A DNA stretch of 49,969 bases from Thermoplasmata archaeon (lineage in GTDB: Archaea; Thermoplasmatota; Thermoplasmata; Lutacidiplasmatales; UBA184). Location of the stretch: positions 1 through 49,969 of the forward strand of contig JAKIVS010000015.1 in the NCBI GenBank assembly GCA_022750435.1. Direction: 5' to 3'. Below are positions 1-49,969 of the stretch, one piece after another. The notes beneath the pieces were generated by a model, which saw nothing but the letters and a program-made list of their open reading frames with translations, was not told the DNA's origin and did not search any database. The position numbers and the translations under genes are program-made. The stretch's first letter is position 1. The number at the start of each line of letters is the position of its first letter.

Positions 1-77
1 AGCGCCCCGGAGAACGCCCCCCCCACCCCGGAGTACGACGAGAGCAGCCCGTAGGCGAGCGGTCGTTCGGACGACAA
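1..77 (-). CDS. possible N-terminus of a membrane protein (partial)
   Basis: Reading leftward from a TTG codon at 77 gives an open frame to the window edge beginning MSSERPLAYGLLSSYSGVGG and continuing AFSGA. The Gly/Ser/Leu-rich helix-like start would suit the first membrane segment of a transporter such as an MFS protein, but only 25 residues are visible. A purine-rich stretch (GGAAAGGG) lies directly before the TTG. No family can be assigned. It may be noise, since GC-rich DNA has long open frames. Confidence 0.3.
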   Translation of the reverse strand, partial: MSSERPLAYGLLSSYSGVGGAFSGA

Positions 78-346
78 CCCTTTCCTAGTGGCGGAGGACC
101 CCCGTCTCGGGGGTCGGTCGACGGGACGACGCGCGTCCCGGCCGAAAACGCGGCGCCCGAATTCCTCCCCGCCGGCGAGGGCCCGTCCGCCCTCCCATAT
201 GCGACCAGGACGGGCTCAGCTCGACAATCGTCCTGATTTGGGGGGGCCGGTCCACGCACCCCTCCGCGAAGGTCCTCGACGCCTCGGTGAACGGCGAGCG
301 GGTTGGGTGACCCCCGGACCTCCGAGATGGTGCGGCGATGGATCCG

Positions 347-1510
347 CTAGCGGGCGGGAGCCGGCACGCCTCGGTTTCCCGCGGCGACGAGGGGCCGGTA
401 AAGCCATGCGTGCAGCGCCACCAGCGATGCCGCGGAAGGCTCGTACTGCGCGGCGTCCGCGGCCGTGGCCACAAACTCGGCGGACGGCAACCCATGGACG
501 AGGGCGAGCGCGAGCGAGTCGAGCTCCGCGTCGGTGGGGGCGAGCTTGCGGGCGCGGGCGAGGTTCCCGGCCTTTTCGAGCCAGTTGACCAGTTCCGCGG
601 GTTCGATGGGTGCGCTCATTGCGAGAAGCGAGGCGGCGACCCCGGGTCGGGCGAACTTCGGGGCGAGGAGTGGGACGAGAGCATGGATCCGCGAGGCGAC
701 GTCGGAGCGCGTGATCGGCTCGGCCGCGAGATAGGCGGAAGCGAGTTGCCCATCCACCGGATCCAGCTTCGGGAGAGTGCTGAGCCACTTGTCGCGGAGC
801 TGGACGGACTCGGTGGCCGATCGCCCGGTGGCGGCGAGCAGCGCCGCCGCCTCATCGCCTCCGGCATTCGGTCGGAGCGCGAAGAAGGTCTCGAGGGCGG
901 GTTCCTTCTCCGGACCGGCGGCGAGGTGGAGGACCGTGGCCACGGTCACGGCGGACGCGCGCTGGCCGCCCTGCGACCGGACCCGCTCCATCGTCGTCAT
1001 CATCGGGGCGTAGAGCTGCTCGATGGGGGCCGTGGCGGAGTTGATCAGCTCGGCGGCCAACAGTCGGTCTCGGGGGTCTCCCCCCATCACTTCGACGCTT
1101 CCCCAGGCGTTCCGGAACTCCTCCGCAATCGCTTCGGGGGTCTCTCGACGATTGGCGAGGCCCAAGGCGACGATGCGGAGCAGGGGGACCGCTTCGGTCG
1201 GGACGACCGGGCCGAGCTCCGCGAGGAAATAACTCGCGGACTTGGCGACGTCGTCGAGGTCGGCGCCGATCCGGTCCAGCTGCTCGGCGACGGTCTCGAG
1301 CGGGAGCGGGTCCGTCCGAGAGGCGCGAACTTCCAGCTCGGCCAGGACGCGCCGCCCCACGTCGGTCAGGGTCGGCGACGACGCGGTGCCTTCGACGGCC
1401 CCATGGCGGGCCACAGACTCCCAGACCTCGGTCATGGGAATCCCGGGCGGACGGCCGGTCGCCAAGGAACTGAGGTACGTCCGGACGGCGCCGCAGGTGA
1501 CCGATGCCAC
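347..1510 (-). CDS. hypothetical alpha-helical protein, 387 aa
   Basis: I do not recognise the family. The protein is soluble, rich in Ala, Leu and Glu, and looks like a stack of amphipathic helices. There is no signal peptide, membrane helix or metal-binding cluster. I chose the GTG at 1510 because a TATA-like element (CTAAGT on the minus strand, 1535-1540) lies about 27 nt upstream, the spacing expected for a leaderless archaeal transcript. An internal ATG at 1435 would give 362 residues. The open frame extends further upstream, but that part is the antisense shadow of the next gene. It lies 56 nt downstream of, and in the same direction as, the membrane protein gene, yet has its own promoter sharing an 11-nt element with that gene. 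A helical-repeat scaffold role is only a guess. Confidence 0.6.
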   Translation of the reverse strand: MASVTCGAVRTYLSSLATGRPPGIPMTEVWESVARHGAVEGTASSPTLTDVGRRVLAELEVRASRTDPLPLETVAEQLDRIGADLDDVAKSASYFLAELGPVVPTEAVPLLRIVALGLANRRETPEAIAEEFRNAWGSVEVMGGDPRDRLLAAELINSATAPIEQLYAPMMTTMERVRSQGGQRASAVTVATVLHLAAGPEKEPALETFFALRPNAGGDEAAALLAATGRSATESVQLRDKWLSTLPKLDPVDGQLASAYLAAEPITRSDVASRIHALVPLLAPKFARPGVAASLLAMSAPIEPAELVNWLEKAGNLARARKLAPTDAELDSLALALVHGLPSAEFVATAADAAQYEPSAASLVALHAWLYRPLVAAGNRGVPAPAR

Positions 1511-1534
1511 GAGGCCCTCGAACGTAGGGGAGTT

Positions 1535-1553
1535 ACTTAGACCCTCTCTCGGG
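1535..1553 (-). promoter_or_regulatory. promoter of the 387-aa gene (CCCGAGAGAGG + CTAAGT)
   Basis: Read on the minus strand, CCCGAGAGAGG is followed at once by a TATA-like GTCTAAGT, about 27 nt before the GTG at 1510. The same 11-mer precedes the TATA-like box of the 152-aa gene at 2065-2081. It may be an extended BRE or a shared regulator site. Confidence 0.5.
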
Positions 1554-1566
1554 CCGGCTGGACGGC

Positions 1567-2025
1567 CTACGCCCCGACACCCTGCTTGGGCTTCGATTCG
1601 CTCTGGGCCGTCGTGGTGGTGCTGCCGCCGCCGCTCCCCGTGGAGCCTTCCCGGAGCTGGCGCGCGATGAAGCTGCCAATCACGAGGAAGATGATCGCGA
1701 GAACGACGCCGACCCCGATGATGGCATCGAGGGCGACCGGTTGGAGCGTCGCGTAGGTCAGGCTCCCGCCCGAGGGGAGGAACGGCACGGGGGACTTCGG
1801 GCCGAGAAGGATGAAGATGCCCCACGTGACCCCGATGAAGATCGCCGTGATCAGTGCGTCCCCGAACCCGTGGGGATAGTTGTCGGGCATCTTGCCGTGG
1901 CGGAGGGTCAGGTAGAGGAAGAGGAGAACGAGCGTGATCACCAGGGTAATCGACAGGACCACGCTGACGGCAAGATAGAGCAGCGCGAAGAGGATGAGCG
2001 CGATGGCGTAGAGAGGGACGTCCAT
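1567..2025 (-). CDS. small polytopic membrane protein, 152 aa
   Basis: The family is not recognised. The first 42 residues form one or two long hydrophobic stretches (beginning MDVPLYAIALILFALLYLAV), followed by a basic loop (RHGKMPDN), a third hydrophobic stretch near residues 55-75 and a fourth near 95-117. A Ser/Thr/Gly/Gln-rich hydrophilic tail of about 30 residues follows. The order suggests four membrane helices with a flexible tail. The ATG at 2025 is preceded by a short purine-rich TAGGA. A TTTAAG TATA-like box lies about 42 nt upstream, implying a leader of about 15 nt. Transmembrane composition and lack of a better frame make it a confident gene. Its function is unknown. Confidence 0.75.
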   Translation of the reverse strand: MDVPLYAIALILFALLYLAVSVVLSITLVITLVLLFLYLTLRHGKMPDNYPHGFGDALITAIFIGVTWGIFILLGPKSPVPFLPSGGSLTYATLQPVALDAIIGVGVVLAIIFLVIGSFIARQLREGSTGSGGGSTTTTAQSESKPKQGVGA

Positions 2026-2064
2026 TCCTAGGTCGGACCCGGGTTCGCGGAGAAGGCGGTGGTT

Positions 2065-2081
2065 CTTAAACCTCTCTCGGG
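2065..2081 (-). promoter_or_regulatory. promoter of the 152-aa membrane protein gene
   Basis: On the minus strand CCCGAGAGAGG is followed directly by TTTAAG, a good TATA core, about 42 nt before the ATG at 2025. The upstream 11-mer is identical to that of the 387-aa gene. Confidence 0.55.
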
Positions 2082-2171
2082 GGGTCGAGGACTTCGCGGG
2101 ACCGTGAAGACTGCGGCCAGAGAGGTCGGGCCAGGTGGTGGCTCCCCTTTCCCCTCAAGAGGCACTCCAAA

Positions 2172-2209
2172 GGTTTATGAAGTTCCGTCCTTTCGAACGA
2201 ATCCTCATG
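2172..2209 (+). promoter_or_regulatory. upstream copy of a duplicated TATA-to-ATG module
   Basis: GGTTTA, then a TTCGAA core, then an ATG exactly 35 nt after the first G. The ATG at 2207 is in frame with the giant surface protein gene, so initiation here would add 72 residues. The arrangement repeats at 2388-2425 with the same 35-nt spacing. The remaining sequence between the minus-strand gene (2025) and 2422 contains no other gene that I can see. Confidence 0.5.
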
Positions 2210-2387
2210 GCGACGTGGGGAACTCCCGCGGAACCCACCCTTCCCGACCGAGATCCTGTCGTTTTGGGGCTCGCTGTCGGGACGGCGCCGCTCACCGCAG
2301 GATTCTGTTCCGAATCGCTCGCTTCCTCGGAGCCCGCCCCTTCCGCCAGCCGCGCCTCCGCGAAGACCTCAATGGGGTCCAAGCGAA

Positions 2388-2425
2388 GGTTTAATTCCTC
2401 ATATCCGTTCGAAGGAAACCTCATG
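2388..2425 (+). promoter_or_regulatory. proximal TATA-to-ATG module of the giant surface protein gene
   Basis: GGTTTAATT (2388-2396) is a strong TATA box. The start codon at 2423 lies about 30 nt downstream, with TTCGAAGGAAACCTC immediately before it. Spacing suits a leaderless or nearly leaderless mRNA. Confidence 0.65.
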
Positions 2426-5400
2426 GCGTCGATGGGACACCCACCGCGACCATCCCCACCCGAACAATCTGGGTCCAGCGTGGCCCACGGCACCGTCGGG
2501 CCGGTGACGCCCTTCCCGCGGTCCTTGCCGCGCTGGAGCCGGCGCCTTCTGCTCGGGTCGGCGTTCTGGATCGCCGTCCTCGTGATGGTCGTTCCGACCG
2601 TCTCGTTCGTGGGATTCTCGGCCTCGCTGGTCTCTCCCGCGAGCCCCTCGACCCACGCGAGCGCGCACGCCCCGGCTGTGGCCGTCGCTCCCGTCAAACA
2701 CGCGAGCGCGCCCAATGCCGCCCTTCCCGGCGCGAACACCAAGGGTCAGAAGTTCTACGTCAATCCCGGTCTCAACGTCCGCCAAGCGGCCAATCAATCG
2801 CGCTTCGCGTCGATCACCAACATCTCCAACCTCCCCGGGTCCCCCGGGGCGATGACGTCGTCCTCCGTCATTCCCGGCCCGGTTCCCGCCGCGGCCCCGC
2901 TGGTCCGACCCAACGTCTACATTCCCACCGGCGCGTTCTACGGGTACGTCTACGACCGTGAGACTCTGAAGCCCCTGCAGGGTGCCACCATCCAGGCGTA
3001 CGGCGCGGCGGGCCAGGACTGCCCGGCCACGACGTGCGAACCCGTCCAAAGCATCGCCAACGGGTCCTTCACCGTCTTCGGGCCGGTCGGGTTCGACTAC
3101 GTCCAGGCCTCCCTGGCCTACCACCTCGACAACATCACCTACGCTTCGGCGGGCAACGGGACCCGCACCAACGTCGGAACGATCTACCTCGTCGAGACCG
3201 CCATCGTCCGCGGCATCGTCAAGTCCGATACGCCTCCCTCCGACGTGGCGATCTCGGGCGTCCAGGTCAGCGACTCCTCCCCGATCGCGGGCATCGTCGC
3301 GGACCCCGGCGCCTCCACCGCGAGCAACGGCTCGTTCCAGGTCGCCGCCTTGGACTCTCCCTCGGAACTGTCGTTCACTCCCCCGGCGGGCGTGTACGAG
3401 TCGAACTTCACCTGGATGAACGCCACTCCCGGCCAGCTCATCAATCTCGGAACGATCTATCTCGAGCGCCTGACGTTCGTGAAGATCAACGTCACGGACT
3501 CCGTCACCGGCGGAGCCCTGGAGGCGGGCACGATCGGCTCCGTCCAGCTGTGCTCCCTCGCGAACGGCTGCGGCGGAACCCAGCAGGGAGTGACCGTCGC
3601 CACCCGCAACGGCCCCAGCCACGTCACCACCCTCTCGGCGTTCGGCGCGCCGGGCGCGTCGTACGCGATGATCGAAGTGACCGGCTACATCCTGGCCGAA
3701 CCAACGGTCGGTACGATTCCGCGGGAACCCCCGGGCCACGTCTTCTGGCTGCCTCCGGTGAACATCACCCCGACCGGAACCTTCCAGTTCAACGTCGGGA
3801 TGTACGGAAACGACCTGCAGAACGGCGTCGGTGCCGTCCCCCACACCGGCTTGTGGACGGTCACCGTCTGCACCATGGACGGGTTCGATCAAATTGGGAC
3901 GATCATCAACCAGCGGACCGGCCTCCCGAACACGACCCAGAGTTCGTGCGTCGGGGGAGGCTGCCTCTCCGTGGACACCCAGAACGTGCAGATCGCCGCG
4001 GCTCCGCTCCGGAACTCGATCTTTATCGACCCGGACTACCGCCCGACGTGCAGTCCGTTCGGGCCGACTTGGCCGATCCCCGGCGACACCCCGGTCTGGT
4101 TCAACGAGACGTACTTCAACATCACGCCCGACGAAGTCACGAACTTCGGGTGGCTGAACTTCACCGTCGGGACGTACGTCAACGGCAACGTCACGGTGGA
4201 CGGCCTGTCGACGGCTCCGTCCGAATTCGCCGTGACGATCTCCTCGCTGAACTACCCGTCCCTGACGACGACGTACGCCTACTCTTCTACGTTCTCTCCG
4301 TTTGAGACCTACGCGTGCGGCGCCCAGATCACAGCGGCCGAGTTCTGCGCCCCCGCGCCGCCCGGCCCCGACCTCGTGACGGTGACGGCGAACGGCTACC
4401 CGAACAATTACACCTGGGTCTCCGTCCCCGAGGCGTACGTGGGAGTTCCCGCGGGCGTGGCGCTCGGCGATCCGGCGAACCTCCAGGAGACGACCGTCAA
4501 CGTCACCGCGAGCGGATTCATCACCGGCAACGTCACCGAGGCCGGTACGAATTTCGGTCTCGCCTTGGCGTCCGTCGACATCTGCTCGGTCTCGCCAACG
4601 TACCCGGTCGGCTGTAGCTCCGGCGCGTCCAACCTGCGCGGCGTCTTCGACTTCCCCGCCCCCCTCGGCTGGGACTACGTCAAGATCTCGGCCTCCCAGT
4701 ACCAACCAGATTACGTCTGGGCGTACGTCAACGCTTCCCAGCAGGTCGTGACGGTCGGCAACATCGGCCTCCAGCCGCTCGCGATCGTCCAGGGACGGGT
4801 CGTCGACCCCGACGGGAACCCGGTGCTCGGCGCGACGGCGGTCGCCTGCCCGCTCACCCAAACGAGCTCGACCTGCCCGGCCCTCGGCGCGGGTCGCGTG
4901 GGGACGGACGGCTTCTACCTCGGCGAAGTCGTCGGCGGATGGCTCCCGATTGCGACGTACAAGGTCGTCGTCTCCGCGGCCGGCTACTCCACCAACTGGG
5001 CCTGGGTTAACGCGACGATCGGGAACATTACGAACGTCTCGACGCTGGTCCTCTACCCCTCGGGAAGCAACGGGACCAGCGGCGGCGGGGGCAGCAACGG
5101 CACCAACACGACGAACGCCACGCAGATCTCGACTTGGCTCGTCGGTGAGTTCTTCGACAACGTCACCAAGATTGGCGTTCAGACGGGCTCCTACTTGGTC
5201 TGCCCGGTCGACGGTTCGCCTTGCTCGACCCCCAACGGGGGGACGAATACCGGTGGATTCTTCAACGTCACGATTCCGGCAGGTCTGTACTATCTGAACA
5301 TCTCCGCGCCGGGGTACCAGTTCCTCTCGGTGTACTTCAACTCGAGCGGAGCGGCCTACCTGAACCTCGGGACGATCGACCTCGCGCCGCTCCCGTGGCT

Positions 5401-8353
5401 GTTCGGCAACGTGACGGTCAACCCGTGGAACCGGATTTACGTCGGCTCGGCCTACAGCTTCACCCTCGGACCGCTGGCCATCGTGCGCGTGTGCACGGTC
5501 AACGGTGTCTGCGCCCCGACGAACGGGCCGACCTCGAGCGTCGACCCGACGGGCCAGTTTGAGGTCTGGGGCGAGCCGGGCGCGAACGACATTGTCACGG
5601 TGACACCCGCGGCCCCGGCCGGGTTCACGAGCCCCAACGGCGGATTCGTCCAGAACAAGACGACCGCGAACATCAGCCTCGCCGCGATCACGGCGTCCGT
5701 GAACCAGACGATCTACCTCGACATCTACGCCTCGGTGAGCTTCACTATCTGGAACAACCTCTCGTGGGTCACCACGGGCGGCCAGGTCACGCCGCTCCCG
5801 GTGCGCTACGCGGGCGCTACGGTCACCGCGACCGGCGTCAACACGGCGACCGTCGCGTACTTCGCCAACGGTGGCGGCCAGGTCACGTTCTTCCTGCCGC
5901 CCGGGAACCCGGCGAAGCGCGTGTTCTACGCGGCGACGGTCGGCGGCGCCTGGGAGACGGGCACCGGCGTCGTCTCGGTCATGCTCGAGGCGGGTGGGTC
6001 GTACAACGCGACCAACCTCTCCCTCCTGCACTATGGCTGGGAGACCGGGTTCGTCGTGGAGACGAACACCTACCAACCGGCGGTCTACCTGGGGGTCTCC
6101 TCGTCCTCGACCCCCGCGGGATCGACGCTGACGTACTCCTCGAACTCGGACACCAACGGCGGAGGGTTCTTCAACATCTCCGCCGCGGCGAGTCCGTTCG
6201 TCAAGTTCACCGTCGGACCGGGGAACGACTTCAACAGCACGGTGTTCCTCGACTCGGTGAACCTGAGCAATTCGAGCTCGGTCCGTTCCCTCGACATCAC
6301 CCACCCGGGGAACGTCACCCTCGACCACTGGGGCTACGTCTCCTCGACGCAGGTGAACTACTCCCAGTTCCCACCGGCGACGGGGGCGATCGACGTGGTC
6401 AAGGGCCTCCCGGTCTGGGACGTCGGCGTCTTCGCGACCAGCCAGAACGGCATCCAGACGAGCGGCACCAACCTCCCCGAGACGAACGACAACGGCCAGT
6501 TCCTGGTCGACGCGCCGCCGGGCCCGGGCTGGGTCAACTACTCGCGGCCGCTCTACGAGACGAACTCGACCCACTTGAAGGTCACCGCGGGCGAGGATCT
6601 TCCGGTCTCGCGCGTCAACCTGACGGGGGACGGCGTGGTCGCGGCCCTGGTCCTCTCGAAGCCGGGGAACATTCCGGTCGCGGGCGCGAACATTACCGAC
6701 TGCCTCGCGGGGCAGCGCCTCTGCGGCTTCACCCAGACCAACGGCACGGGGATCTTCTGGGTCAACGCGACGCCCGGGCTCAACTTCATCAACGTCACGG
6801 CGAACGGGTTCATCCCGGCCTCGCCGACGCTGGTGAACGTCTGCTCGGACTGCTTCGTCCACGTGACGCCGATCCCCGTGTACCAGCCAGCGTACATCTC
6901 CGGGAAGGTGCTCGGCCTCCCCGCCGGGTTCCCGATCCGCCTCGCGAACGTCAGCGCGTGTTCGCCGACGGGCGGGACCCCGACGGGGCCGTGCCTCTAC
7001 ACGGTGCAAACCACCGTGAGCGGTAGTTTCCTCCTCATCGTGCCCGCGGGGAACTACATCCTGTCGTTCTCGGACCCGAACTTTAACTCGACGTACCTCG
7101 CCGTCAGCGTCTCGGCCGGGGAGCGGGTCCAGGTGGGCACCGTCTTCCTCCAGGCGTTCGGCGCGGTGACGGGAGCGGTCTACGACAACTCCACCATCCG
7201 ACCGGTCGAGGGGGCGGCGGTGTTCGCCTGCCCCGTCTGGTCCGGGGGAGTGTGCGTCTCCGGTGCGACGGACGTCGGCGGACACTACCTCCTCGAGGCG
7301 GCGCCCGGCCCGTACGTCGTGACGATCTCCGCGGCCGGATACTCCGACCTCGAGCAGAACGTGGTCATCGTCGGGGGCCGGACGACGGTCGCTCCGACCG
7401 CCTTCCTAATCCGCCTCGGAACGGACACCCCGTACACGGTCAGCGGCACGGTCATCGCCGACGGCGCGCCGTTCGCGAACGCCCTCGTCGCCGCCACCTA
7501 CGGTGGCGTCGTCGCGGCGTCGACCGTCACGAACGTGAGCGGCGGCTTCCAGTTCCAGGTGCTGTACGGAACCTACGTCCTGACGGCGAGCGCCCAGGGA
7601 GAGTCCCCGGCGTCGATCCCGATCGTTGTCCACGGCCCGCTGAGCGGCCTTCGGATCACGCTCTCGGTCCAGACCTACACGGAGACGGGGCGCATCGTCG
7701 ACGGCCTCACGAACCTGCCGCTCGCGAGCGTCCAGATCCTCGTCGGCACGACAGTCGCCAACACGACGGGTTTGGACGGAAAGTACGCCGTCGCCCTCCC
7801 GAACGGAACCTCGGTGCTGACGGCGGTCTACCAAGGGTCCTCGGCGGTCAACTACGGCCAGGTGTCGTTCGCGGTCCAGATCAACGGCGGCGGCGGGGTG
7901 CGGAACATCTCGCTGTACCCCCCCATCACGGACGTCTTCGGGCTCGTCGTCGACGGAGCCTCCGGGACGCCGCTCGCCGGGGCCGGGGTGCTGATCGTCG
8001 GCCGCGCCACGGACGCGAAGGTGATCAACGAGACGCTCCAGACGAGCCCGTCTGGGGCGTTCCAGGTGAACCTCCCCGAGGGGACGTACAGCGTGACCGG
8101 AATCTATGGTGGGTACGCCAACACGACGCTGACGGTGACGCCGCGCGGTGTCTCCACGCAGCTGCTCGTGCCGCTCACCAGCACCTCGACCGTGGGTGCG
8201 CACGCCGCGGGTTCGTCCGGGAACGCCTGGCTCGGAGTCGGCGTCGCCCTCGGGGCCATCGTGGTGCTCGGCGCCGCGGCGGCGATCGTGAGCCTTTATC
8301 GGTCCGGGCGCCTTGGCCACCGTCGGCCACCGGCCAAAGGGGCTTCGCCGTGA
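2423..8353 (+). CDS. giant membrane-anchored surface protein with CarboxypepD-regulatory-like repeats, 1976 aa
   Basis: A probable cell-surface protein. Residues about 37-65 hold a basic stretch (RWSRRLLLG) and a hydrophobic signal/anchor helix. The rest is a long extracellular array of beta-sandwich modules of the CarboxypepD-regulatory/Ig-like kind, recognised by phrases such as GRVVDPDGNPVLGATAVACP and GAVYDNSTIRPVEGAAVFAC, each followed by a G-x-F/Y strand and APGPYVVTISAAGY-type endings. At least ten modules are visible, with many paired cysteines and dozens of N-x-T/S sequons. A C-terminal helix (about 1935-1957) and a basic tail (HRRPP) anchor it in the membrane. I chose the ATG at 2423 because it is 30 nt from a TATA box and puts the signal helix near the N-terminus. 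An in-frame ATG at 2207 with its own TATA box would add 72 residues. Such proteins are usually adhesins or envelope scaffolds. The ligand is unknown. Confidence 0.85.
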   Translation: MASMGHPPRPSPPEQSGSSVAHGTVGPVTPFPRSLPRWSRRLLLGSAFWIAVLVMVVPTVSFVGFSASLVSPASPSTHASAHAPAVAVAPVKHASAPNAALPGANTKGQKFYVNPGLNVRQAANQSRFASITNISNLPGSPGAMTSSSVIPGPVPAAAPLVRPNVYIPTGAFYGYVYDRETLKPLQGATIQAYGAAGQDCPATTCEPVQSIANGSFTVFGPVGFDYVQASLAYHLDNITYASAGNGTRTNVGTIYLVETAIVRGIVKSDTPPSDVAISGVQVSDSSPIAGIVADPGASTASNGSFQVAALDSPSELSFTPPAGVYESNFTWMNATPGQLINLGTIYLERLTFVKINVTDSVTGGALEAGTIGSVQLCSLANGCGGTQQGVTVATRNGPSHVTTLSAFGAPGASYAMIEVTGYILAEPTVGTIPREPPGHVFWLPPVNITPTGTFQFNVGMYGNDLQNGVGAVPHTGLWTVTVCTMDGFDQIGTIINQRTGLPNTTQSSCVGGGCLSVDTQNVQIAAAPLRNSIFIDPDYRPTCSPFGPTWPIPGDTPVWFNETYFNITPDEVTNFGWLNFTVGTYVNGNVTVDGLSTAPSEFAVTISSLNYPSLTTTYAYSSTFSPFETYACGAQITAAEFCAPAPPGPDLVTVTANGYPNNYTWVSVPEAYVGVPAGVALGDPANLQETTVNVTASGFITGNVTEAGTNFGLALASVDICSVSPTYPVGCSSGASNLRGVFDFPAPLGWDYVKISASQYQPDYVWAYVNASQQVVTVGNIGLQPLAIVQGRVVDPDGNPVLGATAVACPLTQTSSTCPALGAGRVGTDGFYLGEVVGGWLPIATYKVVVSAAGYSTNWAWVNATIGNITNVSTLVLYPSGSNGTSGGGGSNGTNTTNATQISTWLVGEFFDNVTKIGVQTGSYLVCPVDGSPCSTPNGGTNTGGFFNVTIPAGLYYLNISAPGYQFLSVYFNSSGAAYLNLGTIDLAPLPWLFGNVTVNPWNRIYVGSAYSFTLGPLAIVRVCTVNGVCAPTNGPTSSVDPTGQFEVWGEPGANDIVTVTPAAPAGFTSPNGGFVQNKTTANISLAAITASVNQTIYLDIYASVSFTIWNNLSWVTTGGQVTPLPVRYAGATVTATGVNTATVAYFANGGGQVTFFLPPGNPAKRVFYAATVGGAWETGTGVVSVMLEAGGSYNATNLSLLHYGWETGFVVETNTYQPAVYLGVSSSSTPAGSTLTYSSNSDTNGGGFFNISAAASPFVKFTVGPGNDFNSTVFLDSVNLSNSSSVRSLDITHPGNVTLDHWGYVSSTQVNYSQFPPATGAIDVVKGLPVWDVGVFATSQNGIQTSGTNLPETNDNGQFLVDAPPGPGWVNYSRPLYETNSTHLKVTAGEDLPVSRVNLTGDGVVAALVLSKPGNIPVAGANITDCLAGQRLCGFTQTNGTGIFWVNATPGLNFINVTANGFIPASPTLVNVCSDCFVHVTPIPVYQPAYISGKVLGLPAGFPIRLANVSACSPTGGTPTGPCLYTVQTTVSGSFLLIVPAGNYILSFSDPNFNSTYLAVSVSAGERVQVGTVFLQAFGAVTGAVYDNSTIRPVEGAAVFACPVWSGGVCVSGATDVGGHYLLEAAPGPYVVTISAAGYSDLEQNVVIVGGRTTVAPTAFLIRLGTDTPYTVSGTVIADGAPFANALVAATYGGVVAASTVTNVSGGFQFQVLYGTYVLTASAQGESPASIPIVVHGPLSGLRITLSVQTYTETGRIVDGLTNLPLASVQILVGTTVANTTGLDGKYAVALPNGTSVLTAVYQGSSAVNYGQVSFAVQINGGGGVRNISLYPPITDVFGLVVDGASGTPLAGAGVLIVGRATDAKVINETLQTSPSGAFQVNLPEGTYSVTGIYGGYANTTLTVTPRGVSTQLLVPLTSTSTVGAHAAGSSGNAWLGVGVALGAIVVLGAAAAIVSLYRSGRLGHRRPPAKGASP

Positions 8354-10446
8354 GCGACTGGTCCGTTCCGCACGAGGGCGTCTCGCTGACGAAGGGTCGA
8401 CTGACCCGTGCCGGGCTGATCTTGGCCACGCTCGCCCTCCTCGCGATCCTGATCGTTTCCTACGGTCCGGACAACGCGAACTCCGTCCACGTCGGACCCG
8501 CCCAAGTCGCGAGCTCGGGCGTCCGCACGGACTCGGCGCCGGCGGATTCGTCGTTCGGGGCGCTCACGCTCGGGGTCAGCGATTCCCCGGGGACGATCTG
8601 CGCCTACGACTTGGCGAGTTGCGCGGCGGGTGTGGGCGAGTCCCGAGTCACGCTGAGCGCGGACGCCGGAGGATCGGGCTTCCTCGCCTGGCCGAACGTC
8701 CAGGTCGCGTTCGTGATCGAAACGACGGACTACGACGGGGTGTACGACCCGAGCGCGGGCGACCCCGGAACCGACCCGTGCGTCGGGACCCAGGGATACC
8801 TCTGCGAGGAGTCGAACGGCGTTCCGTTCTTCGTGGCCCACGCGCAGGACATCGCCAACGCGATCTCGGCCGCGAACCCTCACAGCCACGTCTCGTTCGC
8901 GATGGTCGATTACTTCGCGAGCCTCGACCAGTTCGACGACGGCGACGGGGACGAGTACCACGTCGACATCCAGCAGTTCGTCCAGTCGCAGGACTTCGGG
9001 GCGACGGTCACCTCCACCTTCCAGGCGCAGGTCCTCGGCGGCGGCTACGTGTACAGCGACTCCGACATGTCGGACAACCAGCTCCACTCCTCCGTCATCA
9101 CCGCGATGTACGGCACGATCATCGGAAGCGGCCTCACCTGGTCGAACGACACCCACCACGTCATCGTCTGGATGGGGTCGACCTGCCCGCGGGACCCGAG
9201 CTGCATTGAGAACTACTGCGTCTCCGCGTCCGACTACGCGGGCGAGGCGGGATGCGCCCAGTCGCCCTCCTGCGAGCCCTCCTACCAGTTCCTCGACGGC
9301 TCGAGCCCCAAGTGCGAAGGCTGGGTCCGCAGCCAGGACGGCAACGTCAACGACTCGATCGCCCAGCTGGCGAAGACCGCTCCGTCGTGTACCGATTCGA
9401 TCGGGGGTGTGTGCACGGTCGATGCCATCGACCTGTGGACGACGCCGACCGACCCGCTCTCCAAGGGCTGGCCGACGGGACGCGCCAACGGTGGCCCGGG
9501 CGGGTCGGCCGTCGTTACGAACGTCCAGCACGTGCTCCTCGCGGGCTGCGACATCGCCGCGGCGACCGGAGGAACCTGGGACGGCCCGTCGTTCTTCACG
9601 TGCCCGAATGGGCAGGAAGGAACGCTCCAGTACGTCCCCCACGGTCCGGCGACCAAGCCGAACCTGAACAATCCCACGCTGTTGATCGCCTTCCGGGAGA
9701 TCGGCTTCGGCCCGGTGCTCGAGACCCAAGTGGCGGCCGGGAGCAACCGGCCGATCTTTACCTTCGTTCCGTTCGGCCACATCGCCTTCGCCCCGGACCT
9801 CCAACCGACCCAAGAGTGCCAGCGCCGCGGGATCGACCTGAAGGGCTGCGGCACTCCGAAGGAGTACCTGGAGAACGGAGTCCACTTCCTCGGGTGGAAC
9901 TGGAGCACGAACAAGTCCCAGAACACGATGTTCATCGGGGACAGTTGGACCGCCTCGTTCAACGTGATGGCGACCGGTGGTCCGTTCAGCACGGTGCCGC
10001 TGCATGCCTGCATCACGCCGGAGTGCAAGGCGGCCGGGAGCACCGCGGTCAACGGGTTCTACAGCTCGGCGAGCTTCGTGCCGTTCACGAACAACTCCAT
10101 CACGACGGAATCGTTCCCGCTCGCGCTGATCACGATCCAGTTGACACCGGCGCTGGGCCCAGCGACCGCCCCACCTCCCCCGCCGCCCCCAGCCCCGCCC
10201 GGGTTCCCGGTGGTGGCGCCGTCCGCCCTCCCGGTGGTCCAGCAGATTGGGATCGGCAACAACGTCGGCGTCGCGAACATCTCGCTCCAGGCCGCCTCGG
10301 CCGGCTTCCTCGGCGCGGGCTTCGTTCGCGTCCAGCTGAAGAACAAACCGGTCGCGATGCGTGTGGCGGCGAAGTCCGGAACCGTCAGCTCGAAGTTCGA
10401 CGCCGCCTCGAAGCAGGGCGGCGGCGGCGTGGGGCGATTCGAGTAA
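8350..10446 (+). CDS. secreted/anchored vWA-like protein, 698 aa
   Basis: Begins at a GTG overlapping the stop of the giant surface gene by 4 nt (GTGA), so the two are probably translationally coupled. Residues about 18-39 form a signal/anchor helix. Residues about 117-280 read like a von Willebrand A fold: VQVAFVIETTDYDG (strand 1 in a degenerate DxSxS context), SHVSFAMVDYFASLD (strand 2), a Tyr-rich DDGDGDEYHVDI segment, SSVITAMYGTIIGSG (helix) and THHVIVWMGST (strand). A Cys-rich insert follows (residues about 278-320) with several pairs, then a second domain and a Pro-rich linker (PPPPPPPAPPG). The C-terminus carries no clear membrane helix. The classical MIDAS is not intact, so metal-dependent binding is uncertain. 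Likely role: a partner of the giant surface protein, exposed outside the cell. Confidence 0.75.
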   Translation: MSDWSVPHEGVSLTKGRLTRAGLILATLALLAILIVSYGPDNANSVHVGPAQVASSGVRTDSAPADSSFGALTLGVSDSPGTICAYDLASCAAGVGESRVTLSADAGGSGFLAWPNVQVAFVIETTDYDGVYDPSAGDPGTDPCVGTQGYLCEESNGVPFFVAHAQDIANAISAANPHSHVSFAMVDYFASLDQFDDGDGDEYHVDIQQFVQSQDFGATVTSTFQAQVLGGGYVYSDSDMSDNQLHSSVITAMYGTIIGSGLTWSNDTHHVIVWMGSTCPRDPSCIENYCVSASDYAGEAGCAQSPSCEPSYQFLDGSSPKCEGWVRSQDGNVNDSIAQLAKTAPSCTDSIGGVCTVDAIDLWTTPTDPLSKGWPTGRANGGPGGSAVVTNVQHVLLAGCDIAAATGGTWDGPSFFTCPNGQEGTLQYVPHGPATKPNLNNPTLLIAFREIGFGPVLETQVAAGSNRPIFTFVPFGHIAFAPDLQPTQECQRRGIDLKGCGTPKEYLENGVHFLGWNWSTNKSQNTMFIGDSWTASFNVMATGGPFSTVPLHACITPECKAAGSTAVNGFYSSASFVPFTNNSITTESFPLALITIQLTPALGPATAPPPPPPPAPPGFPVVAPSALPVVQQIGIGNNVGVANISLQAASAGFLGAGFVRVQLKNKPVAMRVAAKSGTVSSKFDAASKQGGGGVGRFE

Positions 10447-10503
10447 TCGGGCCGTCCCGACCCCCGGAGCGGCCGGTCGTGCGGACCTCATCTTCGGGCC
10501 ACG

Positions 10504-10519
10504 GCCCGTTCGAACGGGC
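10504..10519. promoter_or_regulatory. perfect 16-bp palindrome upstream of a surface-protein operon
   Basis: GCCCGTTCGAACGGGC is self-complementary over all 16 positions. It lies in the 242-nt gap between the vWA-like gene and the next gene, about 60-75 nt upstream of a TATA box. The core TTCGAA recurs in other surface-gene upstream regions. It could be an operator for a dimeric regulator, or a hairpin ending the upstream transcript. No long T-run follows. Confidence 0.45.
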
Positions 10520-10580
10520 GGAGACGCCCGGGGCGCACAAATTCCTCGCCGGTCCGCGCTCGCTCGAGGGGAAGGCTAGA

Positions 10581-10590
10581 GGTTTTTAGC
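10581..10590 (+). promoter_or_regulatory. TATA box of the 10689-18775 operon
   Basis: GGTTTTTAGC is the only AT-rich hexamer in this gap. A start site would fall near 10612, giving an ~75-nt leader to the ATG at 10689. An in-frame GTG at 10614 would be leaderless and adds 25 residues. Confidence 0.5.
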
Positions 10591-10688
10591 CATGTATGGG
10601 ACCACCCCCTCGAGTGTCGCCCGTTTGTTCCCTCGCGACGCGCTCTCCGGGCGCGCGCTCGAAGTCCTTCGCACGGAGTGGTAACCCC

Positions 10689-12746
10689 ATGGTTCGCCGA
10701 CCGGCAGTCCGGGCGCAGTCCCATCGCCGCACGATTTGGACGACGGGAGCTGCCCTCGCGGCCCTCGCGCCGATGATCCTCCTCGCCTTCTATGGAGCGG
10801 GCACCTCGATGGCCGCGTCGCCCGCCGTGGCGGCCCCGGGGGGAGCGACCGTGGGGCATGCGACCCTCGCCGCCGCCGGTGCACCGACCCCCGCGGCGGC
10901 CCGCGCCGACGCCACGTCGCCCGCGGCGACGGCGCCGTTCAACCCGACGTGTGCGAAGATCGACACCACGGTGTGCATCTCCATCCAGAGCGCCACCGAG
11001 CCGAACATCATCCCACCCGCCGGCTCGTTCGTGTCCTCGGTGGAGCCGAACGCGTCGCTCGACATCCACCTGGTCATCAAGTCCCGTTTCTTCCTCAACG
11101 CGACCTCACCGCCGAAGAATGGCCCCGACTCCCCGATTGCGCTCAACGTGACGGGCGTGTTGTGGAACGGCGACCCGTACGACACCTACCTCGACGGAAA
11201 TGTCTGGCACGCCGACAACGGCTCCTGGTGGGCCGGGCCCCAGATCGTTCCGCAGAACCAGACCTACCCGTACTGGTACACCGTCACGATCGCGGCCAAG
11301 TCGAGCGGCGGCTCCCCGAACTTTTTCCCCGGGGAGACGGTCACCTGGTGGATCGAGCTGACACAGAACATCGCCAACACGACGTTCACCCACCACGAGG
11401 GTCCGCACTTCCAGTTCACCTATGGAGGTGCGTGGCCGTTCTCGCCCTACCAGGGATCCCAGCAATACTCGGGGCCGAACGCGACGTTCGCCGACGTGAA
11501 CGTCTCCGTCCACCCGCGCGCGCCGAATTGGAACGACACGGTGAAGGTGGTCGTCAACACGACCGCCGCCGATGCGTACCCGGTCAACGCGTCGATCGGC
11601 TCGGCCTCCGTCACCTTCCGGGAGACCTACAACTCCGTGACCGTCGCGAGCACCTCGTTCCCCTTCCCGGTCAACGTGACCGGCACGGTGGGAGCGGTCA
11701 CGACCTCCATTGTCATCCCGGCCGCCTACGCGCAGCTCGCGGGGGCGACCGTCTACTACTCGATCCTCGTCGCCGATACGGCCGGGGACCAGCTCCAGAC
11801 GCCGCAGTACACGTACACCGTCGGAGGGAACGGCTCGTTCCTCTCGGGGACGTTCACCGACGACCTCGGCATCACGAGCAGTCCCTCGGACGTGGCCGGC
11901 GCGGCGGGCGTCGCCGTGACTCTGGTCCCGGGCCAGGCGGTCAACGTCACGGTCACGAGCCTCAACCCCGGCGTGGCGATCAACGCCGCCCAGCTCGTGG
12001 AGTCGTTCAGTTACCCCGCAATCAACGAGCGGATCACCGTCAACATCCCCATGGTGCGGATCACCTCGACGATCTTCCGCGGGACCCTCCCGGGCACTCC
12101 GGTCGGATCGTTCGTGAACTTCACGGTCGACGCCTGGGACTTCGACCAGCACCAGCTGGTCTCCCCCGAGTTCTCCTACGTCACCCCGTCGTTCGCGGAG
12201 TACGACCCGTTCGTCCCGGGCAATGAGACGTTCTTCTACGTCTACGTCTACGACAACGGAACCCACGAGTGGGTCTCCGGCGCGACGGTGCAGGTGACGG
12301 GTCCGCACGGGTTCGTCAACTCGGTCTCGAACACGACCTACGGCGTCTCCTACCCGAACGCCTCCGCCGCCCCCTACACGCCGCTCCTGGTCTCCGCCAA
12401 CGAGACCTACCACATCTCGGTCCGGGACCTCGCGTTCGTCCCGGCGGTGGGCGGGACCCCCGAGTTCCTGAACGCCACCGTCGTGGCGTACCATAGCCTC
12501 ACGGCGCGCCAGACCCTGACGACCACCGCCAACTACTTCGTCGTCCAGGAAGGGAGCTCGATCCTGTTCTACCTCAACGGCACCGCCCCGCCGCCCGTTG
12601 TCTCTCCCCCGGCGTCGTCCGGCGGCATTCCCCTGCCGGCCCTGATCGGCCTGCTCGCGACGATCGGGACCGCCGTGCCCCTCTACTGGTGGTGGACCCA
12701 GATCCGGGCCCGGCGGAAGGAAGAGGAGAAGCGGGTGACCCTATGA
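10689..12746 (+). CDS. type I membrane surface protein with conserved basic C-terminal tail, 685 aa
   Basis: A probable exported protein: Arg-rich N-terminus, hydrophobic signal helix (ALAALAPMILLAFYGAGT), an Ala/Pro/Thr linker, then about 550 residues of beta-rich, sequon-rich ectodomain with a cysteine pair near its start. It ends with a transmembrane helix and the cytoplasmic tail RARRKEEEKRVTL. It resembles the next protein in overall plan, and the last 36 residues of the two align without gaps, sharing a mid-helix Pro and the end R-V/I-T-L. The start at 10689 has GGAG 10 nt upstream. A leaderless GTG at 10614 is the alternative. First gene of an apparent operon with the second surface protein (4-nt overlap) and the membrane AAA+ ATPase. 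The ectodomain family is not recognised. Confidence 0.8.
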   Translation: MVRRPAVRAQSHRRTIWTTGAALAALAPMILLAFYGAGTSMAASPAVAAPGGATVGHATLAAAGAPTPAAARADATSPAATAPFNPTCAKIDTTVCISIQSATEPNIIPPAGSFVSSVEPNASLDIHLVIKSRFFLNATSPPKNGPDSPIALNVTGVLWNGDPYDTYLDGNVWHADNGSWWAGPQIVPQNQTYPYWYTVTIAAKSSGGSPNFFPGETVTWWIELTQNIANTTFTHHEGPHFQFTYGGAWPFSPYQGSQQYSGPNATFADVNVSVHPRAPNWNDTVKVVVNTTAADAYPVNASIGSASVTFRETYNSVTVASTSFPFPVNVTGTVGAVTTSIVIPAAYAQLAGATVYYSILVADTAGDQLQTPQYTYTVGGNGSFLSGTFTDDLGITSSPSDVAGAAGVAVTLVPGQAVNVTVTSLNPGVAINAAQLVESFSYPAINERITVNIPMVRITSTIFRGTLPGTPVGSFVNFTVDAWDFDQHQLVSPEFSYVTPSFAEYDPFVPGNETFFYVYVYDNGTHEWVSGATVQVTGPHGFVNSVSNTTYGVSYPNASAAPYTPLLVSANETYHISVRDLAFVPAVGGTPEFLNATVVAYHSLTARQTLTTTANYFVVQEGSSILFYLNGTAPPPVVSPPASSGGIPLPALIGLLATIGTAVPLYWWWTQIRARRKEEEKRVTL

Positions 12747-14674
12747 GCCGCTTCCCCACGCGCGCGCTGATCGTGGTCCTCGCCGTCGTGGCGTTGCTCG
12801 CCGTCGGCCCCGTCGTCGGTGTCCTCGCGCTGGCGAGCCCCGCGACGCCGTCGGCTCCCTCGCTCGTGACGCATGCGGCCCCGACCCACGTGGCGGCCGC
12901 CGCTCCCGCCGCCCAGCCGCGTGCCGCCCCGTCCGCGGCGAGCTCCCCGGGCGCATCGGCCCCGGGAACCGTGTTCGGGTGCCCCACCCCGTCGAACCCG
13001 CCGAACTGGAAGAGCCTCACCTTCTTCAACGACGTCGAGGTGACGTTCTACGTCCCGAACACCCCGTCCCTCGACGGCAGCGCGTTCCAGACCGCCCCGT
13101 GCGGGAACACGATCCCGACCTACGTCCACGGCTTCTGGATGAACGTCACGACGAACGTCCCGATGGTCAATGCGATCGTCCAGATCTGGGGAACCACCTG
13201 GCCGAACGCCACGAACCCGCAGAACCCGATCTCGGGATTCGACCCGTCCCTGCCCGCGAACTTCTCGATGTACATCCCGCCGGGAGGCGCCCGGACCACC
13301 GCGACGTTCTACTTCGACGTCTACCGGTACTTCTGGCCCGGCTCCCAGGTGTACTTCAACCTCACGATCGAGTCCGCGAGCGCCACGCCGAGCACCGTGT
13401 ATTCGGCCCAGGACATCTGGGATGAGTTCAACTACTCCGGCTTGAAGGACAACTACACTTGGACGTTCGGGGTCGCCTCGGTCTGGGGGTCCACCGACTT
13501 CGCGAGCGACATCGCCGTGACAACGAGCCCGAACGTCATCGTCCCGCCGTTCTTCTGGCCGAACCGCAACCAGTCGATCGTCATCGAGCTCACCTCGCTC
13601 ACGATCACCAACGGGACGCTCCAGCCAATCCCGTTCGCGCGACTGAACATCGAAGAGAAGGCGGACAACGTCTCGGCGAACTACGCCGAGTCGTTCGGCC
13701 CGGCCAACTCGACCGTGATGACGGCGGTGGTGCCGGCGAATCCCGGGGCGAGCGCGAACTTCTCGGTCACCGCCTGGGTTCCCTGGGAGGGGGGCACCAT
13801 CGACCGGATCGATAGTCCGCAGTATTCGTTCAACTGGACGGGCAACGGGGGGTGGTGGTACCCGGCGTACGGCGTCGTCGGCAACCTCCAGTACAGCACC
13901 TCGCCGAACGTGCTCAACTCCGGAACCACGAAGACGACCCTCCCGACCGGCACGTCCGTCAACGTGACCATCGCCTCTACCATCGAGAACGTCACGCTGG
14001 GGCCCGCGCAGGTCCACTTCCAGTACACCGACGCCGCGGGGACGACGGGCGGGGCGATCACGATGACCCCCGTGAGCCCGAACGCCTCCTTCGCGGTGAT
14101 CCCCGGGCTCCCGTCCGGCGGGTCGATCACGTTCTACGTCGTCGCGAAGGACATCTTCGGGACGCCGATCGCGTCCGGGAACTCGACTTACTCGGAGTCC
14201 GGCGCCCCGCAGCCTGGGCCCGGTGGACTGGTCCTCACTCCCGGGTTCGGACTGTTCTTCTTCGAGGCGGTCGACCTCTCGACCGGCCAACTGGTGCCGT
14301 TCCTCAACTTCACCCTCTCGAACACCACGTGGTCCGAGGTCCGACAAGGAACGGCCCTCGGCTTCGCGGCGCCGACGCCGCTCTCCGGCCCCGGGTTCCT
14401 CCCGGTGACGTACGGAGTCTACGTGATCACGATCCACGCGTTCGGGGAGACGGAGACCGCGACGGTGAGCGTCAGCACGACCACCCCATTCGGGGTCGTC
14501 TTCTACGTCGCCTCGGGGTCGGTCACCCAGAACACCTGGGTCCCCCAGACCACGCTCACGATCCCCGCCGTCGTGGGACTGATCGGCGCCTCCCTCGCCA
14601 TGTGGCCGATCGGGAACTGGTTCCGGGAGCGCCGCCGGAAGGCCGAGCAGGAACAGAGGCGCATCACGCTGTAA
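12743..14674 (+). CDS. type I membrane surface protein, relative of the preceding gene, 643 aa
   Basis: Starts at an ATG overlapping the upstream stop (ATGA), which implies coupled translation. Residues 8-32 form a clear signal helix. An Ala/Pro-rich linker follows, then a beta-rich ectodomain rich in aromatic residues and N-x-T/S sequons, with a cysteine pair near the start (FGCPTPSNPPNW and APCGNTIP). A membrane helix near residues 610-628 and the tail RERRRKAEQEQRRITL end it. Its last 36 residues align ungapped with the previous protein, and the middle of both ectodomains shows similar module order, so the pair probably arose by duplication and diverged. The AAA+ gene starts 18 nt downstream. 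Neither protein has recognisable catalytic residues. A role as substrate, anchor or partner of the AAA+ protein is inferred from position and tail conservation only. Confidence 0.8.
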   Translation: MSRFPTRALIVVLAVVALLAVGPVVGVLALASPATPSAPSLVTHAAPTHVAAAAPAAQPRAAPSAASSPGASAPGTVFGCPTPSNPPNWKSLTFFNDVEVTFYVPNTPSLDGSAFQTAPCGNTIPTYVHGFWMNVTTNVPMVNAIVQIWGTTWPNATNPQNPISGFDPSLPANFSMYIPPGGARTTATFYFDVYRYFWPGSQVYFNLTIESASATPSTVYSAQDIWDEFNYSGLKDNYTWTFGVASVWGSTDFASDIAVTTSPNVIVPPFFWPNRNQSIVIELTSLTITNGTLQPIPFARLNIEEKADNVSANYAESFGPANSTVMTAVVPANPGASANFSVTAWVPWEGGTIDRIDSPQYSFNWTGNGGWWYPAYGVVGNLQYSTSPNVLNSGTTKTTLPTGTSVNVTIASTIENVTLGPAQVHFQYTDAAGTTGGAITMTPVSPNASFAVIPGLPSGGSITFYVVAKDIFGTPIASGNSTYSESGAPQPGPGGLVLTPGFGLFFFEAVDLSTGQLVPFLNFTLSNTTWSEVRQGTALGFAAPTPLSGPGFLPVTYGVYVITIHAFGETETATVSVSTTTPFGVVFYVASGSVTQNTWVPQTTLTIPAVVGLIGASLAMWPIGNWFRERRRKAEQEQRRITL

Positions 14675-14692
14675 CCGACACGGAGAACAGAG

Positions 14693-17600
14693 ATGGCAAC
14701 ACCCAGCACCAAGGTCACGAGCACGCCGACTCCGGCACCGGCGACCGCCCCCACGGGGACGGCGCCGAAGACGGCCCCGACGCCCGTCAAGGCGCCCGCG
14801 GCGGCGACCCGAAAGGTCGCCCCGGCGGCGAGCCAGACGGCGATCAAGCCCGCGACGAAGACCGGGGCTCCGGCGATCCGGGCGCCCCCGAAGGCGCCGG
14901 CGAAGGGCCCCCCGAGGGCGCCCGCGCGCAAGACCGGTCAACGGGCGATGTGGATCCTTCTGCTCATCGGCATCGTCCTCGTCGCGACCGGCGCGGGACT
15001 CCTGGTCGGGTTCTACCCCTACGTGGTCCACGCTCAGACGGCGAGCGAGTTCCTGCAGAACGCGCACGCGGTCCAGTCGAGCAACAAGGCGGTCAACTTC
15101 GTCGCCCTCACTGGCGGCGGGTACTCCGCGGGCCAGACCGTCGTGATCAAGGACACGGTTCGGTCCGTCGCCTACAACTCCTCGACGCAAACCACCGTGC
15201 TCACGTTCGCCTCGATCGGGAACCTCCCCACCAGTCAACGTTCGTCGGAGACGACGCTCGCGAACAGTCTGTTCGCGACGTTCTCCGGGCAGCTGAACTG
15301 GGTCGGGAGCGGGACCCCCGTCGTCCTGACGTTCACCATCGTCCGGCAGCAACTGCCCGGCGGACCGTACGGAACCGCGGGCTACCTGACGCTTGACGGC
15401 GCGGCGGACGCCACCAACCACGCGATTCAAAACGGCCTCGGCGGCGCCCAGTCGGTCGCGATCGGTCAGCAGTACATCCAGTACGGACCGCCCGCCCCGC
15501 TCTACGACGACCTGTTCGCCTTCATCACCGCGGTGGGGCTCGCCTGCCTCGCCCTCGTCGTCCTCTCGTGGGCGAACATCTTCCCCGCGACAGCGAAGGT
15601 CGAGCGCTGGTTCGTCCGCCAGACGAAGGACCCGAAGCACCTGACGGCCCTCCTGATGGCCACGACCGCGTTGCTCGGCGGATTCTTCCTGCCGTTCTAC
15701 CCATGGCCCGTGGTCCTGCTCATCGCGGCCGGGGTCGGCTTCCTGGCCTGGAGGTTCCCGCAACTCTCGCTGCTCGTCCTCATCCTCCTCGTGGCGCCGG
15801 AGGTCGGATATCAGTCGGGTACGCTCGGTCTGATCTTCCTGTTCGCGGCGATCCCCGTGCTGTTCGCCTCCCTGATCGACTGGAGGTTCGGGATCGGTGC
15901 GTTCCTCACGCTGTTCCTGGCGCCGCTCGGGCTGTCGTTCGTGATCCCGGTGTTCCTCGCGATGATCTTCTCGCTGTACATCGGGCTCGCGGTCGCCGTC
16001 GCAGGAGGTCTCCTGATCTCGCTGTTCGTCACGCTCGGCAACCTGCCGATCCTCGGCTACCTGGCGGGACCGGGGGCGAACGGTACACCGAGCCTGATCG
16101 CCGGCCATGCGGCCGCGTTGCAACCGACCCTACCGTTCCCGTACTTCACGTTCAACGCGATCGGGTCGGCGTACATCAACATGCTCAGCCCGAACACGCA
16201 GGTGCTGTCGCTCGGCGGCCAGGGATTCGGATTGATTGCGATCCCGATCGTCGAGATCGCCGCGTGGTGCTTTGCGGCCTGGTTGGTCACTTGGGCCCTG
16301 CGCGAGCGGGAGCACCAGACCCCGGAGCGCCTGCTGCAATACTCGGTCGCGAGCGGCGGCGTCCTCGCCGCCGTGACGTTCGGCGCCTTCTGGGCGTTCA
16401 ACTACGTCGGATGGTGGGACGTCGTCGTCCTCTTGTTCGTCCCCGCGATGGTGACGGCCGCGGCGGGCTCGCTGGTCATCCGGGACGCCTTCGAGGCGTA
16501 CTTCACGAGCCGTCTCGGCGGGACCGGCGTCGGAACGCGGGTCGCCGAGATGAAGGGCCTTCAGAAGACGACGTTCGAGATGGTCGGCGGACTCCACGAC
16601 GTGAAGGCCGACATCAAGGAATCGATGATCATTCCGCTGATGCGGAAGGACGTCACGACCCGCTTCAAGCTCGAGCCGCCGAAGGGGATCCTATTGTTCG
16701 GGCCCCCGGGCTGCGGCAAGACGATGCTGATGAAGGCGCTCGCGAGCGAGCTCGGCGTCGAGATGATCTCGATCAAGTGCTCGGATCTGATGAGCAAGTG
16801 GTACGGAGAGTCGGAGAACCGCGTCGCGGAACTTCTCCGGACGGCGCGCGAGCGCGCCCCGTGCATCCTGTTCATGGACGAGATCGACTCGGTGGCGAAG
16901 CGCCGCGACATGTACACGGCGGACGACGTCACCCCCCGTCTCCTCTCGATCCTGCTGTCGGAGATGGACGGCATCGACAAGTCGGCGGGCGTCATCGTCG
17001 TCGGCTCGACGAACAAGCCCGACCTGATCGACCCGGCGCTGATGCGCCCGGGCCGCCTCGACAAGATCATCTACGTCCCGCCGCCCGACTTCAACGAGCG
17101 GATGGAGATCGTCCACGTGCACCTGGTCGGACGACCGGTCGCGCAGGACATCGACCTCGCCGAGATCGCGAAGAAGACCGAGCGCTACAGTGGGGCCGAC
17201 CTCGCGAACCTCGTACGGGAAGGCGCGACGATCGCCGTCCGGCGTGAGATGATGACCGGCGTGCGCAGCCCGATCGCGATGGACGACTTCCGCCAGGTCC
17301 TCCCGAGGATCAAGCCGTCCATCAGCCTGCGGATGATCTCGGACTACGAGGTCATGAAGCTCGACTACGAGCGGAAGATGCACCAGGTCCAGCGGACGGA
17401 GCGCAAGATCATCGTCCGGTGGGACGACGTCGGTGGCCTCAGCGAGGTCAAGCAGGCGATCCGGGAGTACGTCGAACTCCCGCTCACCCGGCCGGAGCTC
17501 ATGGAGAGCTACAAGATCAAGACCGGTCGGGGGATCCTCCTGTTCGGCCCGCCGGGCTGCGGCAAGACCCACATCATGCGGGCGGCCGCCAACGAGCTCA

Positions 17601-18346
17601 ACGTGCCGATGCAGATCGTCAACGGCCCCGAGCTCGTGAGCGCCTTGGCGGGGCAGTCGGAAGCCGCGGTCCGGGACGTTCTCTACCGCGCCCGTGAGAA
17701 CGCGCCGTCGATCGTCTTCTTCGACGAGATCGATGCGTTGGCGAGCAAGGACTCGATGAAGACCCCCGAGGTGTCGCGTGCGGTCAGCCAGTTCCTGACG
17801 GAGATGGACGGCCTGCGCCCGAAGGACAAGGTCATCATCATCGCCACCACGAACCGGCCGCAGACGCTCGACCCCGCGTTGCTCCGCCCGGGACGGTTCG
17901 ATAAGATCTTCTACGTCCCGCCCCCCGACCTCTCCGCCCGCCAGGACATCTTCCGGATCCACCTGAAGGGAGTCCCGGTCGAAGGCTCGGTCGACTACGG
18001 GAAGCTCGCCGGCATGACCGACGGATTCTCCGGCGCCGACATCGCGAGCGTCGTCGACGATGCGAAGCTGATCGCGCTGCGCGAGCAGCTCGTCACCGAG
18101 ACGAAGGACGCGCAGACGCGCGGCGGCGGGTTCGGACTGTTCCAGGCCGGCACGACGGGCGCCCCCCACATGGGAAGCGGCGTGGCCGCCGGGACCCCCG
18201 GAGCGAAGATGGAGGTCGTCAGCAAGGTCGTCGGCGTCCGGATGGACAACCTGCTCGAGGCCGTCAACAAGACCAAGTCGTCGATCACCCCGGAGACCTT
18301 GGCGTGGGCCGAGGAGTTCATCCGGTCGTACGGGACGCGGGGATAG
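14693..18346 (+). CDS. membrane-integrated Cdc48-like tandem AAA+ ATPase, 1217 aa
   Basis: An unusual fusion. Residues 1-82 are Ala/Pro/Thr/Lys-rich and disordered-looking. A first membrane helix (about 87-109) is followed by a 160-residue segment, presumably outside (about 112-268), and then about eight to ten hydrophobic helices between 272 and 598. The C-terminal half has two AAA+ modules of the Cdc48/VAT/p97 type: Walker A GPPGCGKT at 670-677 and 952-959, Walker B with D729-E730 and D1011-E1012, and the RPGR-L/F-DK box in both. The pore-loop position reads KWYG (702-705) in the first module and ALAG (984-987) in the second. The soluble Cdc48 N-domain is absent and replaced by the membrane part. 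Both ATPase sites look intact. Likely activity: ATP-driven pulling or unfolding of proteins at the membrane. It follows two tail-anchored surface proteins by 18 nt and precedes a small membrane protein. A soluble VAT is presumably encoded elsewhere, which cannot be seen here. Confidence 0.9.
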   Translation: MATPSTKVTSTPTPAPATAPTGTAPKTAPTPVKAPAAATRKVAPAASQTAIKPATKTGAPAIRAPPKAPAKGPPRAPARKTGQRAMWILLLIGIVLVATGAGLLVGFYPYVVHAQTASEFLQNAHAVQSSNKAVNFVALTGGGYSAGQTVVIKDTVRSVAYNSSTQTTVLTFASIGNLPTSQRSSETTLANSLFATFSGQLNWVGSGTPVVLTFTIVRQQLPGGPYGTAGYLTLDGAADATNHAIQNGLGGAQSVAIGQQYIQYGPPAPLYDDLFAFITAVGLACLALVVLSWANIFPATAKVERWFVRQTKDPKHLTALLMATTALLGGFFLPFYPWPVVLLIAAGVGFLAWRFPQLSLLVLILLVAPEVGYQSGTLGLIFLFAAIPVLFASLIDWRFGIGAFLTLFLAPLGLSFVIPVFLAMIFSLYIGLAVAVAGGLLISLFVTLGNLPILGYLAGPGANGTPSLIAGHAAALQPTLPFPYFTFNAIGSAYINMLSPNTQVLSLGGQGFGLIAIPIVEIAAWCFAAWLVTWALREREHQTPERLLQYSVASGGVLAAVTFGAFWAFNYVGWWDVVVLLFVPAMVTAAAGSLVIRDAFEAYFTSRLGGTGVGTRVAEMKGLQKTTFEMVGGLHDVKADIKESMIIPLMRKDVTTRFKLEPPKGILLFGPPGCGKTMLMKALASELGVEMISIKCSDLMSKWYGESENRVAELLRTARERAPCILFMDEIDSVAKRRDMYTADDVTPRLLSILLSEMDGIDKSAGVIVVGSTNKPDLIDPALMRPGRLDKIIYVPPPDFNERMEIVHVHLVGRPVAQDIDLAEIAKKTERYSGADLANLVREGATIAVRREMMTGVRSPIAMDDFRQVLPRIKPSISLRMISDYEVMKLDYERKMHQVQRTERKIIVRWDDVGGLSEVKQAIREYVELPLTRPELMESYKIKTGRGILLFGPPGCGKTHIMRAAANELNVPMQIVNGPELVSALAGQSEAAVRDVLYRARENAPSIVFFDEIDALASKDSMKTPEVSRAVSQFLTEMDGLRPKDKVIIIATTNRPQTLDPALLRPGRFDKIFYVPPPDLSARQDIFRIHLKGVPVEGSVDYGKLAGMTDGFSGADIASVVDDAKLIALREQLVTETKDAQTRGGGFGLFQAGTTGAPHMGSGVAAGTPGAKMEVVSKVVGVRMDNLLEAVNKTKSSITPETLAWAEEFIRSYGTRG

Positions 18347-18442
18347 ACTCGGGGGGGGAGCCGGACGGACGATGGACTGCGCCATACCGGTCGTCCGGTC
18401 CCCGTCGGCCCCGCCGCCGGCTGAGGGCCGCCCGGGAGCGGT

Positions 18443-18775
18443 ATGGCGGAGCCCGAGCCGACCCGCTCCCGCCTCGACCTCACGACGTGGGCCGGCATCG
18501 GGATCGTCGGTCTCCTGGTCTTCCTGGTCGGCGTCTACCAGCCGATCTGGGCCCACGTCAAGTACGGACCGTGGATTTCGATCGCCGTCGCGATCGTCGG
18601 CGGGATCGTCGTCGCCATCGGCTTCGGGTACGCCTACGACGCCCGCGAAGAGTCGTTGCACCCGACCCGACGGCCTCCCCCGGAGGACCCGGACGCCGGG
18701 TCGATCCGGGCCGCCCCGAGCTTCGAGATCTACCGGCCGGGCGAGGACGACGTTCCCGAATCGGAGAAGCGCTAA
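18443..18775 (+). CDS. small two-helix membrane protein, 110 aa
   Basis: Not a recognised family. A short charged N-terminus is followed by two hydrophobic helices (about 16-36 and 44-64) separated by a loop containing HVKYGPW, and then a hydrophilic, acidic C-terminal tail of about 45 residues ending EDDVPESEKR. It starts at an ATG preceded by GGGAGCGGT, 96 nt after the AAA+ gene, with no TATA box seen between, so it may be the last gene of that operon. The gap is GC-rich with a G-run (18352-18359). An accessory subunit of the AAA+ complex is possible from position only. Confidence 0.65.
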   Translation: MAEPEPTRSRLDLTTWAGIGIVGLLVFLVGVYQPIWAHVKYGPWISIAVAIVGGIVVAIGFGYAYDAREESLHPTRRPPPEDPDAGSIRAAPSFEIYRPGEDDVPESEKR

Positions 18776-18791
18776 GCCTTCGAACGCCGAG

Positions 18792-18800
18792 CTTATACTT
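18792..18800 (+). promoter_or_regulatory. TATA box of the Cys-repeat surface protein gene
   Basis: CTTATACTT lies about 30 nt before the ATG at 18827, giving a leader of about 5 nt. A TTCGAA hexamer sits just upstream (18779-18784), overlapping the 3' end of the preceding gene region. Confidence 0.65.
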
Positions 18801-18826
18801 AGTGGAGCCGTCCCGATTTTCGCCCC

Positions 18827-21800
18827 ATGACGGCGAGGAGTCTCCGCCCCGGGTGGGTGGCGTTTGCGATCGTGGGCATCTGCCTCCTTCTGGCCGTTCC
18901 CACGCAGTGGTCGACGGCCGGGACGACCAACGCCGCCCTTCCCGTTGGGCCTTCCCACGCCGCGAAGACGACCGCCGCCGCCCATCCCGCGGTGTTCCAA
19001 TGCCCCAATCCCCCCCTCGGATACGGCTCCGTGTCCGGTTTCCTGCCTCCGACCCCGGTCCAAGCCGGACAGACCTGTCCGGGCCCCATCGTCGAGGACA
19101 CGATCCATGGGTCGTTCTCCTCGAACGTTCCGGGGTCGGGGGAACGCTGGAAGGAAGCGATCTACCTCCCCGCGAACGGCACACCGGGCCAGCCGTTCGA
19201 GTACAGTGACGTCTTCCTCGGCATGGTGGTCTCGGGGGACCCGAGCTCGCTGTACCGCCAGTCGTACGCCCAGGTGATCTTCACCCCGTCGTCGGCCGGC
19301 CCGAACACGACCGTGACCTGGGGCGTCTCCGCCGCGGTCTGGGCGATGCACAACGAGACCGCCGGGGGCGCCTGCTCCGATTCGATGACGTTCGTCTGGA
19401 ACTGGAGCTTCTGGTGCATTCAGAACATGATCCAGAACGGCGCCGGGCTCGTCGGGCCGACTGGCCTCGCGGGCGGAACCTGGTTCAACGTCACCTTCGA
19501 CGGCCAGATCGGCCAGAGCTCCGGCATGACGGTCTGGGCCAACGACTCGACCAACTTCACGGGGAATTTCTCCTTCCAGCTCAACAACACGACCACGGGG
19601 GCGGTCGCCTACGAGCCGTTCTTCAACGACTCGTGCAACGACCTCTGCTTCCTCAATTGGTCGTATCCGTTCGGACTCGGGATCGGATGGGACATTTGCC
19701 CCGACGGCTCCCCGCCGTTCGCCGCGTGCGACACCTACAACCAGACCGTCTGGGACGGCGCGAACCCAGTCGAGTTCGGGCCCCCGGAGTTCTGGGTGAA
19801 CGCGAGCGCCGGGTATGGCGGTGACTACCAGTACTTCGCCCCGATGTCGGCGTCGGGGGAGTGCAGTTCAAGCGCGGTGGTCGCGGTCGCCTCCTGCAAC
19901 AACTACAATGCGTTCGGCGGGACCGGGTTCTATCCGTTCTTCAGCTGGAACGGCTCGCTCCTCAACTTCGGGGACGAGTATCCGTGGACTGTCAACGACA
20001 TGGGTGGGGAGTACACCGAGTACTTCCAGACCGGGCCGGTGCAGCACGACATCGTGCCCCTCTTCCTCGAACGGTTCAGCAACGACAGCCACGGGGGGTA
20101 CGTCGAGCCGAACACGGCGCTCAACGTCTCCACGACCGTGTCGGACCTCGGCGTCGTCCGCTCGGTCCAGTTGACCTATTCGCTCAACTCGGCGACGTCG
20201 ATCACCGTCCCGATGCCCCTGATGGCCGGGACGACCCAGCGTGGCACCTACAACGGGACGGTGCCTACGGGGGCGAACGGCTGGATCAACTTCACGGTCA
20301 CCGCGACGAACAACGCCTCCATGAACGACACCGAGCACGGGACCGTCTATCGCGGCCCGCTGCCGCACTTCTCCGTCGTCGTGGACACGCAGCCGCAGTC
20401 GTGCACAACGGCGACGGTGAACGGGACGCTCGTCCACAACGGGACGACCCTCTCGCTCACCCCGGGGACGTACCCGGTCACCAGCAGCTCGTGCTACCCG
20501 TACGAGTTCGGGAAGTGGCTGACTTCGGCCGGCCTCCGGGTGGCGAACGCGAGCTCCATCTCCTCGAACCTGACGGTGACGCGGCCCGGCACGGTCACCG
20601 CGAACTGGACCTACGTCCGGCCCGACGTGACCGTCACCTTCGTGACCGCTCCCACCACCCCGTGCGGAACGGTCGAGATCGCCAACCAGACCTACGGCCA
20701 GGGATTCTCCTCGGTCGCGAGCATCCTCTACGGGCTCCCGGCGAACCTCTCCGTCCCGACCGGCTGCGCCGGTGAGAGCTTCGCGGGGTGGACGTTCGTC
20801 GGGAACTTCACGATCCTCGGCACCACCCTGATCGCCGGCGGAAACGGCACGCTGACGGCGAACTTCGTCTCCTCGTCCACCGGTAGCACGCTCAGCTTCT
20901 TCACCGACCCCGCCACGTGCGGGGGGGTCCTGTATCGTGGCGCCGGCTACACCGGCGGCGAGCGGCTGACGGTCAACGCGACCCCCTACGCGGTCGCCCC
21001 GCTCCCCTGCGCCCACTACGGGTTCCAGCAGTTCGACACCACGGGGGGCGCGACCGTGACGAACGGGAACCTCACCGTGACGTCGGCCGGCTCGATCGAG
21101 GAGTTGAACTTCGTACTGACGGAGGTCACCCTGCTGATGTTCCCGGGCTCGTGCTCGGTGCTGTTCGACGGGGTCCGGTACGGCAACGACACGGTCCTCG
21201 TGGTCGCCAACAACTCGACTCACACCATCACGCAGAACGCGTGCCCCGGCTACTATCCGTTCAGCATCACCCCGACGCTCGGCCTCAGCCTCTATGGGGA
21301 CCTACTGACGGTGAACACCTCCGGGACCGTCCTCGCGAACTGGCTGTTCGGCTCCTCCTCGCAGTTCCTCGAGTTCCAGACCGACCCGGGCAACTGCGGC
21401 ACCATCTCGTTCGGCGGCGGAACCTGGTCGAACACCAACTACACGAACGTCCCCCAGAACGCGACGGGCCCGATCTCGGCCCACCCGTGCGCGAACTACG
21501 GGTTCGTCCGCTGGGTCCCCTCGCCCGGCCTCCAGATCTCGAACGGGATCGCGTACATCAACGCGAGCGGGTCGATCCTCGCCGTCTTCCGACCGATCGC
21601 CCCGGTCGCGATCCAGACCACGCCGTCGAACTGCGGAACCGTCTCGGTGAACGGGGTCGCGTACGCGTCGAACTCGACGGCGATCTTGACCGAGGATTTT
21701 CCGTACCCGATCACGCCGCTCCCGTGCGCGCACTACTCGTTCGTCGATTGGAGCGACACCGTCGGCGCGACGATCGTCAACGGCACGCTCTACCTGGCGT

Positions 21801-22567
21801 CCGAGGCGATCCTGACGGCGAATTTCGCCCCCACCCCGTACATCGTCCAGGTCCACATCGACCCGGGGACGTGCGGCTCGCTGTACGTGAACGGCATCTC
21901 CGAGACGAACGGGACGAACGTGACGCTCCCCTTTGGGACCTACCCGCTCCGGGCGGCGCCCTGCCTTGGGAATCTCCTGGTGGGGTACAACGGCACGGGC
22001 GGAGTCCAGGTCATCGGCACTTCGAGCATCACCGTCGGCGCGAACGGCACTCTCAACGCGACCTACCGACCGGTCCCCCCGTCCGTCACCTTGAGCGTCC
22101 CCTCGAGCTCCTTCGCGGGCGACATCGTGACGCTCGCGGCGACGGTCGCCGTGCTGGTGCCTCCGTACACCTACAACTACAGCTGGACGTTCGGCGACGG
22201 GTCGAGCGCGACCACGCCGGCGAACTTCACCGCGCACACGTACAACCAGCCCGGGACCTACACGGTCACCGTCGTGGTCCACGACCCGTACGGACGGAAC
22301 GCGACGACGTCGGGCACCATCCAGGTGGTGGCCTCCTCGGCGACTTCCTCGCTCGCCATCCCGACCTCCACGTCGATCATCCTCGGGATCGTCGTCGTGG
22401 CCGTCGTGGCGCTGCTCGCCGTAGCGTTCTGGCGCCGCCGACCCCCCACCGCGGCGCCGATGGAATCCGCCGCCCCGTACGATGAGGGCACGCCGGACGA
22501 CGCCGTGTATCTCCCGTCCGGAGCCGACGGGACCGACGCTTCCACTCCCTCCGGAGACCAAGCATGA
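18827..22567 (+). CDS. surface protein with seven Cys-paired repeats and a PKD domain, 1246 aa
   Basis: A type I surface protein. Signal helix at about residues 10-28. Residues about 45-430 form an aromatic, sequon-rich domain with several Cys pairs and the phrase FGGTGFYPFF near 362. A seven-copy repeat array spans about 515-1084. A PKD domain follows, with the hallmark WTFGDGSS near residue 1118 and an HTYNQPGTYTVTVVV strand. A C-terminal helix (about 1180-1203) and an RRR stop-transfer with an acidic tail end it. The first domain resembles that of the 1123-aa protein downstream, where FGGTGAYP falls at almost the same residue. The start codon is fixed by a TATA box 30 nt upstream. The stop overlaps the next ATG (ATGA). 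No catalytic site is recognised; adhesion or S-layer-like function is likely. Confidence 0.8.
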   Translation: MTARSLRPGWVAFAIVGICLLLAVPTQWSTAGTTNAALPVGPSHAAKTTAAAHPAVFQCPNPPLGYGSVSGFLPPTPVQAGQTCPGPIVEDTIHGSFSSNVPGSGERWKEAIYLPANGTPGQPFEYSDVFLGMVVSGDPSSLYRQSYAQVIFTPSSAGPNTTVTWGVSAAVWAMHNETAGGACSDSMTFVWNWSFWCIQNMIQNGAGLVGPTGLAGGTWFNVTFDGQIGQSSGMTVWANDSTNFTGNFSFQLNNTTTGAVAYEPFFNDSCNDLCFLNWSYPFGLGIGWDICPDGSPPFAACDTYNQTVWDGANPVEFGPPEFWVNASAGYGGDYQYFAPMSASGECSSSAVVAVASCNNYNAFGGTGFYPFFSWNGSLLNFGDEYPWTVNDMGGEYTEYFQTGPVQHDIVPLFLERFSNDSHGGYVEPNTALNVSTTVSDLGVVRSVQLTYSLNSATSITVPMPLMAGTTQRGTYNGTVPTGANGWINFTVTATNNASMNDTEHGTVYRGPLPHFSVVVDTQPQSCTTATVNGTLVHNGTTLSLTPGTYPVTSSSCYPYEFGKWLTSAGLRVANASSISSNLTVTRPGTVTANWTYVRPDVTVTFVTAPTTPCGTVEIANQTYGQGFSSVASILYGLPANLSVPTGCAGESFAGWTFVGNFTILGTTLIAGGNGTLTANFVSSSTGSTLSFFTDPATCGGVLYRGAGYTGGERLTVNATPYAVAPLPCAHYGFQQFDTTGGATVTNGNLTVTSAGSIEELNFVLTEVTLLMFPGSCSVLFDGVRYGNDTVLVVANNSTHTITQNACPGYYPFSITPTLGLSLYGDLLTVNTSGTVLANWLFGSSSQFLEFQTDPGNCGTISFGGGTWSNTNYTNVPQNATGPISAHPCANYGFVRWVPSPGLQISNGIAYINASGSILAVFRPIAPVAIQTTPSNCGTVSVNGVAYASNSTAILTEDFPYPITPLPCAHYSFVDWSDTVGATIVNGTLYLASEAILTANFAPTPYIVQVHIDPGTCGSLYVNGISETNGTNVTLPFGTYPLRAAPCLGNLLVGYNGTGGVQVIGTSSITVGANGTLNATYRPVPPSVTLSVPSSSFAGDIVTLAATVAVLVPPYTYNYSWTFGDGSSATTPANFTAHTYNQPGTYTVTVVVHDPYGRNATTSGTIQVVASSATSSLAIPTSTSIILGIVVVAVVALLAVAFWRRRPPTAAPMESAAPYDEGTPDDAVYLPSGADGTDASTPSGDQA
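20369..22080 (+). repeat. seven tandem ~80-residue protein repeats with a Cys pair
   Basis: Seven copies within the preceding protein. Each begins with a strand and C-G-T/S-V-x-x-N-G, has a second Cys about 30-35 residues later in a P-x-P-C-A-x-Y-x-F context, and ends G-x-I/L-x-A-N/T-F/W/Y. The paired cysteines probably form one disulfide per repeat. The copies are diverged, so they are old. The layout recalls bacterial InlB-B/Flg_new-type repeats but is longer. Confidence 0.7.
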
Positions 22568-25500
22568 CAAGCCTCAAATACCGAGAACCAACGATGAACG
22601 CAACCCCCATGACCGACGGTGCAACCCCCATGAGCCAGACCACCCGCCGACCTCCTCGTCCTCTCCGGCTGGCCACGCTGATGGCGGTCGCCATCGCGTT
22701 CCTGATGGCCGTCCCGTTCGGGGCGCTCGCGACCTCGGGCGTCCTCTCGTCCTCCCCCTCGGCGGCCACCGTTGTCCACGCGCCCGTGGTTCGGACGGCC
22801 CCCACGTCGATCTCGACGACGAGCTTCGCCGCGCGGCTCCTGGCGAGCCCGGCAGTCTCTCCGTCCTTCCTTGGTCTGACCGAAAGCGCGCGGCTCGCGG
22901 ACGCCGCGTTCGGCGTCGGTGGCCAGGCGGCACTCTCCCACCCCGAGGCCCCCGCTCCGCAGGCGCTCGCCGGGAACACCTACCTCAACGACCCGTGCTC
23001 GACCACCTCGACGGTGGCGGCGGTCAACGGCACGAACTCGACCCTCCTCGCCGGCGTGAGCTCGGAATACCTCCTGTTCAACGCGTCCGGCGGCTCGTAC
23101 TGCAGCACCGTCTCGGAGTCCCCGCTCCTCACCGTCAACGGGCTCGTCGAAGCGGAGCGCTCCACCGACGGAGGGCAGACCTGGACGCCCAGCTGGATCC
23201 CCCAGAACGCCAGCTGGACCAAGATCTCCAGCCCGCTGTTCGACTCCATTCCGGGAATGTTCTACCCGTACTCCGGCGATGGCCCTGCCTTTGCGTCGCC
23301 CTCGGTGGCCGCCGCGAACGACGGTACGGTCCTCCTTTCGACCCAGTTCATGCCCGGCTGCTGGATCTCCGGTTGCACGAATGCGACCGGTGAGCAGAGC
23401 CCGGCAGGGATCGCCATCGCGCGGTCCGTGAACGGCGGGGCGTCGTGGGTCAACACGACCGTCGTCGAGAACAAGACCTACTTCCAGTGGATCAACACCG
23501 GTGCCACCTGCACGGCGGCGGGACTCGGCTCGGGGTTCTACCCGGTCAACGTCCCGATGTCGCCGTACCTGGCGATCAACCCGGTGACGGACGCGGCCGT
23601 CGCGACCTGGGAGAACTTCCACGTCCTGATTGACGTTACGAACTGCACCGCGAGCATCTCCGGCACGATCCAGGCGTCCAACTCGCTGAACGGCGGACTC
23701 TCCTGGTCGGCTCCCCAGAACGTCTCGGGCCAGCTCGCCTTCGACCCCCGCGTGGCGATCGGTCCGGCGCCCGCCTACCCGGTGAGCATCGTCTACGAGA
23801 ACTGGCTCAACGCGACCCAGGACAGCAGCTCCGGTGCGCTCGCGGTCAACTGGGCCGTCGCGACCTCCACCGACAACGGGACGACCTGGGGCGCGCCGCT
23901 CCAGACCGCCAGCTCGCCCAACGTCAACCTCCTGTGGCGCGGGGACTCCTCGCCCGACTCGTTCTTCACCTCGGACAACCCGTTCGGGCTGTACACTCCG
24001 AGCCAGGGTAGCCTCGCGTTCGACTCCTGGGCGAGCTCGACCCACGAGGGGAACGAGTACCTCGTCTGGAGCGACAACCAGACCGTCGGATCGACCGACC
24101 AGGGCTACCCGGCGATCGCCTTCGAGGAGCGCGCCTCCGGTAGCCCCGGCTGGACCGGAACCTCGTTTATCACCCCGGCCACGAAGTCGACCGTGTACTT
24201 CCAGCCGTCCGTCTCCGTCGCGCCAGACGGGACCCTCTGGGTCACGTTCTACGGCGAGAGCAAGTCGTCGGGTGACCTGAACATGTTCGCCGTCTACTCG
24301 ACGAACGGCGGAACGACGTGGTCGACGATGTCCGAGATCACGAGCTCCTTTGGCATCCTCGCGAACGGCCTCCTCTCCATCGGCGACTACACCGGCTCGG
24401 TGGCGACCTCCGCCGGAACCTACGTGACCTGGATGGACTGCCGCTCCGTCAGCTGCACGGACTCCTTCAACGAGTCGACGATGGTGACCCTCGTGGAGCC
24501 GGTCGCGCTGACGACCTCCGCGTCGGGGATCACGCTGACGGTGACGACCAACGGTGTCGCCTCGGCGGTGTCCCTGCCCGGGGCCGTCCCCTGGGCCATC
24601 GGGACCGCGCACACCGTCGCGGCGCCCGGGTGGCTTCCGTACAACGCGACGTACGTGGAGACGTTCCACAACTTCACCGGCGCGGTGAACAGCACGGCGT
24701 TCTCGACGACGTTCACCTACACGGGCGGCTCGAGCCTGGTGACGAACTACGCGTTCGTCCCGGGTTCGTTCCTCGCGGGGTTCTTCACGCCGAACACGAC
24801 GTTCGACCAGCTGACGATCGACGGGTTCAGCGTGCCGCTGCACCCGTGGAACGCCACCGCGCTGTCGTACAACTATTCGGTCGCGAGCGGCCGGTCGTAC
24901 TACCTGAACGCCTCGGCGTCCCGGTTCTACCTCCCGCTCGTGAACCAGATCCTTGGCACGACCGCCGGGGCCGTGACGTCGTTCAACGTGGACCTCGCGA
25001 AGACCCACGGCTGGCTGATCGGGCGCGTCACGCCGACGAACGCGACCCTGCTGATCAACGGCACGCCGGTCGTGGTCGATGCCCAGAACGGCGTCTACAA
25101 CACGAGCGCGTTCTGGGGCTCGTACTGGGTGAACGCGAGTGGGTACGGTGTGACGAACTTCAGCCAGTACGTCACCGTGACACCGGACCAGTCGACGACG
25201 ACGAACATCGTCCTCTCGGGCGGATGGATCCGAGGCGCGCTGATCAACAGCTACCCGGGGATCTCGATCAAGCTCGACGGCGTGGCGATCTCGAACCTCG
25301 TGGGTGCGACGTTCAACGACTCCACGCTCGGCGGTGCCCACCAGATCGTCGCAACGGCGACCGGGTACAACACCTCGACGATCAACGTCACGGTCGTCCC
25401 AGGACACACCAGCGTCGTCTCCGTGAACCTGACGAACCAGGGAACGGTCATCGGGTCGATTTCGCCGGTCGCCGCCCTGAAGGTGGCGACCCTGAGCGTG

Positions 25501-25971
25501 ACCAACCTGAGCCACCTGGGCGGAGGACACGAGCCGATCGATACCACGACCGGCATCTTCCGGGTCAACGTCACCGGTGACGCGTACTGGACCGTCACCG
25601 TCGCCGCGACCGGCTACGTGACGTTCACCCAGAACGTCCTCGTGACGCCCGGCGAACTGACCGCACCCGTGAGCGTGACTCTCACCCTCGCCAAGAACAG
25701 CACGGTCCCGCCCTGCAACCTGAACAACTCGTGCTCGGTCGTGACCCCCTCGGGGTCCTCCGGACCTTCGATCGCGCTGATCGGCGGCATCATCGTGGTC
25801 GTGGTGGTCGTGGCGGCGGTGGCGGCGGTCGTCCTCATGCGGCGCCGAGGTGGCGGCGGTGGCGGCGACGGCTCGACGCCTCCCGAGGGCACCATGGGCG
25901 GCCCGACGGACGCGAGCGGCGAGGCCACGTATGGGGAGGGCACCTACGGCGCTCCTCCTCCGGCGGAATAG
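22564..25971 (+). CDS. surface protein with Asp-box (sialidase-like) propeller and PEGA-like domains, 1135 aa
   Basis: Signal helix at about residues 34-58, after a Thr/Arg-rich start. Five Asp-box motifs of the S-x-D/N-x-G-x-T/S-W type are visible: STDGGQTW (200), SVNGGASW (288), SLNGGLSW (374), STDNGTTW (435) and STNGGTTW (579). This predicts a BNR/sialidase-like beta-propeller across about 130-650. I did not find a convincing Arg triad with Tyr/Glu, so sialidase activity is unproved. The next 450 residues contain PEGA-like modules (for example TLLINGTPVVVDAQNGVY). A helix at about 1064-1088 and an RRR plus Gly/Pro-rich tail end it. The start is an ATG overlapping the upstream stop (ATGA). 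Later in-frame ATGs at 22594, 22609 and 22630 are alternatives. Possible roles are glycan binding or adhesion. Confidence 0.8.
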   Translation: MTSLKYREPTMNATPMTDGATPMSQTTRRPPRPLRLATLMAVAIAFLMAVPFGALATSGVLSSSPSAATVVHAPVVRTAPTSISTTSFAARLLASPAVSPSFLGLTESARLADAAFGVGGQAALSHPEAPAPQALAGNTYLNDPCSTTSTVAAVNGTNSTLLAGVSSEYLLFNASGGSYCSTVSESPLLTVNGLVEAERSTDGGQTWTPSWIPQNASWTKISSPLFDSIPGMFYPYSGDGPAFASPSVAAANDGTVLLSTQFMPGCWISGCTNATGEQSPAGIAIARSVNGGASWVNTTVVENKTYFQWINTGATCTAAGLGSGFYPVNVPMSPYLAINPVTDAAVATWENFHVLIDVTNCTASISGTIQASNSLNGGLSWSAPQNVSGQLAFDPRVAIGPAPAYPVSIVYENWLNATQDSSSGALAVNWAVATSTDNGTTWGAPLQTASSPNVNLLWRGDSSPDSFFTSDNPFGLYTPSQGSLAFDSWASSTHEGNEYLVWSDNQTVGSTDQGYPAIAFEERASGSPGWTGTSFITPATKSTVYFQPSVSVAPDGTLWVTFYGESKSSGDLNMFAVYSTNGGTTWSTMSEITSSFGILANGLLSIGDYTGSVATSAGTYVTWMDCRSVSCTDSFNESTMVTLVEPVALTTSASGITLTVTTNGVASAVSLPGAVPWAIGTAHTVAAPGWLPYNATYVETFHNFTGAVNSTAFSTTFTYTGGSSLVTNYAFVPGSFLAGFFTPNTTFDQLTIDGFSVPLHPWNATALSYNYSVASGRSYYLNASASRFYLPLVNQILGTTAGAVTSFNVDLAKTHGWLIGRVTPTNATLLINGTPVVVDAQNGVYNTSAFWGSYWVNASGYGVTNFSQYVTVTPDQSTTTNIVLSGGWIRGALINSYPGISIKLDGVAISNLVGATFNDSTLGGAHQIVATATGYNTSTINVTVVPGHTSVVSVNLTNQGTVIGSISPVAALKVATLSVTNLSHLGGGHEPIDTTTGIFRVNVTGDAYWTVTVAATGYVTFTQNVLVTPGELTAPVSVTLTLAKNSTVPPCNLNNSCSVVTPSGSSGPSIALIGGIIVVVVVVAAVAAVVLMRRRGGGGGGDGSTPPEGTMGGPTDASGEATYGEGTYGAPPPAE

Positions 25972-26055
25972 CCGCGCCACGGCGCCGGGGCGCTCGGCAA
26001 CCGAACCCTTTCCTCCGATTGGAGTGTGTTGGCGGACGTTCGTCCAGTCCGCAGG

Positions 26056-26061
26056 TTAAAT
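26056..26061 (+). promoter_or_regulatory. TATA box of the second PKD surface protein gene
   Basis: TTAAAT is centred 27 nt before the ATG at 26086, which predicts a leaderless mRNA and decides that start over the upstream GTG at 26026. Confidence 0.7.
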
Positions 26062-26085
26062 CCCGGGCGTGGGTCGGGAGGCGGA

Positions 26086-29000
26086 ATGACGGGCGGGTGG
26101 CGTTCGACGTGGCTCGCCCTCGCGGTCGTCCTCGTCCTGCTCCTCGTCGCCGTCCCCGTTCGCGCGGGGGCCTCCGGGACGGAGAGGTTCGTTGGTTCCT
26201 CGAGTCCGGCGACCGCGAACGTCGCCACGTTGGCCGGAGCCGCGGGGGAGCACCCCGATTCGGGCACCGCTCCGTCGGTCGCGTGTTTGGCAACTCCCCG
26301 TGGGATTCCCTGTTACGCGCCCGGCGATGCGCCGGTCGTCGACCTGCTCTCGAACGCGAGCGATTCTGGAGCACGATTCACTCTCAACGTGTCGCTGCCG
26401 CCGGCCGGGACAGATCCCGCGTCCGCGCTGGCCAACTTCTGGGTGGGCCTCTGGGTGACCGGCGCACCGTGCGCCGTCGACGGGGCGTCGTATCTGAAGG
26501 TCGAGCTGTTCCCGCCCGATAGTCCGTACATCGCGCCGACCTCGCCGAACTGGACCGTTCGGGCCCCCGTCGAGGATCTGGTTCCCGCGGGCTCGTGCGA
26601 CCCGCTCTGCCAGAACGCAACCGCCGTCACGACCCTCGGCGGGGTCCCGCTCTGCGAAGACGACATCGTGGTCGGCGGCGGCACGCCCGCGTCGTCCGCG
26701 ACGGGTCAGTTCGCCCCGGGAGACCAGCTTCAGGTTACGGCGTGGGGCCGGGTCGGGGGCCCGGAACCCCTCGGAGTGTGGGTCAACGATTCGTCGAGAC
26801 CCTCCGAGTCAGCTAACTGGGCGTACAACGCGAGCGCGACGACGACGGGGCAGGCGGTCCTTCCGCGCTACAACGTCTCGAACGCCTCCGACGGAGGCTG
26901 GTCAACCCCGGGCGACGTCGCATTCGGATGGACTGCGTGTCCGATGTCGACCGGAATCGCCTCGTGCCACAGCTACGACGGCCCGGCGGTGGGAGTGGTC
27001 GGTCTTCCCGCGGTCACGGGAACGAGCTACTTCAACGCCACGAGCGCCTCCATGACGGCGTATCCGCGGATCGCCACCGCCTCCACGTCCGGCGCCTGCT
27101 CCGGCGACGCGGGCCTTCCGACCTGCTCGGATTTCACGACCTTCGGTGGGACGGGGGCGTATCCTTCGCTCGAGATCGCGAGAGCCGGTAGCGGCGCCGC
27201 GTGGCGCCTGGGCGGTTCGACGGGGGTCCTCGACGCGTACGGCGGGACCTCGGCGGAGTTCTCCGCGAACGGTAGCACAACGATCCTTTCTCCGGCGGAC
27301 GTGGTCGTCGACTCGACGAACGGCACGGCGGGAGTCGCTACCATCAACGTGACCGTCGCGGACCCGCGCGGCGTAGCGATGGTGCGGGCCGAGTCGTACT
27401 GGTGCACAGGGATTGGACCGGCGCTCGTCGAGGAGCAACAATCTCCCGCCCCGTCAGGCGCGACGCTCGCGAACGTTTCGGTCGCGCTGAACGTCAGCTC
27501 CGAAGACGGGACGCTCGTCTACTGGGTCTCGGAACGATCCACCGGCTCCGATTGGACACCCGCGGTGGTCGGCAACCTCTCCATGGGTGGGGGAACCGGA
27601 ACCTGCGTCGTACCCGCGCCGAACCCACCCACGTTCGGGGCGGCCAACGTGACCTCCGTCGCCGGGGGCTACCACCTGAACTGGTCGGAGAATTCGGGAG
27701 GCGTCGCCGGGTTTACCGTCACGGCGGGCCCGATCGGCGCCGGCGCGGCAGTGACCCAGGTCTTGGGCGACGTCGGAGCGACGACCATTCTCGGGCTGTC
27801 GGGGCTCTACCACTACAATCTCACCGTCACCGCCCGCTCCATGACCGGTGCCTCCGCCACCTCGTTCGTCCTCCCGGCAGGGGCCTCCCTGGCTCCGTTC
27901 TCGGTGGACGCGGACGGGCCCGTCGGGCCGATCTGGCATGGCACCTCGGTCACCGACCTGACACTGCAGCTGACCGGCGGGGCGGCCCCGTACCGGGTGA
28001 CCGTCGTTCTGGGGAACGGAACGACGACCTCCTCCAACACGTCCTCGAACGCGACCGTGCTGCCGCTCGCGATCGCGGCGGGGGTCGGCGTCGTGACCGC
28101 GAGCGTGTCGGTCACCGACGCCAATGGCGTGGTCGCGCTCGACGGCCCGCTCCTCTGGGACGTCTGGACCGGCCCGTTGGCTCCGACCGCTTCCGCGGAC
28201 GCCGGATCCGACACGTTCGGGATCACCTGGAGTCCGTCGGTGTCGCCCGCAGCCGTGGTCGAGCGGTACGCGGTGTACGTGACGGCGAACCTGTCCCAGG
28301 CGGCGTCGTCCTACCTCGCGGGGGGCGCCAACACGTCTACGTTCTCCGCCCTCGGCCCGATCCAAGTGTGGAACAGCACGGGAGACACCCTCGCCCTCCC
28401 GTGGGCGAACAACCTGACGGCCTACGCCCTGGTCGTTCCGTTCGACTCATTCGGGGCCGGGTTCGCATCCTCGACGCCGTTCGTCGCCACCCCCGCTCCC
28501 ATCCTCATCGGGCCGATCGCCGGCGGCCCCGGGGGTCCCGCGCCGTACACCGCGCAATTCTCGACCTTGGTCACCACGGGAACGAACGACTCCGTCGACG
28601 AAGCGGTCTACTCGTTCCCGGGGTTCCAATTCCAGAACGCCAACGTCACCCCCGACGGTCCGAGCGCGCTGTGGATGAACACGACGGCGACGATCAGCAC
28701 CTTGGGGATCGCCGTGGTCCTCCTCCACGTCAGCGACGCCTTCGGAGGGACGGCGATCGCCACGACGAGCGTCGATGTGACGACCGGGGCGGCGCCCTCG
28801 GTCTCGGCGCAGGCGAACCCGGAGCCCGCGTACGTCGGCGTCGCCGTGCAGTTCCAGGCGTCCGCGACCGGCACTGGCCCGTTCGTCTACGACTGGGCGT
28901 TCGGCGATGGCTCGAACGGGAGCGGGGCCGTCGCGCAGCACGTCTACACGAGCGCTGGGACGTTCTCGGCCACCGTCGTGGTCACGGACAATGGCACGGG

Positions 29001-29457
29001 GGCCGAGACCTCCACCGTGGTCCCGGAGACCGTCTACGCGCTCCCCCGGGTCGCGATCGTGACGTCGGCGGGCCCGAACGGCTCGGACAGCTTCGACTTC
29101 CACGCGATCCTGCTCGGCGGCTCGGGCGTCGGGACGTTCGTCTGGGCGTTCGGCGACGGGAGCGTCGCCCGCGGCGAGAACGTGACCCACGACTACGGAA
29201 GCCCGGGCGCGGTCATCGTCAACGTCACGGCGACGGACGCCTCCCTGCGGACGGCGTTCGCGAACGTCTCGATCTCGGTGCCGGCACTCTCCACCGGCGG
29301 GGGCGGCTCGTCGACCGGGGCGTTCTCCCCCTTGGCCGACCTGGCGTTGGCCGCGGCCGTGGTGGGGTGGGTCGTCGCCGGACTCCTCCTCCTGCGCCAG
29401 CGGGCCGATGCTCGGGCCGCCGAACAGTCCGATGAGGACGAGTTCGACGAGCCCTAG
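26086..29457 (+). CDS. PKD-domain surface protein, 1123 aa
   Basis: Signal helix follows directly after MTGGWRSTW (residues about 10-28). Residues about 50-400 form an exposed domain with Cys pairs and FGGTGAYP near residue 353, resembling the N-terminal domain of the 1246-aa protein. Fibronectin-III-like and Ig-like strands follow, and then two PKD domains with WAFGDG hallmarks near 935 and 1019, each with an H/D-x-Y...G-x-F/V strand. A Thr/Ser/Gly linker, a membrane helix (about 1078-1101) and an acidic tail (EQSDEDEFDEP) end it. The start is fixed by the TATA box at 26056. It converges on the PEGA gene with only 10 nt between stops, so the two transcripts must end within each other or at a shared site. 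Function is structural or adhesive by domain content. Confidence 0.8.
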   Translation: MTGGWRSTWLALAVVLVLLLVAVPVRAGASGTERFVGSSSPATANVATLAGAAGEHPDSGTAPSVACLATPRGIPCYAPGDAPVVDLLSNASDSGARFTLNVSLPPAGTDPASALANFWVGLWVTGAPCAVDGASYLKVELFPPDSPYIAPTSPNWTVRAPVEDLVPAGSCDPLCQNATAVTTLGGVPLCEDDIVVGGGTPASSATGQFAPGDQLQVTAWGRVGGPEPLGVWVNDSSRPSESANWAYNASATTTGQAVLPRYNVSNASDGGWSTPGDVAFGWTACPMSTGIASCHSYDGPAVGVVGLPAVTGTSYFNATSASMTAYPRIATASTSGACSGDAGLPTCSDFTTFGGTGAYPSLEIARAGSGAAWRLGGSTGVLDAYGGTSAEFSANGSTTILSPADVVVDSTNGTAGVATINVTVADPRGVAMVRAESYWCTGIGPALVEEQQSPAPSGATLANVSVALNVSSEDGTLVYWVSERSTGSDWTPAVVGNLSMGGGTGTCVVPAPNPPTFGAANVTSVAGGYHLNWSENSGGVAGFTVTAGPIGAGAAVTQVLGDVGATTILGLSGLYHYNLTVTARSMTGASATSFVLPAGASLAPFSVDADGPVGPIWHGTSVTDLTLQLTGGAAPYRVTVVLGNGTTTSSNTSSNATVLPLAIAAGVGVVTASVSVTDANGVVALDGPLLWDVWTGPLAPTASADAGSDTFGITWSPSVSPAAVVERYAVYVTANLSQAASSYLAGGANTSTFSALGPIQVWNSTGDTLALPWANNLTAYALVVPFDSFGAGFASSTPFVATPAPILIGPIAGGPGGPAPYTAQFSTLVTTGTNDSVDEAVYSFPGFQFQNANVTPDGPSALWMNTTATISTLGIAVVLLHVSDAFGGTAIATTSVDVTTGAAPSVSAQANPEPAYVGVAVQFQASATGTGPFVYDWAFGDGSNGSGAVAQHVYTSAGTFSATVVVTDNGTGAETSTVVPETVYALPRVAIVTSAGPNGSDSFDFHAILLGGSGVGTFVWAFGDGSVARGENVTHDYGSPGAVIVNVTATDASLRTAFANVSISVPALSTGGGGSSTGAFSPLADLALAAAVVGWVVAGLLLLRQRADARAAEQSDEDEFDEP

Positions 29458-29467
29458 CCCGGAGCGG

Positions 29468-30013
29468 CTACTCGGGTCCCTCGTCCGGTTTCGGGGCGCC
29501 CACGGCGACCGGGTCAACGGGCGTCGCATCGGCGGACGTGCCCCCGTCGCTCGACGGGGTACGGCGGACGTACAGCACCAGCGCGACGATGGCGATCGCG
29601 CCGGCGATCGTCGCCCCGATCGCGAGGAGGAACGAGGTCGACGGGCCGCCCGAGCCTCCCGAGCTCGCGGCCTGGCTCGGGAGGTGGACCGTCAGGTACC
29701 GGGACGCGCCGGGGCCGACCGTGACGTTTCCCGAGAAAGCGCTGTACCCGGCGTCGCTCGCCGTCACGATGTAGGTTCCGGGAGCCACGTGGAGCGTGGC
29801 CGAGCCGTCGCCGCCGAGCGCCACCGGTGTGCCATTGACCGCAACCAGCGCGGAGACGGGCGAAACGTGGAGTTCGAGGGTCGCGTTCCCCGTCGGCAGA
29901 GACGCGGCGTCGGGTCCGAACCGCGCCGTCGGGCCGGTTGCGAGCGACGGCGCCGCCAGGACCACCGTGGCGAGCAGCAATCCGACGACGAGGAGGAGGG
30001 CCGAACGACGCAT
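29468..30013 (-). CDS. small PEGA-domain membrane protein, 181 aa
   Basis: The ATG at 30013 gives an ideal signal peptide (MRRSALLLVVGLLLATVVLA). A single PEGA domain follows at about 45-112, recognised by SALVAVNGTPVALG, HVAPGTYIVTASDAGY and YLTVHLPSQ. After a Ser/Gly linker come a membrane helix (about 125-148), an RR stop signal and an Asp/Pro-rich tail. The minus-strand element TTTTA at 30034-30038 sits about 26 nt upstream and supports a leaderless start. A longer upstream open frame exists but lacks a promoter and would bury the signal peptide. PEGA domains are surface modules of uncertain ligand. It is divergent from orc1/cdc6. Confidence 0.75.
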   Translation of the reverse strand: MRRSALLLVVGLLLATVVLAAPSLATGPTARFGPDAASLPTGNATLELHVSPVSALVAVNGTPVALGGDGSATLHVAPGTYIVTASDAGYSAFSGNVTVGPGASRYLTVHLPSQAASSGGSGGPSTSFLLAIGATIAGAIAIVALVLYVRRTPSSDGGTSADATPVDPVAVGAPKPDEGPE

Positions 30014-30134
30014 GCAGCGGGTCTCGGTCTGGGTAAAAGCCGGACGCCATAACAGGTCCGGGGTCGCCGAATCCGCGCTCCCCCTCCGCCCCGGAGCTCG
30101 CGGAGGAGGATCGAACGGCCTCGCGTCGACCAAA

Positions 30135-30144
30135 GATACATATG
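30135..30144 (+). promoter_or_regulatory. TATA box of orc1/cdc6
   Basis: GATACATATG is centred near 30140. It predicts a start site near 30166 and a leader of about 60 nt that would contain the hairpin at 30178-30201. This 212-nt divergent gap is also the natural place to look for an origin. I saw no clear ORB-like repeat or AT-rich unwinding element. Confidence 0.5.
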
Positions 30145-30177
30145 CGGCGCCCGCCTGCGCGCCCTCGCCCGAGGCCA

Positions 30178-30201
30178 CCCGGGTCGCTTCGGCGACCCGG
30201 G
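30178..30201 (+). promoter_or_regulatory. perfect hairpin with UUCG tetraloop in the orc1/cdc6 leader
   Basis: Two perfectly complementary 10-nt arms (30178-30187 and 30192-30201) enclose TTCG, giving the very stable C(UUCG)G tetraloop. It ends 24 nt before the ATG, ahead of a GGAG Shine-Dalgarno-like element (30213-30216). It may tune translation or stop the upstream side of transcription; as DNA it is a palindrome that a protein could bind. Confidence 0.65.
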
Positions 30202-30225
30202 ACGGGTAGCACCGGAGAGATAGCG

Positions 30226-31611
30226 ATGGATTCCGACCCGCTCCGGGCGGCGAACGACGCCGCTGGGAGCGGGAGGTCGGCCGCCCCCGTTGCCCACCCT
30301 CCCGTCGTCGTGGGGTCATCGACCGCTCCCTCCCGGAACAGCGCGAGCGACGTCTTCGATTCGGTCCTGCGCGAGGGCCCGGAGCTGTTCAAGGGGAACC
30401 GCGAGATCCTCCGCGAGACGCACGTGCCGAGCCGGCTCCCTCATCGGGAGCACCAGATCCGGCAGGTCGCCGAGATTCTCGCCCCGGCACTGAAGGGGAA
30501 TGTCCCGTCGAACCTCTTGATCTACGGGAAGATCGGGACGGGGAAGACCGCCGTCGTCGCCCAGGTCCGCGCCGACGTCCAGCGGCGCGGAGACCTCGCC
30601 AAGAAGCTGACCTTCATCGCCGTGAACTGCGGGAACGTCGAGACGCCGTACAGCCTGATGCAGACCATCGGCAACACCTTCGCGCCGACAGAGAGCGACC
30701 GGATCCCCACCGGCTGGTCTCTCGACCGCGTCGCCTCGACGATGCGGGAGCTGATGGACGTGAAGGGCGGGATCGTCCTCCTCATCCTCGACGAGATCGA
30801 CCGGCTCGTGGCCCGGAGCGGCGACGGGGTCCTCTACACGTTGAGCGAGGTCAACAACGAGCTGAAGCACACCCGGCTCGTGCTCATCGGTATCTCGAAC
30901 GACCTGAAGTTCACCAACAACCTCGATGCGCGGGTCCGCAGCCGCCTCAACGAGGAGAAGATCCTCTTCCCTCCCTACGACGCCCCGCAGCTCCAGGACA
31001 TCCTGCGCGACCGGGCGGGAGAAGTGTTCCGGGAAGGGGTCGTCGACGCCGGGGTGATCGAGCGGTGCGCCGCGTACGCCGCGCTCGAGAACGGGGACGC
31101 CCGCCGCGCCCTCGCCCTCCTTCGCCTGGCGGCCGAGATGGCCGAGCGCGACCGGTCGAAGCGGATCACTGCCGACCACGTCGTGAAGGCGAAGAGCCGA
31201 CTCGAGCAGGACATCATCGTCGAGTGCTGCCGGACCCTCCCGCCGCACTGCAAGGTGCTGATGTACGCCATCCTCCAGGCCTACGAGCGCCGCCGGGAGG
31301 GCGTTCAGACCGGGGATGTCTACGACGGATACACCCGCCTCGCCCAGCGCCTCGGGCTGCAGCCGCTCCACGCCCGTTCGATCTCGAACTACCTGAGCGA
31401 GCTCGAGAACCTTGGCCTCATCCGCGCGACCATCGTTTCGCGCGGCCGCGGTGGACGCACCCGCGAGATCGTCGTCGACGTGCCGGTCTCCGAGACGTTC
31501 CCCGCGCTGTTGGACGACCCGCTGCTCGCCGCCCTCGCGCGTCCGCGCAGCCTCAACCAGACGATCCTCACGAACTTCGACAACCCCGGTCGGACCGGGC
31601 CGTCGAGCTGA
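30226..31611 (+). CDS. cdc6: Orc1/Cdc6 replication initiator, 461 aa
   Basis: Archaeal origin-recognition and helicase-loading ATPase. After a 50-residue low-complexity N-terminus come the AAA+ Walker A (GKIGTGKT, 101-108), Walker B (LILDEID, D189-E190), sensor-1 region (LVLIGISNDL) with the initiator-specific segment DARVRSRLNEE, and sensor 2 (NGDARRALALLRLAAE). The C-terminal winged helix for DNA binding is at about 345-430 (LPPHCKVLMYAILQAYERR; SISNYLSELENLGLI). Length is normal with a slightly long N-terminus. The ATG at 30226 has GGAG upstream. Archaeal cdc6 genes commonly lie beside an origin, so the 30014-30225 gap is a candidate, but no origin repeats were recognised. Confidence 0.95.
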   Translation: MDSDPLRAANDAAGSGRSAAPVAHPPVVVGSSTAPSRNSASDVFDSVLREGPELFKGNREILRETHVPSRLPHREHQIRQVAEILAPALKGNVPSNLLIYGKIGTGKTAVVAQVRADVQRRGDLAKKLTFIAVNCGNVETPYSLMQTIGNTFAPTESDRIPTGWSLDRVASTMRELMDVKGGIVLLILDEIDRLVARSGDGVLYTLSEVNNELKHTRLVLIGISNDLKFTNNLDARVRSRLNEEKILFPPYDAPQLQDILRDRAGEVFREGVVDAGVIERCAAYAALENGDARRALALLRLAAEMAERDRSKRITADHVVKAKSRLEQDIIVECCRTLPPHCKVLMYAILQAYERRREGVQTGDVYDGYTRLAQRLGLQPLHARSISNYLSELENLGLIRATIVSRGRGGRTREIVVDVPVSETFPALLDDPLLAALARPRSLNQTILTNFDNPGRTGPSS

Positions 31612-31620
31612 GCCTCGCGC

Positions 31621-31824
31621 CTAGGCGACGGACTCGACCGCGTGGGTCGACGTCGGAACTTCGGCGGACGCCCGTCGCCGCGCCCGTTCCTTCCGAAGCT
31701 CGGAGAGGTCGCGGTCGAGCTGTCGCATCTCCTGGGCGTACCGTCGAAGGCGCATCCGGGCGATCCGCTCGAGGGTCTCGACCTCGCGATCAACCTGCTC
31801 GTCGGTCGCTCGGAAGGGTGGCAT
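31621..31824 (-). CDS. small coiled-coil protein, 67 aa
   Basis: Highly charged and helical: residues 6-52 show heptad-like spacing of Leu, Ile, Met and Val among Arg and Glu (VETLERIARMRLRRY; MRQLDRDLSELRKER). It starts 10 nt after the aldehyde dehydrogenase stop, on the same strand, so it is probably cotranscribed. It converges on orc1/cdc6 with 9 nt between them. Function unknown. The basic coiled coil could bind a partner or nucleic acid. Confidence 0.6.
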   Translation of the reverse strand: MPPFRATDEQVDREVETLERIARMRLRRYAQEMRQLDRDLSELRKERARRRASAEVPTSTHAVESVA

Positions 31825-31833
31825 TCGCCCCCG

Positions 31834-33321
31834 TCAGCGCGGGTCGATCTGGGCCTTCTGCAGGTGGTTCGAGAAGTCGAGGAAGACGGTCTTGATCTCG
31901 GTGAACTCCTCGATGGCGACGGAGCCGGCTTCCCGCCCGCCGTTCCCGGTATTCTTCACGCCGCCGAACGGAAGCTGGACCTCGGCACCGATCGTCGGGG
32001 CGTTGACGTAGGTGATCCCCGCCTCGAGCTCCTGCACGGCGCGGAACGCGCGGTTGACGTCCTTGGTGTAGATCGACGACGAAAGCCCGTAGTCGACATC
32101 GTTCGCGATGCGGACGGCGTCCTCGTAATCGCGCGCCTTCATCACCGAGAGGACGGGGCCGAAGATCTCCTCCTTGCTGATGCGCGAGCCGTGCGAGGTC
32201 TCGAACACCGTCGGCTCGAGGAAGAAGCCGCGGTCGAAGGCGCCCCCGGTCCGCTTCTTCCCGCCGAAGGCGAGTCGACCTCCCTCCGAGTGGGCGATGG
32301 CGATGTACTCGAGGACCTTCTTCTCCTGGTCCGCCGAAGCGACGGGACCCATGTCGGTGGCCGGGTCGAGGGGATCGCCGACGCGGAACTTCGCGAGGCG
32401 CTCCAAGAGCATCGCGAGGAACTCGTCGTAGACCTTCTCGTGGAGGATCAGGCGGCTCGTCGCCGTGCACCGCTGCCCGGAGGTTCCGAACGCGCCGAAG
32501 AGGACGCCCTCGAGGGCGAGCGGGAGGTTGGCGTCGTCCATCACGATCTGGGGGTTCTTGCCCCCCAGCTCGAGGTGGACCATCTTGAGCTGCTGGGCGC
32601 CGCGGACGTACACGTCGCGGCCGGTCTCGACACCGCCCGTGAACGAGATGGCCCGAACCTTCGGGTGGGAGACGAGGGCGTTCCCGACGACGCCGCCCGG
32701 CCCGGTGACGAGGTTGAGGACACCGGCGGGAATCCCCGCCTCCTCGTAGGCGCGAACGACCTCCACCGCGCAGAGCGCGGTGTTGGAGGCCGGCTTGAAG
32801 ACGACCGTGTTGCCGCAGATCAGGGCCGCCGCGATCTTCCAGTTCGGGATCGCCGTCGGGAAGTTCCACGGCGTGATGCACGCCACGACCCCCTTCGGCT
32901 GCCGGACCGTCATGCAGAACTTGCGGTACAGCTCGGAGGGGATCGTCTCGCCCGCGAGGCGTCGGCCCTCGCCGGCCATGTACTCGACGAAGTCGATCGC
33001 CTCCTGGACGTCCCCCCGTCCCTCCGCGATCACCTTCCCCATCTCCATCGTGACGACGCGGCCGATCTCCTCCTTCCGGTGGCGGAGAACCTCGGCGACG
33101 CGGAGCAGGAGCTCCCCGCGCTTCGGCGCCGGGGTGTCGCGCCAGGCCGGGAACGCCCGCGCGGCCGCCGCGACCGCACGGTTGGCGTCCTCGGCGCGGC
33201 CGGAAACGAACGAGCCGAGCTCCTCACCGGTCGCCGGGTTCCGGGTCACGAAGCGGGCGGATCCCGCCGGGCTCTCCCAGGTTCCGTCGATGAACAGTCC
33301 GTGTTGGGTCGTGCCGGGCAT
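31834..33321 (-). CDS. NAD(P)-dependent aldehyde dehydrogenase, 495 aa
   Basis: A complete ALDH-superfamily enzyme that oxidises an aldehyde to the acid in the cytoplasm. Visible are ITPWNFPTAIPNWK (cofactor-side loop), the FKPAS segment, SFTGG and ELGGKNP with general-base E251, and GTSGQRCTAT with nucleophile C285. EEIFGPVL and PFGGVKNTGNGGREAG lie near the end. The sequence most resembles the alpha-ketoglutaric/semialdehyde dehydrogenase group of archaeal sugar or amino-acid catabolism, but substrate cannot be fixed from sequence alone. The ATG at 33321 follows a GGGGAG ribosome-binding element and lies 40 nt from a minus-strand TTTTGAA box (33359-33365). A small coiled-coil gene follows within 10 nt. 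Confidence 0.9.
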   Translation of the reverse strand: MPGTTQHGLFIDGTWESPAGSARFVTRNPATGEELGSFVSGRAEDANRAVAAAARAFPAWRDTPAPKRGELLLRVAEVLRHRKEEIGRVVTMEMGKVIAEGRGDVQEAIDFVEYMAGEGRRLAGETIPSELYRKFCMTVRQPKGVVACITPWNFPTAIPNWKIAAALICGNTVVFKPASNTALCAVEVVRAYEEAGIPAGVLNLVTGPGGVVGNALVSHPKVRAISFTGGVETGRDVYVRGAQQLKMVHLELGGKNPQIVMDDANLPLALEGVLFGAFGTSGQRCTATSRLILHEKVYDEFLAMLLERLAKFRVGDPLDPATDMGPVASADQEKKVLEYIAIAHSEGGRLAFGGKKRTGGAFDRGFFLEPTVFETSHGSRISKEEIFGPVLSVMKARDYEDAVRIANDVDYGLSSSIYTKDVNRAFRAVQELEAGITYVNAPTIGAEVQLPFGGVKNTGNGGREAGSVAIEEFTEIKTVFLDFSNHLQKAQIDPR

Positions 33322-33358
33322 CGAAGTGCTCCCCTCGGGGTGGTCCACCCCGGCCCCC

Positions 33359-33365
33359 TTCAAAA
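33359..33365 (-). promoter_or_regulatory. TATA-like box of the aldehyde dehydrogenase gene
   Basis: On the minus strand TTTTGAA, preceded by GC-rich sequence. A start site near 33335 would give a leader of about 14 nt that carries the GGGGAG element. Confidence 0.5.
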
Positions 33366-33435
33366 GCGTGCCGCGGGCCGGGGAGGAAACGGGCCCGGTG
33401 GGACCCGGCCGGGGGCCCACTCGCCGAGCGGAGGA

Positions 33436-34770
33436 CTAGCCTGCGTTCCAGCCGCGCCGGCCGCGGCCGAGTTCCCGCTCCCCGACGAACGGGGTCGGTT
33501 CGAGATGCGTCTGGCCCCCCAGATAGGGTCGGAGGACCGGGGGAACCTCGATGCGCCCCGGCGAGGTCTGCCAGGTCTCCATGACCGCCACCATGAGCCG
33601 GGGGAGGGCGGTCCCGGAGCCGTTCAGCGTGTGCACGAACTCCGGCTTGGCCGCCTGGGTCTCGCGGTACCGGATCCCCGCGCGGGTCGACTGGTAATCC
33701 TCGAAGTTCGAGACGGAGCTGACCTCGAGCCACCGGGCCGCGCCCGGGGCCCACAGCTCGATGTCGTAGCACTTGGCGGCCTTGTCCGGGAGGTCGCCCG
33801 TGCAGAGGTTGAAGATCCGGTAGCGGAGGCCGAGCGCCTGCACGATCGCCTCGGCCTCGGAGAGCAGCGTCTCGAGCTGGTCGTAGGAGGAGTTCGGGTG
33901 GACGAAGTTGACGAGCTCGACCTTGTTGAACTGGTGGACCCGAGCGATCCCGCGGGTTTCGACCCCGTGTCCCCCGGCCTCGCGGCGGAAGCACGGGGTG
34001 AAGGCCATCACCTTCAGCGGAAGGTCGGTGCCCAGCAGGACCTCATCCCGGTACAGGTTCGTCAGCGGTACCTCGGCCGTCGGGGCGAGCCATAGGTCGT
34101 CGAGGACGGTCTTGTACGAGTCCTCCGCGAACTTCGGGAGCTGGCCGGTGCCCGTCATCGATGCACTGGAGATCAAGATCGGCGGGAGGAGTTCCGTGTA
34201 CCCCGCCTTGCGGTGGGTCTCCCGCATGAAGGTGATGAGGGCCATCTCGAGCCGGGCGCCATCGCCCACGAGGAAGTAGAATCCCTCCCCGGAGACCTTC
34301 GCTCCGCGCTCGGTGTCGAGAATGTTGAGCTCGGGTCCGAGGACAAAGTGGGGTTTGGGTTCGGGGATCGTCCGGACGGTGGAGGGAACCTCCCGGACGA
34401 CGACGTTCTCGGTCCCGTCCTTCCCGACGGGAACGGTGGGGTGGGGGATCTGGGGAAACAGGAGGAGGAGGGCGTCGCGTTCGGACTCGCACTTCTGGAG
34501 TTTCGCTTCGTCCGCAGCGATCGTGTCCCGCAGCTCCCCGAGCTCCCGGGAGACGGCGGCGTCCACGGCGCCGCCGGCCTTCTTGGCGTCGGCCAGCTTG
34601 TGGGCCTGTTCGTTCCGCTTCGCCCGGAGGGCGTTGACCGCGCCGGCCAACTGGCGGCATTCCGTGTCGAGGGTGACCAGCGCATCGACGTCGGGGTACG
34701 GCTTGTTTCGGAGCGCGATGGCCCGCTTCAGATCCTCGGGCCGGGACCGGATGGTGCTGAGGGCGCTCAC
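33436..34770 (-). CDS. serS: seryl-tRNA synthetase, 444 aa
   Basis: Charges tRNA-Ser with serine. It is the common class IIa form, not the divergent methanogen-type SerRS. The N-terminal helical arm (about 30-105) is rich in Arg, Lys, Glu and Ala and would bind the tRNA long arm. The catalytic core shows motif 1 (about 190-215, with ELLPPILISSASMTGTGQ), the TAEVPLTNLY serine-binding loop, motif 2 (FRREAGGHGVETRGIARVHQ), the ELWAPGA segment, SSVSNFEDYQSTR, and motif 3 (LNGSGTALPRLMVAVMETWQ). Length and order are normal. The ATG at 34770 lies 40 nt from a TTATAG box. The next minus-strand gene (aldehyde dehydrogenase) starts 115 nt beyond the stop, with its own promoter. Confidence 0.97.
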   Translation of the reverse strand: MSALSTIRSRPEDLKRAIALRNKPYPDVDALVTLDTECRQLAGAVNALRAKRNEQAHKLADAKKAGGAVDAAVSRELGELRDTIAADEAKLQKCESERDALLLLFPQIPHPTVPVGKDGTENVVVREVPSTVRTIPEPKPHFVLGPELNILDTERGAKVSGEGFYFLVGDGARLEMALITFMRETHRKAGYTELLPPILISSASMTGTGQLPKFAEDSYKTVLDDLWLAPTAEVPLTNLYRDEVLLGTDLPLKVMAFTPCFRREAGGHGVETRGIARVHQFNKVELVNFVHPNSSYDQLETLLSEAEAIVQALGLRYRIFNLCTGDLPDKAAKCYDIELWAPGAARWLEVSSVSNFEDYQSTRAGIRYRETQAAKPEFVHTLNGSGTALPRLMVAVMETWQTSPGRIEVPPVLRPYLGGQTHLEPTPFVGERELGRGRRGWNAG

Positions 34771-34806
34771 GGTCGCTCTGGGGGTGCGGTCGAGACGGAG
34801 TTTGCA

Positions 34807-34812
34807 CTATAA
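34807..34812 (-). promoter_or_regulatory. TATA box of serS
   Basis: TTATAG on the minus strand, centred 40 nt before the ATG at 34770, giving a leader of about 13 nt. The 172-nt divergent gap to the helicase gene also holds one AACCCTTTC element (34883-34891) and a weak GCTAAA box near 34905. Confidence 0.6.
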
Positions 34813-34942
34813 GTCCATCGAGAGCGCGAGCCGCGGCGTCCTCGCTCCCCGAACCGACGGGCGGAATCCGCGCCGAGTACCGAACCCTTTCTCCGGCCGA
34901 CCGGGCTAAACGCGGCTCCCGACTCGGGGCGTCGGGGAGCCT

Positions 34943-36700
34943 GTGGCGAAGGTGCGCACGCTCGAGGCGTTCGACGACGGAACCCCCGAGTCGCCCAAGG
35001 TTCCCGTCCGGCGCCCCGATGCCCTCCCGGGAATCTGGCAAGTCCACGACGGCTGGGTCGTCCATCCGCTCCTCGCGCCGGAGACGATCCGGGCCTTGCC
35101 GTTCCAGCTCGACCTGGCCCGCATCGCCCTCGCGGACGACCTCCTCGTCGTCCTGCCGACCGGGCTCGGGAAGACCGTGATTGCGGCCCTCGCGGGTGCC
35201 GAAGTCGCCCGACGCGGCGCCGGGAAGCTCCTGGTCCTCGCCCCGACCCGACCGCTCGTCCTCCAGCATGCGGAGGCGTTCCGGTCCTGGATCCCATCGC
35301 TCCGCATCGCCCGATTCACGGGCACGGTCCGACGGCCCGTCCGCGAAGGCGCCTGGGGCGACGCGGACGCGGTGTTCGCCACGCCGGAGCTCGTGGTCCA
35401 CGACATCGCCGCCGGGCGGTACTCGCTGACCGACGTCGGACTGATTGTCTTCGACGAGGCCCATCACACGACCGGCAACTACGCGTACGTCGCGGTGGCC
35501 GGGCGGTTCCGACAGGACCGCCGCCCCGACGCCCGCCTCCTCGCGCTCACCGCGTCGCCCGGGGGTCAGCAGGCCCGGATCGACGAGGTCGTCGGCGTTC
35601 TCGGTGTTCGCCGCGTCGAAGCTCGTCACCGCGACGAGCCGGGGGTCCGGGAGTACGTCCAACCCGTCGACGTCGAGCACCGATGGGTCGACTTGCCGCC
35701 GGAAATCCGGTCGATCCAGGAGGGGCTCCACGTCGCGAACCTCCGGGAGGGGCGCGCCCTCCAGAAGATCGGCTACCTCCGGAAGAAGCCGCTTGCCTCG
35801 CTGTCGGTGAAGGACCTCGTCGCGCTCCGGTCCGAGGTGTTCGCCCGGCCCGGACCGATGGTACGGAAGTTCGGCCCGTTGTTTCACCAGCTCGTCCTGC
35901 TCCACCTTCACCACGCTCTCGAGCGGCTCGAAACCCAGGGGGTCGAGCCGTTCGTCCAGTACGTCGAACGCGTCGCCGCGAAGCCGAAGCCGAGTCGCGG
36001 GGATACGGCGTTCCTGAAGGTCCCCGAGCTGGTCCAGGCCCTCGCCGAGGCTCGGGCGATCCTCACTACGGCGCACTCGACCTCGCATCCGAAGATCGAC
36101 GCCCTCCGCACGCTCGTGGCCGAGGAGTTCGAGCGACCCCGCGATCGACCGCCCCGGATCCTCGTGTTCGCGCAATTCCGGGACACGATCCAGGGGATTC
36201 GGGCCGCCCTCGACGGGGACGGCTGGAACACGGGTCGATTCGTGGGACAGTCGACTCGCGACGCCGACGACCCGGGGATGAAGCAGGGGGAGCAATCGGA
36301 GGTACTCCGACAGTTCCGCGAAGGGAAGTTCCCGATCCTGGTGGCGAGCAGCGTCGCCGAGGAAGGGCTCGACGTCCCCGACGTCGACCTCGTGGTGTTC
36401 TTCGAGTCGGTCCCGAGCGAGATCCGGGCCATCCAACGCCGGGGCCGCACCGGGCGCAGCTCCCTCGGCCGCGTCGTCCTCCTCCTGACGCGCGATACCC
36501 GCGACGTCGGCTACGAGAAGGCCGAGCAGCGCCGGGAGGAAGCGATGGTCCGGATCGTCCGTCGGATGAGCCGGGACTCGCGGCGGGCGCGGGCGGACGA
36601 GGCGCTCGCCGCACCCGAGGGGGAGAACGCCCCGACGGCGCCGTCTCCCTCGCCGAGCCGCCGTCGGGCGCCTCGCGCCTCCGTCGCGGCCGATAAATAG
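34943..36700 (+). CDS. Hef/FANCM-family superfamily 2 helicase without nuclease domain, 585 aa
   Basis: A DNA helicase or translocase of the Hef/MPH1/FANCM group that acts on forked or branched DNA. Motifs: Q-like LPFQLDLARIAL, Walker A PTGLGKT (72-78), motif Ia LAPTRPLVLQHAEAF, DEAH at 171-174 and motif III LTASPGG. A helical thumb-like insertion lies between the cores (about 235-360), and the second RecA core shows ILVFAQFRDT, VASSVAEEGLDVPDVDLV and AIQRRGRTGR. The C-terminus is a Pro/Ser/Arg tail, and the XPF-type nuclease and HhH domains found in euryarchaeal Hef are missing. The start is a GTG with GGGGAG 3 nt upstream. No nuclease gene follows. Confidence 0.9.
   Translation: MAKVRTLEAFDDGTPESPKVPVRRPDALPGIWQVHDGWVVHPLLAPETIRALPFQLDLARIALADDLLVVLPTGLGKTVIAALAGAEVARRGAGKLLVLAPTRPLVLQHAEAFRSWIPSLRIARFTGTVRRPVREGAWGDADAVFATPELVVHDIAAGRYSLTDVGLIVFDEAHHTTGNYAYVAVAGRFRQDRRPDARLLALTASPGGQQARIDEVVGVLGVRRVEARHRDEPGVREYVQPVDVEHRWVDLPPEIRSIQEGLHVANLREGRALQKIGYLRKKPLASLSVKDLVALRSEVFARPGPMVRKFGPLFHQLVLLHLHHALERLETQGVEPFVQYVERVAAKPKPSRGDTAFLKVPELVQALAEARAILTTAHSTSHPKIDALRTLVAEEFERPRDRPPRILVFAQFRDTIQGIRAALDGDGWNTGRFVGQSTRDADDPGMKQGEQSEVLRQFREGKFPILVASSVAEEGLDVPDVDLVVFFESVPSEIRAIQRRGRTGRSSLGRVVLLLTRDTRDVGYEKAEQRREEAMVRIVRRMSRDSRRARADEALAAPEGENAPTAPSPSPSRRRAPRASVAADK
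36692..36699 (+). promoter_or_regulatory. TATA box of the 40-aa membrane protein gene
   Basis: GATAAATA overlaps the stop codon of the helicase gene and lies about 32 nt before the ATG at 36728. It predicts a leader of about 5 nt. Confidence 0.6.
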
Positions 36701-36727
36701 GCCGCCACGGCTCGCGGACCGAGGACA

Positions 36728-36850
36728 ATGACGCTCGCCTCCCTGGCCCACCTGATCACCAGCGAGTTCGGCCTGGTGCTGTTCACGGCCGTCGGCGTCG
36801 CGCTGATGGTCTACCTCGCCTACTCGATGGCCCACGCCGAGAGCGAATAG
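36728..36850 (+). CDS. 40-aa single-helix membrane microprotein
   Basis: MTLASLAHLITSEFG is followed by a hydrophobic helix (LVLFTAVGVALMVYLAYSM, about 16-34) and a short acidic end (AHAESE). No family is recognised at this length. It is supported by a well-placed TATA box just upstream and by a typical membrane-protein composition, both unlikely by chance together. It lies between the helicase and stress-protein genes. A TATA box for the next gene is not visible, so it may share its transcript. Confidence 0.6.
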   Translation: MTLASLAHLITSEFGLVLFTAVGVALMVYLAYSMAHAESE

Positions 36851-36954
36851 GACGGCTCCATCGCGCGCGGTCAGGAGCGGAGCCGTCCCGCCCGTCCCAT
36901 GTCAACGTTCTTGAGGCCGTCGACCGTAGGTCCGCTCGAGGGGAGGGAGGAGAA

Positions 36955-37758
36955 CTGTACCGCCGGCTCCTGATCCCGATCAACGAACCCTCCGAGGTCG
37001 AGCCGATGATCCGGCTCGGCGCCCAACTCCTCGACGCGGACGGGGAGATCCGCCTGCTGCACGTCATCCCAACCACGACGCTCCCCGAGGTCACGCGCCA
37101 GTGGCGCGCCTCGGTCAACCTCGTCATCCCGGCCCACGAGACGGGCGCCGCCCTCGATGTCCGTGTGGACCCCGAGGTGCGGGCGAGCCGGGACGTCGCC
37201 GGGGAGATCCTCGAGAGCGCCGAGACCCACAGCGTCGACGCCATCCTGCTGACTCTGCGGGGGGACCGGCGAAGCCACAACCCGTTCGTGGGCCACACCG
37301 CGAGCGCCCTCCTCCACCACGCCACGTGCGACGTCATCGTCGTCAACCGTCTCGGGCTGATCGAGGAGAAGGTCCCCCGGATCCTGATCCCGACGTTCAC
37401 CGGCACGCCCCCGCCGAAGGCGCTCCAGATCGCCGAGGAGGTCGCCCTCCGACACAAGGGGATCCCGATCGTGACGCTGTACATCGCGGCCCGGGGCCGC
37501 GAGGCGTCCGACCTCGACGCGCCGTCCCGCTCGCCCCGCGGTGTCCCGCTCCGTCGCCGGCATTCCCTCTTCCCGGCCGCCCTCCTCGGACGCCGACGAC
37601 TCCCCGAGCTGATCCTCCAAGAGGCCGCCCGCGAGCGCTACGGACTCCTCCTCATCGGGGAAGAGGCCGGCCCGGCCGAGGGCCCGCTCCTCACACGGCG
37701 GTTCCTCGAAGAGATGTTCCGGACCGCCCCGTGCCCGGTGTTCGCGATCCGCGGGTGA
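36955..37758 (+). CDS. tandem universal stress protein, 267 aa, apparent CTG start
   Basis: Two USP-like nucleotide-binding folds in one chain. The first (about 1-135) begins LYRRLLIPINEPSEVE, the classic first strand, and ends CDVIVVNR. The second (about 140-267) begins VPRILIPTFTGT and ends TAPCPVFAIRG. The first annotatable ATG (37006) would remove the first strand. No in-frame ATG, GTG or TTG lies upstream within more than 100 nt. A CTG at 36955 directly precedes the domain, and a strong Shine-Dalgarno run (GGAGGGAGGAG, ending 36952) sits next to it. I therefore call CTG the start. The ATP-binding G-2x-G-9x-G motif is only partly visible. It lies 20 nt upstream of dphB in the same direction. 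Confidence 0.8.
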   Translation: MYRRLLIPINEPSEVEPMIRLGAQLLDADGEIRLLHVIPTTTLPEVTRQWRASVNLVIPAHETGAALDVRVDPEVRASRDVAGEILESAETHSVDAILLTLRGDRRSHNPFVGHTASALLHHATCDVIVVNRLGLIEEKVPRILIPTFTGTPPPKALQIAEEVALRHKGIPIVTLYIAARGREASDLDAPSRSPRGVPLRRRHSLFPAALLGRRRLPELILQEAARERYGLLLIGEEAGPAEGPLLTRRFLEEMFRTAPCPVFAIRG

Positions 37759-37778
37759 ACCGCGCGCCGGGACGACCG

Positions 37779-38567
37779 ATGGCCGAGCTCCTCTTCGTCG
37801 GCGCCGGGCTCGGCGACGAGAACGACCTCTCCCCGCGCACCATGGACGCCTTGCGGTCGTGCGAGCGCCTGTTCGCCGAGGAGTACACGAGCGAGCTCGC
37901 GGCCGGCACCGTGGGCCGGCTCGAATCGCTGCTCGGCCGTCCGATCGAACGTCTCGGTCGCGCGGAGTTGGAGGCGGAAGGGACCGTCCTCCACGCGTTG
38001 GCCGTCGCCCCCCGCGTGGCGCTGCTCGTGGCGGGCGACCCGTTCGTGGCCACGACCCACGTACATCTGCGGGTCGCGGCGGAAAAGGCGGGGCACCGCT
38101 GGCGCTACTTGCCCGGCGCGTCGATCCTGACGGCCGCCGTCTCGCTCCTCGGCCTCATGCATTACCGGTGTGGGCGGGTGGTCTCCCTTCCGTTCGCGGA
38201 CCCGGGGTTCGATCCGGCCTCGCCGTTCGAGGCGATCGGCCGGAATCGGGCCGCCGACTCGCACACCCTCGTTCTCCTCGATCTCCGCCCGGCCGAGCAC
38301 CGGTACTTGGGCGCGGCGGAGGCGCTCGCCCGGTTCGACCCCGACCGGAGCGCGCTGGCGAAGGTCGACCCGTCCACCGAGTTCGGCGTCGTCGCCCGCG
38401 TCGGACGCTCCGACGCCGCCGCGTGGTGGGGGACGCGGTCCGAACTGGCCGGCGTGGCGTTCGGACCTCCGCTGCACGCGCTCGTCGTGCCGGCGCCCCA
38501 GCTCCACTTCCAGGAGTTGGAGGCGGTCGCACGATGGCGACCGAACGGTCCGAGGACGGCCGTCTAA
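37779..38567 (+). CDS. dphB: diphthine synthase, 262 aa
   Basis: SAM-dependent methyltransferase that methylates the modified histidine of translation elongation factor 2 in diphthamide biosynthesis. Hallmarks of the tetrapyrrole-methylase fold are present: FVGAGLGDENDLSPRTMDAL at the start, CERLFAEEYTS, LLVAGDPFVATTHVHLRVAA, YLPGASILTAA and a Gly-Leu-x-x-Tyr-Arg-Cys-Gly segment. LVVPAPQLHFQELEAV is near the end. Length is normal for archaeal DphB. It begins 20 nt after the stress-protein gene and its stop overlaps, tail to tail, by 4 nt with the receiver-domain gene on the other strand. Confidence 0.95.
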   Translation: MAELLFVGAGLGDENDLSPRTMDALRSCERLFAEEYTSELAAGTVGRLESLLGRPIERLGRAELEAEGTVLHALAVAPRVALLVAGDPFVATTHVHLRVAAEKAGHRWRYLPGASILTAAVSLLGLMHYRCGRVVSLPFADPGFDPASPFEAIGRNRAADSHTLVLLDLRPAEHRYLGAAEALARFDPDRSALAKVDPSTEFGVVARVGRSDAAAWWGTRSELAGVAFGPPLHALVVPAPQLHFQELEAVARWRPNGPRTAV

Positions 38568-38956
38568 GCCGAGGGGGACTCGGCGACCGCGACGCCGAGC
38601 GCCTCGGCGAACTGTCGGATCCGGAACGGGCGTTGGAGGATCACATCCGGGCGGAGCAGCCCGTCCGACGCGGCGTGAGGTCGGCTCCCCGGCACGACCA
38701 GGATGACCCGGGGCGGAGGGTTCGACCCGCGGGCCGCCTCGAGCAGGTCGGTGTACGTTCCGTCCACGAGGTTGACGTCCGAGACGACCACGGTGGGGGA
38801 GGTCTGGCGAATCAGCTCGATCGCCTGGTGGGCCCCCTCGGCCTCGCCGACGACCCGGATATGGTGGAGACGGAGGAGTCCGCGGAGGAGCACGCGCGTC
38901 TCCTCGTCGCCGGCCGCCACGAGGGCGGTGGATTCGCTCACAGCGCTCGGCGACAT
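38564..38956 (-). CDS. stand-alone response-regulator receiver domain, 130 aa
   Basis: A single CheY-like receiver. Visible are the acidic pocket (AAGDEETRVLL) and the phospho-acceptor site D60 in TVVVSDVNLVDG. VILVVPGS covers the switch strand, and LQRPFRIRQFAEAL sits where KPF normally stands, so the conserved Lys is Arg. No output domain is present. No histidine kinase gene is in the window. A TTAAAG box on the minus strand (about 39007) lies within the end of the upstream gene and would give a leader of about 25 nt. It might act as a phosphorylation-controlled partner of an unlinked kinase, or be phosphorylation-independent because of the Lys change. Confidence 0.8.
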   Translation of the reverse strand: MSPSAVSESTALVAAGDEETRVLLRGLLRLHHIRVVGEAEGAHQAIELIRQTSPTVVVSDVNLVDGTYTDLLEAARGSNPPPRVILVVPGSRPHAASDGLLRPDVILQRPFRIRQFAEALGVAVAESPSA

Positions 38957-39007
38957 CGGACCACCGGGACCCGACCCGGTATTGGTACGGGGGACCGAAC
39001 TCCCCCT

Positions 39008-40576
39008 TTAAGTCTCCGACGCCGGCGCCGGGTCGGCCGAATCGAGTGCGCCCCAACGGACGACGCCGGCGCTCTGGAGCAACCGGTCGAGCGCCCCGTG
39101 ATAGTCGCTGGCCGACCCGCTCAGCACGGCCTTTGCGAGGTCCGCGAGCGAGGCACCGAACGTCCGCTCCGTCTCGGTGAACTGCCATTCGTGGGCGGCG
39201 AGGCGGCCCAACGCGGTGAGGAGCCCGACGGCGAGGCCGCGCTCTTTTCCCTCCCGCGGGAGGCGCTCCAGGAGCGCCTTCTCGGCTGCGGCCGCGCCCC
39301 TCGCCCGGAACGTGCGGGCGACAGCGTCCACGTAGGCGGCCTCGGGCGCCAGTCCCTGGAACGTGGGCAACTCCTTGCGCCGGGCGTCCTCCGCCCCCTT
39401 CCGCGCCGCGCGGGCCAGCAGTTCGCTCACCCGGCCGGGAGCGGCGCGGGCGTCGCGCACCAGTCGTTCGGCCTCCTTCGGGTCGGAGACGATGGCGCCG
39501 ACGATCTCGTCGGCGTGCTCGGGCCACAGGCGCTCCAGGGCCCGGCTCGCCCTCGGTTCGTCGATCTCGAAGAGGCCGTCCACCGACGGCAACGTCCGCT
39601 CGAGGGCGGTCCTCTCCTCCGGCGTGGGGGAGAGCGCCTCGATGAACTTCGCGCGGTCCGAGCCGTAGCAGACGCCGGCGGTCACGAACACCGGCGCCCG
39701 GCTCCGCTCGAGGCGGGGTCGGAGGAAGGCGAGGCAGGCGTCGAGCATTTCCCGGTCGCTCGAGCGGCCGAAGAGGTACCGCTTGCGGATCCCCCGCGGC
39801 AGGTCCGGGAGGTTCGCGTGGACGCACTCCTCGCCGCCGTGGCATTCCACGTTCAGGACGGCGCGGACGCCGAACTCCTTGAGGGGCTTCGGCACGGCGA
39901 GGTGGGCGGTCAGGGTCGCGAGCAGTTGCCGTTCGTGCTTCGCGCACGCTAAGCAGACCTTCCATCCTCGGTGCGCCGACGGCCACTCGACGAGCAGGTA
40001 CGGTCGACGTTCCCCCTTCGCAAGATGGGTGCACTGGAATTCGTCCCCCGATCCCGTCGGCGTGAGGCGGTACGGTTGCGCCGCGTTCTGAGCGGCGAGG
40101 AACGCCGCGGGGGGCTCCGGCGAGCGGCCCGTGCAGTACAGCGTTCGCTCGGTGGCGAAGAAGTAGAACCCCTTGCGGGCCCAGTCGAGGTAGCCGATCA
40201 AGAGTCGAGACGGGTCGTCGGCGTTCTGCACGGCGACGTTCGCCTCCCGGGACGTCCGGCCGAACGGCGCGAACGGAATCTCTCCGGACGGGTAGCGGGC
40301 CACGAGCATCGCCGGAAGGTCGGGTTCGAGGTAGAAGCGGAGCATGCCGGCCAAGGCGCGGGCCATCGGGTCGCCGCGCTTCATCAGGCGCTCGAGCTGG
40401 GCCTCGTCGTCCTGGACGCCCCGGACCGCTTCGAGATCCTCCTTCCGCTTGTCGAACTTCGCCCATGGGCCGGTCCCGATCCGTTCGGGGAGCAGCGGGG
40501 CGATCGAATCCCGCAGTTTCCCGGCCCTTCGGACGAGGTCGCTCTCCCGTCCGCCGCTCGCGCGCCGCGCTCGCAT
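39008..40576 (-). CDS. hypothetical protein with Cys clusters, 522 aa
   Basis: I do not recognise this family. It is soluble and mixed alpha/beta, with a conserved-looking N-terminal half (GTGPWAKFDKRKEDLEAV; RYPSGEIPFAPFGRTSREAN; WARKGFYFFATERTLYCTGR) and several Cys/His groups (CLACAKHER; CHGGEECVHANLPDLP) that may hold zinc. The C-terminal half is Ala/Leu/Arg-rich helix. The start at 40576 fits a leaderless transcript: a palindromic TACATATGTA box is centred 28 nt upstream. It stands alone between guaAa and the receiver gene, all on the minus strand. The clustered aromatic and Cys residues suggest an enzyme or nucleic-acid-binding protein, but no catalytic motif is identifiable. Confidence 0.75.
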   Translation of the reverse strand: MRARRASGGRESDLVRRAGKLRDSIAPLLPERIGTGPWAKFDKRKEDLEAVRGVQDDEAQLERLMKRGDPMARALAGMLRFYLEPDLPAMLVARYPSGEIPFAPFGRTSREANVAVQNADDPSRLLIGYLDWARKGFYFFATERTLYCTGRSPEPPAAFLAAQNAAQPYRLTPTGSGDEFQCTHLAKGERRPYLLVEWPSAHRGWKVCLACAKHERQLLATLTAHLAVPKPLKEFGVRAVLNVECHGGEECVHANLPDLPRGIRKRYLFGRSSDREMLDACLAFLRPRLERSRAPVFVTAGVCYGSDRAKFIEALSPTPEERTALERTLPSVDGLFEIDEPRASRALERLWPEHADEIVGAIVSDPKEAERLVRDARAAPGRVSELLARAARKGAEDARRKELPTFQGLAPEAAYVDAVARTFRARGAAAAEKALLERLPREGKERGLAVGLLTALGRLAAHEWQFTETERTFGASLADLAKAVLSGSASDYHGALDRLLQSAGVVRWGALDSADPAPASET

Positions 40577-40599
40577 CCGACGCGCCGAGCCGGCCTCGC

Positions 40600-40609
40600 T
40601 ACATATGTA
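40600..40609 (-). promoter_or_regulatory. palindromic TATA box of the 522-aa gene
   Basis: TACATATGTA, a 10-bp palindrome directly against the stop codon of guaAa and centred 28 nt before the ATG at 40576, predicts a leaderless mRNA separate from the guaAa operon. Confidence 0.65.
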
Positions 40610-41173
40610 CTACCGTCGGCAGAGCCCGACGAAGTTCTCGAAGATCCGTCGGCCGCCCTCGGTGTGCTCCACCTCGGGGTGGAACTGGATCCCCCAGACG
40701 GGGCGGCTCGGGTGGGCCATCACCTGGAACGGGCATGCCTCGGAGTGGCCGTACCCGGTCCATCCCGGCGGCAGGACGGCGACGTGGTCGTTGTGGTTCT
40801 CCCACACGGTGAGGTGGCGCGGAAGACCCGCCAGCAGGGGGATCTCGGGACCGTCGAGGTCGACCGCGACCCGGCCGAACTCGGGCTCGGTCGCCTTCAC
40901 GACCTTCCCACCAAAATGTCTCCCGAGGAACTGGTGGCCCACGCAGATGCCGAGCACCGGGACCCGGACCGTGTCGACCCAGTCGGCGACAGCCCCGAGG
41001 GTGTCGGTGCCTTCCAACGACAGGGCTCCCCCGGAGAGCACCGCTCCGTCGGCCTCGATCTCCGTCCAGGGGCGCGTGTTCGGGACGATCTCGGCCCGGA
41101 CCTCGAGGTCGCGGAGCATCCGGTACTCCCGGTGGGTCCACTGGCCGCCGTTGTCGATGACGGCGATCCTCAT
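40610..41173 (-). CDS. guaAA: GMP synthase glutaminase subunit A, 187 aa
   Basis: Archaeal two-subunit GMP synthase: this class I amidotransferase subunit releases ammonia from glutamine for XMP amination by a separate ATP-pyrophosphatase subunit, which is not in this window. Motifs: IAVIDNGGQWTHREYRML at the start, SGGALSLEG (oxyanion side), GICVGHQFLG with nucleophile C77, and GIQFHPEVEHTEGG with the His/Glu of the triad near 166-168. Length matches archaeal GuaAa. Its ATG overlaps the stop of the upstream membrane protein gene (ATGA), so it ends a four-gene overlapping operon that begins with ubiX. Confidence 0.95.
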   Translation of the reverse strand: MRIAVIDNGGQWTHREYRMLRDLEVRAEIVPNTRPWTEIEADGAVLSGGALSLEGTDTLGAVADWVDTVRVPVLGICVGHQFLGRHFGGKVVKATEPEFGRVAVDLDGPEIPLLAGLPRHLTVWENHNDHVAVLPPGWTGYGHSEACPFQVMAHPSRPVWGIQFHPEVEHTEGGRRIFENFVGLCRR

Positions 41174-41514
41174 GCCGGTCCCTCCGGAGAGTTCGGTGGG
41201 GGCGGGGCGCGACGCCGCAACTCCTGGACGTCCTCGGAGATGCGTTCGACGTCCTTCCGCATCCGCAGCATCTCCTCCTCGAAGCGGGTGAACCCGCCGG
41301 GCGACTGCAGCCGTTGCGAGATGTAGATCCCGACGAACAGCGCGCCGATGAGCGCGAGGATCGTGGTGAACACGAGCGCGAAGACGAACGACAGGAGGTT
41401 GCCGAGCGCCGACTGGACGGGGAGCGTGAACAGGTGGGTGAGCTCCGCCACCTCGACGAACAAGAGCGCCGCGATGACGATGACCCAGAAGGCGATCGCG
41501 CGGGACGGTCTCAC
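41170..41514 (-). CDS. two-helix membrane protein with cytoplasmic coiled coil, 114 aa
   Basis: Starts with a GTG overlapping the previous stop (GTGA). Residues 6-26 and 38-66 are membrane helices; residues about 70-100 form a charged heptad-like segment (FEEEMLRMRKDVERISEDVQELRRR), followed by a Pro-rich end. The plan resembles small membrane scaffold or division-associated proteins, but no family is recognised. Both neighbours overlap by 4 nt, so it is translated with the exported-domain protein upstream and GuaAa downstream. Confidence 0.7.
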   Translation of the reverse strand: MRPSRAIAFWVIVIAALLFVEVAELTHLFTLPVQSALGNLLSFVFALVFTTILALIGALFVGIYISQRLQSPGGFTRFEEEMLRMRKDVERISEDVQELRRRAPPPPNSPEGPA

Positions 41515-42065
41515 AGGGAGCCTCCCGCGGGGACCGTCTCCAGCAGGAACGACAGCGGGAGGTCGTCGACCGGGGTCGCGCTACTCCCGGACCCGGCGGG
41601 GATGTACGGGGTCTCGTACAGGATTCCCGCAGCGAGGTCGAACGCGAACACGCCCACGAACGACACCTGGGTCCCGGCGGCGTCGACGTACACCGCCGTG
41701 ACGTTGACGGCGACGGGGTTGGCCCCCGTCGTGACGAGGGTGACGAGCACGTTCGTCTCGGTCACCGGGCGGCCGAAGGAGAGGTTGCCCATCGAGGGAG
41801 GAGCGGGCCAGGAGAAGTTCGCGGCGAGCGAAACGGCGATGGAGGTGTACCGAACATCTCCGAGGCCCCGAACGTAGAAGTGGGTGGCATTCCCCCCGAC
41901 GACGCGGTCCACCTCCAGCTCCGCCTCGGTGGGCAGGCTACCGGCCGAAGGCGCCGCCGAGGAGAGCAGGTTCGGCGTCAGAACGATCAACACCACGAGC
42001 AAGGCCACGATGGCCACGAACGGGGTCGGGAAGTACGGGCGGAGGGCGTCCAGAAGGCCGGTCAC
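41511..42065 (-). CDS. membrane-anchored protein with exported beta domain, 184 aa
   Basis: The GTG at 42065 overlaps the ubiX stop (GTGA) and places a hydrophobic helix (VAIVALLVVLIVLTPNLL) at residues about 18-36. The remainder is beta-rich with several N-x-S/T sequons (GGNATHFY, ANFSWP, GNLSFG, VNVTAV), so it is probably outside the cell as a single-pass anchored domain. A longer open frame upstream is antisense shadow of ubiX. No family is recognised. Confidence 0.7.
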   Translation of the reverse strand: MTGLLDALRPYFPTPFVAIVALLVVLIVLTPNLLSSAAPSAGSLPTEAELEVDRVVGGNATHFYVRGLGDVRYTSIAVSLAANFSWPAPPSMGNLSFGRPVTETNVLVTLVTTGANPVAVNVTAVYVDAAGTQVSFVGVFAFDLAAGILYETPYIPAGSGSSATPVDDLPLSFLLETVPAGGSL

Positions 42066-42637
42066 ACCGACCCTCCCTTCCAGCCCTTGTAGAGCGTGTG
42101 GGCGACGCCGAGTTGGTCGAGGACCTTCCCCGCGAGGTAGTCGGTCTGGTCCTGGACGCTCGTCGGGTGCGTGTAGTACGGCGGGGACGCGGGCAACACC
42201 ACGACGCCCAGCTCGGCCAGCGTCGCGAGGTGGCGGAGGTGGACCGCCGAGATCGGCGTCTCCCGCGGGACGATCACGAGGGGCCGCCGTTCCTTCAAGT
42301 GGACCTGGGCCGCGCGGAGCAGCAGCGAATCCCCGAGGCCGAGGGCGATCTTCGCGACGGTGTTCATCGACGCCGGGACGATCGCCATGCCGCGCGTCGG
42401 CACCGAGCCGCTTGCAATCGGGGCGGCGAGGTCGTGGTCGTCGAACGACCGGGTCGCCTTGGCGGCCAACGTCGACGGGTCGATCCCGCACTCTTCGCGA
42501 AGGACGGCCTTCGCCCCGTCGGACACGACGAGGGCCACAGGAACTCCGGCCGTTTGGAGTGCCTCGAGAACCCGGACCGCGATCGGCGCGCCGCTCGCGC
42601 CGCTGACGCCGATGACGACCGCTCGTTGCTCCGACAG
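42062..42637 (-). CDS. ubiX: UbiX-family flavin prenyltransferase, 191 aa, apparent CTG start
   Basis: Makes prenylated FMN, cofactor of UbiD-type decarboxylases, from FMN and dimethylallyl phosphate. The diagnostic N-terminus VVIGVSGASGAPIAVRVL, the MAIVPASMNTVAKIALGLGD loop and the RPLVIVPRETPISAVHLRHL segment are present, with the PPYYTHP and DYLAGKVLDQLGV end. The nearest GTG (42538) would delete the whole flavin-binding first strand and loop. Upstream, the only plausible initiator in frame is CTG at 42637, with GAGGGG 5 nt before it, which yields the normal length. A minus-strand TATA box (CTTATCGA, 42680-42687) would give a leader of about 19 nt. It heads a four-gene overlapping operon ending in guaAa. 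No ubiD is in the window. Confidence 0.9.
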   Translation of the reverse strand: MSEQRAVVIGVSGASGAPIAVRVLEALQTAGVPVALVVSDGAKAVLREECGIDPSTLAAKATRSFDDHDLAAPIASGSVPTRGMAIVPASMNTVAKIALGLGDSLLLRAAQVHLKERRPLVIVPRETPISAVHLRHLATLAELGVVVLPASPPYYTHPTSVQDQTDYLAGKVLDQLGVAHTLYKGWKGGSV

Positions 42638-42655
42638 AACAGCCCCTCGGGTCAG

Positions 42656-42687
42656 CTTATACGGTCCAACGATTCGGTCGATAAGAC
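42656..42687. promoter_or_regulatory. overlapping divergent promoters of ubiX and the thiolase gene
   Basis: Two TATA-like boxes lie in the 67-nt gap. CTTATACG read on the plus strand (42656-42663) suits the thiolase start at 42705 with a ~20-nt leader. CTTATCGA read on the minus strand (42680-42687) suits the ubiX start at 42637 with a similar leader. Each box lies downstream of the other promoter, so initiation in one direction would compete with the other. Confidence 0.5.
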
Positions 42688-42704
42688 GGTTCGGGGGAGC
42701 GTCG

Positions 42705-43871
42705 TTGGTCCGGCGGCGGGCGGCATTGGTCGGCGCCGGTCACACCCGGTTCGGCGTCGTTCCGGAGGGGCCGCGCGTCCTGCTCCGCACGGCGGTCGAC
42801 GCCGCGTTCGGCTCGGTCGACCGCGGACTCGACCGCGCCCGGGTCGAGGAGGCGTTCCTCGGCACCCTCGGATTCTCCGGCTGGCAGCTCGGCAATCCCT
42901 CGGCGGTGCTCGCGGAGGAGGCGCGTCTCGGGCACGCTCCGGTGACCCGCGTCGAGAACGCCTGCGCCTCGGCCGGGTTCGCCCTCCGCGCGGGGGTGCG
43001 GGCCATCGAGAGCGGGGACCGGGACGTCGTCCTGGTCGTCGGCCTCGAGAAGATGTCGGACTCCCCCTCGGCGCACCGACGGTACTGGCTGGGGGTCTCC
43101 GGCGACACGGAGTGGGAGCGCCTCGCCGGCCTCACGTTCGCGGGGGTCTACGCGCTGATGGCAAGCCGCCACATGGCGGACTACGGGACCCCGGCGGAGG
43201 CGCTCGCCGAGGTCGCGGTCAAGAACCACGCGAACGGCCAGTTGAACCCGAACGCCCAGTTCCACAAGACGATCGACCGGGCGCAGGTCCTCGCGGCCCC
43301 TCGGGTCGCGGACCCGCTCGGGCTCCTCGACTGCTGCCCGGTGACCGACGGCGCCGTCGCCCTGCTCCTCGCCTCGGAGGAGGTCGCCCGCGCGCTGACC
43401 GACACGCCGGTGGCGGTGGCCGGTGCTGGCGCCGGTTCCGACGCGCTCGCCTTGCAGGAGCGCGCGTCCCTGACCAGCCTCGCCGCCACGCGGCACGCGG
43501 CGGAGGAAGCGTTCCGCCGCGCCTCCTTCGGACGCCCCCAGGTCGGATTCCTCGAGGTCCACGATTGCTTCACGATCGCCGAGCTCCTCGCCCTCGAGGA
43601 CCTCGGGTTCGCGGCCCCCGGGAAGGCCGCGGAGATGACGCTCGAGGGAGCGACCGCCCGCTCCGGACGCCTCCCCGTGAACCCGGACGGGGGCCTCAAG
43701 GCGAAGGGCCACCCGATCGGCGCGTCGGGCGCCAGCCAGGCCTACGAGGCGTTCGTGCAACTCCGCGCCGCCGCCGGTGCCCGGCAGATCCCCGGCGTCG
43801 AGCGCGCGCTGACCCACAACGTCGGTGGCTCGGGCGCGAGCGCCACCGTGACCCTCTTCGAGAGGACGTGA
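42705..43871 (+). CDS. archaeal thiolase (SCP-x/acetyl-CoA acetyltransferase type), 388 aa
   Basis: Condenses or cleaves acyl-CoA thioesters; archaeal members catalyse acetoacetyl-CoA formation for the mevalonate pathway. The catalytic nucleophile is C87 in VENACASAGFAL. The HDCF loop (H286), GLKAKGHPIGASG (H336) and HNVGGSGASATV are intact. The start is taken as the TTG at 42705, preceded 5 nt upstream by GGGGGAG, giving MVRRRAALVGAGHTRFG, the expected first strand. Longer frames upstream run antisense through ubiX. It is followed after 5 nt by the DUF35 fusion gene, the usual partner of this thiolase in archaea. Substrate could also be a longer acyl chain. Confidence 0.9.
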   Translation: MVRRRAALVGAGHTRFGVVPEGPRVLLRTAVDAAFGSVDRGLDRARVEEAFLGTLGFSGWQLGNPSAVLAEEARLGHAPVTRVENACASAGFALRAGVRAIESGDRDVVLVVGLEKMSDSPSAHRRYWLGVSGDTEWERLAGLTFAGVYALMASRHMADYGTPAEALAEVAVKNHANGQLNPNAQFHKTIDRAQVLAAPRVADPLGLLDCCPVTDGAVALLLASEEVARALTDTPVAVAGAGAGSDALALQERASLTSLAATRHAAEEAFRRASFGRPQVGFLEVHDCFTIAELLALEDLGFAAPGKAAEMTLEGATARSGRLPVNPDGGLKAKGHPIGASGASQAYEAFVQLRAAAGARQIPGVERALTHNVGGSGASATVTLFERT

Positions 43872-43876
43872 GCCCC

Positions 43877-45145
43877 ATGCCGATGGCCATCGTCGCGGCC
43901 GCGGTCGCACGCCCCTCGGCCCGCCTCGGTCCGCTCGCGGTCGAAGCCCCCGACGAAGACGCCTTCACGCTCGCGATGGCGGCCGCCGAGGCGCTGGGTG
44001 AGCGCGCCCGGAGCTCCGAGCTGGCGCGAATCGACCTCGTCGGCGACCATGCCCCCGAAGCGGAATGGGCCGTTCCGGAGGCCCTTGGGCTCGGCGGGGT
44101 GGCGATCCACCGAACCTCGGGCGGCCCGGCCCATCTCTTCGAGGCGATCCGTGGCCACGAGGGAGCGGACCCCCCGGGAACGCGCCTGCTCCTCGCGGTC
44201 GACCTCTCCCGGGTCGGGCGGGCCACCGGCACGAACCATGGTGCCCTCGCGGTCGCCCTCGCGCTGGGACCCGGTCCGGGAATTCGGGTCGATCACGTGG
44301 CCACCCACGCCCGCTCCCCTCGCGGGGAGACGGAAGGACTTCGGGTAGACCGGCTGGGCCGTCCCCATGGGTCGGAGCCGACCGCACTGCTGATCCTGGG
44401 CGACGACGAACGGGTCGTCGCCGCCGCCCGCACCGCGGGCGGTCCGGGATTCGCGACCTCCCTCGTGCCTCGGGCCCCCCCCGGCACCGGTCCCGCTCCG
44501 ACCACGCCGTTCGCCCTCGCTCTCCGCGCTCCCGGGGTCGACGACCTCCCGCACCCGTTCGTCCTCGCGGCGCTGGGCGCCGAGCGGGACGTCCACGTGC
44601 GGGGGACCGTCACGGGCTCGGTCGCCTGGTCCGAGGCGACGCCGTCGCCGACCCTTGCCCTCTCGGCTCCCCCCGTCCGCGACGACGAGCGAAGTCTGGA
44701 CGCCCGGAGCGAAGGGGCGTACGTTCCCCGTCCCCGCTACATCGAGAACCTCCCGAGTCGCTGGCGACTGGAGGCCGATTGGTGCCCGTCCTGCTCCCGA
44801 CTCACGTTCCCCGCACGGGGGGCCTGCGCCCACTGCGGCCGGACGCAGGAACTCGAACGGCGCTCTCTGGCGCGCTCCGTGTGGACGGTGGACGCCGCCA
44901 CCATCGTCCGGCCCGGGGCGCAGCCCACCGAATTCGACGGCACCGTCGCCGTCGCGGGCGCCTACGGGGTCGTGGTCGCACGCTCCTCCGAGGGACCGCG
45001 GGCGACGTTCCAGCTCGTTGGACCCGCGACCCCGGTCCCGATCGGGAGCCGGGTGGTGCCGGTCCTCCGGCGGCTCTACCCCATGGAAGGGGAGTGGCGG
45101 TATGGCCGGAAGGCCATCGTCGTCGCGGCGTCCGACGCCCGCTGA
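43877..45145 (+). CDS. degenerate HMG-CoA-synthase-like domain fused to a DUF35 zinc-ribbon/OB domain, 422 aa
   Basis: Known archaeal complexes combine thiolase, HMG-CoA synthase and a separate DUF35 protein that channels acyl-CoA. Here residues 1-290 follow the HMG-CoA synthase order (MPMAIVAAAV start, APDEDAFTLAMAAAEAL near 24-41, DLSRVGR...GALAVALALG), but the catalytic ACKAGT-type loop is replaced by RTSGGPAHL at 79-87, with no Cys there, and later catalytic His/Asn blocks are not visible. Residues about 290-422 are DUF35: zinc ribbon C303-x2-C306 and C317-x2-C320, then an OB fold. The whole is one frame without break. Most likely it is a structural partner of the thiolase. HMG-CoA synthase would then have to be elsewhere. 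Confidence 0.8.
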   Translation: MPMAIVAAAVARPSARLGPLAVEAPDEDAFTLAMAAAEALGERARSSELARIDLVGDHAPEAEWAVPEALGLGGVAIHRTSGGPAHLFEAIRGHEGADPPGTRLLLAVDLSRVGRATGTNHGALAVALALGPGPGIRVDHVATHARSPRGETEGLRVDRLGRPHGSEPTALLILGDDERVVAAARTAGGPGFATSLVPRAPPGTGPAPTTPFALALRAPGVDDLPHPFVLAALGAERDVHVRGTVTGSVAWSEATPSPTLALSAPPVRDDERSLDARSEGAYVPRPRYIENLPSRWRLEADWCPSCSRLTFPARGACAHCGRTQELERRSLARSVWTVDAATIVRPGAQPTEFDGTVAVAGAYGVVVARSSEGPRATFQLVGPATPVPIGSRVVPVLRRLYPMEGEWRYGRKAIVVAASDAR

Positions 45146-45148
45146 CGC

Positions 45149-46945
45149 TCAACCACCGTCGGGCGTCACCGGCTTCGGTGGGGTCCAGGGCGCGCCGACC
45201 CACGATGCGTAGAGCGCCCGGGCGGCCGGCGGAGCGTCCGGGAGCGGAACGATCGCGAGCTCCTTCGGTGGGGCTTCGCCCACGACGACCGGCACGGCAG
45301 TAAGCCGGGCCCGTCGGAACACCGTCAGCTCGAGCGGGCTTCCGGGAAGGTAGCGGCCGAGGGCGTTCGCCCAGTCGTCGAACCGGACGCGGTTCCCATC
45401 GACGGCCACGACCTCGTCCCCGGGCGAGAGCCCGGCCGCCCGGCCCGGACCGCCGTCGCGCACGGTCGTGATCTGGACCCGCCCGGCCGAGTTCTCGACC
45501 TCGACGCCCAGATAGCCGGGGACCGGGTCATCGTCCGGGCGCCGCGGCACCGGGCGGGACCGGAGCGCCACGCCGGCGAGACCGAGAAACCGCTCGAAAT
45601 CGACCTCCTTGGTCCCCGCGACGTGATCGCCGAAGAACCCCCGGGCATCGACGCCGGTGACCCGTTCGATGACCTCGGGGAGCTCGGTCTCGCCGAGGCC
45701 CCTCCGCGTGCGGCCATACGAGTTCCACAGCTCGCGCCAGACGGTTTCGAGCGAGCTCGCGTTCGCGGTCCGCGAGCGGAGTTCGAGGTCGAGGCAGAGG
45801 GAGACGAGGTCCCCCTTCAGGTAGTAGGAGATCGAGCGGTTCGGGGTCTCCTCCTCCCAGTGGTAGAAATCGACCCACGCGGCGAGGCTCGCCTCCTCGA
45901 GGCTCTGATGGAGCCGGCCCGGCAGGTCCCGGTAGCGTCGGATCTTCTCGGCGAGGTCGCTGAGGGCCCGGTCGGGGGAAGTTAGTTCCGCCCGGCGGAG
46001 GACGAGCCAGGTGAGGTAGTCGGTCGTCCCCTCCATGGCCCAGAGCAGCCGGGTGTAGGTCTCCCGCGTGTAGTCGAACGGGTCGAACGCCTTCGGGTGG
46101 ATCCGCTTGACGTTGTACAGGTGCAGGTACTCGTGGGCCGTGAGGCTCAGCACCGCGCGGTAGCGGCTCGGCACCCGGAAGGCGGTGCGGTCGACGAGGC
46201 AGTGGCTGGACCGGGCGTGCTCGAGGCCCGCGGTGACTCCGCTCGTCAGGTGGTAGAAGAAGGTGTAGCTCGGGACCGGCGATTCGCCGAACAGGCGGAT
46301 CGACGCCTCCACGATGCGGCCGACGTCCGCCGGCAGCCGGTGCGGTTCGTAGTTCCCCCCCGACCCGCAGACGACGAGCCGATGCGGGATCCCGAGCGGC
46401 TGGATCGGGAAGCTCGGCGCGCGGCCGGCGTCGAACGGGTGGTCGACCAGCTCGTCGTAGTCGGCCGCCCGATAGGTCGGCGGGTGTCGTCCGACCTCCG
46501 GGAGCTCGGTGTGGACCGTCCACTCGGGGGGAACCGTGAGGGAGACCTCGAGCGGCTCGGACCGGCGACCCTCCACGTAGGGGAGGGCGAACCCCGTGCT
46601 CAGGAACAGGTGCTCGTCCGTGACGTCGAGCCCGCCACTCCGGAGTTCGTTGCCGTACATCGTGTATTCGACCTCCGCCGCACGATGGGGTCCGGGCTCG
46701 ACGCGCCACCGGGCCTTCTCGGTCCGCCGGACGGGGAGCGGGTCCGGGTGCCCGGCCGCCCTCGCGGTCATTCCCGAGACGTTTCGGACCCGGTCCTGGA
46801 TCCAGTACGACCCGGGGATCCACGAGGGGAAGACGACCTCGAAGGGCGTGCCCGGCTCGCCGCCGACGACCATGGTGACGACGATCCGGTGGTCGCTGGG
46901 GCGCGGCGCCCGGACCTCGTAGCGGATCCTCGGAGTCTCGGTCAT
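45149..46945 (-). CDS. M61-family glycyl aminopeptidase with PDZ domain, 598 aa
   Basis: A zinc metallopeptidase of the M61 family. It has an N-terminal beta domain (IRYEVRAPRPSDHRIVVTMV; FPSWIPGSYWIQD, a family signature), and the HExxH site is H271-E272-x-x-H275 in LTAHEYLHLYNVKRI. The downstream zinc ligand Glu lies in WAMEGTTDYLTWLVLRRA, and a C-terminal PDZ domain (about 480-560; YLGVEVEN, GGPGRAAGLSPGDEVVAVDG) probably binds substrate ends. No signal peptide is present, so it should be cytoplasmic. Length is normal. A GAAAGGGTTTCC element (minus strand, about 46972-46983) lies about 30 nt upstream and may be its promoter. It converges on the DUF35 fusion gene with 3 nt between stops. 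Confidence 0.93.
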   Translation of the reverse strand: MTETPRIRYEVRAPRPSDHRIVVTMVVGGEPGTPFEVVFPSWIPGSYWIQDRVRNVSGMTARAAGHPDPLPVRRTEKARWRVEPGPHRAAEVEYTMYGNELRSGGLDVTDEHLFLSTGFALPYVEGRRSEPLEVSLTVPPEWTVHTELPEVGRHPPTYRAADYDELVDHPFDAGRAPSFPIQPLGIPHRLVVCGSGGNYEPHRLPADVGRIVEASIRLFGESPVPSYTFFYHLTSGVTAGLEHARSSHCLVDRTAFRVPSRYRAVLSLTAHEYLHLYNVKRIHPKAFDPFDYTRETYTRLLWAMEGTTDYLTWLVLRRAELTSPDRALSDLAEKIRRYRDLPGRLHQSLEEASLAAWVDFYHWEEETPNRSISYYLKGDLVSLCLDLELRSRTANASSLETVWRELWNSYGRTRRGLGETELPEVIERVTGVDARGFFGDHVAGTKEVDFERFLGLAGVALRSRPVPRRPDDDPVPGYLGVEVENSAGRVQITTVRDGGPGRAAGLSPGDEVVAVDGNRVRFDDWANALGRYLPGSPLELTVFRRARLTAVPVVVGEAPPKELAIVPLPDAPPAARALYASWVGAPWTPPKPVTPDGG

Positions 46946-46993
46946 CGATGGGTTCGAGACGCGAGCGGCGGGGAAACCCTTTCGGCGGGCCGG

Positions 46994-47899
46994 TCAGCCG
47001 ACGGGGAGGTTCTCGACCTCAAAGACGGCGTGGAGGATCCCATGGTCCCGCTCGACCGCGTCGCGCAGCCGGGCGACGACGTCCATCGACTCGCGCACGC
47101 TCATCTCGCGGACCGCGACGTGGGCGGTCATGCAGATGAGCGTCGGGCAGACGGCCCACACGTGGAGGTCGTGGACCTCCCGGACCCCGTCCACCCCGAG
47201 CGCGGTCTGTTCGATGGCGGAGACGGAGAGGTGGCGCGGGATCCGCTCGCTGAGCACTTCCGCTGCGTCGCGGAACAGGGGGGCCGACTCGGCGACGAGC
47301 ACGGCCGCGATCGCGACGGCCACGGCCGGGTCGACCCACCCCTCCTGCGGCCGGACCAACAGGACGACGGCGACCGCCAGCAGTCCGACCGTGATCAGGA
47401 CGTCGCTGACCATGTGGAGGACGACGCTCCGGAAGTTGAGATCCCGGACGCGCCCGGGAATCCGGCGGAGCGTGACGGCCGAGAAGCCCCGCAGGGCGAG
47501 GGCGGGCGCCGCCGCGAGCAGGAGCCAGTACGGATCGACCGCGCCCGCGAAGGTTCCCCCGTGGGCGGCGGTGGCGAGCGCCTCGTCGCCGAACGCGAGA
47601 CCGGTGCCGAGGACCAGGGTGGCGTTGGCAAGACCGGCGAGCACCTCGATCCGGTGGGTCCCGAAGGTGTACGGGTCGGAAGCACCGTGGGCGGCCGACC
47701 GGAGCGCCGTCCAGGAGAGGACGAAGGCGAAGATGTCCGGGAGGTTGTGGACCGCGTCCACCGTAAGGGAGAGGCTCCGGGAGAGGACGGCGCCGACCGC
47801 CTCCAGGATCAGGAGGACGATCGAGATCTCGACCGCGAGACGGAGAGCCCTGAGGACCGTCCGTTCGGCCTCGGCTTCGCCATGAACGAGGTCCGGCAT
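46994..47899 (-). CDS. cation diffusion facilitator (zinc/divalent metal exporter), 301 aa
   Basis: Exports Zn2+ or related divalent metals by proton exchange in the cytoplasmic membrane. Six hydrophobic helices are visible in the first ~210 residues. The two metal-site motifs are HN-x3-D in helix 2 (TVDAVHNLPDIFAF) and HM-x2-D in helix 5 (VVLHMVSDVLITVG). The loop between helices has TFGTHRIEVLAGL, a CDF signature. The C-terminal cytoplasmic domain has the ferredoxin-like order VDGVREVHDLHVW and HAVFEVEN. Compared with E. coli ZitB, length is normal. It sits 48 nt upstream of the M61 gene, same strand. Confidence 0.95.
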   Translation of the reverse strand: MPDLVHGEAEAERTVLRALRLAVEISIVLLILEAVGAVLSRSLSLTVDAVHNLPDIFAFVLSWTALRSAAHGASDPYTFGTHRIEVLAGLANATLVLGTGLAFGDEALATAAHGGTFAGAVDPYWLLLAAAPALALRGFSAVTLRRIPGRVRDLNFRSVVLHMVSDVLITVGLLAVAVVLLVRPQEGWVDPAVAVAIAAVLVAESAPLFRDAAEVLSERIPRHLSVSAIEQTALGVDGVREVHDLHVWAVCPTLICMTAHVAVREMSVRESMDVVARLRDAVERDHGILHAVFEVENLPVG

Positions 47900-47929
47900 C
47901 GCGACGGCGGCTCCGGACGATGGCGGGCG

Positions 47930-48151
47930 TTAGGCGAACCCGGGGCGTTCCCGCGGCGGTTCGGTGCTCTTCGGCTTCGGGTACGGTTCCGAGGCGATCC
48001 CGAAGTGGAGCGCGAGCGACCGGAACGTCTTCGCGAGCTCCTGGACGGCCCTCGCCAACTCCCGCTGTTCGGCGCGCATCTCGGCCGGCTCGCGGCGCAG
48101 CTGGGCCAGCTCGCCGACCCACCGTTCGGTCTCCGGTTCCGCCACGGTCAC
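47930..48151 (-). CDS. small coiled-coil protein, 73 aa
   Basis: No family recognised. It is a Glu/Arg/Leu-rich helix (WVGELAQLRREPAEMRAEQR; LARAVQELAKTFRSLALHFG) followed by a Pro/Lys-rich tail. The GTG at 48151 is chosen because a minus-strand GATATCTAG element (about 48181-48189) lies about 33 nt upstream. A GTG two codons later is equally possible. It precedes the CDF gene by 30 nt and may share its transcript. Confidence 0.5.
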   Translation of the reverse strand: MTVAEPETERWVGELAQLRREPAEMRAEQRELARAVQELAKTFRSLALHFGIASEPYPKPKSTEPPRERPGFA

Positions 48152-48203
48152 TCTCGGCCCGCTCGAGCGACGGCGCGGTCCTAGATATCGCGGACGGTGG
48201 AGG

Positions 48204-48767
48204 CTACGTGCGGTGGCCCGAGGGGCCGAAGGGGCTGTCCGAGCGACCCTTCTCCTCGAACGGGACCCAGTCGCCGGTCGTCCCGTCGAAGTCGACCCGC
48301 TGGAGTTCGAGGACAAAGCGAGAGAGGAGCTCGTCCTTGGCCGGCCGAACCTTGACCGAGTACACGTAGATCCCGAACCCCATGAAGTCGCAGACCCGCC
48401 GGAGCACCTCGGTGAGGTCGTCGCGGGGAACCTCCAGCCGGATCATGGTCTCGCCCAGCAGCTGGGCGAACTCGTCCACGTCGAACGGGCGAACGAGGGA
48501 GATCAGGGGCCGCGCCGGACCGGGGGCGGGAGCAATCCCAGAGGGGGCGGCGACCGCAGGTTTCGGGACCGCCGGAGGCGGCATCACGGGGCCGTGGCGG
48601 TCCGGAACCGTCGGGCGCCCCCGGAGGGTCAACGACGGGTCCTTGGGGGGATACTTGTCCAAAACCGGCGACGGGTCCCGGCCCTGGAACTTCGGTTCCG
48701 TCGCGGATTTCGGCGCTCGGGGAGACGGCCGGGACGCCGTGGGTTTCGCCTTCTTCCGTCCGACCAT
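48204..48767 (-). CDS. hypothetical protein with Pro/Lys-rich N-terminus, 187 aa
   Basis: Residues 1-95 are disordered-looking (MVGRKKAKPTASRPSPRAPK and a run of Pro/Ala). Residues about 100-187 form a compact domain: LISLVRPFDVDEFAQLLGET, RRVCDFMGFGIYVYSVKVRP and LLSRFVLELQRVDFDG. The conserved-looking aromatic and acidic positions suggest a folded alpha/beta module, but I do not recognise it. The start at 48767 is supported by a minus-strand GTTATC box (48804-48809) about 38 nt upstream. It is divergent from the tetraether synthase gene. Confidence 0.6.
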   Translation of the reverse strand: MVGRKKAKPTASRPSPRAPKSATEPKFQGRDPSPVLDKYPPKDPSLTLRGRPTVPDRHGPVMPPPAVPKPAVAAPSGIAPAPGPARPLISLVRPFDVDEFAQLLGETMIRLEVPRDDLTEVLRRVCDFMGFGIYVYSVKVRPAKDELLSRFVLELQRVDFDGTTGDWVPFEEKGRSDSPFGPSGHRT

Positions 48768-48900
48768 GCGACGCCTTCGGGTCTCCCGGAGGCGCCGCGA
48801 AAGATAACCATGCCCCGGAAAACGAATGCGCATTTCTACGCCTTTTCGAGGGGTTGTAGCGCACGGAACCGTGCGAACCTCCGTCACGGGACGCCACTTT

Positions 48901-48932
48901 TGTCGCGACCGGGGCGACACACGGGTTATGTA
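48901..48932 (+). promoter_or_regulatory. inverted repeat and TATA box upstream of the Tes-like gene
   Basis: TGTCGC (48901-48906) and GCGACA (48914-48919) are a perfect inverted repeat separated by 7 nt, directly followed by TTATGTA (48926-48932), the best TATA candidate for the gene at 48997. An operator beside the TATA box is plausible. A second imperfect hairpin (48958-48977) lies in the predicted ~40-nt leader. Confidence 0.4.
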
Positions 48933-48996
48933 CCATGGGGAGGGTGGGGCGGGGTAAGGTTCCCGTTCGCGGGGACCCGAGAAAGAGGAACAACGA

Positions 48997-49969
48997 ATGC
49001 CGGCCCGAGTCATGAAGGAGTTCCAGGCCCCCCGCGGCCTGCCCCGCAAGACGGCCAGCGTCTGCCCCGAATGCATCAAGGTGATTCCCGCGGTCGTCCG
49101 GGAGAAGGACAACCGCGTCATCATGGAGAAGACGTGCCGCGTGCACGGCTACTTCTGGGACATCATCTCGAACGACGTCGACTTCTATCTCCGGATGGAA
49201 GTGTACGCCCACGACGGCGTCGGTTACGAGAACCCGTACTACGACAAGTTCCGCGGCTGCCCGACCACCTGCGGCATGTGCAGCCACCACAAGTCCCACA
49301 CGGGACTCGCCCTGATGGACCTCACGAACCGGTGCAACCTGAAGTGCCCGGTCTGCTTCGCGAACGCGAACGCCGCCGGCTACGTCTACGAGCCGACCCG
49401 CGAGCAGATCCACTTCATGCTGAAGACGCTCCGGGAGCAGAAGCCGGTCGGCGCGGTCGCCGTCCAGTTCTCGGGTGGGGAGCCGACTCTCAGCCCGCTG
49501 TTCCTCGACGCCTGCAGCATGGCCCGGGACCTCGGCTTCAAGCAGGTCCAGGTCGCTACGAACGGGATCCGGGTCGCCAACGAGCCCGGCTTCGCCCAGG
49601 CGTGCCGGGAGAACGGCCTCCACACCCTCTACCTGCAGTTCGACGGTCTGGACGATGAGATCTACCGGAAGGTCCGGGGCGTCCCGCTGCTGAAGGTCAA
49701 GCAGCGCGCCATCCAGGCCGCCCGGGAGACCCACACCTCCCCGGCCGAGCTCGCCCAGGGGAAGCCGGACAAGCCGCTCAGCGTCGTGCTCGTCCCGACC
49801 CTCGTCGGCGGCTTCAACGAGAAGGAGATCTGGCCCACGGTCAAGTTCGCGATCGACAACATTGACGTCGTTCGCGGCGTGAACTTCCAGCCGGTCGCCC
49901 TGACCGCGCGGATTCCCGACAAGGACCGGTTCCAGATGCGGTTCACCCAGTCGGACCTGGTGCGGATCC
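48997..49969 (+). CDS. tes: radical SAM tetraether lipid synthase-like protein (3' end outside window)
   Basis: Closely matches the layout of the radical SAM enzyme (Tes/GDGT-MAS, as MJ0619 and MA_1486) that joins the phytanyl chains of two archaeol-type lipids to form GDGT. 324 residues are visible with no stop. Cys pairs in the N-terminal extra-cluster region are C23-x2-C26 and C47-x2-H50, then C88-x3-C92-x2-C95. The canonical radical SAM motif C113-x3-C117-x2-C120 is CNLKCPVC, and GGEPT (160-164) binds SAM. LQFDGLDDEIYRKVRG and LVPTLVGGFNE follow. The ATG at 48997 is preceded by AGAGGAACAACGA. The C-terminal part that would confirm the call is missing. Confidence 0.85.
   Translation, partial: MPARVMKEFQAPRGLPRKTASVCPECIKVIPAVVREKDNRVIMEKTCRVHGYFWDIISNDVDFYLRMEVYAHDGVGYENPYYDKFRGCPTTCGMCSHHKSHTGLALMDLTNRCNLKCPVCFANANAAGYVYEPTREQIHFMLKTLREQKPVGAVAVQFSGGEPTLSPLFLDACSMARDLGFKQVQVATNGIRVANEPGFAQACRENGLHTLYLQFDGLDDEIYRKVRGVPLLKVKQRAIQAARETHTSPAELAQGKPDKPLSVVLVPTLVGGFNEKEIWPTVKFAIDNIDVVRGVNFQPVALTARIPDKDRFQMRFTQSDLVRI

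Follow-up and report, generated by a model that had tools for sequence, protein, structure and literature searches.

FtsH is an AAA ring anchored in the membrane that carries an outside domain, and the Msp1/ATAD1 dislocases, tethered to the membrane by one helix and equipped with one AAA module, act on membrane proteins from the cytosol. To our knowledge, the membrane AAA+ machines described so far are tethered by one or two helices. For archaea, a secretion or remodelling system denoted arCOG01314 was predicted, which in the cited passages combines a MoxR/GvpN-type AAA ATPase with vWA, Ig-like and S-layer proteins (PMC5898192). Here we report on a locus in a 49,969-nucleotide stretch of Thermoplasmata archaeon DNA (hereafter the window), where a tandem AAA+ ATPase is fused to a predicted polytopic membrane core and lies among genes for surface proteins (Table 1).

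Table 1. Features of the AAA+ gene and its surroundings, in window coordinates.
Feature	Position	Strand	Basis or remark
Giant surface protein, carboxypeptidase-regulatory-like repeats	2135..8353	+	
S, Lutacidiplasmatales relative of the vWA-type partner	8350..10446	+	C-terminal TM, tail ending VGRFE
E1, Ig-like ectodomain protein	10596..12746	+	Paralogue of E2, tail ending KRVTL
E2, Ig-like ectodomain protein	12743..14674	+	C-terminal TM, tail ending RRITL
Membrane-integrated tandem AAA+ ATPase gene	14693..18346	+	Single ATG-started ORF, 1217 aa
Disordered basic Pro/Ala-rich N-terminus (aa 1-84), predicted cytosolic	14693..14944	+	Sequence; basic residues precede TM1
TM1 (about aa 88-106)	14954..15010	+	Hydropathy peak; AlphaFold model
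Predicted outside domain (about aa 107-270), mixed beta/alpha	15011..15502	+	Model; OB-fold resemblance weak
TM2 (about aa 274-292)	15512..15568	+	Hydropathy peak; AlphaFold model
Conserved polytopic membrane core, predicted 8 TM and re-entrant stretch	15617..16573	+	Model, loop charges; no known family found
AAA module D1, intact Walker A/B, aromatic pore loop	16574..17419	+	Pfam, motifs, tree
D1 pore loop SKWYGES	16793..16813	+	S-K/R-WYGES in 41/41 ORFs
AAA module D2, intact in the window protein; SALAGQS replaces aromatic pore loop	17420..18343	+	Motifs
sB, small two-TM protein	18443..18775	+	Downstream of AAA gene
Giant surface protein with PKD domain	18827..22567	+	
Large surface protein	22564..25971	+	Start overlaps preceding stop
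Large surface protein with PKD domains	26026..29457	+	Module membership uncertain

From N- to C-terminus the 1217-aa protein comprises a disordered stretch, TM1, an outside domain of about 160 aa, TM2, a polytopic core of about 320 aa and two AAA+ modules. Further hydropathy peaks follow TM2 between about aa 317 and 597. Two AlphaFold models (pLDDT 77.6 and 77.3) point to two helices and a core of 8 TM segments and a single re-entrant stretch, with both termini inside; this number of helices is a prediction, the segment borders having been picked after the model was seen, and the loop charges alternate in a pattern that fits it. The first-pass annotation, made from the sequence alone, had described a single 1217-residue frame with a disordered N-terminus, one helix, an outside domain of about 160 residues, eight to ten further helices and two complete AAA+ modules with intact Walker A and B. 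Frame and modules were confirmed, and the membrane half agrees with hydropathy, models and charges as a prediction. That annotation had also called the arrangement unfamiliar, which holds for the membrane part. With either model Foldseek found nothing significant at E ≤ 0.001, PDB sequences searched with a profile of the membrane part gave no hit at E ≤ 10, and Pfam recognised neither a family nor an N-terminal Cdc48 substrate domain in aa 1-621 (maximum E 10, HMMER's filters dropping most matches above about 0.1). The Foldseek and PDB-sequence results argue against a known membrane fold for the core. The best Foldseek resemblance of the outside domain, to an OB fold (E 0.38), is not significant and too weak to be claimed as its identity.

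The AAA half is of the classical type. In the window protein PF00004 matched two modules (286.8 bits against a cut-off of 21.2), both with lids (AAA_lid_3, 89.2 bits against 27.2), and GPPGCGKT at aa 670 and aa 952 (Walker A) together with ILFMDE at aa 725 and IVFFDE at aa 1007 (Walker B) completes the assignment to PF00004. CDC48, PAN and FtsH head the best 25 of 56 NCBIfam matches, with a GvpN model near the bottom (E 9.4e-7) and no MoxR model among the matches listed. The other part of the earlier claim, that this is a Cdc48 with its N-domain replaced, did not stand and was rejected by tree and model score. The NCBIfam CDC48 model scored 544.4, below its cut-off of 802.65, and D1 of the family forms its own clade (support 99/98), apart from Cdc48 D1, Cdc48 D2, PAN and the single row that we take to be FtsH, which itself joins PAN-like rows. 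The D2 rows of the family also fall outside the Cdc48 clades, several of them on long branches. Furthermore, 7 of 41 homologous ORFs have a single AAA module, and the host encodes, in addition, a Cdc48-like protein with two modules, which is 844 aa long and ends in IYG.

These 41 distinct complete ORFs, the window included, remained of 130 core-bearing ORFs in the fetched loci, many of which were duplicate or cut. They come from more than one class of Thermoplasmatota and share the core-AAA fusion, each with at least one AAA module. Two modules occur in 34, of which 14 have D2 motifs off consensus (GKT plus DE), and in 9 of the 41 the D1 Walker B glutamate is replaced by aspartate; strong ATPase activity is therefore doubtful in some lineages. 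On sequence comparison, the constant unit is the membrane core plus D1, while D2 and the outside domain vary, the window protein's outside domain not being the conserved part. The AAA protein appears to represent a family not yet described, and no description of the fusion was found among the titles and abstract starts listed in searches of open-licence literature. Matches to aa 1-621 were present in 26 of 101 genomes searched (own genome included). Across 400 genomes the core was found in 59, the Ig ectodomain in 58 and both in 56, a patchy distribution that extends to the window's own genus. For the range beyond Thermoplasmatota, genome contigs were covered by one scan with a single motif, which recovered none of the single-AAA members. 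Two other candidates were discarded: a viral origin, as the search of viral contigs with A1 yielded 11 pattern matches but no relative, and a defence system, as every one of the AAA protein's 15 PADLOC matches (IetA, TRIP13 and others) falls inside an AAA module and none was obtained for the three operon partners scanned.

The gene neighbours of the homologues revealed a recurring operon encoding a vWA-type protein, Ig-like ectodomain proteins, the AAA protein, a small TM protein and giant surface proteins. In the window, the inferred start of S overlaps the upstream stop (GTGA) and that of E2 the stop codon of E1 (ATGA). The Ig ectodomain is encoded by a separate upstream gene in 27 of 41 loci and forms the N-terminal part of the AAA protein itself in 12 (39 together); since the separate and fused sets also detect one another by profile, they form a Rosetta-stone link. 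A small TM protein follows the AAA gene in 39 of 41 loci; its place is conserved, its family differs between lineages, and sB has no detectable relationship to sA or sC. The vWA-type partner (V) or its relative S was found upstream of the AAA gene in 29 of the 41 loci; of the 12 loci where it was missed, 7 had more than 3.6 kb of upstream sequence. Among genomes without the core, 29 of 341 carry V/S relatives as well. Pfam VWA was detected in two of six V and S proteins scanned (2/4 V, 0/2 S). The metal-site motif DxSxS is present in 7 of 15 V proteins and in none of five S, the Lutacidiplasmatales form; S of the window has neither a recognisable vWA model nor a metal site. The degenerate pattern E-x-x-R-[IV]-T-L-stop has exactly two matches in the 1.92-Mb genome, E1 and E2, and none in the control. 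Over the last 20 residues this pair is 30% identical, which hardly exceeds the 27.6% of the rest, so it is the end motif and its uniqueness that carry the tail argument, and not how well the tail is conserved overall. We rejected E1 and E2 as substrates: ectodomain proteins that can fuse to the motor are more likely subunits, hence their private tail is no proof of threading.

We tentatively read the gene product as an AAA+ remodelling motor that is integrated into the membrane, topped by an Ig crown and acting on the tails of surface proteins, a reading that we consider quite possible. Six copies would form a cytosolic double ring, with D1 by the membrane and D2 beneath it, joined to a ring of polytopic cores; on the outside, the Ig-like proteins (E1 and E2 here, motor-fused in other lineages) would make up the crown. 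With the aromatic loop of its pore, D1 would grip a partner surface protein by its cytosolic tail and pull, so that a surface complex might be disassembled, reset or recycled without degradation. The candidate substrate would most probably be the vWA-type protein (S here) or one of the operon's large C-terminally anchored surface proteins. The constancy of core and D1, with S-K/R-WYGES in all 41 ORFs, speaks in favour of this reading, as do the Rosetta-stone link and co-occurrence of ectodomain and core, the vWA-type partner, the small TM protein downstream, the end motif unique to E1 and E2, the lack of HExxH and of a C-terminal Hb-Y-X, and the alternating loop charges. The departures from the D1 and D2 ATPase motifs in some lineages, the likely role of the ectodomain proteins as subunits, the restriction of upstream V/S to 29 of 41 loci, its presence in core-less genomes and the patchiness of the system speak against it. 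The extraction or insertion of membrane or surface proteins suggested by the first-pass annotation is compatible with these data, and the operon context narrows this putative role to surface-protein complexes.

In the window, as in several other loci, giant surface proteins flank the AAA gene, and the motor could drive their export or surface assembly through or beside the core. Such a role has been suggested in the literature for the arCOG01314 system, another archaeal set of AAA, vWA and Ig genes, whose component list, in the cited passages, is similar (PMC5898192). Nevertheless, an export or assembly role of the motor appears unlikely, as the flanking proteins examined start, by eye, with hydrophobic signal-like stretches, so that general export seems to be provided elsewhere, and the core model has no significant match to any solved fold. 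Similarly improbable is a transmembrane signalling or force device, in which ATP cycles would reshape the Ig crown and the vWA protein outside and thereby switch adhesion. AAA+ proteins pair with metal-site vWA proteins elsewhere, and the metal-site motif in 7 of 15 V proteins, the 12 of 41 loci where ectodomain and motor are one protein, and a polytopic core that joins the ring to the outside would suit such a device; however, the five Lutacidiplasmatales S proteins examined have no such motif, and the aromatic pore loop in 41 of 41 ORFs suggests polypeptide threading over shape change alone. We regard as very unlikely a role in membrane-protein quality control, as an FtsH- or Cdc48-like dislocase feeding the proteasome or another protease. 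Its AAA modules are of the FtsH/PAN/Cdc48 type and in two genomes (G077 and G087) the gene lies near what is presumably lonB, yet the zinc protease motif HExxH and the C-terminal Hb-Y-X are absent from all 41 ORFs, for which reason a protease and a proteasome partner were rejected, and the patchy presence and tight surface-gene link are ill-suited to general housekeeping. Finally, the probability that an assembly or frame artefact joined two genes is negligible, as nothing was found to support it, third-position GC is uniform in the three stretches tested (0.91, 0.92 and 0.94), so that a single coding frame seems to run through the membrane half and the AAA half, and the fusion is repeated in 41 ORFs from many assemblies.

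In a wider sense, the system could represent a Thermoplasmatota transmembrane machine of an undescribed class, combining an AAA+ ring, a new polytopic fold and an Ig crown for ATP-driven control of outside vWA-type adhesin complexes. This we hold to be somewhat unlikely; if true, the machine would be the archaeal counterpart of inside-out control of adhesion. A ring motor with at least eight helices, genetically tied to surface proteins, would be a new coupling of cytosolic ATP use to the cell surface. Moreover, nature provides a series of forms (one ring; two rings, the second off consensus; two intact rings; ectodomain fused or separate), thus the roles of D1, D2 and the ectodomain are testable by comparison.

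Among known systems, Msp1/ATAD1 shares the membrane-tethered AAA and differs in its one helix, one AAA module and lack of a surface operon. FtsH likewise has a membrane-anchored AAA ring with an outside domain; it has one or two helices in place of a polytopic core, whereas our family lacks HExxH (0/41), has two AAA modules in 34 of 41 ORFs and is not grouped with the single FtsH-like row, placed beside PAN-like rows, of the tree. Cdc48/VAT (p97) resembles the window protein in its two tandem classical AAA modules and gives its best NCBIfam and PDB sequence matches. In contrast to Cdc48, the window protein has a membrane core where the N-domain would be, an aromatic pore loop in D1 and none in D2, and a score below the CDC48 cut-off, and its family has a D1 in a separate clade and no C-terminal Hb-Y-X. 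The arCOG01314 system, as far as the cited passages describe it, is similar in its AAA ATPase, vWA protein, Ig-like and large surface proteins and differs in its gene set (PMC5898192). A vWA neighbour of that type is present for some lineages (V/S upstream in 29/41 loci; Pfam VWA in 2/6 proteins), the S of the window being at most a candidate. Furthermore, the arCOG01314 AAA is described there as MoxR/GvpN (COG0714) (PMC5898192), whereas the AAA protein of the window belongs to the classical clade and is fused to a membrane core.

The AAA protein of the window retains two AAA modules in a single frame, as the first-pass annotation had read it: Pfam finds both modules and their lids, the ATPase motifs are intact, and GC at third codon positions stays at 0.91-0.94 across the three stretches examined. 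The top NCBIfam model is CDC48, with 544.4 bits below its cut-off of 802.65. The genome of origin (1.92 Mb, 28 contigs, 84% complete; the window is the whole of contig C4) encodes elsewhere an 844-aa two-module protein, presumably Cdc48-like by its motifs, and a 424-aa one-module protein that we take, likewise from motifs, to be PAN-like. The nearest relative found, in genome G037, is 81% identical across the first 621 aa.

Homologues with the same fusion were looked for, and the 130 core-bearing ORFs in the fetched loci, many duplicate or cut, gave 41 distinct ones bounded by stops on both sides. All 41 combine the conserved polytopic membrane core with a first AAA module (D1) carrying S-K/R-WYGES; the membrane core-AAA fusion is real and conserved. 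A second module (D2) is present in 34 ORFs and missing from seven. D2 has GKT and DE in 20 of the 34 and deviates in 14, the deviation being limited to DD for DE in L122 and L134; in L122 the Walker A motif further ends in GKS, which is usual too. In nine of the 41 ORFs (L039, L040, L043, L122, L123, L124, L125, L133, L134) the D1 Walker B reads DD, not DE, and each of these also carries an off-consensus D2. Both modules are intact in the window protein and in the Lutacidiplasmatales relatives that belong to the 41, and in these the core is preceded by two helices that carry an outside domain of their own; in other lineages an Ig-like ectodomain, or nothing like this part, stands there. The aromatic pore loop of the window protein lies in the membrane-side module D1, since D2 has SALAGQS where D1 has SKWYGES. 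By eye, the N-termini of L119 and L121 show a zinc-ribbon-like CxxC...CxxC stretch ahead of the core, in place of the ectodomain or empty N-terminus of other members. L036 and L037 bear a C-terminal extension, SAP-motif-like in appearance, near genes that we presume to be dnaG and lonB. Two genomes, G110 (L118, L119) and G124 (L120, L121), hold two paralogous systems, one with fused ectodomain and off-consensus D2, the other with separate ectodomain and intact D2; the separate ectodomain was seen in G110, the upstream sequence of L121 being too short.

The earlier proposal of a Cdc48 with a swapped N-domain is contradicted by a 67-row tree, in which the D1 rows of the family form a single clade (support 99/98) apart from Cdc48 D1, Cdc48 D2, PAN-like rows and one FtsH-like row. 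Because D1 forms its own clade, the window protein is best placed on a branch of its own among the classical AAA ATPases. A 398-aa protein of genome G443 adjoins this clade (87/70), single-AAA forms diverge near its base with weak joint grouping (80/16), and the D2 rows are placed elsewhere, several long-branched. HExxH and Hb-Y-X are both absent from 41/41 ORFs, and we file the protein among membrane AAA+ machines as a variant, neither Cdc48 nor FtsH. According to a Cdc48 family survey (PMC5070193), Cdc48 is the only family member present in archaea.

Membrane topology and a structure model were also followed up. Hydropathy gives TM1, TM2 and then a series of helices at about 317-597, and the AlphaFold models (pLDDT 77.6 for aa 81-634, 77.3 for the core alone) are less confident in the final part of the core. 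With segment borders placed by eye from the model, mean K+R over 30 sequences is 3.9, 1.0, 1.0, 2.7 and 4.4 in presumed inside segments and 0, 0, 0.5 and 0 in presumed outside ones, a pattern that fits the predicted eight helices and one re-entrant stretch with the AAA modules inside. Neither AlphaFold model had a significant Foldseek match; Pfam gave no family for aa 1-621 or the window core at a maximum E of 10, with sub-threshold DUF matches only in two of three other cores, and a profile search of PDB sequences gave none at E <= 10. The outside domain weakly and non-significantly resembles OB-fold proteins such as SSB.

The aa 1-621 query matched 26 of 101 genomes, its own counted. The core profile matched 61 of 400 class genomes, or 59 after removal of two weak ones (G211, G239; E 3e-4, 3e-5), and 30 of 389 phylum genomes, an overlapping set in which G239 is again weak and 12 matches belong by listing to another class of the phylum. 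A one-motif scan of 84,980 species genomes gave 37 matches, 30 of them relatives, all titled Thermoplasmata, Euryarchaeota, Methanomassiliicoccales, Proteinoplasmatales or Lutacidiplasma archaea; the motif recovers no single-AAA members and could miss members beyond these groups. None of the titles and abstract openings in our literature search describes this fusion.

Features of the window and of contig C28 of the same genome
Feature	Coordinates	Strand	Remark
sC-type small TM protein homologue	1567-2025	-	upstream of operon, opposite strand
Giant protein	2135-8353		first gene of overlapping or near-overlapping set
S, relative of vWA-type partner V	8350-10446		start overlaps giant-protein stop (GTGA)
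E1, Ig-like ectodomain protein	10596-12746
E2, Ig-like ectodomain protein	12743-14674		start overlaps E1 stop (ATGA)
AAA ATPase	14693-18346	+	single frame, 1217 aa
Outside domain of AAA ATPase	15011-15502
Small protein (sB)	18443-18775		next after AAA gene
Surface protein	18827-22567
Surface protein	22564-25971
Orc1/Cdc6-type gene	30142-31611	+	after surface-protein cluster
Radical SAM protein with HMPTM-type zinc ribbon	48997-49969	+	extends to contig end
S paralogue, C28	L172:7082-9196	-	unlinked; ends VGRFE like operon S
S paralogue, C28	L173:9410-11620	+	unlinked

Profiles of the fused, separate and Lutacidiplasmatales ectodomains retrieve each other; the fused-set profile finds the E2 protein of L119 at 6.5e-79 and the E2 profile 10/10 fused ectodomains in the set. 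The ectodomain is fused to the AAA protein in 12 of the 41 loci and separate upstream in 27; of the other two, L121 has 203 bases of upstream sequence, and in L122 a match overlapping the stop-to-stop frame was removed by the filter. A small TM protein follows the AAA gene in 39/41 loci, the exceptions being L069 (zero downstream sequence) and L135 (none in 8.7 kb). In other lineages this is the sC type; sB, which takes the position in the window, is not detectably related to it. V or S occurs within 6 kb upstream in 29/41 loci and is missing from 12, five with <2 kb of upstream sequence and seven with 3.7-8.9 kb. Among proteins scanned, Pfam VWA matched 2/4 V and 0/2 S. S is related to V by profile, and the vWA fold of S is putative because the match in window S is confined to its C-terminal part.

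The end R-[VI]-[TS]-[LV] is found in 15/16 E1 and 11/12 E2 proteins, both exceptions belonging to L119. A degenerate DNA pattern for it matches twice in the whole own genome, at E1 and E2 (control zero), and 15 times in nine of 15 further genomes. Thirteen of these matches share a contig with the AAA gene and are near it; the other two, in G050, are on a different contig, the AAA gene there reaching a contig edge. The pattern is absent from five genomes of the same genus that gave no core match (G028, G001, G040, G002, G051) and from G061, where both proteins end RITV. The pattern for VGRFE, the end of S, matches twice in the own genome, at S and at one unlinked paralogue (L172), which could serve as a partner in trans.

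Of the 400 class genomes, 58 were hit by the ectodomain profile at E <= 1e-10 (at most three candidates scored per genome), and 56 of these also have the core. Three genomes have the core without ectodomain (G012, G022, G038), each with the core at or close to a contig edge, and two the reverse (G023, G027); Fisher p is 4e-62, a value that ignores shared ancestry and has the link built in for fused lineages. The V/S profile matched 84 genomes, 55 of the 59 with the core and 29 of the 341 others, hence the vWA-type partner is more widespread than the AAA system.

Computation thus shows the intact ATPase motifs of the window protein, the constant core-D1 unit, the conserved surface-gene company and the fusion or separation of the ectodomain. 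A remodelling mechanism is plausible: the AAA protein would form a hexameric motor, topped by an Ig crown, that may pull surface proteins by their cytosolic tails. A printed precedent close to this is the predicted arCOG01314 complex of a MoxR/GvpN AAA with vWA, Ig-like and S-layer proteins (PMC5898192), whose ATPase differs from that of the window.
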